Source: an uncultured Clostridia bacterium (GTDB lineage: Bacteria; Bacillota; Clostridia; Oscillospirales; Acutalibacteraceae). From it: a DNA stretch of 45,000 nt. Of the stretch, positions 1 through 45,000 are shown in pieces (positions within the stretch are counted from its first letter, which is position 1; the number at the start of each line of letters is the position of its first letter). The DNA is taken from contig CAMCPL010000011.1 in assembly GCA_945876745.1 (NCBI GenBank), positions 1 to 45,000 of the forward strand, read 5' to 3'. The notes under the pieces were generated by a model that worked only from the letters and a program-made list of their open reading frames with translations, was not told the origin of the DNA and did not search any database. Made by a program: the position numbers and the translations under genes.

Positions 1-75
1 CTGGTGTAGCTCAGTTGGTAGAGCAGCTGATTTGTAATCAGCAGGTCGGGGGTTCAAGTCCGTCCACCAGCTCCA
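1..75 (+). tRNA. tRNA-Thr (TGT), first base cut off by the window edge
   Basis: The cloverleaf is complete except for the first acceptor base, which lies just outside the window. The anticodon loop TTTGTAA sits on the stem GCTGA/TCAGC and gives anticodon TGT, reading Thr ACA. The T-arm has GGTTCAAGTCC, and CCA is encoded at 73-75. It forms a tandem pair with the tRNA-Tyr that follows. Confidence 0.95.
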
Positions 76-105
76 TTATTTTGTGAAAACAGAATAAATT
101 TATGT

Positions 106-190
106 GGGAGTGTTCCCGAGTGGCCAAAGGGGGCAGACTGTAAATCTGTTGTCGACGACTTCGGTGGTTCGAATCCACCCGCTCCCACCA
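106..190 (+). tRNA. tRNA-Tyr (GTA)
   Basis: This is a class II tRNA with a long variable arm. The acceptor GGGAGTG (106-112) pairs with CGCTCCC (180-186), with one wobble. The anticodon loop CTGTAAA gives GTA (Tyr). CCA is encoded at 188-190. The TTCCCGAGTGGCC D-arm is typical of bacterial tRNA-Tyr. Confidence 0.95.
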
Positions 191-192
191 AG

Positions 193-224
193 AAAAAAGC
201 ACTTGCGATAGCAAGTGCTTTTTT
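193..224 (+). terminator. intrinsic terminator of the tRNA-Thr/Tyr unit
   Basis: A perfect 14-bp stem starts with an A-run, has the 4-base loop GATA, and ends in TTTTTT, two bases after the tRNA-Tyr CCA. The A- and T-runs would let it work in both directions. Confidence 0.9.
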
Positions 225-227
225 CAG

Positions 228-400
228 TTCTATTCGCCTAACGGCGAGTTCTATTGCTACGCAGTGATATACGGCTTTCCGCCGAGTGATATTGCCTTGC
301 GGCAGTTAAAGAGGCGAATAGAATATCACTGCGACGAAGTCGCAATATCACTTTTGCGAAAGCAAAAATATCACGCCGAACAAAGTGAGGTATATCACTA
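228..400. repeat. array of small palindromes punctuated by ATATCAC(T)
   Basis: The stretch holds several mini-hairpins, for example GCGACGAAGTCGC and TTTGCGAAAGCAAA, separated by ATATCAC or GTGATAT words. An outer 12-bp perfect inverted repeat, TTCTATTCGCCT (228-239) and AGGCGAATAGAA (312-323), encloses the first half. It resembles the non-coding palindromic repeats common between genes in gut Clostridia. No coding sequence is visible in it. Confidence 0.7.
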
Positions 401-452
401 AAAAATAATGAAAATGCGGTTGCCTGTGAATGTGAAATTAACATCTAACGGT

Positions 453-567
453 GTAGGGCGGTGGCTTGCTGCCGCCGTTAGATTGTCGCTGATATATGAT
501 AATTTACGGCAGATATGATATAAAAATATACCTACAATCCGTAGGGACAGGGCTTGCCCCTGTCCGT
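453..567. repeat. 115-bp direct repeat, copy 1
   Basis: This 115-base block recurs at 2227-2341 with the same length and no difference I can see. It contains the GC-rich palindrome GGCGGTGGCTTGCTGCCGCC and the palindrome GGGACAGGGCTTGCCCCTGTCC. It is followed by another small palindrome of the GGCTCCCTTG...GGGAGCTG type (570-593). It looks like a non-autonomous, MITE-like or REP-like intergenic repeat. Confidence 0.85.
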
Positions 568-689
568 CAAAGGCTCCCTTGTAAAGGGAGCTGGGCAGGT
601 TATAATCTGAAGTGCAACACTCCAAAAAAAGAGAGACAACACGCCAACCATAGTGTAGAATATAGTTACCACACAAAATCAAACACGAG

Positions 690-968
690 GTGAGCGTATT
701 GTCCTATACACATTTTACACTAGAAGAAAGAAAATATCTACAACAACTTTTGTCGGAAGGATATTCTTTTCGAAAAATTGCCGAAATTCTTGAACGCAGC
801 CCGTCTTCTATCAGCCGTGAGGTAAAGAGAAACAAGGCAGCTTGGAAACCTCGTAATAAGCCTGATAATCCATATTGGTATAATCACTGGCGTGCTCAAA
901 ACCTCTATATCCGCCGTCGTAGAGAGTCTGTACATATGGCAGATAAAAAGAAAAAACGGGTAAAGTAA
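690..968 (+). pseudogene. IS30-family transposase, N-terminal fragment
   Basis: The 92-residue frame opens with the IS30-type helix-turn-helix: FTLEERKYLQQLL, then an SFRKIAEIL helix and SPSSISREVKRN. IS30 transposases usually have about 320-400 residues with a DDE catalytic domain. Here the frame ends at TAA soon after the DNA-binding domain and no DDE domain follows, so this is a truncated remnant. The start is GTG at 690 with a weak upstream GAGGTGAG. It cannot transpose by itself. It lies between the two copies of the 115-bp repeat, which suggests rearrangement around these repeats. Confidence 0.8.
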
Positions 969-998
969 AATAATACCGAAACCTAAATTTCCCCTTAA

Positions 999-1036
999 AA
1001 AACAGGCAGTAACCATATTCGGTTACTGCCTGTTTT
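999..1036 (+). terminator. intrinsic terminator after the IS30 fragment
   Basis: A perfect 16-bp stem (999-1014 with 1021-1036) starts with AAAA and ends with TTTT, with a 6-base loop. It follows the IS30 stub stop by about 30 bases and insulates the patatin gene from upstream transcription. Confidence 0.85.
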
Positions 1037-1081
1037 GCACAATAACGGTGTTAAGCTTCCGATAAACGAATATATTTGATT

Positions 1082-1114
1082 ATCCGCCAAAAATTTGTTG
1101 AATTTTAGGCGGAT
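1082..1114. other. long hairpin upstream of the patatin gene
   Basis: ATCCGCC (1082-1088) pairs with GGCGGAT (1108-1114), and the inner A/T-rich arms extend the stem to about 14 bp with one mismatch. No T-tract follows, so it is not a classical terminator. It lies about 100 bases before the patatin start. Its role is unknown. Confidence 0.4.
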
Positions 1115-1214
1115 TTGCGTTATTATTACATAGGTAACCGCTTGAATATCAAAACGGTAATTTTAACACGGCAAAGCTGTGAAATTGCGGCCGTATGCTT
1201 TAGGAGATTGAAAT

Positions 1215-2060
1215 ATGAAAACAGGCGTTATAGATGTCGGCGGGGGAATGAGAGGAATTTACGGGACAGGCGTTTTTGACTACTGTCTTGACAATGGCAT
1301 AAATTTCGGCTACGGTATCGGAATTTCGGCAGGAAGTGCGAATTTGGCTTCGTATGTCGGCGGACAAAGGGGTCGAAACTATGTGTTCTACCGTGATTAT
1401 TCGTCACGAAAGGAGTATATGGGGCTCGGCGAGTTCTTGCACCACCATTCGTTCTTAAATCTCGACTATATTTATAGTACGCTGAGCAATTCCGACGGCG
1501 AAAATCCGCTGAATTTCGACGGTATTATGAAAAATCCTATGGAGTGGTATGTCGCAGGCACCAACGCAATAACGGGAGAGGCTCGGTATTTCGACCGAAA
1601 CGATATTAAGCGTGACGATTACAGTATATTAAAGGCTTCGAGCGCAATTCCCGTTGTGTGCGAGCCGCAGTATATTGATAATGTTCCGTACTTTGACGGC
1701 GCATTGGGAAATCCCGTTCCCGTCAAAAAGGCGTTTGACGACGGCTGCGATAAGCTCGTGCTTATTTTGACAAAGCCGGAGTCCCTAATTCAGACGCCCG
1801 ACAATGAAAAAATACTTGCAAAAATGTTCCAAAGCAAATACCCGAAAGCAGCACGTCAGCTTGAATTGAGGGCAGAACGCTACAATGAGGGTGTGGCGTT
1901 GGCTCAGGAGTATGCAAAGGACGGCAAGGCGATTATCATTTCGCCCGACGATACCTGCGGAGTTGACACGCTTGTAAAGAACAAATCGTCATTACAAAAG
2001 TTGTATGAAAAAGGGTACGAAGACGCAGAAAAAATATCCTCGTTTTTATCTGAAAACTAA
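1215..2060 (+). CDS. patatin-like phospholipase family protein
   Basis: This 281-residue protein belongs to the bacterial patatin family, cytosolic lipid acyl hydrolases with a Ser-Asp dyad. The glycine-rich oxyanion motif GGGMRG is at residues 9-14, the nucleophile elbow GISAG at 36-40 (Ser38), and the DGA motif places the dyad Asp at residue 161. There is no signal peptide. Length and motif order fit the short bacterial group usually annotated as patatin family/RssA-like, with a DUF6363-type C-terminal tail. The ATG at 1215 follows TAGGAGATTGAAAT, a good ribosome site. It is monocistronic between two terminators, and the lipid substrate cannot be told from sequence. Confidence 0.88.
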   Translation: MKTGVIDVGGGMRGIYGTGVFDYCLDNGINFGYGIGISAGSANLASYVGGQRGRNYVFYRDYSSRKEYMGLGEFLHHHSFLNLDYIYSTLSNSDGENPLNFDGIMKNPMEWYVAGTNAITGEARYFDRNDIKRDDYSILKASSAIPVVCEPQYIDNVPYFDGALGNPVPVKKAFDDGCDKLVLILTKPESLIQTPDNEKILAKMFQSKYPKAARQLELRAERYNEGVALAQEYAKDGKAIIISPDDTCGVDTLVKNKSSLQKLYEKGYEDAEKISSFLSEN

Positions 2061-2104
2061 ATAATTAAACATAAAAGCAACAATAATAAGTAAAGAAAAT
2101 AACC

Positions 2105-2141
2105 AAACCGCAGTTAGGCTGAGCCAAAGCTGCGGTTTTTG
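2105..2141 (+). terminator. intrinsic terminator of the patatin gene
   Basis: AAACCGCAG (2105-2113) pairs with CTGCGGTTT (2130-2138), followed by a T-run. It lies 45 bases after the stop codon. Confidence 0.85.
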
Positions 2142-2226
2142 TTGTATAGGAAATTGAATTATAAATTAAGCCTTCCTTGTGTAAAGGGCGGTTGAAAATG
2201 CGGTTGTCAGAAATCCGCAAAAGTTG

Positions 2227-2341
2227 GTAGGGCGGTGGCTTGCTGCCGCCGTTAGATTGTCGCTGATATATGATAATTTACGGCAGATATGATATAAAAA
2301 TATACCTACAATCCGTAGGGACAGGGCTTGCCCCTGTCCGT
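2227..2341. repeat. 115-bp direct repeat, copy 2
   Basis: This copy matches 453-567 base for base as far as I can compare by eye. The two copies bracket 568-2226, which holds the IS30 fragment and the patatin gene. Confidence 0.85.
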
Positions 2342-2399
2342 AACAAACCAATAAAAACAAAACAATTATCGGCTACTATTAAATTAGAATTTATATTAA

Positions 2400-2600
2400 A
2401 CATTCCGCTCCCTCCTCAGAGGGAGCTGTTGAGCGAAGCGAAACTGAGGGAGTAAAAAAGGTTATTTCAAATTATAAAAACTCCCTCAGTCATTTTTCTG
2501 CGAAAAAATGACAGCCCCCTCAAAGAGGGGGCGGAAACACGAATTGAATTTGATATAGAATTCGGACAGGGGCGAGCCCTGTCCCTACGGTCGCATATAT
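2400..2600. repeat. mosaic of intergenic palindromes
   Basis: The block holds GCTCCCTCCTCAGAGGGAGC (2407-2426), a paired CTGAGGGAGT/ACTCCCTCAG inverted repeat, a hairpin GTCATTTTT...AAAAATGAC, CCCCCTCAAAGAGGGGG, and an inverted relative of the GGGACAGGGC...CCTGTCC palindrome (2563-2586). These are the same sequence families as in 453-597. No gene is visible. They may also serve as bidirectional transcription stops after dinB. Confidence 0.65.
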
Positions 2601-2615
2601 TGCCCGTCAATATAC

Positions 2616-3857
2616 TCATCCCATAACCTTTGACTTCGGTAAAAGGATACAATCGGTTTTACCTTTCGGCATTTTCGTATCGCAAAACAGCGTTGCCTCC
2701 TTGACGGTGTTTTTGCCGTATTTTTCATTTATCGAAAGCATTGCTTTTTCAATTTTCTCACGCTTGATATGCTTTTCAATGTCAAAAAACATATCGAGCT
2801 GGACGGCGCAGTCGCTCTCTAATAGGTCAAACGCCCTTACGCTGATGGCTCTGACGGGTAATTCCCTGTCATATCTCTCATCAAATAGCGAAAAGGCAAG
2901 GTCTGATATCTCTCTTGCGTTTTGCGTGAGAAAATTCGTCTTTTTCTGAAATTGAACGCTTTTCAGCTCATTGCTTTTGACGGAAATCTGCACTCCGCCC
3001 GCCGAAAGCCTGTGCTTGCGAAGCTCACGGGAAACCTCGTGCGACAAGCTCAAAATTACCCTGTAAATCTCGTCATTTTCCGTAATATCGGAGACAAGGG
3101 TTATGCCTCTGCCCACGCTCTTTATTTCGGGGGTGCTTAAAAAGTCGGAAACCTCGGAATTTTCATATCCGTTGGCGCATTTCCACAGCAGCTCGCCGTT
3201 TTTGCCCAAAAGGGAAACAAGCGTATCGACGGGCGTTTTTGCAATATCGCCTATGGTTAAAATCCCGTATCTTTTGAGCGTTTTGTATGTGCTTCTGCCG
3301 ACCCACAGCATATCGCAGGCAGGCAAATTCCAAATTTTCTCCTTAAATTCGCTTCTTCTGATAACGGTTATGGCGTCGGGCTTTTTCATATCGCTTCCGA
3401 GCTTTGCAAAGGTCTTGTTGAACGAAACGCCGACCGACAGCGTGATGCCAAGCTCCTTTTTAACACGTTCTTTTATTTTATATGCAATCTCCCTGTCCGA
3501 GCCGAAAAGCTTTTCGCTCGCCGTAACATCAAGCCAACACTCGTCCATACCGAACGGCTCTATCATATCGGTAAAATCGTAATAAATCCGCCTTGCCGCC
3601 TTGCCATACTTTACATATTCGTCAAAATGAGGCTCTAAAACTATCAAATCACGGCACTTGTTTTTAGCCTGCCAAATGACATCGCCCGTTTTAACGCCGT
3701 ATTTTTTCGCCGCTTCGCTTTTGGCAAGCACAATTCCGTGTCTGTCCTCCGCCTTACCGCAGACCGCAACGGGCTTGCCTTTCAATTCGGGGTTGAGAGC
3801 AGTCTCCACAGAGGCGTAAAAGTTATTCAAATCACAATGTAAAATCGAGCGTTCCGT
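2616..3857 (-). CDS. dinB: DNA polymerase IV (Y-family translesion polymerase), apparent ACG start
   Basis: A 413-residue Y-family polymerase that copies past damaged template bases. The catalytic carboxylates are Asp9 in HCDLNNFYASVE and the Asp-Glu pair at about 105-106 (MDECWLDVT). A little-finger domain and a C-terminal tail follow. The usual length is 350-420. No ATG, GTG or TTG gives a complete protein: the first TTG (3830) is the Leu of DLNN and would remove the catalytic Asp. AAAGGGGGG (3865-3873) lies 7 bases before ACG GAA CGC TCG, where relatives read ATG GAA CGC/AGA. An in-frame TAA lies just upstream of the ribosome site. I therefore place the start at ACG 3857-3855. The function is certain; the start is inferred. 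Confidence 0.85.
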   Translation of the reverse strand, partial: TERSILHCDLNNFYASVETALNPELKGKPVAVCGKAEDRHGIVLAKSEAAKKYGVKTGDVIWQAKNKCRDLIVLEPHFDEYVKYGKAARRIYYDFTDMIEPFGMDECWLDVTASEKLFGSDREIAYKIKERVKKELGITLSVGVSFNKTFAKLGSDMKKPDAITVIRRSEFKEKIWNLPACDMLWVGRSTYKTLKRYGILTIGDIAKTPVDTLVSLLGKNGELLWKCANGYENSEVSDFLSTPEIKSVGRGITLVSDITENDEIYRVILSLSHEVSRELRKHRLSAGGVQISVKSNELKSVQFQKKTNFLTQNAREISDLAFSLFDERYDRELPVRAISVRAFDLLESDCAVQLDMFFDIEKHIKREKIEKAMLSINEKYGKNTVKEATLFCDTKMPKGKTDCILLPKSKVMG

Positions 3858-3873
3858 AAAACTGCCCCCCTTT

Positions 3874-4160
3874 ATTTAATCGGTAAGCATATTTTAACAG
3901 AACATTTGTTCGATGTCAATACATAAAATATGGCAATGCACAAAAAATGTACATTGCCGTTTGTTTTAGGAATTGAAATCCATTTTAACGTCGCTTCTCT
4001 TTTCGTCGTCCGCTTGGAAAAATTCCTCAGCTTTTCAAGTCGGTCAAGGCTTTCCGCAATCCTTTTGGCGTCCAAAAAATCACCCCATCGCAAAAAAACA
4101 GGCAACAAAGCATTGCCCTGTTGCCTTAATTATACTATGAGATTTTTCTTAATACAACAA
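3874..4160. other. intergenic region with a minus-strand terminator
   Basis: There is no convincing gene. A 78-codon minus-strand frame (3872-4108) overlaps the terminator below, has no ribosome site and resembles no family I recognise. The rest is the promoter region of dinB and the 3' untranslated region of the phosphoribosyltransferase gene. Confidence 0.5.
4092..4126 (-). terminator. intrinsic terminator of the liv-phosphoribosyltransferase operon
   Basis: On the minus strand AGGCAACA (4126-4119) pairs with TGTTGCCT (4107-4100), followed by a run of seven T (4098-4092). It lies about 35 bases after the phosphoribosyltransferase stop. Confidence 0.8.
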
Positions 4161-4712
4161 TTATTTCGTTGTACCGTCGGAGTTGAACAAGGGGAGGGGT
4201 TCAAGATAAATAATATCATCTCTGTTTGCAGCGTCGCCCTCTGCCAAAATTGCCATTTTGCCGACTACATTACCGCCTGCCTGCTCAACAAGATTTTCAA
4301 CCGCCGATATTGATCCGCCTGTGGAAATAACGTCGTCAAGAATAAGAATTCTCTTGCCCTTCATCTTAGCTGCGTCTGCTCCGTCCATATAGAGCTTCTG
4401 CTCGCCCTCGGTGGTAATTGACTTGTCAACAGTCTCAAAAACACCGTTCATATAGGCTTTCTTTTTCTTGCGAACAAGGAAATATTCATTCCTGCCCGAT
4501 TGTCTTGCCATTTCGTGAATAAGCGGAATAGCCTTTGCCTCGGGTGCAACCATATAATCAAATTCGGGTGCTTTTTTAAGCAATTCCCTTGCACATGCAC
4601 AGGTAAGCTCAACATCGCCGAAGATTACAAATGCCGCAATCGTGAGGTTGTCGTTGATTTTGCACAGGGGTAAATCTCTTTTTACTCCTGCGACAGTCAT
4701 TGGGTAAACCAT
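4161..4712 (-). CDS. purine phosphoribosyltransferase-like protein (apt/xpt type)
   Basis: A 183-residue type I phosphoribosyltransferase. The 13-residue PRPP-binding loop RILILDDVISTGG lies at about 121-133, with the two acidic residues and TGGS that bind the ribose-5-phosphate and pyrophosphate. The upstream PEAKAIPLIHEMA helix resembles the adenine phosphoribosyltransferase subfamily. Such enzymes transfer phosphoribose from PRPP to a purine base in salvage. I cannot tell the base used; this family is usually labelled adenine phosphoribosyltransferase or simply phosphoribosyltransferase family. It starts 32 bases after livF on the same strand and so probably belongs to the liv operon. A terminator follows it. 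Confidence 0.8.
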   Translation of the reverse strand: MVYPMTVAGVKRDLPLCKINDNLTIAAFVIFGDVELTCACARELLKKAPEFDYMVAPEAKAIPLIHEMARQSGRNEYFLVRKKKKAYMNGVFETVDKSITTEGEQKLYMDGADAAKMKGKRILILDDVISTGGSISAVENLVEQAGGNVVGKMAILAEGDAANRDDIIYLEPLPLFNSDGTTK

Positions 4713-4744
4713 ATTATCACTCTTTCATAAAATAATAAACTGAA

Positions 4745-5455
4745 TTAACCGCCGAGATAAGCCTTTTTGACTTCCTCGCTCTGAAGAAGCTCCTCGCCCG
4801 TACCCGAAAGCACGATTTTACCGTTTTCAAGGACATAGGCTCTGTCTGAAATCGCAAGCGATTTACCTGCGTTCTGCTCAACCAAAAGAACGGTCGTGCC
4901 CTCCTTGTTGAGGTCTTTTATAATTGTGAAAACCTCATCTACAAGCAACGGGGAAAGTCCCATTGACGGCTCATCGAGCATAAGAAGCTTAGGACGGCTC
5001 ATAAGCGCTCTGCCCATAGCAAGCATCTGCTGCTCGCCACCTGAGAGAGTACCTGCAATCTGATTTTTGCGTTCCTCAAGTCTCGGAAAACGTGCATATA
5101 TTTTTTTAATATCCTCTTTAATCGCCTTTTTATCCTTTTGGATATATGCACCCATAAGAAGATTTTGATAAACGGTAAGCTCTTGGAAAATTCGTCTTCC
5201 CTCGGGTACCTGCGACATACCGAGTGAAACTATCTTGTGGCAGTGGAGATGGGTTATATCCTTGCCCTCAAAGCTAACCGTTCCCGCTTTCGGCGGAATA
5301 AGACCGATAACCGATTGCATGGTAGTAGTCTTACCTGCGCCGTTTGCACCGATAAGAGTTACGATTTCGCCCTCGTTTACCTCAAAATCAATACCTTTAA
5401 GAGCTTGAATTACGCCATAATATACTTCAAGACCTTTTACTTCAAGTAATGCCAT
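4745..5455 (-). CDS. livF: branched-chain amino acid ABC transporter ATP-binding protein LivF
   Basis: This 236-residue ABC ATPase is the second nucleotide-binding subunit of the LivJHMGF importer on the inner face of the membrane. Walker A GANGAGKT is at 36-43, the signature LSGGE at 137-141, and Walker B LLMLDEP at 157-163. Length and the EGRRIF motif are typical of LivF. It begins 3 bases after the livG stop, with AGGTT upstream, so the two ATPases are translationally linked. Substrate class (Leu/Ile/Val or related amides) is inferred from family. Confidence 0.93.
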   Translation of the reverse strand: MALLEVKGLEVYYGVIQALKGIDFEVNEGEIVTLIGANGAGKTTTMQSVIGLIPPKAGTVSFEGKDITHLHCHKIVSLGMSQVPEGRRIFQELTVYQNLLMGAYIQKDKKAIKEDIKKIYARFPRLEERKNQIAGTLSGGEQQMLAMGRALMSRPKLLMLDEPSMGLSPLLVDEVFTIIKDLNKEGTTVLLVEQNAGKSLAISDRAYVLENGKIVLSGTGEELLQSEEVKKAYLGG

Positions 5456-5458
5456 AAT

Positions 5459-6229
5459 TTAACCTCCTATATAAGCCTTTATAACCTCGGGGTCGCTCAA
5501 AGCCTTTTTGGTTTCGCCCTGAGCAAGAACTGTTCCGAAGTTAAGAACGGTTATTTCGTCGCAAAGACCGGAAACGAATTTCATATCGTGCTCGATAAGA
5601 AGTATCGTAAGGTCAAATTCATCACGGATATATTTAACAATATCGACAAGCTCTTTTGTTTCATTAGGGTTCATACCCGCAGCCGGCTCGTCAAGAAGCA
5701 AAAGCTTCGGATTTGTAGCCAACGCTCTCGCAATTTCAAGCTTTCTCTGCTTACCGTAGGGGAGATTGCACGAAAGATTGTTTCTCTCCTCATAAAGTCC
5801 GAAAACCTTGAGGATTTCCTTTGCTCTCTCTCTCATTCTGACTTCAGAGTCAAAATGACCGGGCAAGCGAAGCATACTTACAAAGGGATTGCACTTGAAT
5901 TCGGGCTGATTGTGAAGTCCGACCATAACATTACGAACAACGCTCATATTATTGAAAAGCCGAATGTTCTGGAATGTTCTTGCGATACCTTTATGGTTAA
6001 TCTGCTCTTGCGTTTTGCCCTTTAATTCCTCGCCGTCGAGGTAAAAGGTGCCTGTTGTCGGCTGATAAACGCCTGTGAGCATATTGAACACGGTTGTTTT
6101 ACCTGCACCGTTAGGGCCTACAAGGCCGTAAAGCTGTTGCTTTTTAATTTCAATATCGAGACCTTGAACTGCTTTAAGTCCTCCGAAAGAAATACCGAGA
6201 TTTTCGGTTTTAAGCATAATATCTGCCAT
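5459..6229 (-). CDS. livG: branched-chain amino acid ABC transporter ATP-binding protein LivG
   Basis: A 256-residue ABC ATPase. Walker A GPNGAGKT is at 38-45, a LivG-type degenerate signature NLPYGKQRKLE comes later, and Walker B is LLLLDEPAAGMN. LivG proteins usually have about 255 residues. I chose ATG 6229, the methionine of MADIMLKTENLG, because the frame upstream of it lies inside livM. Only one base separates it from the livM stop, which suggests coupling. It pairs with LivF to power the LivHM permease. Confidence 0.93.
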   Translation of the reverse strand: MADIMLKTENLGISFGGLKAVQGLDIEIKKQQLYGLVGPNGAGKTTVFNMLTGVYQPTTGTFYLDGEELKGKTQEQINHKGIARTFQNIRLFNNMSVVRNVMVGLHNQPEFKCNPFVSMLRLPGHFDSEVRMRERAKEILKVFGLYEERNNLSCNLPYGKQRKLEIARALATNPKLLLLDEPAAGMNPNETKELVDIVKYIRDEFDLTILLIEHDMKFVSGLCDEITVLNFGTVLAQGETKKALSDPEVIKAYIGG

Positions 6230-6230
6230 A

Positions 6231-7385
6231 TTATTTGCCCTCCTTCGTAGGTTTGTCGGGGTCGCTGAACTCTCCGTCCTGCTTTTTAACGTCAATGGAG
6301 AGAAGCTCATCCATTCTTATCTTCGACTCGATTCTGTTCCAAGCAACATCGTCGTCAACAATGGTTGACTCCTTTTTCTTGAAGAGCTTAGCCGAAAGAT
6401 TTTTGAAGTTAAGCTTATCCTTAATGGGCTTGAGTGCCGGTGCATTGTTGAAAATAACGATTGCAATAAGGATAATTGCATATACAAGAAGCCTTACCGC
6501 CGCAAGATCGCCCGAAAGGTTGTTCTGAAGCATGAAGTTGATGTATGTGATAACCGTCGCAGCGATAATCGAGCCGCTTATCGAGCCGATACCGCCGATA
6601 ACAACCATAACAAGAATTTCAATCGAATAGTTATAGTCGAATGCGGAATAGAGGATAGGTGTGTAGTAATGTCCGTAAATAACGCCTGCAACACCTGCAA
6701 AAAATGCTGAAATCACGAACACGAAGAGCTTGTAATATGTAACGTTGATGCCCATAGCCTTTGCCGCAATTTCATTATCTCTGATAGCGGTTATCGCTCT
6801 GCCGTGCTTTGAACGGATAAGGTTCTGAATAAGGAAAAGCACAACGAGCACGAGTATAAATGCAACGATATAAAGCGTTGAGGACTGAAGCTTGATTTTA
6901 TCGGTTTTAAGTCCCATTGCACCGCCGAAGAAGCTCAGGTTTTTGAAAACGTTTCTGACAATTTCTCCGAAAGCAAGCGTAACTATTGCAAGATAGTCGC
7001 CTTTAAGTCTCAATGCCGGAAGTCCGATTATAAAGCCGAAAACAGCCGCCAAAAGTCCGCCTACAACAAGCGAAATAAGGAAGCAGACAAGCGAATTGTC
7101 AATGTAATTGTGCAGGAAAATCGAAAAATACGAGCCGAGATATGCGCCTACGCACATAAAGCCTGCGTGACCGAGCGAAAGCTCGCCGAGGAAGCCGACT
7201 ACAAGGTTAAGCGAAACCGCAAGGATAATGCTGTATGCGATTTTCGGAAGAAGATTTACTGCCGAACGGCTGAGAACTCCCGTTGAGCTTAAAATAATCA
7301 TAAGCACAAGAAAAGCCGCAACGCCGATATAGTTAAAGCAGTATTTGAGCTTGAAGGTCTTTTTTACATTTGAAACGTATCCCAT
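6231..7385 (-). CDS. livM: branched-chain amino acid ABC transporter permease LivM
   Basis: This 384-residue integral membrane permease has about nine hydrophobic segments and the LivM-type EAA loop (RDNEIAAKAMGINVTYYKL). It is longer than many LivM proteins because of a charged, cytosolic C-terminal tail of about 50 residues (from KKKESTIVDDD to the end). The start codon overlaps the livH stop by one base (TAATG). It forms the transmembrane pore with LivH. Confidence 0.93.
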   Translation of the reverse strand: MGYVSNVKKTFKLKYCFNYIGVAAFLVLMIILSSTGVLSRSAVNLLPKIAYSIILAVSLNLVVGFLGELSLGHAGFMCVGAYLGSYFSIFLHNYIDNSLVCFLISLVVGGLLAAVFGFIIGLPALRLKGDYLAIVTLAFGEIVRNVFKNLSFFGGAMGLKTDKIKLQSSTLYIVAFILVLVVLFLIQNLIRSKHGRAITAIRDNEIAAKAMGINVTYYKLFVFVISAFFAGVAGVIYGHYYTPILYSAFDYNYSIEILVMVVIGGIGSISGSIIAATVITYINFMLQNNLSGDLAAVRLLVYAIILIAIVIFNNAPALKPIKDKLNFKNLSAKLFKKKESTIVDDDVAWNRIESKIRMDELLSIDVKKQDGEFSDPDKPTKEGK

Positions 7386-8257
7386 TATACCTTCTCCCTT
7401 CTGCGTTTACCGAGCAAGCCGACAGGCTTAACAAGTAAAATCACGATAAGTAAGCAAAATTCAATCGCCGTTGTGTAAGCCTCAATCGTCGGATTGTGCT
7501 TGCATATCTGCTCAATCATTCCGAGCAAAATTCCGCCGAGCATAGCACCGGGGATAGAGCCGATACCGCCGATGACTGCGGCAGTAAAAGCCTTGATACC
7601 GGGCATTGCACCCAAGGTCGGAGTAACCGACGGAATACGGATAATATAGAAAAGGCTTGCGAAAGCAGCCAAAGCCGAGCCTATTGCAAAGGTCAGCATA
7701 ATTATCTTGTCAACATTAACGCCCATAAGACGAGCCGCACCGCTGTCCTCGGAAACCGCAAGCATAGCTCTGCCTGTTCTTGTTTTCTTAACAAACAATG
7801 TAAGGCCAATCATAATTATCGCACCGACAACAAGCGTAAGAATTGTGCCGACGCTGATTTCAGAGCCTAAAATATGAACGGTTTTGAAGTTTGCAACAGT
7901 GAATGCTATTGAAGTAGAGCCGTAAATCAGCTGCGCAATGCCTTGAAGAAGATTGCTCACGCCGATAGCGGTAATCAAGACCGCAAGGGGAGAAGCGCCT
8001 CTCAGGGGCTTATAAGCGAATTTTTCAATAACAATTCCCATTACCGTACAAACAACAATCGCAACCGCCATTGCTATAAACGGATTTGTATTGAGCGCCA
8101 TTGTTGAATAGATAGCATACGCACCGACCATTATAATATCTCCGTGCGCAAAGTTCAACATCTTGGCAATACCGTAAACCATAGTATATCCGAGCGCAAT
8201 AAGTGCATAAACAGCACCTAAGCTGAGCCCGTCCAATAATATACTCATATAATTCAC
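7385..8257 (-). CDS. livH: branched-chain amino acid ABC transporter permease LivH
   Basis: A 290-residue permease with about eight transmembrane segments. The N-terminal LSLGAVYALIALGYTMVYG and the motif MLNFAHGD are hallmarks of LivH. An EAA-like loop, EDSGAARLMGVNVD, lies in the second half. It is the first gene of the HMGF block and lies 182 bases after livJ, from which it is separated by a hairpin. Confidence 0.93.
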   Translation of the reverse strand: MNYMSILLDGLSLGAVYALIALGYTMVYGIAKMLNFAHGDIIMVGAYAIYSTMALNTNPFIAMAVAIVVCTVMGIVIEKFAYKPLRGASPLAVLITAIGVSNLLQGIAQLIYGSTSIAFTVANFKTVHILGSEISVGTILTLVVGAIIMIGLTLFVKKTRTGRAMLAVSEDSGAARLMGVNVDKIIMLTFAIGSALAAFASLFYIIRIPSVTPTLGAMPGIKAFTAAVIGGIGSIPGAMLGGILLGMIEQICKHNPTIEAYTTAIEFCLLIVILLVKPVGLLGKRRREKV

Positions 8258-8370
8258 ATAGCCTTTCTGCTACAAGGTATATCACTTGCCCGAGTGTAGC
8301 CGTCAAGGGCGTGATTTTAGCCGATTTTCGCAGAAAAGCCGTATTTTACAGCTCTCCTAAAAATCGCTGA

Positions 8371-8402
8371 AGTCGGAGAAGATATAATAATCCTCTCCGA
8401 CT
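8371..8402 (-). terminator. hairpin between livJ and livH (attenuator-like)
   Basis: AGTCGGAGA (8371-8379) pairs perfectly with TCTCCGACT (8394-8402). On the minus strand a short T-run (ATTTTTAG) follows about 8 bases after the stem. Such leaky stops after livJ let the binding protein be made in excess over the membrane subunits. That role is inferred. Confidence 0.55.
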
Positions 8403-8438
8403 GCTTTAATGAGTTTTTGCTGTTTAGTCAAGAAACAA

Positions 8439-9572
8439 TTACTTTTTAACGGTAACGATTGTCGGAACCTTGTTCGGAGCACCGTCTGCGTTCCAGGTCA
8501 TTGTACCTGTTGTTCCCTCAAATTCCATACCGCCTGTAAGAACAGCCGCAACCTTGTCGCAAAGCTCGGAAGCTGAAATGTTAGCGTCTGTAATGTTTGC
8601 TTTAAGCATAGCGTTGTAAATTACATAAACAGCGTCATACGCATCAGCTGCGAACTGGTCGGGAGCCTTGTTGTACTTAGCCTTATAGCTTGCAACAAAC
8701 TTAGAAATCTTTTCGTTTGTGCTCTCAACGTCAAAGGGAGTGATGTACTTGATTTCGTTTGTAACTGAAGAGTCAATCTGACCTGCAATACTGTCAAGAC
8801 CGTCGCAACCGAAGATGAGTGCGTTTACGCCCTTAGCTGCGCAAGCACGAGCAATAAGTCCTGCCTCTGTATAATAGATGGGAGTGAAGATTACGTCGCA
8901 ATCCTTGAGAGCCTCAACCTGTGTTGAGAAGTCCTTTTTGTTCTCTGCGTCAAAGGTCTTTGTTGTAAAGGAAACACCGAGTTTATCCATCTCAGCCTTG
9001 AAAGCATCGTAAACACCTGTTGAATATGTATCGGATGTGTCGTAAATGCAACCGATATTCTTCATCTTGTAATCATTTACAAGTGTGTCAGCCGCAAGCA
9101 CGCCCTGGTCGGGATCGCCGAAGCAAACACGGAAGCCGTTCTTTCTGCCTTCAATTACGGAAGCTGCGGAAGCAGAGGGGGTGATGAAGAACAAATTGTC
9201 CTCAACAGCCTTTGCTGCGAAAGCCTCACAAGAGCCTGTTGTGGTTGAGCCGATTGAAATCTGCATACCTGCGTCCATCAACTGGTCGTATGCGGTTGCA
9301 GTTTCGGCAGCCAAAGCTTTATCATCTTTCATAATAAATTCAAGCTGAATTCCGTTCATACCGCCTGCTGCGTTGATTTCGTCAATAGCAAGCTGTGCGC
9401 CCTGCTGTACCGAAATGCCGTATTGAGAAGCATCACCGGTTAAGGGGCCTGTTCCGCCGACAACGATTTTGTCGCCTGTAGTTTTGCCTGTGTTACCGCC
9501 GCAAGCAGCAAAACAAGTAACAACTATTGCGAGTGTCAATAATACGCCGATTACTTTTTTGAAGTTTTTCAT
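8439..9572 (-). CDS. livJ: branched-chain amino acid ABC transporter substrate-binding lipoprotein LivJ
   Basis: This 377-residue type 1 periplasmic-binding-fold protein is anchored outside the membrane by a lipid. Residues 1-25 form a lipoprotein signal peptide ending in the lipobox CFAAC. The mature domain starts with KIVVGGTGPLTGDASQYG, the typical LivJ opening, followed by GAQLAIDEINAAGG. I chose ATG 9572 (MKNFKKV) because it has AGAGG seven bases upstream; a start at 9611 would put 13 hydrophilic residues before the signal peptide. A consensus promoter lies at 9682-9710. It leads the livJHMGF operon. The ligand within the amino-acid/amide class is not determined. Confidence 0.92.
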   Translation of the reverse strand: MKNFKKVIGVLLTLAIVVTCFAACGGNTGKTTGDKIVVGGTGPLTGDASQYGISVQQGAQLAIDEINAAGGMNGIQLEFIMKDDKALAAETATAYDQLMDAGMQISIGSTTTGSCEAFAAKAVEDNLFFITPSASAASVIEGRKNGFRVCFGDPDQGVLAADTLVNDYKMKNIGCIYDTSDTYSTGVYDAFKAEMDKLGVSFTTKTFDAENKKDFSTQVEALKDCDVIFTPIYYTEAGLIARACAAKGVNALIFGCDGLDSIAGQIDSSVTNEIKYITPFDVESTNEKISKFVASYKAKYNKAPDQFAADAYDAVYVIYNAMLKANITDANISASELCDKVAAVLTGGMEFEGTTGTMTWNADGAPNKVPTIVTVKK

Positions 9573-9681
9573 TTGTATAACCTCTTTTTCTAAAAATTTA
9601 TTTTTCAGCATAACACTGCAAAATACTCATAATATCAAGGTGAAAAGCATTAAAAATTGCCTTCCCTTAAATAATAAATAG

Positions 9682-9710
9682 ATTATAAAAACTCATATTA
9701 AATTTGTCAA
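9682..9710 (-). promoter_or_regulatory. consensus sigma-A promoter of livJ
   Basis: On the minus strand TTGACA (9710-9705) and TATAAT (9687-9682) are separated by exactly 17 bases. Transcription would start about 100 bases before the livJ ATG. Both boxes match the consensus perfectly, so expression should be strong. Confidence 0.85.
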
Positions 9711-10036
9711 ATTATTTTTTTCAAATTTTCATTGTTTTTTTACAATTTGTTCATATTGTCAAAATAGACGATAAACAAAGGCACAATATTGTTAAATGTA
9801 GTATTGATTTTTTATAGGGTTTTTTGCTAAAATATTCTCGTACGCGCTCGAAGAAGGTCAAAAAGCGTCGGTATAAGGCAAAACAAGAGGCTTCATTCGC
9901 ACCGTCGCAAAAGAATTTATATGTATATAGCATATTATAAAAAAGATAAAAGCATATTTCAAGACAGCGGTATGCATAGTACATTATGTGATTTTGGTGT
10001 AATTTGTGTTTATATAAAGAAAAAACAATTTAAGCC
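9711..10036. other. AT-rich intergenic region without a gene
   Basis: A 77-codon minus-strand frame (9751-9984) has no ribosome site and no family resemblance. I see no hairpin with a T-tract. The region separates the livJ promoter from the divergently oriented tRNA promoter. Confidence 0.5.
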
Positions 10037-10065
10037 TTGACAAATCGCCTTAACACATATATAAT
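10037..10065 (+). promoter_or_regulatory. consensus promoter of the tRNA-Arg/His/Gln cluster
   Basis: TTGACA (10037-10042), a 17-base spacer and TATAAT (10060-10065) end 19 bases before tRNA-Arg. A perfect-consensus promoter is normal for stable RNA. Confidence 0.88.
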
Positions 10066-10084
10066 ATTCAAGCATTCGAAAAAT

Positions 10085-10161
10085 GCGCTGATAGCTCAGC
10101 TGGATAGAGCATCTGCCTTCTAAGCAGAGGGTCGGGGGTTCGAGTCCCTCTCAGCGCGCCA
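10085..10161 (+). tRNA. tRNA-Arg (TCT)
   Basis: The acceptor GCGCTGA pairs with TCAGCGC. The anticodon loop CTTCTAA gives TCT (Arg AGA). The T-arm is GGTTCGAGTCC, and CCA is encoded at the end. Confidence 0.95.
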
Positions 10162-10170
10162 ATGCTGTAT

Positions 10171-10248
10171 GGTGGGTATAGCGTAGTTGGTTAACGCGTC
10201 AGTTTGTGGCACTGAAGACCGTCGGTTCGAATCCGACTATCCACCCCA
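10171..10248 (+). tRNA. tRNA-His (GTG)
   Basis: The anticodon loop TTGTGGC on stem TCAGT/ACTGA gives GTG (His). The gene encodes the extra G at position -1 opposite C73, typical of tRNA-His, and CCA at 10246-10248. Confidence 0.95.
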
Positions 10249-10394
10249 CTGATTTAACTCCGCCTGTCAATAAGATTTGGCGGAGTTTTCACTATCAAAT
10301 AACTTTTCGGAATATTTGAATATTTTGGAATATTAAAATGCTTTATAATATTAGAATATTTCGGGATAATCAAAATAAATAACAAACTTAATAT

Positions 10395-10469
10395 TGGGGT
10401 GTCGTCAAGCGGTAAGACACAGCACTTTGACTGCTGCATTCGTAGGTTCGAATCCTGCCACCCCAGCCA
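10395..10469 (+). tRNA. tRNA-Gln (TTG)
   Basis: The acceptor TGGGGTG pairs with CACCCCA. The anticodon loop CTTTGAC gives TTG (Gln CAA). CCA is encoded at 10467-10469. The last 22 bases recur at 10604-10625, which suggests that it has served as an integration site. Confidence 0.95.
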
Positions 10470-10472
10470 AAA

Positions 10473-10509
10473 AATAACAGACACAAAACTGTGCCTGTTA
10501 TTTTTTTTT
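10473..10509 (+). terminator. intrinsic terminator of the tRNA cluster
   Basis: AATAACAGACAC (10473-10484) pairs with GTGCCTGTTATT (10491-10502) with one mismatch, followed by seven further T. Confidence 0.85.
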
Positions 10510-10522
10510 GTTTAGATTGTTC

Positions 10523-10625
10523 GGCAGGATTCGAACCGATTAGTCCATCTTTTGCGAAGCAAAAGGGACATATAAATTGTTGCAAGCGACAAGGCTTGCC
10601 TTGTCGAATCCTGCCACCCCAGCCA
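10523..10625 (+). repeat. duplicated tRNA-Gln 3' end (att-like remnant)
   Basis: TCGAATCCTGCCACCCCAGCCA at 10604-10625 repeats the last 22 bases of tRNA-Gln (10448-10469) exactly. A 12-base inverted copy, GGCAGGATTCGA, lies at 10523-10534. Integrases that use tRNA genes restore the tRNA 3' end and leave such a second copy at the far element end. Here only 135 bases lie between the two direct copies, so any element at this site has been deleted. Confidence 0.6.
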
Positions 10626-10815
10626 CGTCGTCGCAAGCTACATATCGCTTGCGGCGATTTTTTATCGCCTCGCACTCATTCCGCTGCTCCTCCTCTCCGA
10701 AACAGATCACGCTCAAGTCGCCTGTTCGGTTGTAAACGCCCCCACAACGGCTTTGTTTCGCTACCACTCTGTTTCGGGTTGTTATTAGTTTTTCAGACAC
10801 ATTTTTGCATCTGCT

Positions 10816-10928
10816 GTTTTTTGTTGATATAGCAAGGTTTTTCGGACTTTTTTTGAACTTCTGAAAATCTTGCAGATTTTTGTATTTTACACGAAAACAT
10901 ACGAGAAAGTGTAAACGATAGTGCAAAC
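10816..10928. repeat. diverged 113-bp repeat, left copy
   Basis: It aligns over its whole length with 40466-40577 at roughly 85% identity by eye, including TTTTTTGTTGAT near the start, TTTTACACGAAAA, and ACGAGAAAGTGTAAACGATA near the end. On the minus strand both copies carry a short frame ending in TIVYTFSY(V/I)FV and a stop, so the block may contain the 3' end of a lost element gene, possibly a recombinase. The repeated GTGTAAAC/GTGCAAAC words resemble integrase arm-type sites. Confidence 0.6.
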
Positions 10929-11013
10929 AAAAATAAGCTGTTTAGGAGTCATTTGAAACCCTAATAATGAATGTTGACTTGCTAACGAAGACAGTAAACA
11001 AGAAATGTTGATA

Positions 11014-11112
11014 ATGAAAAAGGGAATATTTGAGCAAATGGACGATACACATAAAAAGCTAGAGACTCTTACTTGCCTAGGAATGGTGTTCATAGTTCAA
11101 AACAACCGATGA
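11014..11112 (+). pseudogene. possible TnpV-like transposon gene remnant
   Basis: A 32-residue frame starts MKKGIFEQMDDTHKKLETL. The N-terminus resembles TnpV proteins of Clostridia mobile elements (F-E-Q-M-G-G-T pattern), but the similarity stops after about 15 residues and the frame ends at TGA. No ribosome site is obvious. The rest of 10626-11197 holds no gene I can support. Confidence 0.3.
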
Positions 11113-11197
11113 ATGGAGGTAATGTTTATAACCTATTGGTCAGAATTATTATTTTTTTGAATATACCATAAAATATTCAAAACGTCGGCGTGTCTTG

Positions 11198-11227
11198 TTG
11201 ACAATTGTATTACAATTGTATTACAAT
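11198..11227 (+). promoter_or_regulatory. promoter with tandem 11-bp operator repeat
   Basis: TTGACA (11198-11203), an 18-base spacer and TACAAT (11222-11227) form a promoter for the ribbon-helix-helix gene. Two adjacent exact copies of TTGTATTACAA (11205-11215 and 11216-11226) fill the spacer and run into the -10 box. Each copy is itself a partial palindrome. Ribbon-helix-helix repressors bind such tandem short sites in their own promoters, so autoregulation by the next gene is a reasonable inference. Confidence 0.7.
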
Positions 11228-11262
11228 AAAACTATACATCGATTTTTGAAGGAGTTTGTCGT

Positions 11263-11448
11263 ATGGCAGATAAAAAACTGATTGTTTCGTCGAAACGCTT
11301 TAAAGGTGAAACGGGCGTCGTATCGGTTCGGTTACCGAATGAACTGATAAAATCGTTGGACGAAATAGCCGTTATAACTGGACGAACCAGAAATGAGATT
11401 ATTCAATTATGTCTTGAATTTTCCGTTGAAAATTTAGAAATAGAATAA
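11263..11448 (+). CDS. small ribbon-helix-helix (CopG/Arc-like) DNA-binding protein
   Basis: The 61-residue protein has the beta-strand TGVVSVRLPNELIKSLDEIA followed by TGRTRNEIIQLCLEF, the typical RHH_1 strand-helix-turn-helix layout. It has a good ribosome site (GAAGGAG, 8 bases upstream). It is the first gene downstream of the tandem-repeat promoter and precedes the TIR operon by 62 bases without a terminator, so it may regulate the whole operon. The alternative is an orphan antitoxin of a toxin-antitoxin pair; no toxin gene is visible beside it. Confidence 0.75.
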   Translation: MADKKLIVSSKRFKGETGVVSVRLPNELIKSLDEIAVITGRTRNEIIQLCLEFSVENLEIE

Positions 11449-11510
11449 AGCCGATTTTAAACTGTTTTCATTTAAAAAAATACAAAATTAAAGAAGTAGG
11501 AGAATGAATT

Positions 11511-13754
11511 ATGGCAATATTCAAATGCAAGATGTGCGGGGGCGCATTAGAAATCAATCATAACGAAACTGTTGCAGTGTGTGAATATTGTGGCACTAAA
11601 CAAACTTTGCCAAAAAGCAATGATGAGGTTATTTCAAATCTTTTTAATCGAGCAAACAATCTTCGTCTTAAATGCGAATTCGACAAGGCTGAGCAGGTTT
11701 ACGAGAAAATTCTTGAGATTGATAATACTGAATCAGAAGCTCATTGGGGTATAGTGCTTTGTAAATATGGTATTGAGTATGTAGAGGACCCTAAAACTTA
11801 TACCCGTATTCCTACATGCCATCGCACCTCATACGATTCAATTCTTGCTGATTAGGCTTATCTTTCAGCTATTGCAAATGCCGATGGCTATCAAAAAGTT
11901 CTTTACGAAGAAGAAGCGAAGAAAATCAACGATATTCAGCGTGGCATACTCAGTATTGTAAAGAATGAAAAGCCATTTGATGTGTTTATTTGTTATAAAG
12001 AAACTGATGAAAGTGGTCAGCGTACAGTGGATAGTACAATAGCTAACGATATTTATCATCAGTTAACAAATGAGGGCTTTAAAGTCTTTTATGCAGCAAT
12101 CACTCTTGAAGATAAGCTTGGTGAGGCTTACGAGCCATACATATTTGCTGCATTAAATAGTGCAAAGGTTATGCTTGTAATTGGCACGAAACCTGAATAT
12201 TTTGAAGCAGTATGGGTTAAAAATGAGTGGTCAAGATTCTTAAAGCTTATCAAAACCGACCGTTCAAAGTTGTTGATTCCTTGCTATCGCAATATGGATG
12301 CCTATGACTTGCCCGAAGAATTCTCACACTTGCAGTCGCAAGATATGAGCAAAATCGGCTTTATCAATGATATTGAGCATGGCATTAAAAAAGTCCTTGC
12401 AAAAGATACTTCAAAAGCAGAGCCGGTAGTTGTCAGTCAAGCAATATCAACTGCAAATGTTGCTCCGCTTCTTAAAAGAGCATATTTATTCCTTGAAGAT
12501 GGCGATTTTGAAAGTGCCAATGAATACTGTGAAAAAGTACTCGATGTAGACCCCGAAAATGCAAGAGCATATCTTGGTAAAACTCTTGTTGCGTTAAAAC
12601 TTAGCAAGGTTGAAAATCTTGCTAAAAGCGGAAAAGAATATTTTACTAACAAAGATTATAAAAAAGCAGTAAGATTTGCTGATGAAAAACTAAAAGAAGA
12701 ACTTGAACAGTATCTCACAGCTTGGAAAGATAATCAGTACGATGTTGCAGTTAAGATTATGAATCGTGCAGAAACAGCTTCGGAATACAGAGTTGCGGCT
12801 GAAAGTTTTAGCGTGCTTTATGGATACAAAGATTCACAGCAACAAAGAACAACATGTATTGAACAAGCAGAGCGTTTAGATAATCTTACAACTGAACATC
12901 AAAATCTTTTGCTTAAAATTAATGATATAAAGAAACAACTTTCTGATTTGAAGATTAAACGACAGAAAATTGAAAGTAATTATCTTAATAAAAAGAATAC
13001 ACTGGATGAATTAAGCAAAAAGAGAAGTGCGGCGAAACCACTCTCAATTTTAACGGTTGCTAACTTGTTATTGCCAATCTTATTTTTTACAATTATTATT
13101 AATTCAGGCGAGGAAATGTCTGGTTTCACCGCAATTGTAGCATTGCAGATAATGATGGCTGTGCTTGTAGTTTATATTGCATTTATAATTATTTGGATTA
13201 AAGTCAGTAAGAATGTATTGAATCGCAAGAAAAATGATATTGTATCTAATACTGTTATAGCAATGATTTTTCCACTTGTAGCGTGTATACTTGCACTTGT
13301 CGATTGTGGTAAAATCAATAAATTGCGACGCAATTCAAAAGATATTGAAAAACAAGTTCAAGATTATCTTGTTGACTTAAGACATTGTCAAGATGAAATA
13401 GCGGTGGCAGAGGATGAAATCCAGCAATTAACAACGCAAGCAAATCAATTAGCAGATAACAATGGAATTTCTCAGGTTTCAACAGACTCAACATCAGGGG
13501 AGGACATTAAACAATTATTGAGTCAAGTATGTGATGATGAGTATTTTGAAGCGGCAATAGATATTGTTGTTGAAATGCAGTCTGCATCAACTACATTGTT
13601 ACAAAGGAAACTTAAACTTGGATATGCACGTTCAGCCAGAATTATAGAGGCTCTTGAACGTATAGGCTTTGTTGGACCTTTTGTTGGCTCCACTATACCA
13701 AGACAAGTCTTAATTTCCAAAGAACAATGGGAACAAATGAAAAATAATTATTGA
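11511..13754 (+). pseudogene. TIR paralog 1: zinc ribbon-TIR-TPR-membrane-FtsK-gamma protein, interrupted by in-frame TAG
   Basis: One frame runs from ATG 11511 (ribosome site AGTAGGAG) to TGA 13754, 747 codons, broken only by TAG at 11853-11855. Domains: zinc ribbon with CKMC and CEYC (residues 6-29), a helical linker, TIR from DVFICYKETD (from residue 157) with candidate catalytic Glu239 in WVKNEW, and a TPR-like segment (APLLKRAYLFLEDGDF). A coiled coil, three membrane segments (about 13040-13310), a second coiled coil and a C-terminal FtsK-gamma-like winged helix follow (STTLLQRKLKLGYARSARII). The TAG replaces an acidic residue found in both paralogs (ADED/DDDD). No good restart lies after it; GTG 11982 has no ribosome site. 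It is either a recent nonsense mutant or read through. Confidence 0.8.
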
Positions 13755-13780
13755 AAAACAACCTAAGGGGGATATACATT

Positions 13781-14917
13781 ATGTCAAAAATAGCAGATAT
13801 CATTAAATACGAGGGTGACAATACCACTTTTATATGGAAACACCCATGTGAAGATTTCAATACTCTTACTCAGTTGATTGTTCACGAATCACAGGAAGCA
13901 ATTTTCTTTATGAACGGTCAGGCACTTGATTTGTTCGGTCCTGGTCGTCATACACTTGAAACTCAAAATATTCCACTTATCGGTAAGGCACTTAATATGC
14001 CTACCGGTGGAAAAACACCATTTCATTGTGAAGTTTATTTCATAAATAAAACTGAGCAAATGTCAATTAAATGGGGTACCGATTCAAAAGTTCAGTATAT
14101 GGAGCCTACATATAACTTCCCACTTTCGATTGGTGCAAGTGGTGAAATGAGTCTCCGTGCAGAAGATTCAAGAAAACTTCTTTTAAAGCTTGTTGGCACT
14201 GAAAACTATCTTACGCAAGCAAAACTTACATCTTTTTTCCGTGCATTCCTTATGACTCGCGTTAAGTCATATATTGCACAGGTGATGAGAACAAACGCAA
14301 TCAGCATTTTCGAAATTGACGAAAATCTCGCAATGTTCTCAAATGCAATTAAAAATCTTCTTGTAAATGATTTTGCAGAATACGGTGTTGCACTTGAACA
14401 GTTCTTTGTAACAAATATCGTTAAGCCTGATGGCGACTCGATGTACGAAAAGTTTAAGTCACTTCACTTCCGTCAGTATGCAGATATTGCTGAAGCAAAA
14501 CTTCGTCAGCAGACAGATTTGATTTATGCTGAAACCGAAGCACAGAAAGTTATTATCGATTCCAAAGCACAGGCAACAAAGCGTGCACAGGAAGGCTATA
14601 CATACAGCCAAGAGCGTGGCTTTGATGTGGCGGAAAAAGTGGCTCAGAACGAAGCAGTTGGCGAATTTACAAATATGGGCGTTGGATTTGGAACAATGGC
14701 AGGCGTTGGCGGAGCAGTTGGTGGTATGGTCGGCGGTATGATGAACGATGCAATCAATACTGCACAAGCACCTGCAACAACACCAGCACAACCAACTGAT
14801 GATATGGCATCATTCAAAGCAAAAATCGAAAAGCTTACAATGATGAAAGAAGCAGGAATGTTAAGTGAAGAAGAATTTAACAACCTTAAAGCACAGCTTC
14901 TCACAAGCATTTTATAA
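13781..14917 (+). CDS. SPFH-domain protein with C-terminal SHOCT (YdjI-like)
   Basis: A 378-residue protein of the virion-core-like SPFH group that includes Bacillus subtilis YdjI. Residues ~30-240 form the SPFH (band-7) fold, starting with ESQEAIFFMNGQALDLFGPG. A charged helix with AEAKLRQQTDLIYAETEAQK follows, then a glycine/methionine-rich stretch (GVGFGTMAGVGGAVGG) and a SHOCT motif at the C-terminus (KIEKLTMMKEAGMLSEEEF). SPFH proteins form membrane-bound scaffolds. I chose ATG 13781 because AAGGGGG precedes it; the earlier ATG (13751) lies inside the TIR gene's end. It follows TIR paralog 1 by 26 bases and precedes the next gene by 11, so it is in the operon. It may organise the membrane platform for the TIR proteins (inference). 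Confidence 0.85.
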   Translation: MSKIADIIKYEGDNTTFIWKHPCEDFNTLTQLIVHESQEAIFFMNGQALDLFGPGRHTLETQNIPLIGKALNMPTGGKTPFHCEVYFINKTEQMSIKWGTDSKVQYMEPTYNFPLSIGASGEMSLRAEDSRKLLLKLVGTENYLTQAKLTSFFRAFLMTRVKSYIAQVMRTNAISIFEIDENLAMFSNAIKNLLVNDFAEYGVALEQFFVTNIVKPDGDSMYEKFKSLHFRQYADIAEAKLRQQTDLIYAETEAQKVIIDSKAQATKRAQEGYTYSQERGFDVAEKVAQNEAVGEFTNMGVGFGTMAGVGGAVGGMVGGMMNDAINTAQAPATTPAQPTDDMASFKAKIEKLTMMKEAGMLSEEEFNNLKAQLLTSIL

Positions 14918-14928
14918 GGAGAATTATT

Positions 14929-15747
14929 ATGTCTATGATTCCAGCAAAATGCACTCAATGTGGTGCGAATATAAATGTTGACGATACCAAGGAAGCAGGT
15001 ATTTGTGAGAGTTGTGGCACTGCTTTCATAACTGAAAAAGCAATAAATAATTATGAGGTTACTAACAATATAAACGTTTCAAATGCAACAATAAATATTA
15101 ATGGTGCGGACATTGAAAACCTGCTAATTAGAGCGGAACAATATGAATCTCGCGGAGATTTTGATAGTGCAAGAGAGTACTATAATCGAATTTTGGATAT
15201 TGACGCCAATCACGAGATAGCTAAATCAAAATTTTTTGATTTGGGCAACCTTTATATTGGTAGTGTGAAAGTAACCAAAGAGCAGTTATCACAAATTGAA
15301 AATTTATTAAATAAAGGCGAAAAAATAACTGCTATTAAACTGGCAAGGGACTTTAGCGGTTTGGGACTAGCTGAAGCAAAAGCATTTATTGACAATTATA
15401 GTACTATAGACAAGAGTAAACCGCAAGACTATGCAAATCAATTAGGCTCTAATACTGTAAATAGCAAATCGTCTTCTGGAGGATGTTATGTAGCTACTTG
15501 CGTTTATGGTTCTTACGACTGTCCGCAAGTTTGGACGCTACGTCGTTTCCGTGATAATACTCTTTCTAAAACATTGTTTGGCAGAGCGTTTATTCATACA
15601 TATTATGCAATCAGTCCCACAATTGTAAAATGGTTTGGCAATATGAATTGGTTTAAGAAAATGTGGCAAGGTCAACTTGACCGAATAGTTAAAAACCTTA
15701 ATGAAAATGGTGTTGACAATACGCCATATCAAGATAAGAATTGGTGA
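14929..15747 (+). CDS. zinc ribbon-TPR-L7/L12-like-CFI-box protein
   Basis: A 272-residue mosaic. An N-terminal zinc ribbon (C8-x2-C11, then CESC near residue 27) is followed by a short TPR (ENLLIRAEQYESRGDFDSA). Next comes a segment like the ribosomal L7/L12 C-terminal domain (ITAIKLARDFSGLGLAEAKA). A cysteine-rich C-terminus follows, with GGCYVATCVYGSYDCPQVW and TLRRFRDNTLSKTLFGRAF, which matches the CFI-box/CTERM type domain. The function is unknown; the zinc ribbon resembles those of its TIR neighbours and of YdjG-type partners of YdjI. The ribosome site AAGGAG lies 7 bases before ATG 14929. It is in the TIR/SPFH operon. Confidence 0.78.
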   Translation: MSMIPAKCTQCGANINVDDTKEAGICESCGTAFITEKAINNYEVTNNINVSNATININGADIENLLIRAEQYESRGDFDSAREYYNRILDIDANHEIAKSKFFDLGNLYIGSVKVTKEQLSQIENLLNKGEKITAIKLARDFSGLGLAEAKAFIDNYSTIDKSKPQDYANQLGSNTVNSKSSSGGCYVATCVYGSYDCPQVWTLRRFRDNTLSKTLFGRAFIHTYYAISPTIVKWFGNMNWFKKMWQGQLDRIVKNLNENGVDNTPYQDKNW

Positions 15748-15767
15748 TTTTTGAAAGGAGAATTATT

Positions 15768-16844
15768 ATGAAAAACGGTAAAAATTTAGTTTTAATTATT
15801 ACAAGTATAATTTTAGTAGTTTTCATTGGTTTGTCATTCTTGATTTATGATAAATCTGACGCAGTAATTGTAAAAGGAACAACAGGTTCATATGCCGAAA
15901 TCTTTGCAAAGAATAATGAATTGGAATTTATTGCAATAGCAGATTCTGATAATCCAAATGTTGATATTCCTGTAAAAGATGAAGATGCAAAAGACGAAGA
16001 AAAAACAGAAGAAAAAGAAGAAGTTCCAACAGTTAAAGACAACGGTACATTCTCATATAACTATGTAGATGATAAGTCAGTTACTATTGTTGCTTACAAA
16101 GGTACTGATAGTCTTGTTGTTATACCTGATACAATTGATACTTTACCTGTTACAAAAGTTACATTTAATCCACTTGAATCAGGTGTTGAAGCAATTCAGT
16201 TTTCTGATAATGTAACAACTATCGAGGGCGAATATTCAACAGCACGCTATACAGCAGAATTTTTTGTAGCACTTGCAATTATGGTTATTGGCTATGCTTA
16301 TGCGGTTGTTGTAACTTTAATGGCGTTCAAAAAATCAGATTCTAATGAAAAAACTTTCTATGGAATCCCAGTTGTATATAATGGTTTTGCAACATTTGTA
16401 GTTCTTGCAATTGCGTCTGCAGTATTTATGATTTTGAATTTACCAATAGTTGCAATGGTGGTAGTTACTATTGTTATTCTTGCAATTTCTGCAATTGGTC
16501 TTGTTAAAACAACAGTTGCACGTAACGCAGTTGAGGCAACAGGCGAGAAGGTTAAACAGCAGACTGCATTTATCAGATTACTCACTGCAGATGCAGAGCA
16601 TCTTATGGCAACAGCAAAAACTGCTGAAATTAAGGCAGATGCTAAAAAAGTATATGAAGCAATCCGTTATTCAGACCCAATGAGTAATGATGCCCTTGCT
16701 GATGTTGAAACAAAGATTCAGTATCAGTTCAATGCTTTTACAAACGCAGTTAAGAACGAAGATGCAGAACTCGTGGCATCAATGTCAGTAGAACTTTTAG
16801 ACCTTATTGATGCAAGAAATAAGAAGTGCAAGGTTTTAAAATAA
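15768..16844 (+). CDS. membrane protein with BspA-like extracytoplasmic segment
   Basis: The 358-residue protein has an N-terminal membrane anchor (residues ~6-26) and an acidic linker rich in Glu and Lys. A short BspA/LRR_5-like stretch (GTDSLVVIPDTIDTLPVTKV) follows. Three further membrane segments lie at about residues 163-190, 210-232 and 234-255, then a soluble helical tail. I chose ATG 15768 because GAAAGGAG lies 8 bases upstream. It sits 20 bases after the zinc-ribbon gene and 21 before TIR paralog 2, so all are one operon. Its place next to a YdjI-like SPFH gene recalls YdjH, but I see no clear sequence match. Confidence 0.7.
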   Translation: MKNGKNLVLIITSIILVVFIGLSFLIYDKSDAVIVKGTTGSYAEIFAKNNELEFIAIADSDNPNVDIPVKDEDAKDEEKTEEKEEVPTVKDNGTFSYNYVDDKSVTIVAYKGTDSLVVIPDTIDTLPVTKVTFNPLESGVEAIQFSDNVTTIEGEYSTARYTAEFFVALAIMVIGYAYAVVVTLMAFKKSDSNEKTFYGIPVVYNGFATFVVLAIASAVFMILNLPIVAMVVVTIVILAISAIGLVKTTVARNAVEATGEKVKQQTAFIRLLTADAEHLMATAKTAEIKADAKKVYEAIRYSDPMSNDALADVETKIQYQFNAFTNAVKNEDAELVASMSVELLDLIDARNKKCKVLK

Positions 16845-16865
16845 TTACATGGAGGGTTGAGGAAA

Positions 16866-19766
16866 ATGGCAATATTTAAATGCAAAATGTGCGGTGGCGC
16901 ACTTGAAATTAACAACAATGAAACTGTTGCGGTGTGCGAATACTGCGGCACTAAACAGACCTTGCCTAAACTTGACGACGAGAAGAGAGTTCAGCTTTAC
17001 GATAGAGCCAATCATTTCCGTCGTGAAAATGAGTTTGACAAAGCAATGGGTATTTATGAAATGATACTCAGTGATGATAAAGAAGATTGTGAAAGCTATT
17101 GGGGAATAGTACTCTGCCGATATGGTATCGAGTATGTTGAAGACCCAAGAACTCATAAGAGAATTCCAACGGTTAATCGTGCGCAGTTCACATCGATTTT
17201 TGATGATGACGATTACAAAAATGCAATTAAATATGCTGATGGTTATCAAAAAGATGTCTATGAAGCAGAGGCAAGTGTAATAGATAAAATCCAGAAAGGG
17301 ATTCTTGAAATTTCAAATAAAGAAGAACCTTTTGATGTGTTTATCTGCTACAAAGAAACTGACTCTCATGGTAACAGAACACAAGATAGTGTTTATGCTC
17401 AAGATATTTACGCTGCACTCACAAAAGAGGGCTATAAAGTCTTTTTCTCAAGAATTACACTTGAAGATAAGTTGGGTTCTGCTTATGAGCCATACATATT
17501 TGCCGCACTTAACTCTGCAAAAGTAATGCTTGTTGTAGGCACTGAAAAAGATAACTTTAATGCAGTGTGGGTAAAGAATGAGTGGTCAAGATATATATCA
17601 CTTATTAAAGCTGGAAAAGATAAAACCCTCATTCCTGTTTATAAAGATATTAGCCCATACGATATGCCGGAAGAATTCCAATATCTCCAATCGCAAGATA
17701 TGGGTAAAATTGGCTTTATGCAGGATTTGATCCGTGGTATCAAAAAGATTGCACAGGCAGATGCTCCCAAGACAACCGTTGTCAAAGAAACGGTAATTAG
17801 CGGCGGAAACGCTAATACTGCACCTCTTTTGAAGCGAGCATTTATGTTCCTGGAAGATGGCGATTGGAACTCTGCCAACGAATACTGCGAAAAGGTTCTG
17901 GATATCGATCCTGAAAACGCTTCTGCTTATTTAGGTAAACTTTTGTCCGAATTAAAGGTAAGAAAACAGGAATCTTTAAAGGACTGCGCCGAGCCCTTTG
18001 ATACTAACAACAACTACCAAAAAGCCGTCCGCTTTGCTGACGAGAAGTTAAAGGTCGCACTTACGGGCTACATAGAGCATATCAATACCCGCAATGAAAA
18101 CGCCCGTCTTGATGGCGTTTACACCCGTGCAAAAAATGCAATGTCTGCGGCAAATACCGAGAGTGCTTATAAGGAAGCGGCTCACCTCTTTGAATCTATT
18201 CGTGAATATCAGGATTCTGCCGTTCTTGCACAGTCGTGCTACGAAAAAGCGGAGATAGCAAGAAAGGATACCATTCTCTCCGAAGGCAAATCTAAAATGA
18301 GCGGAGAAATTATATCCAATTACGAATCTGCCATAAAATTGTTTGAAACGATCTCCGGCTGGAAGGATTCCGCCGAGCAGATTTACGCTTGCCAAAAGAG
18401 AATCGAGGAAATCAAAGCCAAGGAAGACGCTGAACGTTTAAAGGAAGAAGCTGAACGTTTAGAAAAAGAACGCCAAGCGGAAATTGCACGCAAAGAGGCA
18501 GAACGCATTGCAAAACGCAATAAGAAAATTGCGATAATTACAACATCTATCGTTTGCGCCATTATTGCTTTTGTAATCCTTTTGAACACGGTAATCATTC
18601 CTAACGTCAAATACAACGATGCGATGGCACTGATGGATGCGGGAAAATATTCCGAGGCAATACTCGCTTTTGAAGCAATGGATGGTTACAAAGACAGTCT
18701 GACAAAAATAGACGAATGTAATTACAATAAGGCGGTTTTATTTTCTGTTGCAGGAAACTTAGATGAAGCGTATGAAAGCTTTGTTAGAGCAGGTAATTAC
18801 AAAGACTCATATGAGTTGTTGGCTCCTATCGCTTATTCTCGTGGCGTTAAGTTGCTTGATGAAGGCAAGATTCGTGAAGCTATGGGATGTTTCGTTAATG
18901 CACGAGGATATGAGAGTGCGGAAAATTATCTGATAAATTGGAATGCAAAAACTATTTCGGCTGGAGCAAACTCTATAGTTGGATTGAAATCAAATGGCAC
19001 AGTTGTTGCTGTGGTATCAGATGTTTTTGATGATGGACAAGGAAATGTATCTGGATGGACAGATATAGTAGCAATTTCTGCAGGGGATAGTCATACAGTC
19101 GGTCTGAAATCCGATGGTACAGTTGTTGCTGTTGGCGATAATTATAATGGTCAGTGTAATGTTGATAGTTGGACAGATATAGTAGCAATATCAGCAGGTA
19201 GAGCCCATACAGTTGGCTTAAAATCCGATGGCACAGTTGTTGCTGTGGGTGATAATCATTCTGGTGAATGTGATGTAAGCGATTGGACTGATATAGTAGC
19301 GATTTCAGCTTGTTCTGGTTATACAATTGGCTTAAAATCAAATGGCACAGTTGTTGCTACGGGACTTTCAGATGATAAAATATCCCATATTTCAAATTGG
19401 ACCGATATCATAGCAATTGACGGTGATTCGTTCGATGTTTTTGGCTTAAAATCAAATGGTACAGTTGTTAATATTCCGGGCGCCTACCATATCGATGCTT
19501 CCAAGTTGACAAATGTGGTTGCAATTAGTGCAGGTACGAAACACACGGTAGTCTTAAATTTTGATGGTACAGTTTTTGCCGATGGTACAAGTTATAGTGA
19601 TGAATGTAATGTTGATAGTTGGACAGATATTGTAGCAATATCAGCAGGTGATGAACACACAGTTGGCTTAAAATCCGATGGCACAGTTGTTGCTAAAGGG
19701 TTTGAGGTCGATAGTGTGTTTGATGTCACGGATTGGACTGACATCAAACAACCAACCAAATATTAA
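16866..19766 (+). CDS. TIR paralog 2: zinc ribbon-TIR-TPR-membrane-RCC1-like propeller protein
   Basis: A 966-residue protein. Zinc ribbon CKMC...CEYC at residues 6-29; TIR from DVFICYKETD (near residue 157) with candidate NADase Glu239; TPR and helical repeats (about 310-490); a charged coiled coil; one membrane segment (IAIITTSIVCAIIAFVILL, about 555-575); a second TPR pair with GYKDS motifs. The C-terminal part (about 695-965) has seven repeats of about 38 residues, each built on ISAG...GLKS(D/N)GTVVA...WTDIVA, the pattern of a seven-bladed RCC1-type propeller. ATG 16866 follows GGAGGG; a TTG at 16857 is less likely. From 17775 on its DNA matches paralog 3, while the N-terminal DNA resembles paralog 1, so the gene is a recombinant. 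A membrane-anchored TIR effector with a propeller sensor is my inference. Confidence 0.85.
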   Translation: MAIFKCKMCGGALEINNNETVAVCEYCGTKQTLPKLDDEKRVQLYDRANHFRRENEFDKAMGIYEMILSDDKEDCESYWGIVLCRYGIEYVEDPRTHKRIPTVNRAQFTSIFDDDDYKNAIKYADGYQKDVYEAEASVIDKIQKGILEISNKEEPFDVFICYKETDSHGNRTQDSVYAQDIYAALTKEGYKVFFSRITLEDKLGSAYEPYIFAALNSAKVMLVVGTEKDNFNAVWVKNEWSRYISLIKAGKDKTLIPVYKDISPYDMPEEFQYLQSQDMGKIGFMQDLIRGIKKIAQADAPKTTVVKETVISGGNANTAPLLKRAFMFLEDGDWNSANEYCEKVLDIDPENASAYLGKLLSELKVRKQESLKDCAEPFDTNNNYQKAVRFADEKLKVALTGYIEHINTRNENARLDGVYTRAKNAMSAANTESAYKEAAHLFESIREYQDSAVLAQSCYEKAEIARKDTILSEGKSKMSGEIISNYESAIKLFETISGWKDSAEQIYACQKRIEEIKAKEDAERLKEEAERLEKERQAEIARKEAERIAKRNKKIAIITTSIVCAIIAFVILLNTVIIPNVKYNDAMALMDAGKYSEAILAFEAMDGYKDSLTKIDECNYNKAVLFSVAGNLDEAYESFVRAGNYKDSYELLAPIAYSRGVKLLDEGKIREAMGCFVNARGYESAENYLINWNAKTISAGANSIVGLKSNGTVVAVVSDVFDDGQGNVSGWTDIVAISAGDSHTVGLKSDGTVVAVGDNYNGQCNVDSWTDIVAISAGRAHTVGLKSDGTVVAVGDNHSGECDVSDWTDIVAISACSGYTIGLKSNGTVVATGLSDDKISHISNWTDIIAIDGDSFDVFGLKSNGTVVNIPGAYHIDASKLTNVVAISAGTKHTVVLNFDGTVFADGTSYSDECNVDSWTDIVAISAGDEHTVGLKSDGTVVAKGFEVDSVFDVTDWTDIKQPTKY

Positions 19767-19867
19767 AACAAGTTTATAAGTAAAAGGTTAAATTATTTAT
19801 GTCACAAGATAATGGATATGAAATTTCTTCGTTATCCGAAAAAAATTCAATTTTCAGAGGTGATATT

Positions 19868-20068
19868 ATGTTTGGTTATACAACGAAATGGTCAGTCGAT
19901 ATGATTGAAGAATTGATAGATATTGGCCATTTTGAGAGAAAAAACAAAGGTGATGTCGTACAAGCAATTAATGACTTGGAAGTGCATTTTAAATACCATA
20001 ATGTTAAAAAACAAAGATACGAGTATTTAAAATCAAAATTAAAGGAAATATTAAATAGTAAGGTGTGA
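19868..20068 (+). CDS. small hypothetical protein
   Basis: This 66-residue protein has mostly charged helices (WSVDMIEELIDIGHF, then KQRYEYLKSKLKEIL). I recognise no family. ATG 19868 has AGAGGTG five bases upstream; an earlier in-frame ATG (19799) has a weaker site and would add 23 residues. It follows TIR paralog 2 by 101 bases on the same strand. Confidence 0.5.
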   Translation: MFGYTTKWSVDMIEELIDIGHFERKNKGDVVQAINDLEVHFKYHNVKKQRYEYLKSKLKEILNSKV

Positions 20069-20071
20069 AAA

Positions 20072-20561
20072 AATGACAATTGATAATATTATTAGTTTAG
20101 GTTCTGCTTTAATATCATTAATTGCATCAGTTTGTGCCGCAGTTGCTTTGCTTCAAACTAAAAAGTATAATAAAGAATCTCTTGAAAGACAAAGAAAAGA
20201 GGCTACTATTCACTCTTATTAATCATTACAAGAGCAAGTGTTGGACAAACTTGTGATTATTTACAGTACAAATCCCGGCAACGCAACGCAGGATCAAGTG
20301 TTCTTGCTTAGCATCACGGAAGCGAATACATATTTCAGCTCCGATAGTGCAAGACAGTGTAAGCCCACGAAGTATGCAGTTGCTAATGGAGTTTCGGAAA
20401 GCAACAGTAGCAACTGCCGGTGGTGGCTGCGGTCGCCCGGCTACTTTCAGAATCTTGCCGCCACTGTCAGCACTGGCGGCGATGTCCCTGAGGGCGGCAA
20501 CCGTGTCAGCATCGATTTCATTGCTGTCCGCCCCGCTTTGTGGATTGCATTTGATTCTTAA
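20072..20561 (+). pseudogene. small membrane-protein fragment joined to a promoterless DUF6273 3' end
   Basis: A short frame of about 50 codons encodes one membrane helix (SALISLIASVCAAVALLQ) and a charged tail, and ends at TAA (20220-20222). The same frame continues beyond the stop (SLQEQVLDKLVI) and at about 20262 runs straight into the last ~95 codons of a DUF6273 domain, identical to the end of TIR paralog 3. The join has no ribosome site. I read it as a truncated small membrane gene fused by recombination to a copied cassette. The DUF6273 part is unlikely to be translated from here. The exact start base of the small frame is uncertain. Confidence 0.6.
20262..20547 (+). repeat. 286-bp exact repeat, cassette copy A (DUF6273 3' end)
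   Basis: The sequence from TACAGTACAAATCC to CTTTGTGGATTG equals 23928-24213 base for base as far as I can compare. It encodes only the C-terminal part of the DUF6273 domain, including the putative variable region. It lacks the upstream TIR, TPR and membrane parts. Confidence 0.9.
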
Positions 20562-20621
20562 TTTTACTACAACTTGTGGCTTGAATACAACGAATATATT
20601 TAGAATTTAATAGGGATATAT

Positions 20622-21524
20622 ATGAAAAAATGTAATAGAACTTTATTTAATGAGTTTTTAGAAAAAGAGAATATAAAATATATTGAAAATCCATCAAAAA
20701 CTATGTGTAAATGCTTTGTTGAAAGTTTTGATGATATAAAAAAAGTATTAAGTGCGACTAATGATATTTTCGGTTGGAATGATGAAGCTGTTCGTTTCAG
20801 GGGACAATCTTATGATAGGTGGGACATTGAACCATCTATTGCAAGGGTTAAAGGGCTTATGAAATACGAAAAAAGTATGCTTTTAGAGTTGTCGCCTCCT
20901 AAAACAGAAGTGGATTTAGAGCGAATAATTAAAGCTCAACATTATGGTTTGCCAACAAGATTGATAGATGTTACAACTGATTGGAGAGTTGCATTATGGT
21001 TTGCTTGTCAATCCTTTAAAAAGAATAATGGCGAAGAACATAACGGAGAAATTCTTTTAATGAAATCGGTTGTGGAGGATGATAATATTATAAATTATGC
21101 TCTTTGGCAAATTGAAAACTATGATTTTGTGCAAAGAGAAACAAGTGAAAATAGTATTAGAAAGTATGAATCTGAGAAAGGTAAGACAACTGAGAATTTA
21201 GATATTAAAAGATACTTTATTCCTTGTGTAATCGACTTTTTTGGAAATGAAACTGATGATGCACGAGTAAAAAATCAAAAAGCTTGCGGTATATTATCAA
21301 TAATTAACACAAATCAAAGTAAACGCGGAGTATATTCTCTTTTTAGTCGTGTGTATAAGAAATATATGGTTTCTATAATAATACCGGGAGAATTAAAGAA
21401 ATATTTTCTTGACGAATTAGAAAAAGAAGGTATAAACCATAAATACATCTACCCTAATAGTTTCGAACACGAATGCAAATACATAAAAGAGAAATATATT
21501 AAAATGTTGAAAAATAATGAGTAA
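20622..21524 (+). CDS. FRG-domain protein
   Basis: The 300-residue protein carries the FRG domain: RFRGQSYDRWDIEPSIAR near residues 58-75 and AQHYGLPTRLIDVTTDWRVA near 105-125. The latter is the family's most conserved block (QHxGxPTRLLDxT). FRG proteins are often found in defence islands and their biochemical role is unknown. It is cytosolic, with no membrane segments. The ATG is preceded by TAGGGATATAT, a modest ribosome site. A short terminator follows. Very AT-rich codon use differs from the GC-richer DUF6273 cassette just upstream, which supports separate origins. Confidence 0.82.
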   Translation: MKKCNRTLFNEFLEKENIKYIENPSKTMCKCFVESFDDIKKVLSATNDIFGWNDEAVRFRGQSYDRWDIEPSIARVKGLMKYEKSMLLELSPPKTEVDLERIIKAQHYGLPTRLIDVTTDWRVALWFACQSFKKNNGEEHNGEILLMKSVVEDDNIINYALWQIENYDFVQRETSENSIRKYESEKGKTTENLDIKRYFIPCVIDFFGNETDDARVKNQKACGILSIINTNQSKRGVYSLFSRVYKKYMVSIIIPGELKKYFLDELEKEGINHKYIYPNSFEHECKYIKEKYIKMLKNNE

Positions 21525-21551
21525 AGTTACAATATCTATCATACTAATATT

Positions 21552-21574
21552 ACCAAATTGACGATTTGGTTTTT
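21552..21574 (+). terminator. short intrinsic terminator of the FRG gene
   Basis: ACCAAAT (21552-21558) pairs with ATTTGGT (21564-21570), followed by TTTT. A separate 9-bp inverted repeat, TTGCCTTTG/CAAAGGCAA, lies at 21585-21593 and 21636-21644. A fragmentary frame ending in a CPEC zinc-knuckle-like sequence runs from about 21655 to the TAA at 21781-21783. Confidence 0.65.
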
Positions 21575-21782
21575 GAATGTGGGATTGCCTTTGTCTGCAG
21601 GGTTTTTGATTTTTTTGTCCTTGTGTGAATAACATCAAAGGCAACCCGTATAACCTCCTTTCGAAGGAAAGACGAAAACGCCGCGGGTTCTCATACTTAC
21701 CGTGGCAGGCTGACGAAGATTCCACCGTGGTCTGTCCAGAGTGTAATTTTAAATTTAGAATTAGTTTCGGAGGTAACAGATA

Positions 21783-24227
21783 ACGGCACTCTTTAAATGT
21801 AAAATGTGCGGAGGCACAATCGAATTTGAGCAGGGAGCAACGGTCGGTGTTTGCGATTCCTGTGGAACGAAACAAACCCTGCCCCGTCTTGATGACGATA
21901 AAAAAGCAAATCTTTACGACAGAGCAAACCATTTCCGTCGGAACAACGATTTCGACGAGGCAATGGGTATTTACGAGCAGATTCTGAATGAGGACAACAC
22001 CGATGCGGAGGCCTATTGGTCGCTTGTTCTTTGCCGTTACGGTATTGAATATGTGGAGGATCCTTCTTCTCATAAGCGTATTCCTACTGTAAACAGAGCG
22101 CAGTTCACCTCGATTTTTGCCGATGAGGATTACAAGTCTGCCTTGCAGTACGCCGACGGCTATCAGAAAACCATTTATGAAGACGAAGCCAAAGCCATTG
22201 ACGAAATCCAGAAGGGTATCCTTGCGATTTCGCAAAAAGAAGAGCCTTTTGATGTGTTTATTTGCTATAAGGAAACCGATGCGAGCGGCAGAAGAACGCA
22301 GGACAGCGTTCTTGCCAACGAACTATACCACCAACTGACGCAGGAGGGCTTCAAGGTCTTTTTCTCGCGCATTACTTTGGAGGACAAGTTGGGCACCGCC
22401 TATGAACCCTACATATTTGCCGCGCTGAACTCCTCCAAAGTGATGGTCGTGCTCGGCACAAAGCCCGAATATTTCAATGCCGTATGGGTAAAGAACGAAT
22501 GGAGTCGCTATCTCGCCCTCATCAAGAACGGCGCAAAGAAAATGCTCATCCCTGCCTACCGTGATATGGATCCATATGATTTGCCGGATGAATTTTCCCA
22601 CCTGCAAGCACAGGATATGTCCAAACTCGGCTTTATGCAGGATTTGATTCGTGGTATCAAAAAGATTGCTGAGGTAGACACGCCAAAAACCACCGTTGTC
22701 AAAGAAACGGTAATTAGCGGCGGAAACGCTAATACTGCACCTCTTTTGAAGCGAGCATTTATGTTCCTGGAAGATGGCGATTGGAACTCTGCCAACGAAT
22801 ACTGCGAAAAGGTTCTGGATATCGATCCTGAAAACGCTTCTGCTTATTTAGGTAAACTTTTGTCCGAATTAAAGGTAAGAAAACAGGAATCTTTAAAGGA
22901 CTGCGCCGAGCCCTTTGATACTAACAACAACTACCAAAAAGCCGTCCGCTTTGCTGACGAGAAGTTAAAGGTCGCACTTACGGGCTACATAGAGCATATC
23001 AATACCCGCAATGAAAACGCCCGTCTTGATGGCGTTTACACCCGTGCAAAAAATGCAATGTCTGCGGCAAATACCGAGAGTGCTTATAAGGAAGCGGCAG
23101 CACTCTTTGAATCTATTAGTGAATATCAGGATTCTGCCGTTCTTGCACAGTCATGCTACGAAAAAGCGGAGATAGCAAGAAAGGATACAATTCTCTCCGA
23201 AGGAAAATCTAAAATGAGCGGAGAGATTATATCCAATTACGAATCTGCCATAAAATTGTTTGAAACGATCTCCGGTTGGAAGGATGCCGACGAAAAGATT
23301 TATGCCTGCCAAAAGAAGATTGAAGAAATAAAGGCGGATCGGTTAGAAAAAGAACGCAAAGCCGAAATTGCACGCAAAGAGGCAGAACGCATTGCAAAGC
23401 GAAACAAGAAAATTGCAATTATTACAACACCTATTGTTTGTGCAATTATCGCTTTTATTATCGTTTTGAATACTGTTATTATTCCCAACGGCAAATACAA
23501 CGATGCTATTGCATTGATGGATGCTGGAAATATTGTTGAGGCGTATGAGGCACTAGTAGCGTTAGATGGATATAAGGACAGTGCAGACAAAGCCAACTCT
23601 ATTTATGATAAGTACAAGGTTGAAAAACTGAAAGTTGCCAAAGTGGGAGACTATGTGTTTTTCGGCGCATACGAACAGGATAACAACACTTCAAACGGCA
23701 AAGAAGACGTTGAATGGCTTGTCCTTGAAGTGAAAGATGGTAAAGCACTTGTTATCAGCAAATACGCTCTTGACTGCAAGCCATACGATACAAGCGGTAC
23801 GGGTGTTACTTGGGAAACTTGCACACTTCGCAGGTGGCTGAACAACGATTTTATCAATGCGGCATTTTCTGCCGAGGAAAAGGCCATAATTCCAACTGTT
23901 ACGGTATCGGCAGATAAAAATCCCGAATACAGTACAAATCCCGGCAACGCAACGCAGGATCAAGTGTTCTTGCTTAGCATCACGGAAGCGAATACATATT
24001 TCAGCTCCGATAGTGCAAGACAGTGTAAGCCCACGAAGTATGCAGTTGCTAATGGAGTTTCGGAAAGCAACAGTAGCAACTGCCGGTGGTGGCTGCGGTC
24101 GCCCGGCTACTTTCAGAATCTTGCCGCCACTGTCAGCACTGGCGGCGATGTCCCTGAGGGCGGCAACCGTGTCAGCATCGATTTCATTGCTGTCCGCCCC
24201 GCTTTGTGGATTGATCTGAACTCTTAA
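21783..24227 (+). CDS. TIR paralog 3: zinc ribbon-TIR-TPR-membrane-DUF6273 protein, apparent ACG start
   Basis: Reading from ACG 21783 gives 814 residues. The zinc ribbon CKMC...CDSC, TIR (DVFICYKETD) and candidate NADase Glu239 fall at the same numbers as in paralogs 1 and 2, which supports this start. GGAGG lies 9 bases upstream; paralogs begin ATG GCA ATA TTT, here ACG GCA CTC TTT. ATG 21804 would remove the first zinc Cys. TPR/helical repeats, a coiled coil and one membrane segment (IAIITTPIVCAIIAFIIVL) follow. The C-terminus (from about residue 618) is a DUF6273 domain, a C-type-lectin-like fold, with WWLRSPG and a final VRPALWI. The last ~45 codons look like a DGR variable region. Predicted role: membrane-anchored TIR effector with an exposed recognition domain (inference). 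Confidence 0.82.
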   Translation, partial: TALFKCKMCGGTIEFEQGATVGVCDSCGTKQTLPRLDDDKKANLYDRANHFRRNNDFDEAMGIYEQILNEDNTDAEAYWSLVLCRYGIEYVEDPSSHKRIPTVNRAQFTSIFADEDYKSALQYADGYQKTIYEDEAKAIDEIQKGILAISQKEEPFDVFICYKETDASGRRTQDSVLANELYHQLTQEGFKVFFSRITLEDKLGTAYEPYIFAALNSSKVMVVLGTKPEYFNAVWVKNEWSRYLALIKNGAKKMLIPAYRDMDPYDLPDEFSHLQAQDMSKLGFMQDLIRGIKKIAEVDTPKTTVVKETVISGGNANTAPLLKRAFMFLEDGDWNSANEYCEKVLDIDPENASAYLGKLLSELKVRKQESLKDCAEPFDTNNNYQKAVRFADEKLKVALTGYIEHINTRNENARLDGVYTRAKNAMSAANTESAYKEAAALFESISEYQDSAVLAQSCYEKAEIARKDTILSEGKSKMSGEIISNYESAIKLFETISGWKDADEKIYACQKKIEEIKADRLEKERKAEIARKEAERIAKRNKKIAIITTPIVCAIIAFIIVLNTVIIPNGKYNDAIALMDAGNIVEAYEALVALDGYKDSADKANSIYDKYKVEKLKVAKVGDYVFFGAYEQDNNTSNGKEDVEWLVLEVKDGKALVISKYALDCKPYDTSGTGVTWETCTLRRWLNNDFINAAFSAEEKAIIPTVTVSADKNPEYSTNPGNATQDQVFLLSITEANTYFSSDSARQCKPTKYAVANGVSESNSSNCRWWLRSPGYFQNLAATVSTGGDVPEGGNRVSIDFIAVRPALWIDLNS
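23928..24213 (+). repeat. 286-bp exact repeat, cassette copy B (in TIR paralog 3)
   Basis: This is the in-gene copy of the block found at 20262-20547, offset 3666 bases. Identity starts at TACAGT and stops at GGATTG, six codons before the TIR gene's stop. The sharp limits point to a recent duplication or gene conversion. Confidence 0.9.
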
Positions 24228-24228
24228 A

Positions 24229-24468
24229 TCTTCAAATCTCAAATCATCCACTCAGCGCCGTAGGCGCAATCCGCGTGCGAACAAATATAAGCGTAAATTT
24301 CGCTGTTTTCAGAAAGCATACGCCGAAGGTAGAACAGATCTTGATGAAATAAAACAGGTACTTTCCGGCAATCGCGCTCATTTTTCGTTTGGCAATACCT
24401 ATAAATTGTAGAAGAAAATGCTGGGAGTGTTCGTGTTGAGGAGGGTACAACAAGATGAGTCAAAATAA
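24229..24468 (+). pseudogene. reverse transcriptase C-terminal remnant (DGR-type, tentative)
   Basis: A frame of about 80 codons begins just after the TIR gene with a basic stretch (TQRRRRNPRANKYKRKFR), continues FQKAYAEGRTDLDEIKQVLS and GNTYKL, has TAG at 24409-24411, then KKMLGVFVLRR to TAA 24468. Basic helix, acidic helix and a final S..H..(G)NTY.LRKK pattern are how DGR reverse transcriptases end, in the thumb region. The fingers and palm with the catalytic YxDD are absent, so the bulk of the gene is deleted. Position directly behind a DUF6273 variable-type gene is the normal place for a DGR reverse transcriptase. The call rests on a short match made by eye. Confidence 0.5.
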
Positions 24469-24589
24469 TATAGTATATCATTACTGCAGCACGGATGTTT
24501 TTATGAAGATTGTTTCTGGTATCGAGATATATTTACATAACAATGGCTTTGACCGCATTGTAAAACAATCAAAAGGGACTTACAGATGA
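24455..24589 (+). pseudogene. DUF2971-like protein, N-terminal fragment
   Basis: A 44-residue frame begins NNIVYHYCSTDVFMKIVSG, like the opening (YHYC...F..I) of DUF2971 proteins, which normally have 250-300 residues. The rest is missing and the frame stops at TGA. GAGGAGGG lies 9 bases upstream of the ATG. DUF2971 genes often sit in defence islands. The truncation point is near 24530. Confidence 0.5.
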
Positions 24590-24597
24590 ATAACGAT

Positions 24598-24631
24598 AAA
24601 ACGACTTACAGGGCAACCCGTAAGCCGTTTT
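24598..24631. terminator. bidirectional hairpin terminator
   Basis: AAAACGACTTACAGGG and CCCGTAAGCCGTTTT form a stem with one bulge and one mismatch and a 3-base loop, with A- and T-runs on its two sides. It separates the plus-strand TIR island from the minus-strand clpX region. Confidence 0.7.
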
Positions 24632-24758
24632 ACTTTAAGGTAGGATGATATTGTTCTTAATAAGATAATATATCTTTGGCTTTGCCAAGAAAAGTATGTA
24701 AGTTTTTTCTAACTTACACACTTTATTTTACAATCTCACCGACCTTAATTTACAAGAC

Positions 24759-24926
24759 TTATTTGCACCTTTTAGCAAATTCATAATTATTTCCTGAATA
24801 TGCAATCGTGAGTTTGCCTTGCCATTTATGTAAACTTTTGTTGAAATACAGACTGCCTTGCCCGCGTTCTCTTCGCGCGGTACTGCCTTTTTTGTCTTTT
24901 TCGTTTTTGTGCGCATCACTTTTCAT
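24759..24926 (-). pseudogene. tyrosine recombinase (integrase) N-terminal stub
   Basis: A 55-residue frame starts at ATG 24926 behind AAAAAGGAG and reads ...RRERGQGSLYFNKSLHKW then QGKLTIAYSG before a TAA. The G-x-G-S-(L/I)-Y...W.G..T pattern is the arm-type (AP2-like) DNA-binding N-terminus of integrases from Firmicute conjugative elements, which usually have about 380-400 residues. The catalytic domain is absent. It lies downstream of clpX on the same strand with a 45-base gap. It marks the remains of an integrative element. Confidence 0.6.
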
Positions 24927-24971
24927 AGCCGGTCTCCTTTTTGATGTTCGTCCTTTTCGTTTTTTGCGCGA

Positions 24972-26210
24972 TTAGGACGCTTTTTCTGTTTTTGGGGTTA
25001 TTCTCTTGATTTTCGGCGCACCGATGCCGTTGATATATTTATCGTCAATGGTTACGCGCTTGACCGTTTCATCGCTCGGCAGACTGAACATCAGCGGGCT
25101 TAACGCCTTTTCCACAATACTGCGCAGACCTCTTGCGCCTGTTTTGTTCTCCATCGCTTTTTTCGCGATACAGTCCAGCGCGCCGTCTGTAAATTTTAAA
25201 TCAATCCCTTCCATTTTAAATAACTGCTTGTATTGCCCGATGATGGAATTCTTCGGCTCATCGAGAATGCGCCGCAAATCCTCTGCCTGTAACGCCTGTA
25301 AAGTGCATAATACCGGTATTCTGCCGACGAATTCCGGAATCATACCGAATTTGTGCAAATCGCAGGGGAGTGGCTCGCAAGTGTCATTTTGTTCGAGTCG
25401 CACATTTCCATTACTAAATCCGATTGCACTTTTTCCGGTTGTCCGTTGGCTGACAATATCCGAAAGACCGACAAATGCGCCGCCGCAGATAAACAGGATG
25501 TTTTCTGTGTTGATTTGAAGGCACTCTTCCTGCGGATGCTTTCTGCCGCCTTGGGGCGGCACGTTGGCAACAGTGCCTTCTAAAATTTTAAGGAGTGCCT
25601 GTTGCACGCCTTCTCCGCTGACGTCGCGGGTGATGGATATGTTTTTATCCCTGCAGGCTATCTTATCAATTTCGTCGATATAGATAATGCCCTTTTCCGC
25701 GGACTTAATGTCATAATCAGCGGCTTGAATAAGCCGTAACAGGATATTTTCCACATCGTCGCCCACATACCCTGCCTCTGTGAGTGTGGTCGCGTCCGTA
25801 ATTGCAAACGGCACTTCCAGGTATTCCGCCAGCGTTTTGGCAAGCAAGGTTTTCCCTGTGCCCGTCGGCCCAAGGAGCAACACATTGCTTTTGTCGAGGC
25901 TCATCTTCGGGTGGCAGATGCGCTTGTAGTGATTGTATACAGCCACCGAAAGGGTTTTCTTTGCCGCATCCTGCCCGATGATATGCGCATCTAAATACGC
26001 TTTAATTTCCATCGGTTTCGGCAATCCTGTTTCGCCCTGTTTTTGCTTTTCCTTGCGCGCGGACAGTTTCATTTCGTCAATGATGCAGTTGCACATTTCG
26101 ACGCAAGAATCACAAATGAAGCCGTCGATACCTTTTACGAAATACTTGACTTGGCTACGGCTTCTGCCGCAAAACGAGCACTTCTCCGTTGTTGTTTGTT
26201 TGGTTGACAT
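24972..26210 (-). CDS. clpX: ATP-dependent Clp protease ATP-binding subunit ClpX (orphan copy)
   Basis: This 412-residue AAA+ unfoldase has the N-terminal C4 zinc-binding domain (C11, C14, C33, C36), Walker A GPTGTGKT (114-121), pore loop GYVG (147-150), Walker B IIYIDEID (175-182), the GGRKHP pore loop, and an IGF tripeptide that docks ClpP. It feeds tagged proteins into ClpP. Normal chromosomal clpX is next to clpP or tig; here it stands alone next to an integrase stub and conjugation debris, so it is probably a mobile-element copy. A good ribosome site (AAAGGAG) precedes ATG 26210. Confidence 0.9.
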
Positions 26211-26695
26211 ACGCAGTCAACTCCTTTCTCAAAATAATAAGGTGAGGAGAGCCGAACCCGATATGGTTTAAAACGGTATATTTCCGCTTGAACTGCGTTA
26301 AAAATCTCGCCATACGGCAGTATGGCAGCGATTTTGTGCCTTGTTCAAACGAAAATCTACTCGTTTGAAACTGCTCTGCACCGAAAACAACGAGAGTACG
26401 GATAGATTTTTGCTTTTGAAGCGGTAGTAGGGCTGACGCCCGACAACGGTAAAAAAGTGAAAAGCCGCCGTACCATCAAATTTTCGGCATATTGTGTTCG
26501 CCCCTCCTCACCTTATGTTCGAAAACGAACTATATATATAACGTCAAAAATGCGCGTTTTTTGCCCTTTTTTTGAAAAATATTTTTCATATTTACGCTTT
26601 TTCGTGTTTTTTCAGTCTTTGTACTGCGAAATCTCGACAAAATCACGCCGAAAATCCCATCTTTGTTACGGGCAAACGAAAAACGCAAGCGTTTT

Positions 26696-26720
26696 CGCCT
26701 GCAAGTGTGCAGGCGTTTTT
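26696..26720 (+). terminator. terminator-like hairpin
   Basis: CGCCTGCA (26696-26703) and TGCAGGCG (26708-26715) form a perfect stem with a 4-base loop, followed by TTTTT. No plus-strand gene ends before it, so it may be left over from a lost gene. Confidence 0.6.
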
Positions 26721-26854
26721 GCTGACGCAAAAATTCGTTTGCCCTCGTTCTGCTCGGCATCTTTTTTTTGCACTCCTTTTCACTAAACATCAGCCGTTTT
26801 TCCTTTATATGATTTGGTTTTTCGCAAAACGCCTTATGTTTCAATACTTGCACG

Positions 26855-26901
26855 AAAAAAAGTACACCTCTCGGTTTTACTAACCGAAAGGTGCACTTTT
26901 T
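26855..26901. terminator. bidirectional terminator-like hairpin
   Basis: A stem of about 20 bp with two mismatches has A- and T-runs at its ends: AAAAAGTACACCTCTCGGTT with AACCGAAAGGTGCACTTTTT. It could stop transcription from either side. Confidence 0.65.
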
Positions 26902-27142
26902 CTGTGGGATTTGCGTGTGGAATTTTGAAGAACACAAGGGGTGCGGCGCAAACGGCTCGGGTTGTAATTGTCAGCATTTTTTGAATTTTCTATAATGTTA
27001 GACAAAAGAGGACGGGGAACCGAGCCTGTCTTTCCTGTACCCGAAAATTCAAATAACGTCAATCCTATCGGAGAGATTGGTGGTTTTTCATCATAGAGAT
27101 TTGCGGCATTTTGTCAGAGTGATTTGCGTTAATATTTTTTTA

Positions 27143-27660
27143 TTACCCCATCATTTCACGCTCAATGCGGTCTGCCATTTTAACATTGCCTACAAGTTTA
27201 AATATCAGATGCCAATATAGTTCCGCGCATGCGTGACTGCAGCCGCTGAAATATCTACTGTTGACGGGCTTGAAGCGAATACCGAAAAGATAACACAGGC
27301 AAGCACAATAATTGCTCCTTCAAGAAGCACAGCGCAGTAGTTTTTAAGAATGTCTTGCCAACAGTCTCGGTTGGCTGTCCTGCAAAGGCAGAAAGGGGAA
27401 CAGGGGCTATTTCCGAGTACATATAGATTTTGAAGAATCACCCGTAAACGCGTATGATCATAATGAACGACAGCACCGTAATAAAGAGCCGCCTATAAGT
27501 GTAATTGCCCACAGAGGAATCGACTCCCAAAAGCACAGTCTTCAATAGCATCTATAACGATCTGCGGCAAGGTTGTTGAAGATAAACCGGCAATTCCCGA
27601 AGCCGTCATTAACAGGGCAGGGTTTCGCTCCCGCCTCTCGGCACACAAATTATCGGTTGC
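27143..27660 (-). pseudogene. decayed VirB6/TrbL-like conjugative transfer gene
   Basis: Pieces in several minus-strand frames join to one known layout: ALLMTASGIAGL, LPQIVIDAIEDCAF, ESIPLWAITLIGG, then VLSFIMIIRVYG, MYSEIAPVPLSAFAGQPTET, NYCAVLLEGAIIVLACVIF, and finally VKMADRIEREMMG before TAATAA (stop at 27145-27143). This is the order found in the VirB6-like membrane subunit of Firmicute integrative conjugative elements, usually about 280-300 residues. At least three frameshifts or stops break it, so it cannot be functional. Confidence 0.65.
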
Positions 27661-27936
27661 AACTACGGCGATTATACCATGGACAAATGCTCGAAGAAAT
27701 CTATTAGGTTTCGTGGAACGGGTATCGCCGCGCGTCGTCCAATAGTCCTCAACCATAAAATTAAAGATGGTGATCTTTTCAAGATCGACCACACTAGATC
27801 CGTCGGAGCTTCACTTCCGGGCGGGGCAGTTCCCACCGCATCCGTGAGATACCACATTTGATTGTGATCCTGCGCCCGGAAATTCTTTAATGTAAGGGGT
27901 GAAATCTTCTGTGCATGTTTCTCCTTTGAGGATCAT
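27661..27936. other. short region with a repeated 32-bp block, no gene
   Basis: 27693-27724 matches 40256-40287 with four differences. The rest, up to the methylase stop, shows no supported gene. It is probably further decayed conjugative-element DNA. Confidence 0.45.
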
Positions 27937-28833
27937 TCAATTCCTTCTAAAATTAACTTTGGCCGATGATTTATCTGTAATGCTTGGCAATAAATTATCA
28001 TCGCTGATAAAAAGCACTTCTGAGGTTTTTCCACTATTAGCTACACCATAGACCAAGTCAAAATACCAACATGTGTATTTGTCATAAATGTTTTTAATCT
28101 CATCCGTGTTATCATAAGTTACCATCCATGGACACGGTAATTGATCAATCAATTCAAATATTTCCTTATGGTCTTTTTCTATAAAAAAGTTTTTATAAAG
28201 CTGTTTACCCTTGTGGAAGTACGGAGGATCAAAATATACAAACGCTTGATCTATATATTTTGGCAGATATGACGCTAAAAAACTTCTAACATCATGATTA
28301 TAAACATGGATTCTATTCTTGTATTTGGCAATTTTTCTTATTCTTTTTGATAAATCGACTTTATTGAATCGGACATCAATTTTATAATTTCCTTCTTGTT
28401 CAAATCCTCCTATGGGACCGGCGCTTAATATTCCAGATCGATTTACTCGATTTAAAAAGAATGTTGCAAACCCCAATTCCAAAGAATACTTCCTGTTTTG
28501 GTTTGTATAGATTTCTTTCTGTCTGTGCCACTCATCAACAGTGATTTCTGTATTTTCCAGCAATTCCAAAAAACCATTAGTTTGCGTCAATATTGCTTTC
28601 CACATTGAATAAATGGCTTTATCATAGTCATTGATTACAATCTCATCCACATCATTATTGAAAAGTAATGAAAGTGCGATCCCTGCTCCTCCAGCAAACG
28701 GTTCAATATAAATTCTTCGTTCTTCCCCAGCTTTTTTGATAACAGAAGCAACAAAAGGATATAACCTTCCTTTTCCACCCGGATATCTCAGAGGGGAATA
28801 GTTTTTAAGTTTTTCTTCTTTTTTCTTAGGCAT
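27937..28833 (-). CDS. Dam-type DNA adenine N6-methyltransferase
   Basis: A 298-residue methyltransferase of the D12/alpha class. Motif X RYPGGKG at 16-22, the SAM-binding motif I EPFAGGAG at 44-51, and catalytic motif IV DPPY at 202-205 are all present, in the order of Dam/MboI-type enzymes. It adds a methyl group to adenine N6 in a short target that cannot be read from sequence. It is the last gene of the defence operon, 40 bases after the helicase. It may mark self DNA for the upstream system, or be an accompanying orphan. Confidence 0.87.
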   Translation of the reverse strand: MPKKKEEKLKNYSPLRYPGGKGRLYPFVASVIKKAGEERRIYIEPFAGGAGIALSLLFNNDVDEIVINDYDKAIYSMWKAILTQTNGFLELLENTEITVDEWHRQKEIYTNQNRKYSLELGFATFFLNRVNRSGILSAGPIGGFEQEGNYKIDVRFNKVDLSKRIRKIAKYKNRIHVYNHDVRSFLASYLPKYIDQAFVYFDPPYFHKGKQLYKNFFIEKDHKEIFELIDQLPCPWMVTYDNTDEIKNIYDKYTCWYFDLVYGVANSGKTSEVLFISDDNLLPSITDKSSAKVNFRRN

Positions 28834-28873
28834 GGTATCCTCCCAAAAATGTATCCAGGTTAATGCGAAAAAC

Positions 28874-31800
28874 TCACCTATTTCTTATTTCCATAAAGGA
28901 GTTTGGCAACCAATCTGATAAGTCATATGGATTAAAGAACATTCGATTATTCTGTGGCGCTGGTTTCTTTAACAAAGCGGGAATAACCTCAAAGTTCGGT
29001 AATGCCAGATCCTTTGTATCATCGCTTTCTTCGATTAAGCGTAACAACGGACGCAAATAAAGAGATTGTTCCTCTTCTGAATACTCAACTGGATAACTGT
29101 TTTGTTCTGCGTAATCGAGCAATTGTAAACCCAAATGGCGGTCAAACAACGAGTGGTTGCGTTGATTGTAAAAATTGTCAAGACAATTTTTACAGGAGCG
29201 AGCGCAGTCACATTCAGTCAGAATCTCACGAGCTCGAATAAGCACTTTATCCAAAATGGAACCAATCATAGAAGAATATCCAGCACCACTTGAGAGATTA
29301 TCATAAAAGAACATTTCAATATGAGAGTTACCATCATCACTCATGCGCGGACGCCAACCACCGTTTATTTCGTTATAATCAATTCCAAGTTCAAGTGAAA
29401 CCGCTTTTTTTATTGTCTCATGCAAAGTTGTGACTGCAGCTCTTAATATGGATTTTTCTTTTTGATTATGGGTGCCTACAAGTCTATTGGAATCATATGT
29501 TATATCAAGCATAAACATATCGGTCATAAACTCGTAGCCTAAATAAACATTGGTTTCAACTGTACCTTCATGTCTGCAAAGAAGTCTGTCATGATATGGC
29601 TGTGAGAATGCAAAGTTCCCATTATTTTGGGTATCGGCAACCTCTGCACCACCGCATTTTTTACAAATATTAAAGCCGTTTTTCTTCTTTCCCATATTGA
29701 CGGTTAGGACGTTTTTGTCGGACAGATCGATATACTTTATATTGCTCTGTTTGAATTGGTTTAATCTCTCCGAGCCACTGGGAACATAAGAATAGTACGG
29801 TGCTTCAGTATATGTAAACTCTTCATCCTCATCTTCATGTCGAACAGGATTGCCTTTTACCGGTGCAAAGCCCCAAGGTCTCAGCATTTTTCTCTTTTCA
29901 ACGCGAGCTCCGCAGTAAGGGCATTCCCCATTGGCTGCATCTCGAGCTTTATTGCCGAACCAGTTACACTCGGTGCATACGAAAATGTCACTATAATAGT
30001 CTTTGCTGCTGAAATAGTATTCAGCTTGATTTCTTTCAAAGCCCCTGGGTCTTGGATTCGCATATATACCGCCGCTTCGATAAATCTTTTTGTCAATGGT
30101 AACAAATCTACCGGGTGCATACTCACTTAAAGCAACGGAGATATCTCTTTCAGGTGAATACTCGATTTCGTGAACGCCATTTCTCGCATTTTGGGAATCG
30201 TTTTCAACAAAGAAACGTACAACATTTTTTGGGAAAGAATATGACGGGATAAAGCCTTCGCTGTAAAACACATCGAAAGCTGATGTTTCAGTATTATCCG
30301 ATTGATATTCGTTCCTCTTGCCTTCTGCTAAAACGCTTTCTTTGATTTTAGTAAAAAGTCTGATGGTTTCCTCTGAAGATTCGCCGAAAGATCCTGCATA
30401 TTCGATAAATGTCGAGCCATAATCCTCACAAAACTCAACAATTCCAATATCCATTATGCTATCAAATTTTATTTTCATCTTAGGAGTAGACATAAATCCG
30501 TTCAGAATCATCATATTCATATGTCTTTGACGAATTTTTGGATTATCTCTGTCAATCCATGGTTTTCTCGGTTCGCCGGAAATCATTTCGTCAGGATGTG
30601 AAAAATAATGACCGTCATGAACGCCGCCTGACGCATATGTAACAATAGTAGAAATGCCCGCATTTTTACGACCGGCACGTCCTGCACGCTGTTGATAGTT
30701 TTCTCTCATCGGAGGAATGTTTCGTAACCCAACAGCAGTCAATGAGCCAATATCAATACCAACCTCCATTGTTGTGGTGCAGCTCAAAACATCAATAGAG
30801 TCTTCTCCATGTTCTCCAGCATTGATATCTTGAAATCGCATTTCATATTTTTCAGTTCTACTCCAAGTATCACTCTTAGTTTCTTTGTGTGATAATTGAG
30901 CGGTGTGCTCTTCGGTATCAATTGTGTGAATCGTGTCAATTTTCTTGATAGCATTAAGAACAGGAATACGCCAAAAATCGAATCTTGATAAGTCCTCGTG
31001 ACCAATAGCCGTAATAGCGTCTGATTCGAAGCATGCACCACACCAATTGCCGATTTTAAATGGGGATAGTTTTCCGCATTTTTGGCAACGATACCAAACG
31101 AAGTCTTCACCTGTAAGCATTATTTTTACTGCAGAAAGCTTTAAATAATATTTGTTCTTGGATGACGATGCAAAGAATACATCTCTGATTTTTGATATCA
31201 AGATACTCATTGATTCATCTGTGAGTCCAAGTAAATCTTTTGCACGACCTACAAAGTGCTTGTCAATTGATTTATCAAAATCGTATCCTAACCCTAAACT
31301 GTCATCTCCAGCTTTGCTTCTACCAGGCAAGTCTTTTCTAATATCGTCCGGTATGGCTTCTCCCAAAGCCGCTTTGTCATCCATGACATCCCAAAACAGT
31401 AAAACGAGCAATTGGAATAATGCATCCGAATCAATTTCTATGTTGTGGTCAAATCTTAAATCATCAAGCAATTCATTTTGAAGCAGGTCTTCTACTGGTG
31501 CAAGAAAACCAAGCCCAATATCTTTGAAAGAACGAGGGCTCTCTGTGAAAAACGTCAGTAATTGTTCATAGTACTCTTCGGGTAAAACAGAGTATCTAGA
31601 TGTAAGGTCCTTATAGTTTAATGTTCTTCTCTGGTTCCGTTCCGCCCTCTTTTTTATGCCATCGAATTTTTTGAGATCATCCTGAAATTTCACTTTGCTA
31701 TTGCCGCTGAAGAATGATAGGCGATTCTGCAAACAAACATCAAGAAATGCTGGATACAATTCTTGTAATGAATGCTCTTTTCCATCTGCTTCAAGCAATA

Positions 31801-34084
31801 ATGATGCTAGGAGCACAGCTTGTCTGAATGCATCCGCATCAGAAGATTTTGAAAGGTCTCGAGCAAGTTTTGCTGCGTTTTGCCGCGAGTCAGAAAATAG
31901 AAGAACCTTTTTTCCCTGATTAATATAATTTGACCTTGGTGGTTGCATTTCAAATTGTGCTTTAGTCAAATTATAAAAAGGTATATTTCCTTTTGTTGAA
32001 AAATCAGTTGGTTTTTTCAAGCACATCGGTTTTTTGCATTTTGGACAGGTAGGAAATGTGTAGGCATCAGTTTTGGGATCGCATCTGTCTGTATAAACTA
32101 CCGTAAGAAGCGAATCGTCGTTCTTCTTTTGCAAGTACAGTTTTCCGGTAAACGGATCTAATGAGGCCATTTTATCATTAGTTCCTTTAATATAGCCGTC
32201 AGGAACAACATACAACAACATCTCTTGTAATGACGAAACATCCCCATTCAGTCCGCGATTGGGAAATACATACCAATAAGGGACACCTTCACTTTTCTGA
32301 ACAAATACTTTGAGATATAAGGCTCCACATTTTATGTGATTTGCGAGTTCATATACTCTTGCTCCACATTCGCATTTTTCTTTTTGAATCGAAACGACTT
32401 TTCCTAAATGTAGTTTCTCGGATTCAGAATACTTTGAATGCTCGCATTTAGGGTTAGAACATGCATACAGTCCTTGCAACCCGCGTAAAAACATATGTAA
32501 TCTAACGGGGAATAAAATATTTCCATCCTTGGCCGCCAATGATACAACAGACAGAAGAGAATCTAACGCTTCAGAGGCTCTTTCTTCCCCAGCAAACAAT
32601 GCGGCTCGAATGCAACTGTATGATTTTGCGCCGTCTCTGCATAGACCGTTAAGCTTTACGAATGCTTCATACTCCGGCAAATTGTCATATAGCCATTCTT
32701 GGGCAGTTTTTGTTGCAATATCTGCTGGCAAATCAACAGAATACACACATTTAGCAAACTTGATAATTTTTTCAGTTATTTGCTGATCATTTGAGACTTG
32801 AGCTGATCCGACGCTTGCTAAAGCATCAACATTGGTTTGTATTCTGAAATTTTCAGAAATCGGCTCTTTACTACCGCGAAGAAAAGCAAAGTTTTCACAG
32901 CTTTTTCCGGTGAGTCCAGAGTAAAAACTGTTAATAGAATCAGCCGAATCTTGCGGCATACTTGCTGTAGTTAAAATAAACTGAACTTTATCAAGCCCTA
33001 TTTCAAGACGCGAGAAAAGTCTTTCAAGAAGCAGTGCAATTTCACCACCAGCGGAACCTCTATACATGTGAGCTTCATCTAAAACGATGAGCAGTCTGTT
33101 ATTATCTGATTCTTTTAACCATTCCTTGGTGCTCTCCCAAATGCCAGACTCTCTTTGGCGCATAAGCATATATTCAAGCATGGAATAGTTAGTTACAAGT
33201 ATGTCCGGAGGACAATTCTGCATTTCAAATCTTGTAATCAATTCCGGGTCAAACGGTGATGGATGGTGGATGTTTCTCTCGAGGTTTTCAATAAAAACCT
33301 CGAGCCCATCATCTCCGTTTCTTGCGGGATACTTATTGATCTTTTTTAATCCCTTGATGTTTTCTTCCTGTTCATGCTGCTTTTCCTCGGGGGCAGTAGG
33401 ATCAACAAGATAGCTATTCCTGAATGTTGTAGCAAGTTCTTTGCTGCTTGAGGGCTTTGAATCTCCGGCATAGGGAGTTCTTCCGGTATACATACCAAAA
33501 TGCGGAAGGCGATCTGCGTGCGAGGCTTCAACAAAATAATCTTTATACTTTTCGCTACCAAGAATATTGCGAAATCTTCCCAACTGATCTGAAACCAATG
33601 CGTTCATTGGATAAATGATTAGCGTCCTAACGGCACTTTTTTTGAAAGAAACAGGACGAGTTATGGCCTCATCAATACTCTTTGCAATTATCGGCCAAAG
33701 GAAACACTCTGTTTTGCCAGAACCGGTTCCGGTTGAGACGAACAAGTCTTTTCCAGATAAATAATTCTCTAACGCAAAGACCTGATGTTCAAATGGATCT
33801 GCAAAAACTCCAAGTTTATCATTGATGAGTTTTTCCAAAAAGCGCTTAATATGATCTGGTATATGCTCTGAGTCGACAATTCCATTCTTTGTTTTTTTAT
33901 ATGATGCTGAAGTTTCGATATACGGCTCTCGAGCAATATTTGTGCTGTCCCCGCATTGCTCGCCAAGCAAATCATCAACATACAGAAGCAATGTTTCACT
34001 GTTAGCAAGATAATCCGATTTGATATAGTTTGCCAAGCGTCCTCGAATGGCTTCATAATACTGTTGTACGCCGTTCTGTGCCAT
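28874..34084 (-). CDS. giant DEAD/DEAH helicase with DUF1998 C-terminus (DruE-like)
   Basis: A 1736-residue superfamily 2 helicase of the COG1205/DUF1998 type. Q-motif-like FEHQ at 98-101, Walker [10 protein letters not shown] at 117-125, DEAH at 335-338, motif Ia and [10 protein letters not shown] in between. In the second half come [16 protein letters not shown] and the C-terminal metal cluster [14 protein letters not shown] typical of DUF1998. At least four additional CxxC knuckles lie between the helicase lobes. Size and architecture fit DruE, the helicase of Druantia anti-phage systems, better than the shorter DISARM DrmA. Start ATG 34084 lies 2 bases after the upstream stop. It is the core of the defence operon. 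Confidence 0.82.
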
Positions 34085-34086
34085 AA

Positions 34087-35073
34087 TTATTCTCCCTTTA
34101 TTTCAATTGAAAGATTGTTTAAAACTTCTTCAATGAGAGTAACGGTTTGGTTCTTTACAATGAATTTGTTTTTGTTGAAAACATGTTGATCCGGCCAAGA
34201 GCAAAGCAATAACAGATAGTATTCTCTGTTTGGCAAATGTCCTCCGATTGTTATTTCGGAATGTTCATCATCTAGTACCTTGATTTTTGCATTTAGAGGA
34301 TTGTTATAAAACTTTCTTAGCGCAAAATATAAGCGTCTGTATTCATATGAAATTAGTTCATCCGGATTTACATTTTGCTGTTCCTCGCAAAATATAAGGT
34401 CATCATGATATTTCATAACTTTGTAAAATGGCCCGTTAGGTGTTTTGCGAGCTACTGTCCAATCAGTCGTCAAACGATTGCTCCAAGAGGACGAAGGGCT
34501 GCTGCGAGAAAGGGGATTGAAGAATTGCAATTCTCCGGTTGAAATGTCCCTGTTTTCAAAAAGGACAATGTCGAACTGCTTAGTTATGTATTGCTCCCAT
34601 GTCAGTTTATCTCTAATTAAAACCTCTCTCCAACTTACCGAGGAAGGAGTATTATCTTCGATAATAACGCCCAACCCAGAAATTGACGCCGGTTCATGAA
34701 TACCAAAGAATAGAGAGCCATTATCTATTTCAATGCCTTTTCCAAAATTTGCAATAGAGTTTTTATTATTCTTATCCGTGACAAGATATCCTATTTCCTC
34801 ATACACCCTACGGATAAATACAGGCACAGAAACAGTATCTGTTTCAAACATTGGTCTTATTTCCGGGAACAGATTCGTATACTCATCCAGTAGATTATTA
34901 AGCAAAAATGTTTGCGCATGCTTTGCAATACTATCATCAGGGGAAGAAGCAGATCTCAAACACCATTGTCCAAGCGCAGATAGTATCAATCGATATACGA
35001 ACGAAGTATTTGTTTCATTACGGTAACGGTGAATATTCATGTCCGAAGCCATTGCTTCTAATAGCTTGTTCAT
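34087..35073 (-). CDS. defence-operon protein of unknown function (about 328 aa)
   Basis: I do not recognise a family. The protein is soluble and rather hydrophobic in its first third ([15 protein letters not shown]), with no P-loop or cysteine cluster. I chose ATG 35073 because it overlaps the upstream stop as ATGA and has AAAGGTGG eight bases before it; a GTG at 35085 would add four residues. It lies just before the DruE-like helicase with a 2-base gap. Druantia operons carry comparable unannotated genes before druE (DruB, DruC, DruD), so a similar role is an inference from position and size. Confidence 0.7.
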
Positions 35074-36662
35074 GCATTCAGCCACCTTTCAAGTAATTTA
35101 GCATAGCAACTTTTATGAATGTATTTTTGAAGCGTTTGAGAGTAATTCAAAGGGTTAATTGAGCGAACATCAAAGCAATACGGGATAATATCAAAAGCCA
35201 GTATTTCGCACAATCTCCGTTCATCGGAAACTCCAAGTGTTTTTGCATTAATAACCTTGTTGTTATAGCCTAATTCTATTAAGATGTTTCTCAAATTTTT
35301 TTCAAAACGATTGTCATAGTATTTTAGATCAGGCTCGTACTCTTCTTCGTCGATGATAGACGGGTCTTCGTTCGGAAGCACGCCAATAGACAACTCCGGC
35401 ATTTGAGTTACTCCGATATAATTACAATAAGCAAATAGCTCATTAGAAACATATTTCAGGGTTTTACTATAACTGTAAGTTAAAAATACTATCTTGTTTT
35501 TATAGTCGCCGATGATTGTTAATAAAACAGCATCGTTGAAATTCCCCAAGAAATTGTCTATCACCACTATTCTGCTACTGTTTATCAAAAACTCACGCAA
35601 AGATCTCTCGGTTATTTCTGATGAGAAATGAATACTGCTGACATTAGGCGTTCCGATAAGTGCATTTGCAATACACCCAACTAGTGCCTCAGAAATCGCT
35701 TTGTCGCATACTATGGGTTTGCCGTAGAACAAAATATTTGAAATGTAATATGATAAGAGATCTTTTATCGGCACTTCGGGAACATTCTTTACGCCTATAC
35801 TTTCAAAATTATACTGTAGATAATCTATAAACTCATCCATGTCAGTGGGACGCAAAGGCGCTGAAAAGACTTCGGAGAGTTTTATTTCTTTATGCTCTTC
35901 CTCAACTTTTTTTCGAATTGATATTTCCAATTTGTCTTTCTCTTTGGTTATATCATCGATTTCACATTGCAATACCGCTAGTTTTTTACCTTGAGAAGCG
36001 TTAAGACTCATTAAACTCTCTTTGTCGTTTTGGCATTTTTCCAGGTCGCGCTGTGCATCTTTAAATAGTAATTCAATCCTTTGCAATTCTTTGATTTTTT
36101 CGTTAAGTCTCCTAATTTGCGCGGCGGATTCTTCTATTTTTCGTTTGCTTTTAACAGTTGAAGACTTATTCGCTCGTTTGCATTCTTCTAATTCCTGCAA
36201 GGTTCTTTTTAGTTTTTCTTCAATATCATTTAGTTTCTCATCGTAATTCTTTAACAATTTTATCGTATCTCGAATTAGGGTGATCTCTTTATCCGAATAA
36301 TCTTTATCATTCAGTTTGAAATAGGCTGAGGTATTATCAGCAAAATATGATTGTGAAAGCGCGTGAATGCAAGCCGATATCTCGGCTTCTCCTTCTTTTT
36401 GATAATCTGTAATTGCAATGGATATTTCCGCTATCCAGTCATTGGCTATGCGCTCAACAAATGACGAAACAAACCTGTTTTGGCGGCATTTGACCATCAG
36501 TTTTACAGCGTCATCTGATTTTACCGCTGTTGCTCGAAATCCTGGACGTATCTTAGAGAATTCCTTCGGATTCTTTTTGAAATAACCTACTACTATCCCA
36601 TGAGGAATGGCAGCGCATATGCGGCTATATTCTTCATCATTTAGAAGGGAGAAATCGCTCAT
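35070..36662 (-). CDS. coiled-coil protein with degenerate ATPase-like domain, defence operon
   Basis: The 530-residue protein has an N-terminal globular part (1-110), a long coiled coil (about 130-270, with KLNDIEEKLKRTLQELEECK and similar heptads) and a C-terminal domain. In that domain LLSYYISNILFYGKPIVCDK takes the place of a P-loop and SSRIVVIDNFLG looks like a Walker B, but the GKT/S lysine pattern is absent, so ATP hydrolysis is doubtful. The start codon overlaps the previous gene by ATGA. It is probably a structural or sensor subunit acting with the helicase; no family name is offered. Confidence 0.7.
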   Translation of the reverse strand: MSDFSLLNDEEYSRICAAIPHGIVVGYFKKNPKEFSKIRPGFRATAVKSDDAVKLMVKCRQNRFVSSFVERIANDWIAEISIAITDYQKEGEAEISACIHALSQSYFADNTSAYFKLNDKDYSDKEITLIRDTIKLLKNYDEKLNDIEEKLKRTLQELEECKRANKSSTVKSKRKIEESAAQIRRLNEKIKELQRIELLFKDAQRDLEKCQNDKESLMSLNASQGKKLAVLQCEIDDITKEKDKLEISIRKKVEEEHKEIKLSEVFSAPLRPTDMDEFIDYLQYNFESIGVKNVPEVPIKDLLSYYISNILFYGKPIVCDKAISEALVGCIANALIGTPNVSSIHFSSEITERSLREFLINSSRIVVIDNFLGNFNDAVLLTIIGDYKNKIVFLTYSYSKTLKYVSNELFAYCNYIGVTQMPELSIGVLPNEDPSIIDEEEYEPDLKYYDNRFEKNLRNILIELGYNNKVINAKTLGVSDERRLCEILAFDIIPYCFDVRSINPLNYSQTLQKYIHKSCYAKLLERWLNA

Positions 36663-38089
36663 TTTGCTTCATCCTTTATAAGTCGTTCTACTGCCTGATT
36701 AATACGCATTGTATCTTTACATGTTTCTAAATACTCTTTTATGGATTGCGGCAATGATTCTGCAAATATATCCTGATAGTTTTTAGTGATCCAATAACAA
36801 GAGATTATCTCATAGAAGATCGCTTCTATATCTGGAATTGAAGGCTCTAAAAAACTGATAGTTCGCACTAATAAATTATCGACATATTCAGCAATATATG
36901 AGTTTTGAGTCAAGTAAACTTTTTGCCCTTCGCTAAGTTTTTCTACGCCAAAATCAGAAAATAAGAAAAAAGAATTATCCTGGGGAACGCAGAAGCAAGT
37001 GGCTTGTCCTTCTTTAACCTCGATTGTTTGGGTTGGGGTGGATAAAAACTCTTTATAAATCTCCAATTCGGCATTTTTCTTCAATATATGAATCGGATCA
37101 TGTAATGAAATCTTTGTTATGGAATTTGTTATTTCTGTGATGCACTTTTCTGTGATGTTTATATTCCCAAACTCTTGAAATCTAAAGGAAGAACGCAAAT
37201 ATAACTGTGAAGAAGAAACAACAAGTTTCTCTCCTTTTTCGTATGCAGGAGGCCATAATAGAGAAACACTTTCAGAAACATCCAGATTATAGCCCCAATC
37301 ATTAAGAATGCTATCTAATAACGGATTTTTGTTCTTAAAAGATACAACCATTCCCCATACTGTTGTTCTCCCGAGAGTTATGAATTGTGTCTCGTTCTCA
37401 ACAAACACATCGGGGATACTCTTTAATTTGATTTGAGCGGTATTTCTCCCAGGCCATGCTATAAAATATCTGACTCCGGTATGGATTGATTTGCTTCTGA
37501 TTAACTTGGCGATAAAGCCTTCGTCATCGGGGTCATTACTTAGAATCTTAAAAAATGACGGAGAGTCATAATTAAACACATAGTATTCACGCTTTTTATT
37601 GTTCAAAGTGTTGGAGACAAAATACGGAGTAGCATTTTTATCTAATACAAATCTTTCCGGTACTCCATCTGAAAAAGTTGAATGATCTATAGATGTGTTA
37701 AAAAACGGTTTAGCATTCCGGCTTTCCCGAATTTCAAGCATCGCCCCTACTTGTTCATATTCATGGATTTCCTCCGCTGAGAAATTCAAGCTGACATAAA
37801 AACATTTCGTACTATTATTGTAATAGAATTCTATACGCTCTTGCTTGTTTCTGCAATTTTTAGAATCCTGTATTATTCCGTATTGTCCAAGATACAATTC
37901 ACAATCTTTATCGTTGTTTCCGCTTCTGTGCCTAAAATGAGTTGCCATATAATTACTGTCTTGAGCAGCCAAAAAGACCTCTTCGCCACAACATAAGCAC
38001 TCGTAGCGAAAAGCTTCATTATCACCATTTATGGCAGCGCTATTGGCCGTTACAACAGTTTGTAATAAAGTATCAAAGGCAGTCAGCAT
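36659..38089 (-). CDS. defence-operon protein with CoiA-like zinc finger
   Basis: A 476-residue protein. Residues 31-63 hold C31-x-C33-C34, H51-F-R-H54 and C63, which resemble the zinc module at the front of CoiA-like competence proteins (cysteine pair, then H-F-x-H, then Cys). The rest is beta-rich and unrecognised. There is no CoiA nuclease motif that I can see. ATG 38089 has CCGGAG close upstream. It is the first gene of the helicase block, 64 bases after abiEii, with no terminator between, so the AbiE pair may be co-transcribed. Confidence 0.65.
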   Translation of the reverse strand: MLTAFDTLLQTVVTANSAAINGDNEAFRYECLCCGEEVFLAAQDSNYMATHFRHRSGNNDKDCELYLGQYGIIQDSKNCRNKQERIEFYYNNSTKCFYVSLNFSAEEIHEYEQVGAMLEIRESRNAKPFFNTSIDHSTFSDGVPERFVLDKNATPYFVSNTLNNKKREYYVFNYDSPSFFKILSNDPDDEGFIAKLIRSKSIHTGVRYFIAWPGRNTAQIKLKSIPDVFVENETQFITLGRTTVWGMVVSFKNKNPLLDSILNDWGYNLDVSESVSLLWPPAYEKGEKLVVSSSQLYLRSSFRFQEFGNINITEKCITEITNSITKISLHDPIHILKKNAELEIYKEFLSTPTQTIEVKEGQATCFCVPQDNSFFLFSDFGVEKLSEGQKVYLTQNSYIAEYVDNLLVRTISFLEPSIPDIEAIFYEIISCYWITKNYQDIFAESLPQSIKEYLETCKDTMRINQAVERLIKDEAK

Positions 38090-38153
38090 ATTCTACTCCG
38101 GATTTTCTTAGTAATACAAATGGAAACCGTATAAGGTGGATGAATGAGTATAA

Positions 38154-39161
38154 TTAGTTTTCTTCGATTGTATTGATTTCATTTTCCAGTTTTTCTATCA
38201 CCTGCAAAACCATATCAAACTCCGGTTTATCGCCGAAGATCATATTCTGCATATGTTCGTAATCTTCGCGGAGCTTTTGAATATTGTATTCCGGCGGCAT
38301 AAGGCGCATCGTGCCGCGCTTAGCAAGGTCATACCGAGCCCAAGGACAACGATAGAACTTGTCCTTGAAAGCCACAACGCGAGTGAGTAGAGCGGCATCG
38401 GCAAGCGCACATTCTTTGACCGGAGATTTTGCCATACAATACAAATCATAATAGTGCCTTGAATATCGGCTGGGAAGGGTACTGCTTTCTGCACGGAATG
38501 CTTCACGGTGCAGAATTGTAACCTTTTCCCAGAAGGTACGCTCCGGAAGAACCGTCAGAATTTGAGTAGAAGGCTGTTCAAACACCCGTTCGTAGTATTC
38601 AGCGGCATAAGATGTGATCGTCTGCTCTGCGGCGGGCGTCCATGCGGCGAGCGCACCGATCTCAAGGCGGATTTCCTGAAGGATTGCCGTATCGAAGAAG
38701 CTGTTCGGATATGTGAATTTGACAGTCTGCCCGTCGTGAGGATCGATCTCGCATTTTATGGGCAGCGTCAGTTCTTCTGTTAAATCCTTTTTGATTGCCG
38801 GCAGAAATACATCCCGGAGAAACGCCTCCGAGCGATCGTTTGCCTTTTTATTGAAAGCGTCCTGTTTTGTATTGCTGCGCTGCTCCCACGGTTCGTCGAT
38901 TTCGTAGCCAAGCACACGCCAATCGAGGATCAGGTCAATATCTTCCGAAAAGCGTTTGATCAGATTATACGCTTTAGACAGACTTGTGCCACCCTTAAAC
39001 GCAAGATTATCTTTCCAAGCACATCGGTGAAAAAGGTAGTCGAGCATATAGCACACCCAGAAATCCTTTTCGATTACCGCTTCACTAATACCCATTTTAG
39101 CGGCGGTATTGCGGAAAAGCGCCTCGCGCTCTTTGGATTCGATAACAGCAATTTTTCTCAT
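38154..39161 (-). CDS. AbiEii/AbiGii-type nucleotidyltransferase toxin
   Basis: This 335-residue protein has the AbiEii core: FKGGTSLSKAY at 56-65 and SEDIDL at 72-77, the G-G-T/S and D-x-D metal site of polymerase-beta-type nucleotidyltransferases. AbiE toxins inhibit growth during phage infection; related toxins modify tRNA 3' ends. The length is normal. It starts 4 bases after the antitoxin gene. The toxin-antitoxin pair heads the defence block and could guard it. Confidence 0.87.
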   Translation of the reverse strand: MRKIAVIESKEREALFRNTAAKMGISEAVIEKDFWVCYMLDYLFHRCAWKDNLAFKGGTSLSKAYNLIKRFSEDIDLILDWRVLGYEIDEPWEQRSNTKQDAFNKKANDRSEAFLRDVFLPAIKKDLTEELTLPIKCEIDPHDGQTVKFTYPNSFFDTAILQEIRLEIGALAAWTPAAEQTITSYAAEYYERVFEQPSTQILTVLPERTFWEKVTILHREAFRAESSTLPSRYSRHYYDLYCMAKSPVKECALADAALLTRVVAFKDKFYRCPWARYDLAKRGTMRLMPPEYNIQKLREDYEHMQNMIFGDKPEFDMVLQVIEKLENEINTIEEN

Positions 39162-39165
39162 CTCG

Positions 39166-39771
39166 TCACCTGCAAATCATTTTAATTATTTCGTAAATCC
39201 ACGCAGTAGTGTACTGCGCTTCCGTCAGCATTGCTTTTCGCTCGGTTAATGCTGTTTCCGCTTTAATTCTCTCAACTGTTTCTTGTTGAATGTTCTCTTT
39301 CCCAAGCGTTTTTAACGCCTGAATAACCAAGGCAGTTTTCGGAGACAGTCTGGAAATCTCTTTGTTCGTAGTGTGTTTATACTTTATTGTCGTATTATCA
39401 TAGGAATACTCTTTATACGGACCATCACTGACATAAGACCAAACGACAGGAACCTGCGTTGACAGTCCGAGAAGGTTAAGAGCCGTATCTCCGCAGGGGA
39501 CAATAGTCCAACTGAAATTACGCGCTATTGCGCGTGCAACAGCATCTGGAGCGGGAGCAATATACTCATCAAGCAACTTGCTGTATTCCGGTTTATAAAA
39601 CACGCCGCGCATGACGCACTTCACTATGCCGTTTGCAGCCAGCCTCACCAGATACTCGCTGATCCGTTTTGTTTCTGTTATATCCGCAAAATCGGAGGCA
39701 ACGAAAACAGAGCCGACATTTGCGGCTTCGATCCTATGTCTTATCTCTTGCATGTAGTTCGTTCTGTTCAT
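39166..39771 (-). CDS. AbiEi/DUF6088-type antitoxin and repressor
   Basis: This 201-residue protein opens with a winged-helix segment (VFVASDFADITETKRISEYL, then RLAANGIVKCVMRGVFYKP), as in AbiEi and DUF6088 antitoxins, followed by the antitoxin domain. These proteins neutralise AbiEii and repress their own promoter. A consensus promoter and an inverted repeat lie just upstream (39782-39819). TGA ends four bases before the toxin ATG. Confidence 0.83.
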   Translation of the reverse strand: MNRTNYMQEIRHRIEAANVGSVFVASDFADITETKRISEYLVRLAANGIVKCVMRGVFYKPEYSKLLDEYIAPAPDAVARAIARNFSWTIVPCGDTALNLLGLSTQVPVVWSYVSDGPYKEYSYDNTTIKYKHTTNKEISRLSPKTALVIQALKTLGKENIQQETVERIKAETALTERKAMLTEAQYTTAWIYEIIKMICR

Positions 39772-39781
39772 AATGCACCTC

Positions 39782-39819
39782 GCAGAAAAAAATATACATT
39801 ATTTTCTGCAATATGTCAA
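39782..39819 (-). promoter_or_regulatory. abiE promoter with overlapping inverted-repeat operator
   Basis: On the minus strand TTGACA (39819-39814), 17 bases and TATATT (39796-39791) form a near-consensus promoter 19 bases before the abiEi ATG. GCAGAAAA (39782-39789) and TTTTCTGC (39802-39809), perfect 8-base arms, flank the -10 box, where a bound repressor would block RNA polymerase. AbiEi autorepression through inverted repeats is known for the family. Confidence 0.8.
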
Positions 39820-40465
39820 GTCATTATTCGTTTAAATTCGAGGCTTTTTCGATTTTTTTGTTGAAACGGCAGAGCAGAAATCCTATGTCACATCTAAAAG
39901 AGGGAGCCATTATCAAATAATTGCAAAGCGACTTTTGGAAAAAGTGCGTGTAATATGCGTTATGGGGTTGTTGGCAAAACTTTTTTCATACAGATATACA
40001 ATTATGTGTGAAAAAATGGCGGAGCCAAAATTCCTTCGGATTCGTGTTATTCATTTGATGTCAATTCAATTGATATACTTTCCATCGTCAGCCGAATGTC
40101 GAAGGAAAAGGCGTATTGAAATGTGGACTGCTCGGTGATGGAGCGCATTTCATAGAGACATCATACTTTTTGAGCATTTCTTTTTGTTGCTCAGTGAGCG
40201 TGTCGCCTGTTGCGATTATTGCCCATATGGTGGGCGCAACCCACGGGCAAATGGCGAGGAAATCTATGCGGTTTCGTGGAACGGGCAGGGAAAAACGCCA
40301 TGCATCTCGTAAAATTGTGTTTTGACCACCTCAGCCAGTCGAGAACCTCGACACGCAATTCGCGTAGTTGAGGTTCTTCTTTTTTCGGCTTTTTCTCTCG
40401 CGTTTGCAGTCCGTTGTGAACACCCATCCCAAAGAAAACGGTATTCGAGGGGCTTCCCGAATACC
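39820..40465. other. intergenic region with element debris
   Basis: There is no intact gene. A minus-strand frame (about 40290-40100) reads FLAICPWVAPTIWAIIATGD then LTEQQKEMLKKYDVSMKC and looks like a broken protein end that I cannot name. 40256-40287 repeats 27693-27724. A hairpin CGGTATTCG...CGAATACCG (40439-40465) precedes the 113-bp repeat. Confidence 0.45.
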
Positions 40466-40577
40466 GTTTTTTGTTGATGTATCAAGGCTTTTCGGACTTT
40501 TTTGGAATTTAGACAGCCTTACGAATTTTTGTGTTTTACACGAAAATATACGAGAAAGTGTAAACGATAGTGTAAGC
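40466..40577. repeat. diverged 113-bp repeat, right copy
   Basis: Partner of 10816-10928 in the same orientation, about 29.6 kb away. It ends ACGAGAAAGTGTAAACGATA followed by GTGTAAGC. The pair brackets the TIR island, the clpX/conjugation debris and the AbiE/DruE block. Confidence 0.6.
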
Positions 40578-40745
40578 AGATACGAATTCATCAATGTTCT
40601 CGTAACGGTCAAAATCTATGATTTTGGGCACCGTATCATAAATAAAATCAAAATGAAATATTTACAAAAAATATTATTTCGCTTGCAATAACAGGGTAAA
40701 AAAGGTATTATATTTATGGAAAAATATTCACTCGGGGAGGCAGTT

Positions 40746-41192
40746 ATGAATAACTTTCATTTTTCTAATGAAACAGAGAAAAAATATGCCCTTGCTTGTC
40801 TGGAATTTGCAAAGATAATAGGCCTTATTGATGACAGCAGTTTAGATGCTGTTGAGAAAAGATGCAAAGCAGAAAACGAGAAACGGAGAATCCAAACAGA
40901 AAACGGCGAAACGGTTTACGGATTAGTTGAATTTCCGCTATCTGTGTATCTGGACTATGAACTTACACGCATAAAACTTGATTTTGCAAGTGAAAAAAAA
41001 GAAATCAACTATAGTTTCGCACCAATCTCAAAAAAGGAAAGGAAAGAGTTCTATAAAAACAATACAGACCTTTTCACAAGATACGGCGGCGACAAATTCC
41101 GCTTTAAAGAAGTGGATATGATTGTTGAAAAGAAAATAAGAGAGGAGCAATTTGAAAATGAAATCAAGAACATTTTACATAAGTTCGATTAA
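40746..41192 (+). CDS. small helical protein before the beta-helix gene (GH136 subunit I candidate)
   Basis: The 148-residue protein is mainly helical and charged, with no signal peptide. Its second half (FYKNNTDLFTRYGGDKFRF) resembles SurA/PpiC-type chaperone segments. I chose ATG 40746 because GGGGAGG lies 5 bases upstream; 40716 has no ribosome site. Its end overlaps the beta-helix gene by 35 bases, so the two are made together. GH136 lacto-N-biosidases need a helical partner or domain for folding (LnbY, GH136-I), which makes that role a plausible but unproven inference. Confidence 0.5.
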   Translation: MNNFHFSNETEKKYALACLEFAKIIGLIDDSSLDAVEKRCKAENEKRRIQTENGETVYGLVEFPLSVYLDYELTRIKLDFASEKKEINYSFAPISKKERKEFYKNNTDLFTRYGGDKFRFKEVDMIVEKKIREEQFENEIKNILHKFD

Positions 41193-42447
41193 CGGAAATG
41201 ACGCGAACAACGGACTGAGCGCAAATACTCCTTTTCTTACTCTTAATAAAATAAACGAAATTGAAATCTGCGCAGGTGACAAAATTCTCCTTGAAAAAGG
41301 TTCTGAATTTTCGGGTGAATATTTGCATCTTAAAAACTGCGGTGATAAAAATAGCGAAATAATCGAGATTGCTTCATACGGTGACGGTGATATGCCGATT
41401 ATCAAGGCAGACGGCACAGGCGTTTGGTATCAGGATTACGGAACACCGCTTGACAGCAAATGTCATATTTATAAAGGTGATGTTTCATCGGCAATTCTGC
41501 TTTTTGACTGTGAAAATATCATAATTAAAGATATTGAGATTACAAATAAAGACAGCGAAAAATCTCTTGAAGAATACTCAAACCCCAATAAAACGGACAG
41601 AACGGGTGTTGCGGTTGTAGCACAGAACAGAGGCACTCTTCACAATATCACACTTGATAATTTGTACATTCATGACGTGAGCGGTAATGTTTATAACAAG
41701 CACATGAATAACGGCGGAATTTATATGACCTGCTTAAAACCCGATGATGAAGAAAAAACGGGTGTTGCAAGATATGACGGCGTAACGGTGAAAAACTGTT
41801 ATGTGAAAAAAGTCAGCCGTTGGGGTATTGCAGTCGGCTACTCATATAAGCACAAGGAATTTGCAACAAAAGAGCTTTCTGCCGACACTTTCAAGAAATA
41901 CGGTCACGAGAACATTTTAATATGCGGTAACTATGTGAAATTCGCAGGTGGAGATGCCATTACTCCGATGTACGCTTTGGAACCGTTGGTTGAACATAAT
42001 GTTGCGGACAGTTGTGCCTGTGAAATGAATGACAGAATTTACAGTAAACCTGAAAAACGAATGGGTAAAGTTGCGGCGGCAATATGGCCATGGAAATGCA
42101 AAAATGCACTTTTGCGTTATAACGAAGCAGTTGACACGAAACTTAATCAGGACGGAATGGCTTATGATGCGGACTCAGGCGACGGAACTGTTTACGAGAA
42201 AAACTATTCCCGTCTTAATGAGGGCGGTTGTATTATGTTCTGTCTTCAGGAAGCAATTCATAACACATTTACAGACAATGTAAGTTATGACGATTTAGGC
42301 GGTACTGTCAGTGCCGTGGGCAACCCCGACGCATACATAGCAAACAATAAATTCTATGTGCGAAAAGGTGTTCCGTTCAGACGCAAAAAAATGCGCAGCG
42401 GTAAGATTACATTAAAAAATAACGAGATAATTACTATTGAAAAGTGA
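41158..42447 (+). CDS. right-handed beta-helix protein, candidate GH136 lacto-N-biosidase
   Basis: A 429-residue parallel beta-helix protein: SSINGNDANNGLSANTPFLT opens it, as in many pectate-lyase-fold enzymes, and many short strands with N-(I/L)-x-(I/L) ladders follow. Near the C-terminus QDGMAYDADSGDGT places Asp332 and Asp339 seven residues apart, the spacing I recall for the nucleophile and acid/base pair of GH136 enzymes. It lies between a helical small protein and GH112, the gene neighbourhood of GH136 in gut Clostridiales. No signal peptide is visible, unlike known extracellular GH136 enzymes, which argues for an intracellular variant or another glycan activity. ATG 41158 has GAGGAG upstream. 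Confidence 0.6.
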   Translation: MKSRTFYISSINGNDANNGLSANTPFLTLNKINEIEICAGDKILLEKGSEFSGEYLHLKNCGDKNSEIIEIASYGDGDMPIIKADGTGVWYQDYGTPLDSKCHIYKGDVSSAILLFDCENIIIKDIEITNKDSEKSLEEYSNPNKTDRTGVAVVAQNRGTLHNITLDNLYIHDVSGNVYNKHMNNGGIYMTCLKPDDEEKTGVARYDGVTVKNCYVKKVSRWGIAVGYSYKHKEFATKELSADTFKKYGHENILICGNYVKFAGGDAITPMYALEPLVEHNVADSCACEMNDRIYSKPEKRMGKVAAAIWPWKCKNALLRYNEAVDTKLNQDGMAYDADSGDGTVYEKNYSRLNEGGCIMFCLQEAIHNTFTDNVSYDDLGGTVSAVGNPDAYIANNKFYVRKGVPFRRKKMRSGKITLKNNEIITIEK

Positions 42448-42456
42448 GGTTAATAT

Positions 42457-44643
42457 ATGGCTAACAGTAAAGGCAGAGTAACAATCCCGACAGACACGGA
42501 CGTCATAAAAGAAACCCTTGAAATTATGGATATCTGGGGTGCGGACGCTATCCGTGACTGCGACGGTACCGAATTTCCGCAAGAGTTAAAAGATGCAGGC
42601 GGAAAGGTATATGCAACATATTATACAACCCGTAAGGATAATGAATGGGCAAAGGCAAATCCGGACGAAGTTCAGCAAATGTATATTATGACTCCGTTTC
42701 ACACCGCAACGGAAAATTCACTTTCAATTCACTTGATGGACCATCTTTATCCCGATATGCTCAAAGTCAATAACCATGACGACATCACAAGATGGTGGGA
42801 AGTTATGGACCGTACAACAGGTGAGCCTGTGCCCACAGATATGTGGTCATATAACGAAGAAACAGGCGATGTTACTATCAGCACAACACCGTTCCACGAA
42901 TACACGGTGAGTTTCTTGGCTTATATTATGTGGGACCCGGTACATATGTATAATGCGGTTGTCAACGAGTGGGACATTGAACCGCAGATAACCTTTGATG
43001 TGCGTCAGCCGAAAACAAGAGCACACTCAATGGAAAGACTGCGTAAATTCTTAGATACTCACGATTATGTTGATGTTGTCAGATTTACAACTTTCTTTCA
43101 CCAATTTACCCTTATATTTGACGAGTTGGCAAGAGAAAAATTTGTTGACTGGTACGGCTACACCGCTTCAGTCAGTCCGTATATTTTGGAACAGTTTGAA
43201 AAAGAAGTGGGCTATAAATTCCGTCCGGAATTCATTATTGACCAGGGCTATATGAATAACACATACAGAGTACCGTCAAAAGAATTCAAGGATTTCCAAG
43301 CATTCCAAAGACGTGAGGTTGCAAAACTTGCCAAAGAAATGGTTGATATTGTTCACGAATACGGCAAAGAAGCAATGATGTTTATGGGCGACCATTGGAT
43401 TGGCATGGAGCCCTTTATGGAGGAGTTTGAAACAATAGGACTTGATGCGGTTGTAGGCAGTGTGGGCAATGGTGCAACACTTCGTCTTTTCAGCGATATT
43501 AAAGGCGTAAAATACACAGAGGGCAGATTTTTGCCGTATTTCTTCCCCGATGTATTCTGCGAGGGCGGTGACCCCGTTTACGAAGCAAAAAATAACTGGA
43601 TAACCGCAAGACGAGCTATTTTAAGAAGTCCCATTTCCCGTATCGGCTACGGCGGGTATCTTAAACTTGCGCTTAAATTCCCCGAATTCGTTGACTATAT
43701 CAAAAATGTTTGCGACGAATTCAGAACTCTTTACGATAACATTTGCGGTGCAACACCTTATTGCGTTAAGAGGGTTGCGGTTTTAAACTGTTGGGGCAAA
43801 ATGCGCGGTTGGGGTAACCACATGGTGCATCACGCACTTTATTACAGACAAAACTATTCATATTTCGGCATTATTGAGGCATTAAGCGGAGCACCCTTTG
43901 ATGTGAAGTTTATTAGTTTTGACGATATAAAAAAAGATAAAAATCTTCTTGATAATTTTGATGTTATTATCAATGTGGGTGATGCTGATACAGCACAAAC
44001 AGGCGGCGAGTATTGGAAAGACGAAGAAATTATCACCGCAGTTAAAAAATTCGTCTATAACGGCGGCGGATTTATCGGTGTGGGCGAACCTGCGGCACAT
44101 CAATGGCAGGGTAAATTTTTCCAACTTGACGATATTTTAGGTGTTGAAAGAGAAAACGGATTAACACTTAATACCCGCCGTTATAATGTTGAAGAACACC
44201 GTGACCATTTCATTCTTGCCGATGCAGAGGGCGAGGTTGATTTCGGCGAAGGAAAGAAAAATATTGTTGCCCTTGACGGCACAACGGTACTTATTCAGAA
44301 CGCAACCGAACTTCCCTTTATGGTAAGACATGCGGAAGAAGTACAAATGGCAGTCAAAGAGTTCGGCAAGGGCAGGGGTGTTTATATCAGCGGTTTACCC
44401 TATTCATTCAAAAACAGCCGTGTTCTTCACCGTGCAATTCTTTGGAGTGCTTCAGCCGAAGATGAGCTTTATCGTTGGTATTCAACAAACTATAATGTTG
44501 AAGTCCACGCTTATGTTAAAAATGGAAAGTACTGCGTTGTGAATAATACTTATGAACCGCAGGATACAACCGTGTATTTAGGTGACGGAACAAGTTTCGA
44601 CCTCCGTTTAGAAGCAAATGAAATTAAATGGTATCAAATATAA
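42457..44643 (+). CDS. gnpA: GH112 1,3-beta-galactosyl-N-acetylhexosamine phosphorylase
   Basis: A 728-residue cytosolic enzyme that splits galacto-N-biose or lacto-N-biose with phosphate into galactose 1-phosphate and GlcNAc/GalNAc, saving one ATP. Length and the whole N-terminal barrel (NSKGRVTIPTDTDV, DGTEFPQELKDAGGKVYATY) match GH112. The general acid is probably Asp312 in MGDHWIG, one off the D313 described in Bifidobacterium. A glutamine-amidotransferase-like beta/alpha domain (VGDADTAQTGGEYW) and a small beta domain follow, as in the family. It starts 9 bases after the beta-helix gene. Substrates would come from mucin cores or milk oligosaccharides. Confidence 0.92.
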   Translation: MANSKGRVTIPTDTDVIKETLEIMDIWGADAIRDCDGTEFPQELKDAGGKVYATYYTTRKDNEWAKANPDEVQQMYIMTPFHTATENSLSIHLMDHLYPDMLKVNNHDDITRWWEVMDRTTGEPVPTDMWSYNEETGDVTISTTPFHEYTVSFLAYIMWDPVHMYNAVVNEWDIEPQITFDVRQPKTRAHSMERLRKFLDTHDYVDVVRFTTFFHQFTLIFDELAREKFVDWYGYTASVSPYILEQFEKEVGYKFRPEFIIDQGYMNNTYRVPSKEFKDFQAFQRREVAKLAKEMVDIVHEYGKEAMMFMGDHWIGMEPFMEEFETIGLDAVVGSVGNGATLRLFSDIKGVKYTEGRFLPYFFPDVFCEGGDPVYEAKNNWITARRAILRSPISRIGYGGYLKLALKFPEFVDYIKNVCDEFRTLYDNICGATPYCVKRVAVLNCWGKMRGWGNHMVHHALYYRQNYSYFGIIEALSGAPFDVKFISFDDIKKDKNLLDNFDVIINVGDADTAQTGGEYWKDEEIITAVKKFVYNGGGFIGVGEPAAHQWQGKFFQLDDILGVERENGLTLNTRRYNVEEHRDHFILADAEGEVDFGEGKKNIVALDGTTVLIQNATELPFMVRHAEEVQMAVKEFGKGRGVYISGLPYSFKNSRVLHRAILWSASAEDELYRWYSTNYNVEVHAYVKNGKYCVVNNTYEPQDTTVYLGDGTSFDLRLEANEIKWYQI

Positions 44644-44851
44644 CCTTCAATAGAAAATCTCCCGTTCGTTTGGCTGAGTGTTCATAAGGAAGTATTGGTT
44701 TCTCGCATAAAAATCCATTATGCTTTTGCCAAAAAGCCTCGCAAGGCGACAGCCTTGCTTCATTTCTCGGCTTCGGCATAAAAGAATTTTTATAGCTACG
44801 AAACTGCAACGCACTTCAAAATAATATATTTTTGATACAAGAAAAGGCAAC

Positions 44852-44875
44852 AGGGCAGCCGGGAACGGCTGTCCT
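44852..44875 (+). terminator. hairpin after the GH112 operon or in the next leader
   Basis: AGGGCAGCCG (44852-44861) pairs with CGGCTGTCCT (44866-44875), with one G-T pair and a GGAA loop, followed by ATTTTC. It is only 25 bases before the next ATG, so it could be a weak terminator or a leader hairpin. The rest of 44644-44851 shows no gene. Confidence 0.5.
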
Positions 44876-44900
44876 ATTTTCAAAATATGGAGGCATACAC

Positions 44901-45000
44901 ATGAAAAGAATCATTCCCATTTTAATGACTTTACTGCTTCTCTCCGGTTGTGCAACGCAATCCGCTGAAAAAACCTATCGACAGATTACTATGGAGGAAG
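44901..45000 (+). CDS. lipoprotein, 5' part only (probably rhodanese-like)
   Basis: ATG 44901 follows TATGGAGG. The first 33 residues are a lipoprotein signal with lipobox LLSGC at residues 16-20 and then TYRQITMEE. Clostridial rhodanese-domain lipoproteins commonly continue from such an opening (Y-x-x-I-x-x-E-E-A). The gene runs off the window, so the domain itself is not seen. Confidence 0.6.
   Translation, partial: MKRIIPILMTLLLLSGCATQSAEKTYRQITMEE

What the first reader, a model, noticed from the sequence alone, without database searches (positions are those of the whole stretch)
11511..24227. Array of three TIR proteins sharing one membrane-anchored front end but carrying different C-terminal modules
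Three paralogs have the same zinc ribbon, TIR domain (candidate NADase Glu at residue 239 in each), TPR and membrane part. They end in an FtsK-gamma winged helix, a seven-repeat RCC1-like propeller, or a DUF6273 C-type-lectin-like domain. This looks like one effector chassis with exchangeable sensors. Seen: domain motifs and repeats. Known: TIR NADases and FGE/lectin-type sensors are used in bacterial conflict systems. Inferred: that this is a defence or surveillance system.
Basis: partly seen in the sequence, partly recalled or inferred. Interest (0 to 1): 0.87.

Follow-up and report, generated by a model that had tools for sequence, protein, structure and literature searches.

The report
Membrane TIR proteins with swappable sensors
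Gut and rumen Clostridia carry a large family of immune-type (TIR) proteins, mostly predicted to be membrane-bound, that keep the same front half but swap the probable sensing half, and the commonest sensing half is, in at least two genomes, the target of a natural mutation-generating retroelement.

Summary
Three TIR paralogs exist, but A has an in-frame TAG and another membrane part, and C lacks an ATG at the conserved start. The front end is a widespread chassis: 32 of 300 family genomes, own included. Of 121 complete copies, 120 keep the candidate catalytic Glu. Of 117 tails, 55 are DUF6273, 13 RCC1, 5 BspA-LRR, 4 Flg_new; tail class is near random on the front-end tree. Single-pass copies are predicted TIR-inside, tail-outside (82 of 85). 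An SPFH and a multi-TM gene recur beside them. The DUF6273 tail is a target of a diversity-generating retroelement (DGR): in L107, TIR gene, Avd-like gene, template and RT lie side by side and all 21 template/variable-region mismatches are at template adenines; a second genome gives 16 of 17. The window holds the fossil, an RT remnant at 24256-24459 right behind paralog C. Best reading: Toll-like membrane TIR receptors with exchangeable, partly hypermutable sensors. NADase activity, outside location and defence role are inferred; no structure could be predicted.

The parts
11511..13754 (+). Paralog A: zinc ribbon, TPR, TIR, TPR, three hydrophobic segments, FtsK_gamma tail; interrupted by an in-frame TAG at 11853-11855
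13781..14917 (+). SPFH protein (Band_7_1), recurrent neighbour of the family
   Evidence: Band_7_1 E 9.7e-38; cluster found in 42 of the 64 loci with a complete copy
14929..15747 (+). Zinc ribbon/TPR/L12-like protein with CFI-box C-terminus
   Evidence: CFI_box_CTERM E 1.4e-21
15768..16844 (+). Multi-TM protein M, no named family, recurrent neighbour
   Evidence: cluster in 39 of the 64 loci
16866..19766 (+). Paralog B: zinc ribbon, TPR, TIR, stalk, one membrane helix (18528-18599), RCC1 tail; open throughout
17766..18366 (+). Stalk tract of B nearly identical to C (93-100% in 60-nt steps), between a diverged TIR part and unrelated tails
20262..20561 (+). Lone DUF6273 end, a copy of the end of paralog C (identical for the first 286 nt)
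20622..21524 (+). FRG-domain gene (PADLOC candidate PDC-S15) inside the array; link to the system not shown
21786..24227 (+). Paralog C: zinc ribbon, TPR, TIR, stalk, one membrane helix (23412-23483), DUF6273 tail (23736-24215); no ATG at the conserved start
24087..24203 (+). DGR-type variable region of paralog C (62% G+C against 40% for the window)
24256..24459 (+). Remnant of a DGR reverse transcriptase (matches L107 RT residues 281-348, 68% identity, one in-frame TAG)

Best explanation
A family of membrane-anchored TIR receptors. A cytoplasmic front (zinc ribbon, TPR, TIR with conserved Glu) is tied by a TPR stalk and usually one membrane helix to a C-terminal sensor, which is exchanged by recombination in the stalk. 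In single-pass members the sensor faces outward. Ligand binding by the sensor (DUF6273 lectin-like, RCC1, LRR and others) would cluster the TIR domains, perhaps on a flotillin-like platform made by the neighbouring SPFH and multi-TM proteins, and switch on NAD+ cleavage, ending in arrest, death or an ADPR-type signal. The DUF6273 sensor is, or was, rewritten by a diversity-generating retroelement, so that new specificities arise on one chassis. In the window's genome the retroelement is reduced to a remnant and the variable region is frozen. Shown by computation: shared chassis, different tails, conserved Glu, DGR targeting in two genomes, DGR remnant in the window, recurrent neighbours. Predicted: topology. 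Inferred: ligand, clustering, NADase activity, platform, defence.
For: Chassis and tails. Stalk recombination: B and C are 52-85% identical (DNA, 60-nt steps) over the TIR part, 95-100% at 17766-18126, and not meaningfully alignable behind the TM. Topology: 85 single-TM copies, 82 N-in, 0 N-out, 3 ties; surface-type tails in 7 of 8 behind an odd number of TMs, cytosolic-type tails in 0 of 12. DUF6273 occurs in exported proteins: a secreted IgA protease (PDB 9qa6; PMC12402451, passage) and a signal-peptide-like + DUF6273 + Big_3 protein (L148). Neighbours: SPFH in 42 and protein M in 39 of 64 loci with a complete copy, all 43 and 40 ORFs on the strand of the nearest TIR gene. DGR: L107 TIR gene, Avd-like gene, template and RT; 21 of 21 mismatches at template adenines, second genome 16 of 17; RT fragments in three more genomes, the window's among them. 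Defence setting.
Against: Cysteine is hardly lower behind the TM (1.60%) than before it (1.86%), while exported-like proteins of these loci have 1.19% and no-TM ORFs 1.92%: weak evidence against an outside tail. TM calls rest on a hydropathy threshold. 6 of 55 DUF6273 copies have no TM. Similar TPR-like YKDS repeats stand on both sides of the TM. Only 2 of 27 tested genomes hold a matching full-length DGR RT, so most DUF6273 tails seen here are not shown to be under a working DGR. Two of the window's three paralogs look damaged. 22 of 64 loci show no SPFH gene within 6 kb, partly because contigs end. No enzymatic or phage test exists and no structure could be predicted.
Confidence: 0.5

Rival explanations
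1. Envelope-stress or host-surface sensing, not defence: SPFH, zinc-ribbon and multi-TM proteins form a membrane-integrity module (a likeness to Bacillus YdjGHI/PspA modules is recalled, from no call), and the TIR part is a scaffold or a slow signalling enzyme. The variable sensor would bind glycans, mucus or other bacteria.
For: SPFH and protein M recur with the TIR genes; tails are of adhesion and wall-binding kinds; cellular DGR targets are mostly membrane-anchored binding proteins (PMC8144416, section read).
Against: Array sits beside Druantia- and AbiE-type genes and holds an FRG gene; Glu kept in 120 of 121 copies suggests enzymatic use.
Confidence: 0.22
2. Intracellular abortive-infection sensor anchored to the membrane: the C-terminal domain lies inside and binds phage proteins made in the cell, as Thoeris TIR proteins sense phage capsids (PMC12578639, abstract start seen).
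For: Some members have no TM (6 of 55 DUF6273, 2 of 10 RCC1-only copies); cysteine content of the tails; cytosolic-type tails exist; a DGR in G285 targets a YobI-ATPase-DUF6273 protein.
Against: Charge pattern puts single-pass tails outside in 82 of 85.
Confidence: 0.18
3. The variability arises by ordinary selection or gene conversion and the DGR in two genomes is a coincidence of prophage insertion.
For: No intact DGR in most tested genomes; two identical 286-nt tails in the window show plain copying.
Against: Adenine-specific mismatches with the template in two genomes; codon positions one and two, not three, differ between close relatives; RT remnants directly behind DUF6273 TIR genes in the window and L099.
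Confidence: 0.04

Closest known systems
DGR-diversified antigen sensors of multicellular bacteria (PMC10907252; PMC7159879)
   Same: CLec- or FGS-type variable domain rewritten by a DGR, in conflict-type proteins some of which carry TIR effectors (passages read)
   Different: In the passages read those go with STAND, MoxR-vWA or other NTPase modules in multicellular bacteria. Here no NTPase domain was matched in the TIR proteins scanned, a membrane helix lies between TIR and sensor, the sensor family is DUF6273, the hosts are mostly gut and rumen Clostridia, and SPFH and multi-TM genes recur beside them
DUF6273 DGR targets of Faecalibacterium prophages and tentaclins (PMC11792537; PMC10743442)
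   Same: DUF6273 with a C-type-lectin-like fold; in the prophages the variable regions map to the C-terminus of DUF6273 (passages read)
   Different: Those are phage proteins; here the domain is the tail of TIR proteins in cellular contigs
Animal Toll-like receptors
   Same: Predicted single membrane pass, TIR inside, ligand domain (LRR in some members) outside; among solved structures the TIR part matches only a TLR15/TLR2 chain at E <= 0.01 (7ylf, E 1.8e-4)
   Different: Order of parts reversed, zinc ribbon and TPR parts present, sensor exchangeable. A likeness of plan; common descent is not shown
Thoeris ThsB / ThcB4 TIR proteins
   Same: Weak similarity of the TIR part (NCBIfam ThcB4 E 9.7e-8 at 31.2 bits; PADLOC ThsB E 8.1e-4)
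   Different: Far under ThcB4's cut-off of 220 bits; the recurrent neighbours are SPFH and multi-TM genes

Membership tests
Diversity-generating retroelement (L107 locus and genome G801) | Variable and template regions that differ almost only at template adenines | tested here: met
   21 of 21 and 16 of 17 mismatches over 117 nt each
Diversity-generating retroelement (L107 locus and genome G801) | DGR-type RT ([ILV]GxxxSQ motif, recalled) beside the template | tested here: met
   RVT_1 E 4.8e-20 for the L107 RT; LPLGNQTSQ read in both RTs; the G801 RT is 73% identical to that of L107
Diversity-generating retroelement (L107 locus and genome G801) | Avd accessory protein | tested here: inconclusive
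   L107: DivGenRetAVD E 1.3e-13 (51.2 bits, cut-off 80) and bAvd E 8.9e-9 (36.2 bits, cut-off 40). G801: partial Avd match in L116 near the contig end
Diversity-generating retroelement (window) | Intact RT and template in the genome | tested here: not met
   Only an RT remnant; the single RVT_1 match reads to me as a group II intron type; no third copy of the VR end with up to 3 mismatches
TIR domain superfamily | TIR match above the curated cut-off, conserved Glu | tested here: met
   TIR_2 in all three paralogs; Glu in 120 of 121 complete copies
TIR NADase | NAD+ cleavage that depends on the Glu | not testable with these tools
   Needs biochemistry
Thoeris | TIR protein scoring over the curated Thoeris model cut-off | tested here: not met
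   ThcB4 31.2 bits in paralog C, 14.8 in B, against a cut-off of 220
Thoeris | ThsA-type partner effector beside it | not tested
   No search for ThsA was run; the two recurrent partners found are SPFH and protein M
Toll-like receptor (plan, not descent) | Outside sensor, single membrane pass, inside TIR | tested here: inconclusive
   Positive-inside pattern in 82 of 85 single-TM copies; cysteine content speaks weakly against an outside tail

The most novel reading that the evidence does not exclude
A bacterial counterpart of Toll-like receptors with its own repertoire generator: outward-facing lectin-like sensors on membrane TIR proteins, diversified by a DGR beside the receptor gene, kept in arrays with other sensors, and spread by tail exchange, retrohoming and later decay of the retroelement. 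Frozen variable regions would then be a heritable record of past selection.
Probability: 0.35. Interest if true: 0.95.

Novelty: new variant of a known kind. Interest (0 to 1): 0.86.

Why it matters
If right, gut bacteria combine the receptor plan of animal innate immunity (sensor, membrane pass, TIR) with directed hypermutation of the sensor, in a compact gene set that can be moved to a laboratory host. It makes two open questions testable together: what bacterial TIR proteins recognise, and why cells, not only phages, keep DGRs. It also gives DUF6273, a domain of unknown function, a concrete role to test.

Tried and rejected
DGR in the window's own genome: searched for RVT_1 (one RT on contig C9, group II intron type by my reading), for further copies of the VR end and for an adenine-tolerant template in the window and fetched loci. 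None was found. The idea came back through the codon-position pattern and the L107 locus. In 15 family genomes with the chassis, 4 have an RVT_1 match; for three of them (G174, G060, G017) no template for the local VR was found within the RT locus, about 3.6 kb; the fourth, G222, was not tested.

The upstream control was wrongly scaled (450 nt divided by 150) and included misaligned pairs; only the corrected version is used, and its six pairs are not independent of each other. One search compared 135 nt, including bases beyond the end of homology; trims to 117 nt.

Rows dropped: of 158 ORFs with a front-end match, 33 partial or open-ended and 4 duplicates were left out, leaving 121; 4 of the 121 with tails under 40 residues were not scanned. 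Paralog A of the window is not among the 121, being split by its stop. In one search only the first 25 of 55 families are listed, so FtsK_gamma elsewhere is neither shown nor excluded.

Tail classes for searches come from regular expressions and a home-made DUF6273 profile; 36 of 121 stayed 'other'. The surface-type and cytosolic-type classes were chosen by me after seeing the tails, so that p-value is descriptive.

Cysteine depletion as a test of outside location did not support it clearly. Phage and plasmid collections gave no relative of the front end. Viral contigs gave one (L209). A viral-contig search with the L107 RT gave six relatives at 29-32% identity, so no close viral source of this DGR was found. 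Protein M gave no convincing family.

Structure prediction could not be run: the machine was busy at each try. The TcaA paper search was not followed up.
Full report
What is in the window. The own genome has three copies of the front end: A 11511-13754, B 16866-19766 and C 21786-24227. Zinc-ribbon cysteines and TPR matches are seen in all three, and TIR_2 is above Pfam's cut-off in all three; the ends differ: FtsK_gamma, RCC1 repeats, DUF6273. A is interrupted by an in-frame TAG and has three hydrophobic segments where B and C have one. C has no ATG at the conserved start. Between A and B lie an SPFH protein, a zinc ribbon/TPR/L12/CFI-box protein and a multi-TM protein M; between B and C lie a lone DUF6273 end and an FRG gene.

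The chassis is real and common. In the window's taxonomic family 32 of 300 genomes carry it, own included (E <= 1e-20; a few matches are weak and partial). In a phylum-wide draw it is 2 of 398, own included (E <= 1e-30). From these and the earlier loci I extracted 121 distinct complete proteins. 119 match [WF][VI]xNE[WF]; one more has WTKNEW; one lacks the Glu: 120 of 121. Among solved structures the front-end profile matches, for its TIR part, only a Toll-like receptor chain (7ylf, E 1.8e-4), with the Glu aligned to a Glu. This fits NADase activity but does not prove it.

The tails are exchanged. Of 117 tails scanned, 55 match DUF6273, 13 RCC1_2, 5 LRR_5, 4 Flg_new, 3 ribosomal L12, 3 Lipocalin_3, 2 MORN and 1 peptidase M23, among 55 families. 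On a FastTree of 120 front ends the five tail labels need 48 changes (shuffled mean 55.8, minimum 45); the four named labels on 83 tips need 24 (mean 26.7, minimum 22); DUF6273 against the rest needs 32 (mean 39.9, minimum 30). Tail type follows front-end descent only slightly. Of 98 loci with a complete copy 16 have two or more, and 10 of these mix tail classes. In the window, B and C are 52-85% identical in DNA over the TIR part, 95-100% at 17766-18126, and not meaningfully alignable behind the membrane helix, which points to recombination in the stalk.

Topology. Of 121 proteins, 85 have a single hydrophobic segment behind the TIR; by the positive-inside rule 82 are N-inside, none N-outside, 3 are ties. 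Tails of kinds usually outside (LRR_5, Flg_new, M23) stand behind an odd number of segments in 7 of 8; tails of kinds usually inside (zinc ribbon, L12, CFI-box, MORN) in 0 of 12 (classes chosen by me). DUF6273 is found in exported proteins (PDB 9qa6; PMC12402451, passage read; L148). Against this, cysteine is hardly lower behind the segment (1.60%) than before it (1.86%); exported-like proteins of these loci average 1.19% (18 proteins) and no-TM ORFs 1.92% (206, spurious ones not removed).

Neighbours. I gave 80 loci (window plus 79) to the neighbour analysis; 64 show a complete copy. Among 607 ORFs within 6 kb, two non-TIR clusters stand out: the SPFH protein (42 loci, 43 ORFs) and protein M (39 loci, 40 ORFs), all on the strand of the nearest TIR gene; the next non-TIR cluster is in 6 loci. 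A mixed third cluster (17 loci) holds TIR pieces and the window's CFI-box gene. Protein M has no Pfam match over a cut-off.

The DUF6273 sensor is a DGR target. Between close relatives the scaffold codons of the end of DUF6273 agree to the third base while other codons differ at positions one and two; over 18 aligned regions 20 of 44 codons are of the variable kind. For window C against L088, differences by codon position are 14/13/3 in the variable region and 13/10/44 in the 450 nt upstream (p 2e-7); six close pairs sum to 82/82/39 against 137/130/392. Mutated AAC/AAT codons of a template would give this. L107 (CAMFQI010000115.1, uncultured Eubacterium MAG) holds within 5 kb the TIR-TM-DUF6273 gene, an Avd-like gene, the template and an RT with LGNQTSQ; 21 of 21 mismatches over 117 nt are at template adenines. 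Genome G801 (L116, isolate RUI072) has the variable region on one contig and template plus RT on another; 16 of 17 mismatches are at adenines. Of 27 genomes searched with the L107 RT, 6 have a match: these two full-length; fragments in G798 (L099), G809 (L145) and the window's genome; and less similar RTs in G806. In the window the fragment is 24256-24459, 68% identical to RT residues 281-348 (E 2e-20), 28 nt behind paralog C. So the window shows a DGR target whose retroelement has been lost.

Other DGRs in the family. 19 of 398 genomes have an RT like that of L107 at E <= 1e-30. I fetched regions of 12 of these 19: none of the 12 regions holds the TIR front end, and 6 of 12 show an adenine-specific repeat pair by my scan. 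In G285 the target is a YobI-ATPase with a DUF6273 tail, so this kind of sensor is also used on another chassis.

Place among known things. DGR-diversified sensors, some with TIR domains, are described for multicellular bacteria (PMC10907252, PMC7159879; passages read); the first has no occurrence of Firmicutes or Clostridia in its main text. DUF6273 is a DGR target in Faecalibacterium prophages and tentaclins (PMC11792537, PMC10743442; passages read). Cellular DGR targets are mostly membrane-anchored (PMC8144416; section 9 read); TIR and DUF6273 do not occur in its main text as whole words. PMC10053308, on DGRs in prokaryotic immunity, has no occurrence of TIR. No paper in the held library has both 'TIR domain' and 'DUF6273'; the listings of searches showed me none whose title or abstract start describes membrane TIR receptors with exchangeable tails or an SPFH partner. 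Listings were capped and the library lacks most subscription papers, so this is not proof of novelty. I rate it a new variant of a known kind: the DGR-diversified sensor is known; the membrane TIR chassis with swappable tails, its neighbours and its clostridial spread appear new.

How sure. Exchangeable tails on one chassis: about 0.95. DGR origin of the DUF6273 variability: about 0.95. TIR inside and sensor outside: about 0.7. NADase effector in defence: about 0.55. All parts together: 0.5.

Noticed in passing
27937-39771: Druantia type I-like genes (DruE1, DruD1, DruB1 models), a D12 methyltransferase like PD-Lambda-5_B, and an AbiEi/AbiEii pair on the minus strand: a defence island beside the TIR array.
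   Followed up: partly
20622-21524: FRG-domain gene inside the array, matching PADLOC candidate PDC-S15.
   Followed up: no
19799-20221: Two small ORFs (89 aa, and a shorter membrane-like one by my reading) directly before the lone DUF6273 end; the 89-aa one has no Pfam match over a cut-off.
   Followed up: no
L217:8866-11499: YobI-like P-loop NTPase with a DUF6273 tail as DGR target in genome G285: the same sensor type on another chassis.
   Followed up: partly
L209:1-10460: Viral contig IMGVR_UViG_3300031555_010668 with lysin-like and recombinase-like genes (my reading) followed by SPFH, protein M, a small gene and a TIR-DUF6273 gene; a prophage edge or a phage-borne copy.
   Followed up: partly
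L170:4086-4838: Viral contig IMGVR_UViG_3300005201_000124 encodes a protein ending in a DUF6273-like variable-region scaffold, found by an exact 21-base match to the window's scaffold; no family scan was made.
   Followed up: no
L060:4706-6424: TIR protein whose tail carries L12-like and CFI-box modules, as in the separate gene 14929-15747 of the window: modules move between the chassis and neighbouring genes.
   Followed up: no
G000:C9:19254-19871 (L073): The genome's one RVT_1 match; it reads to me as a group II intron type, with the C-terminal part in another frame.
   Followed up: no
L083: RT followed by an ORF that may be a nucleoside deoxyribosyltransferase-like effector, possibly a retron, in genome G017 (reading from recall).
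   Followed up: no
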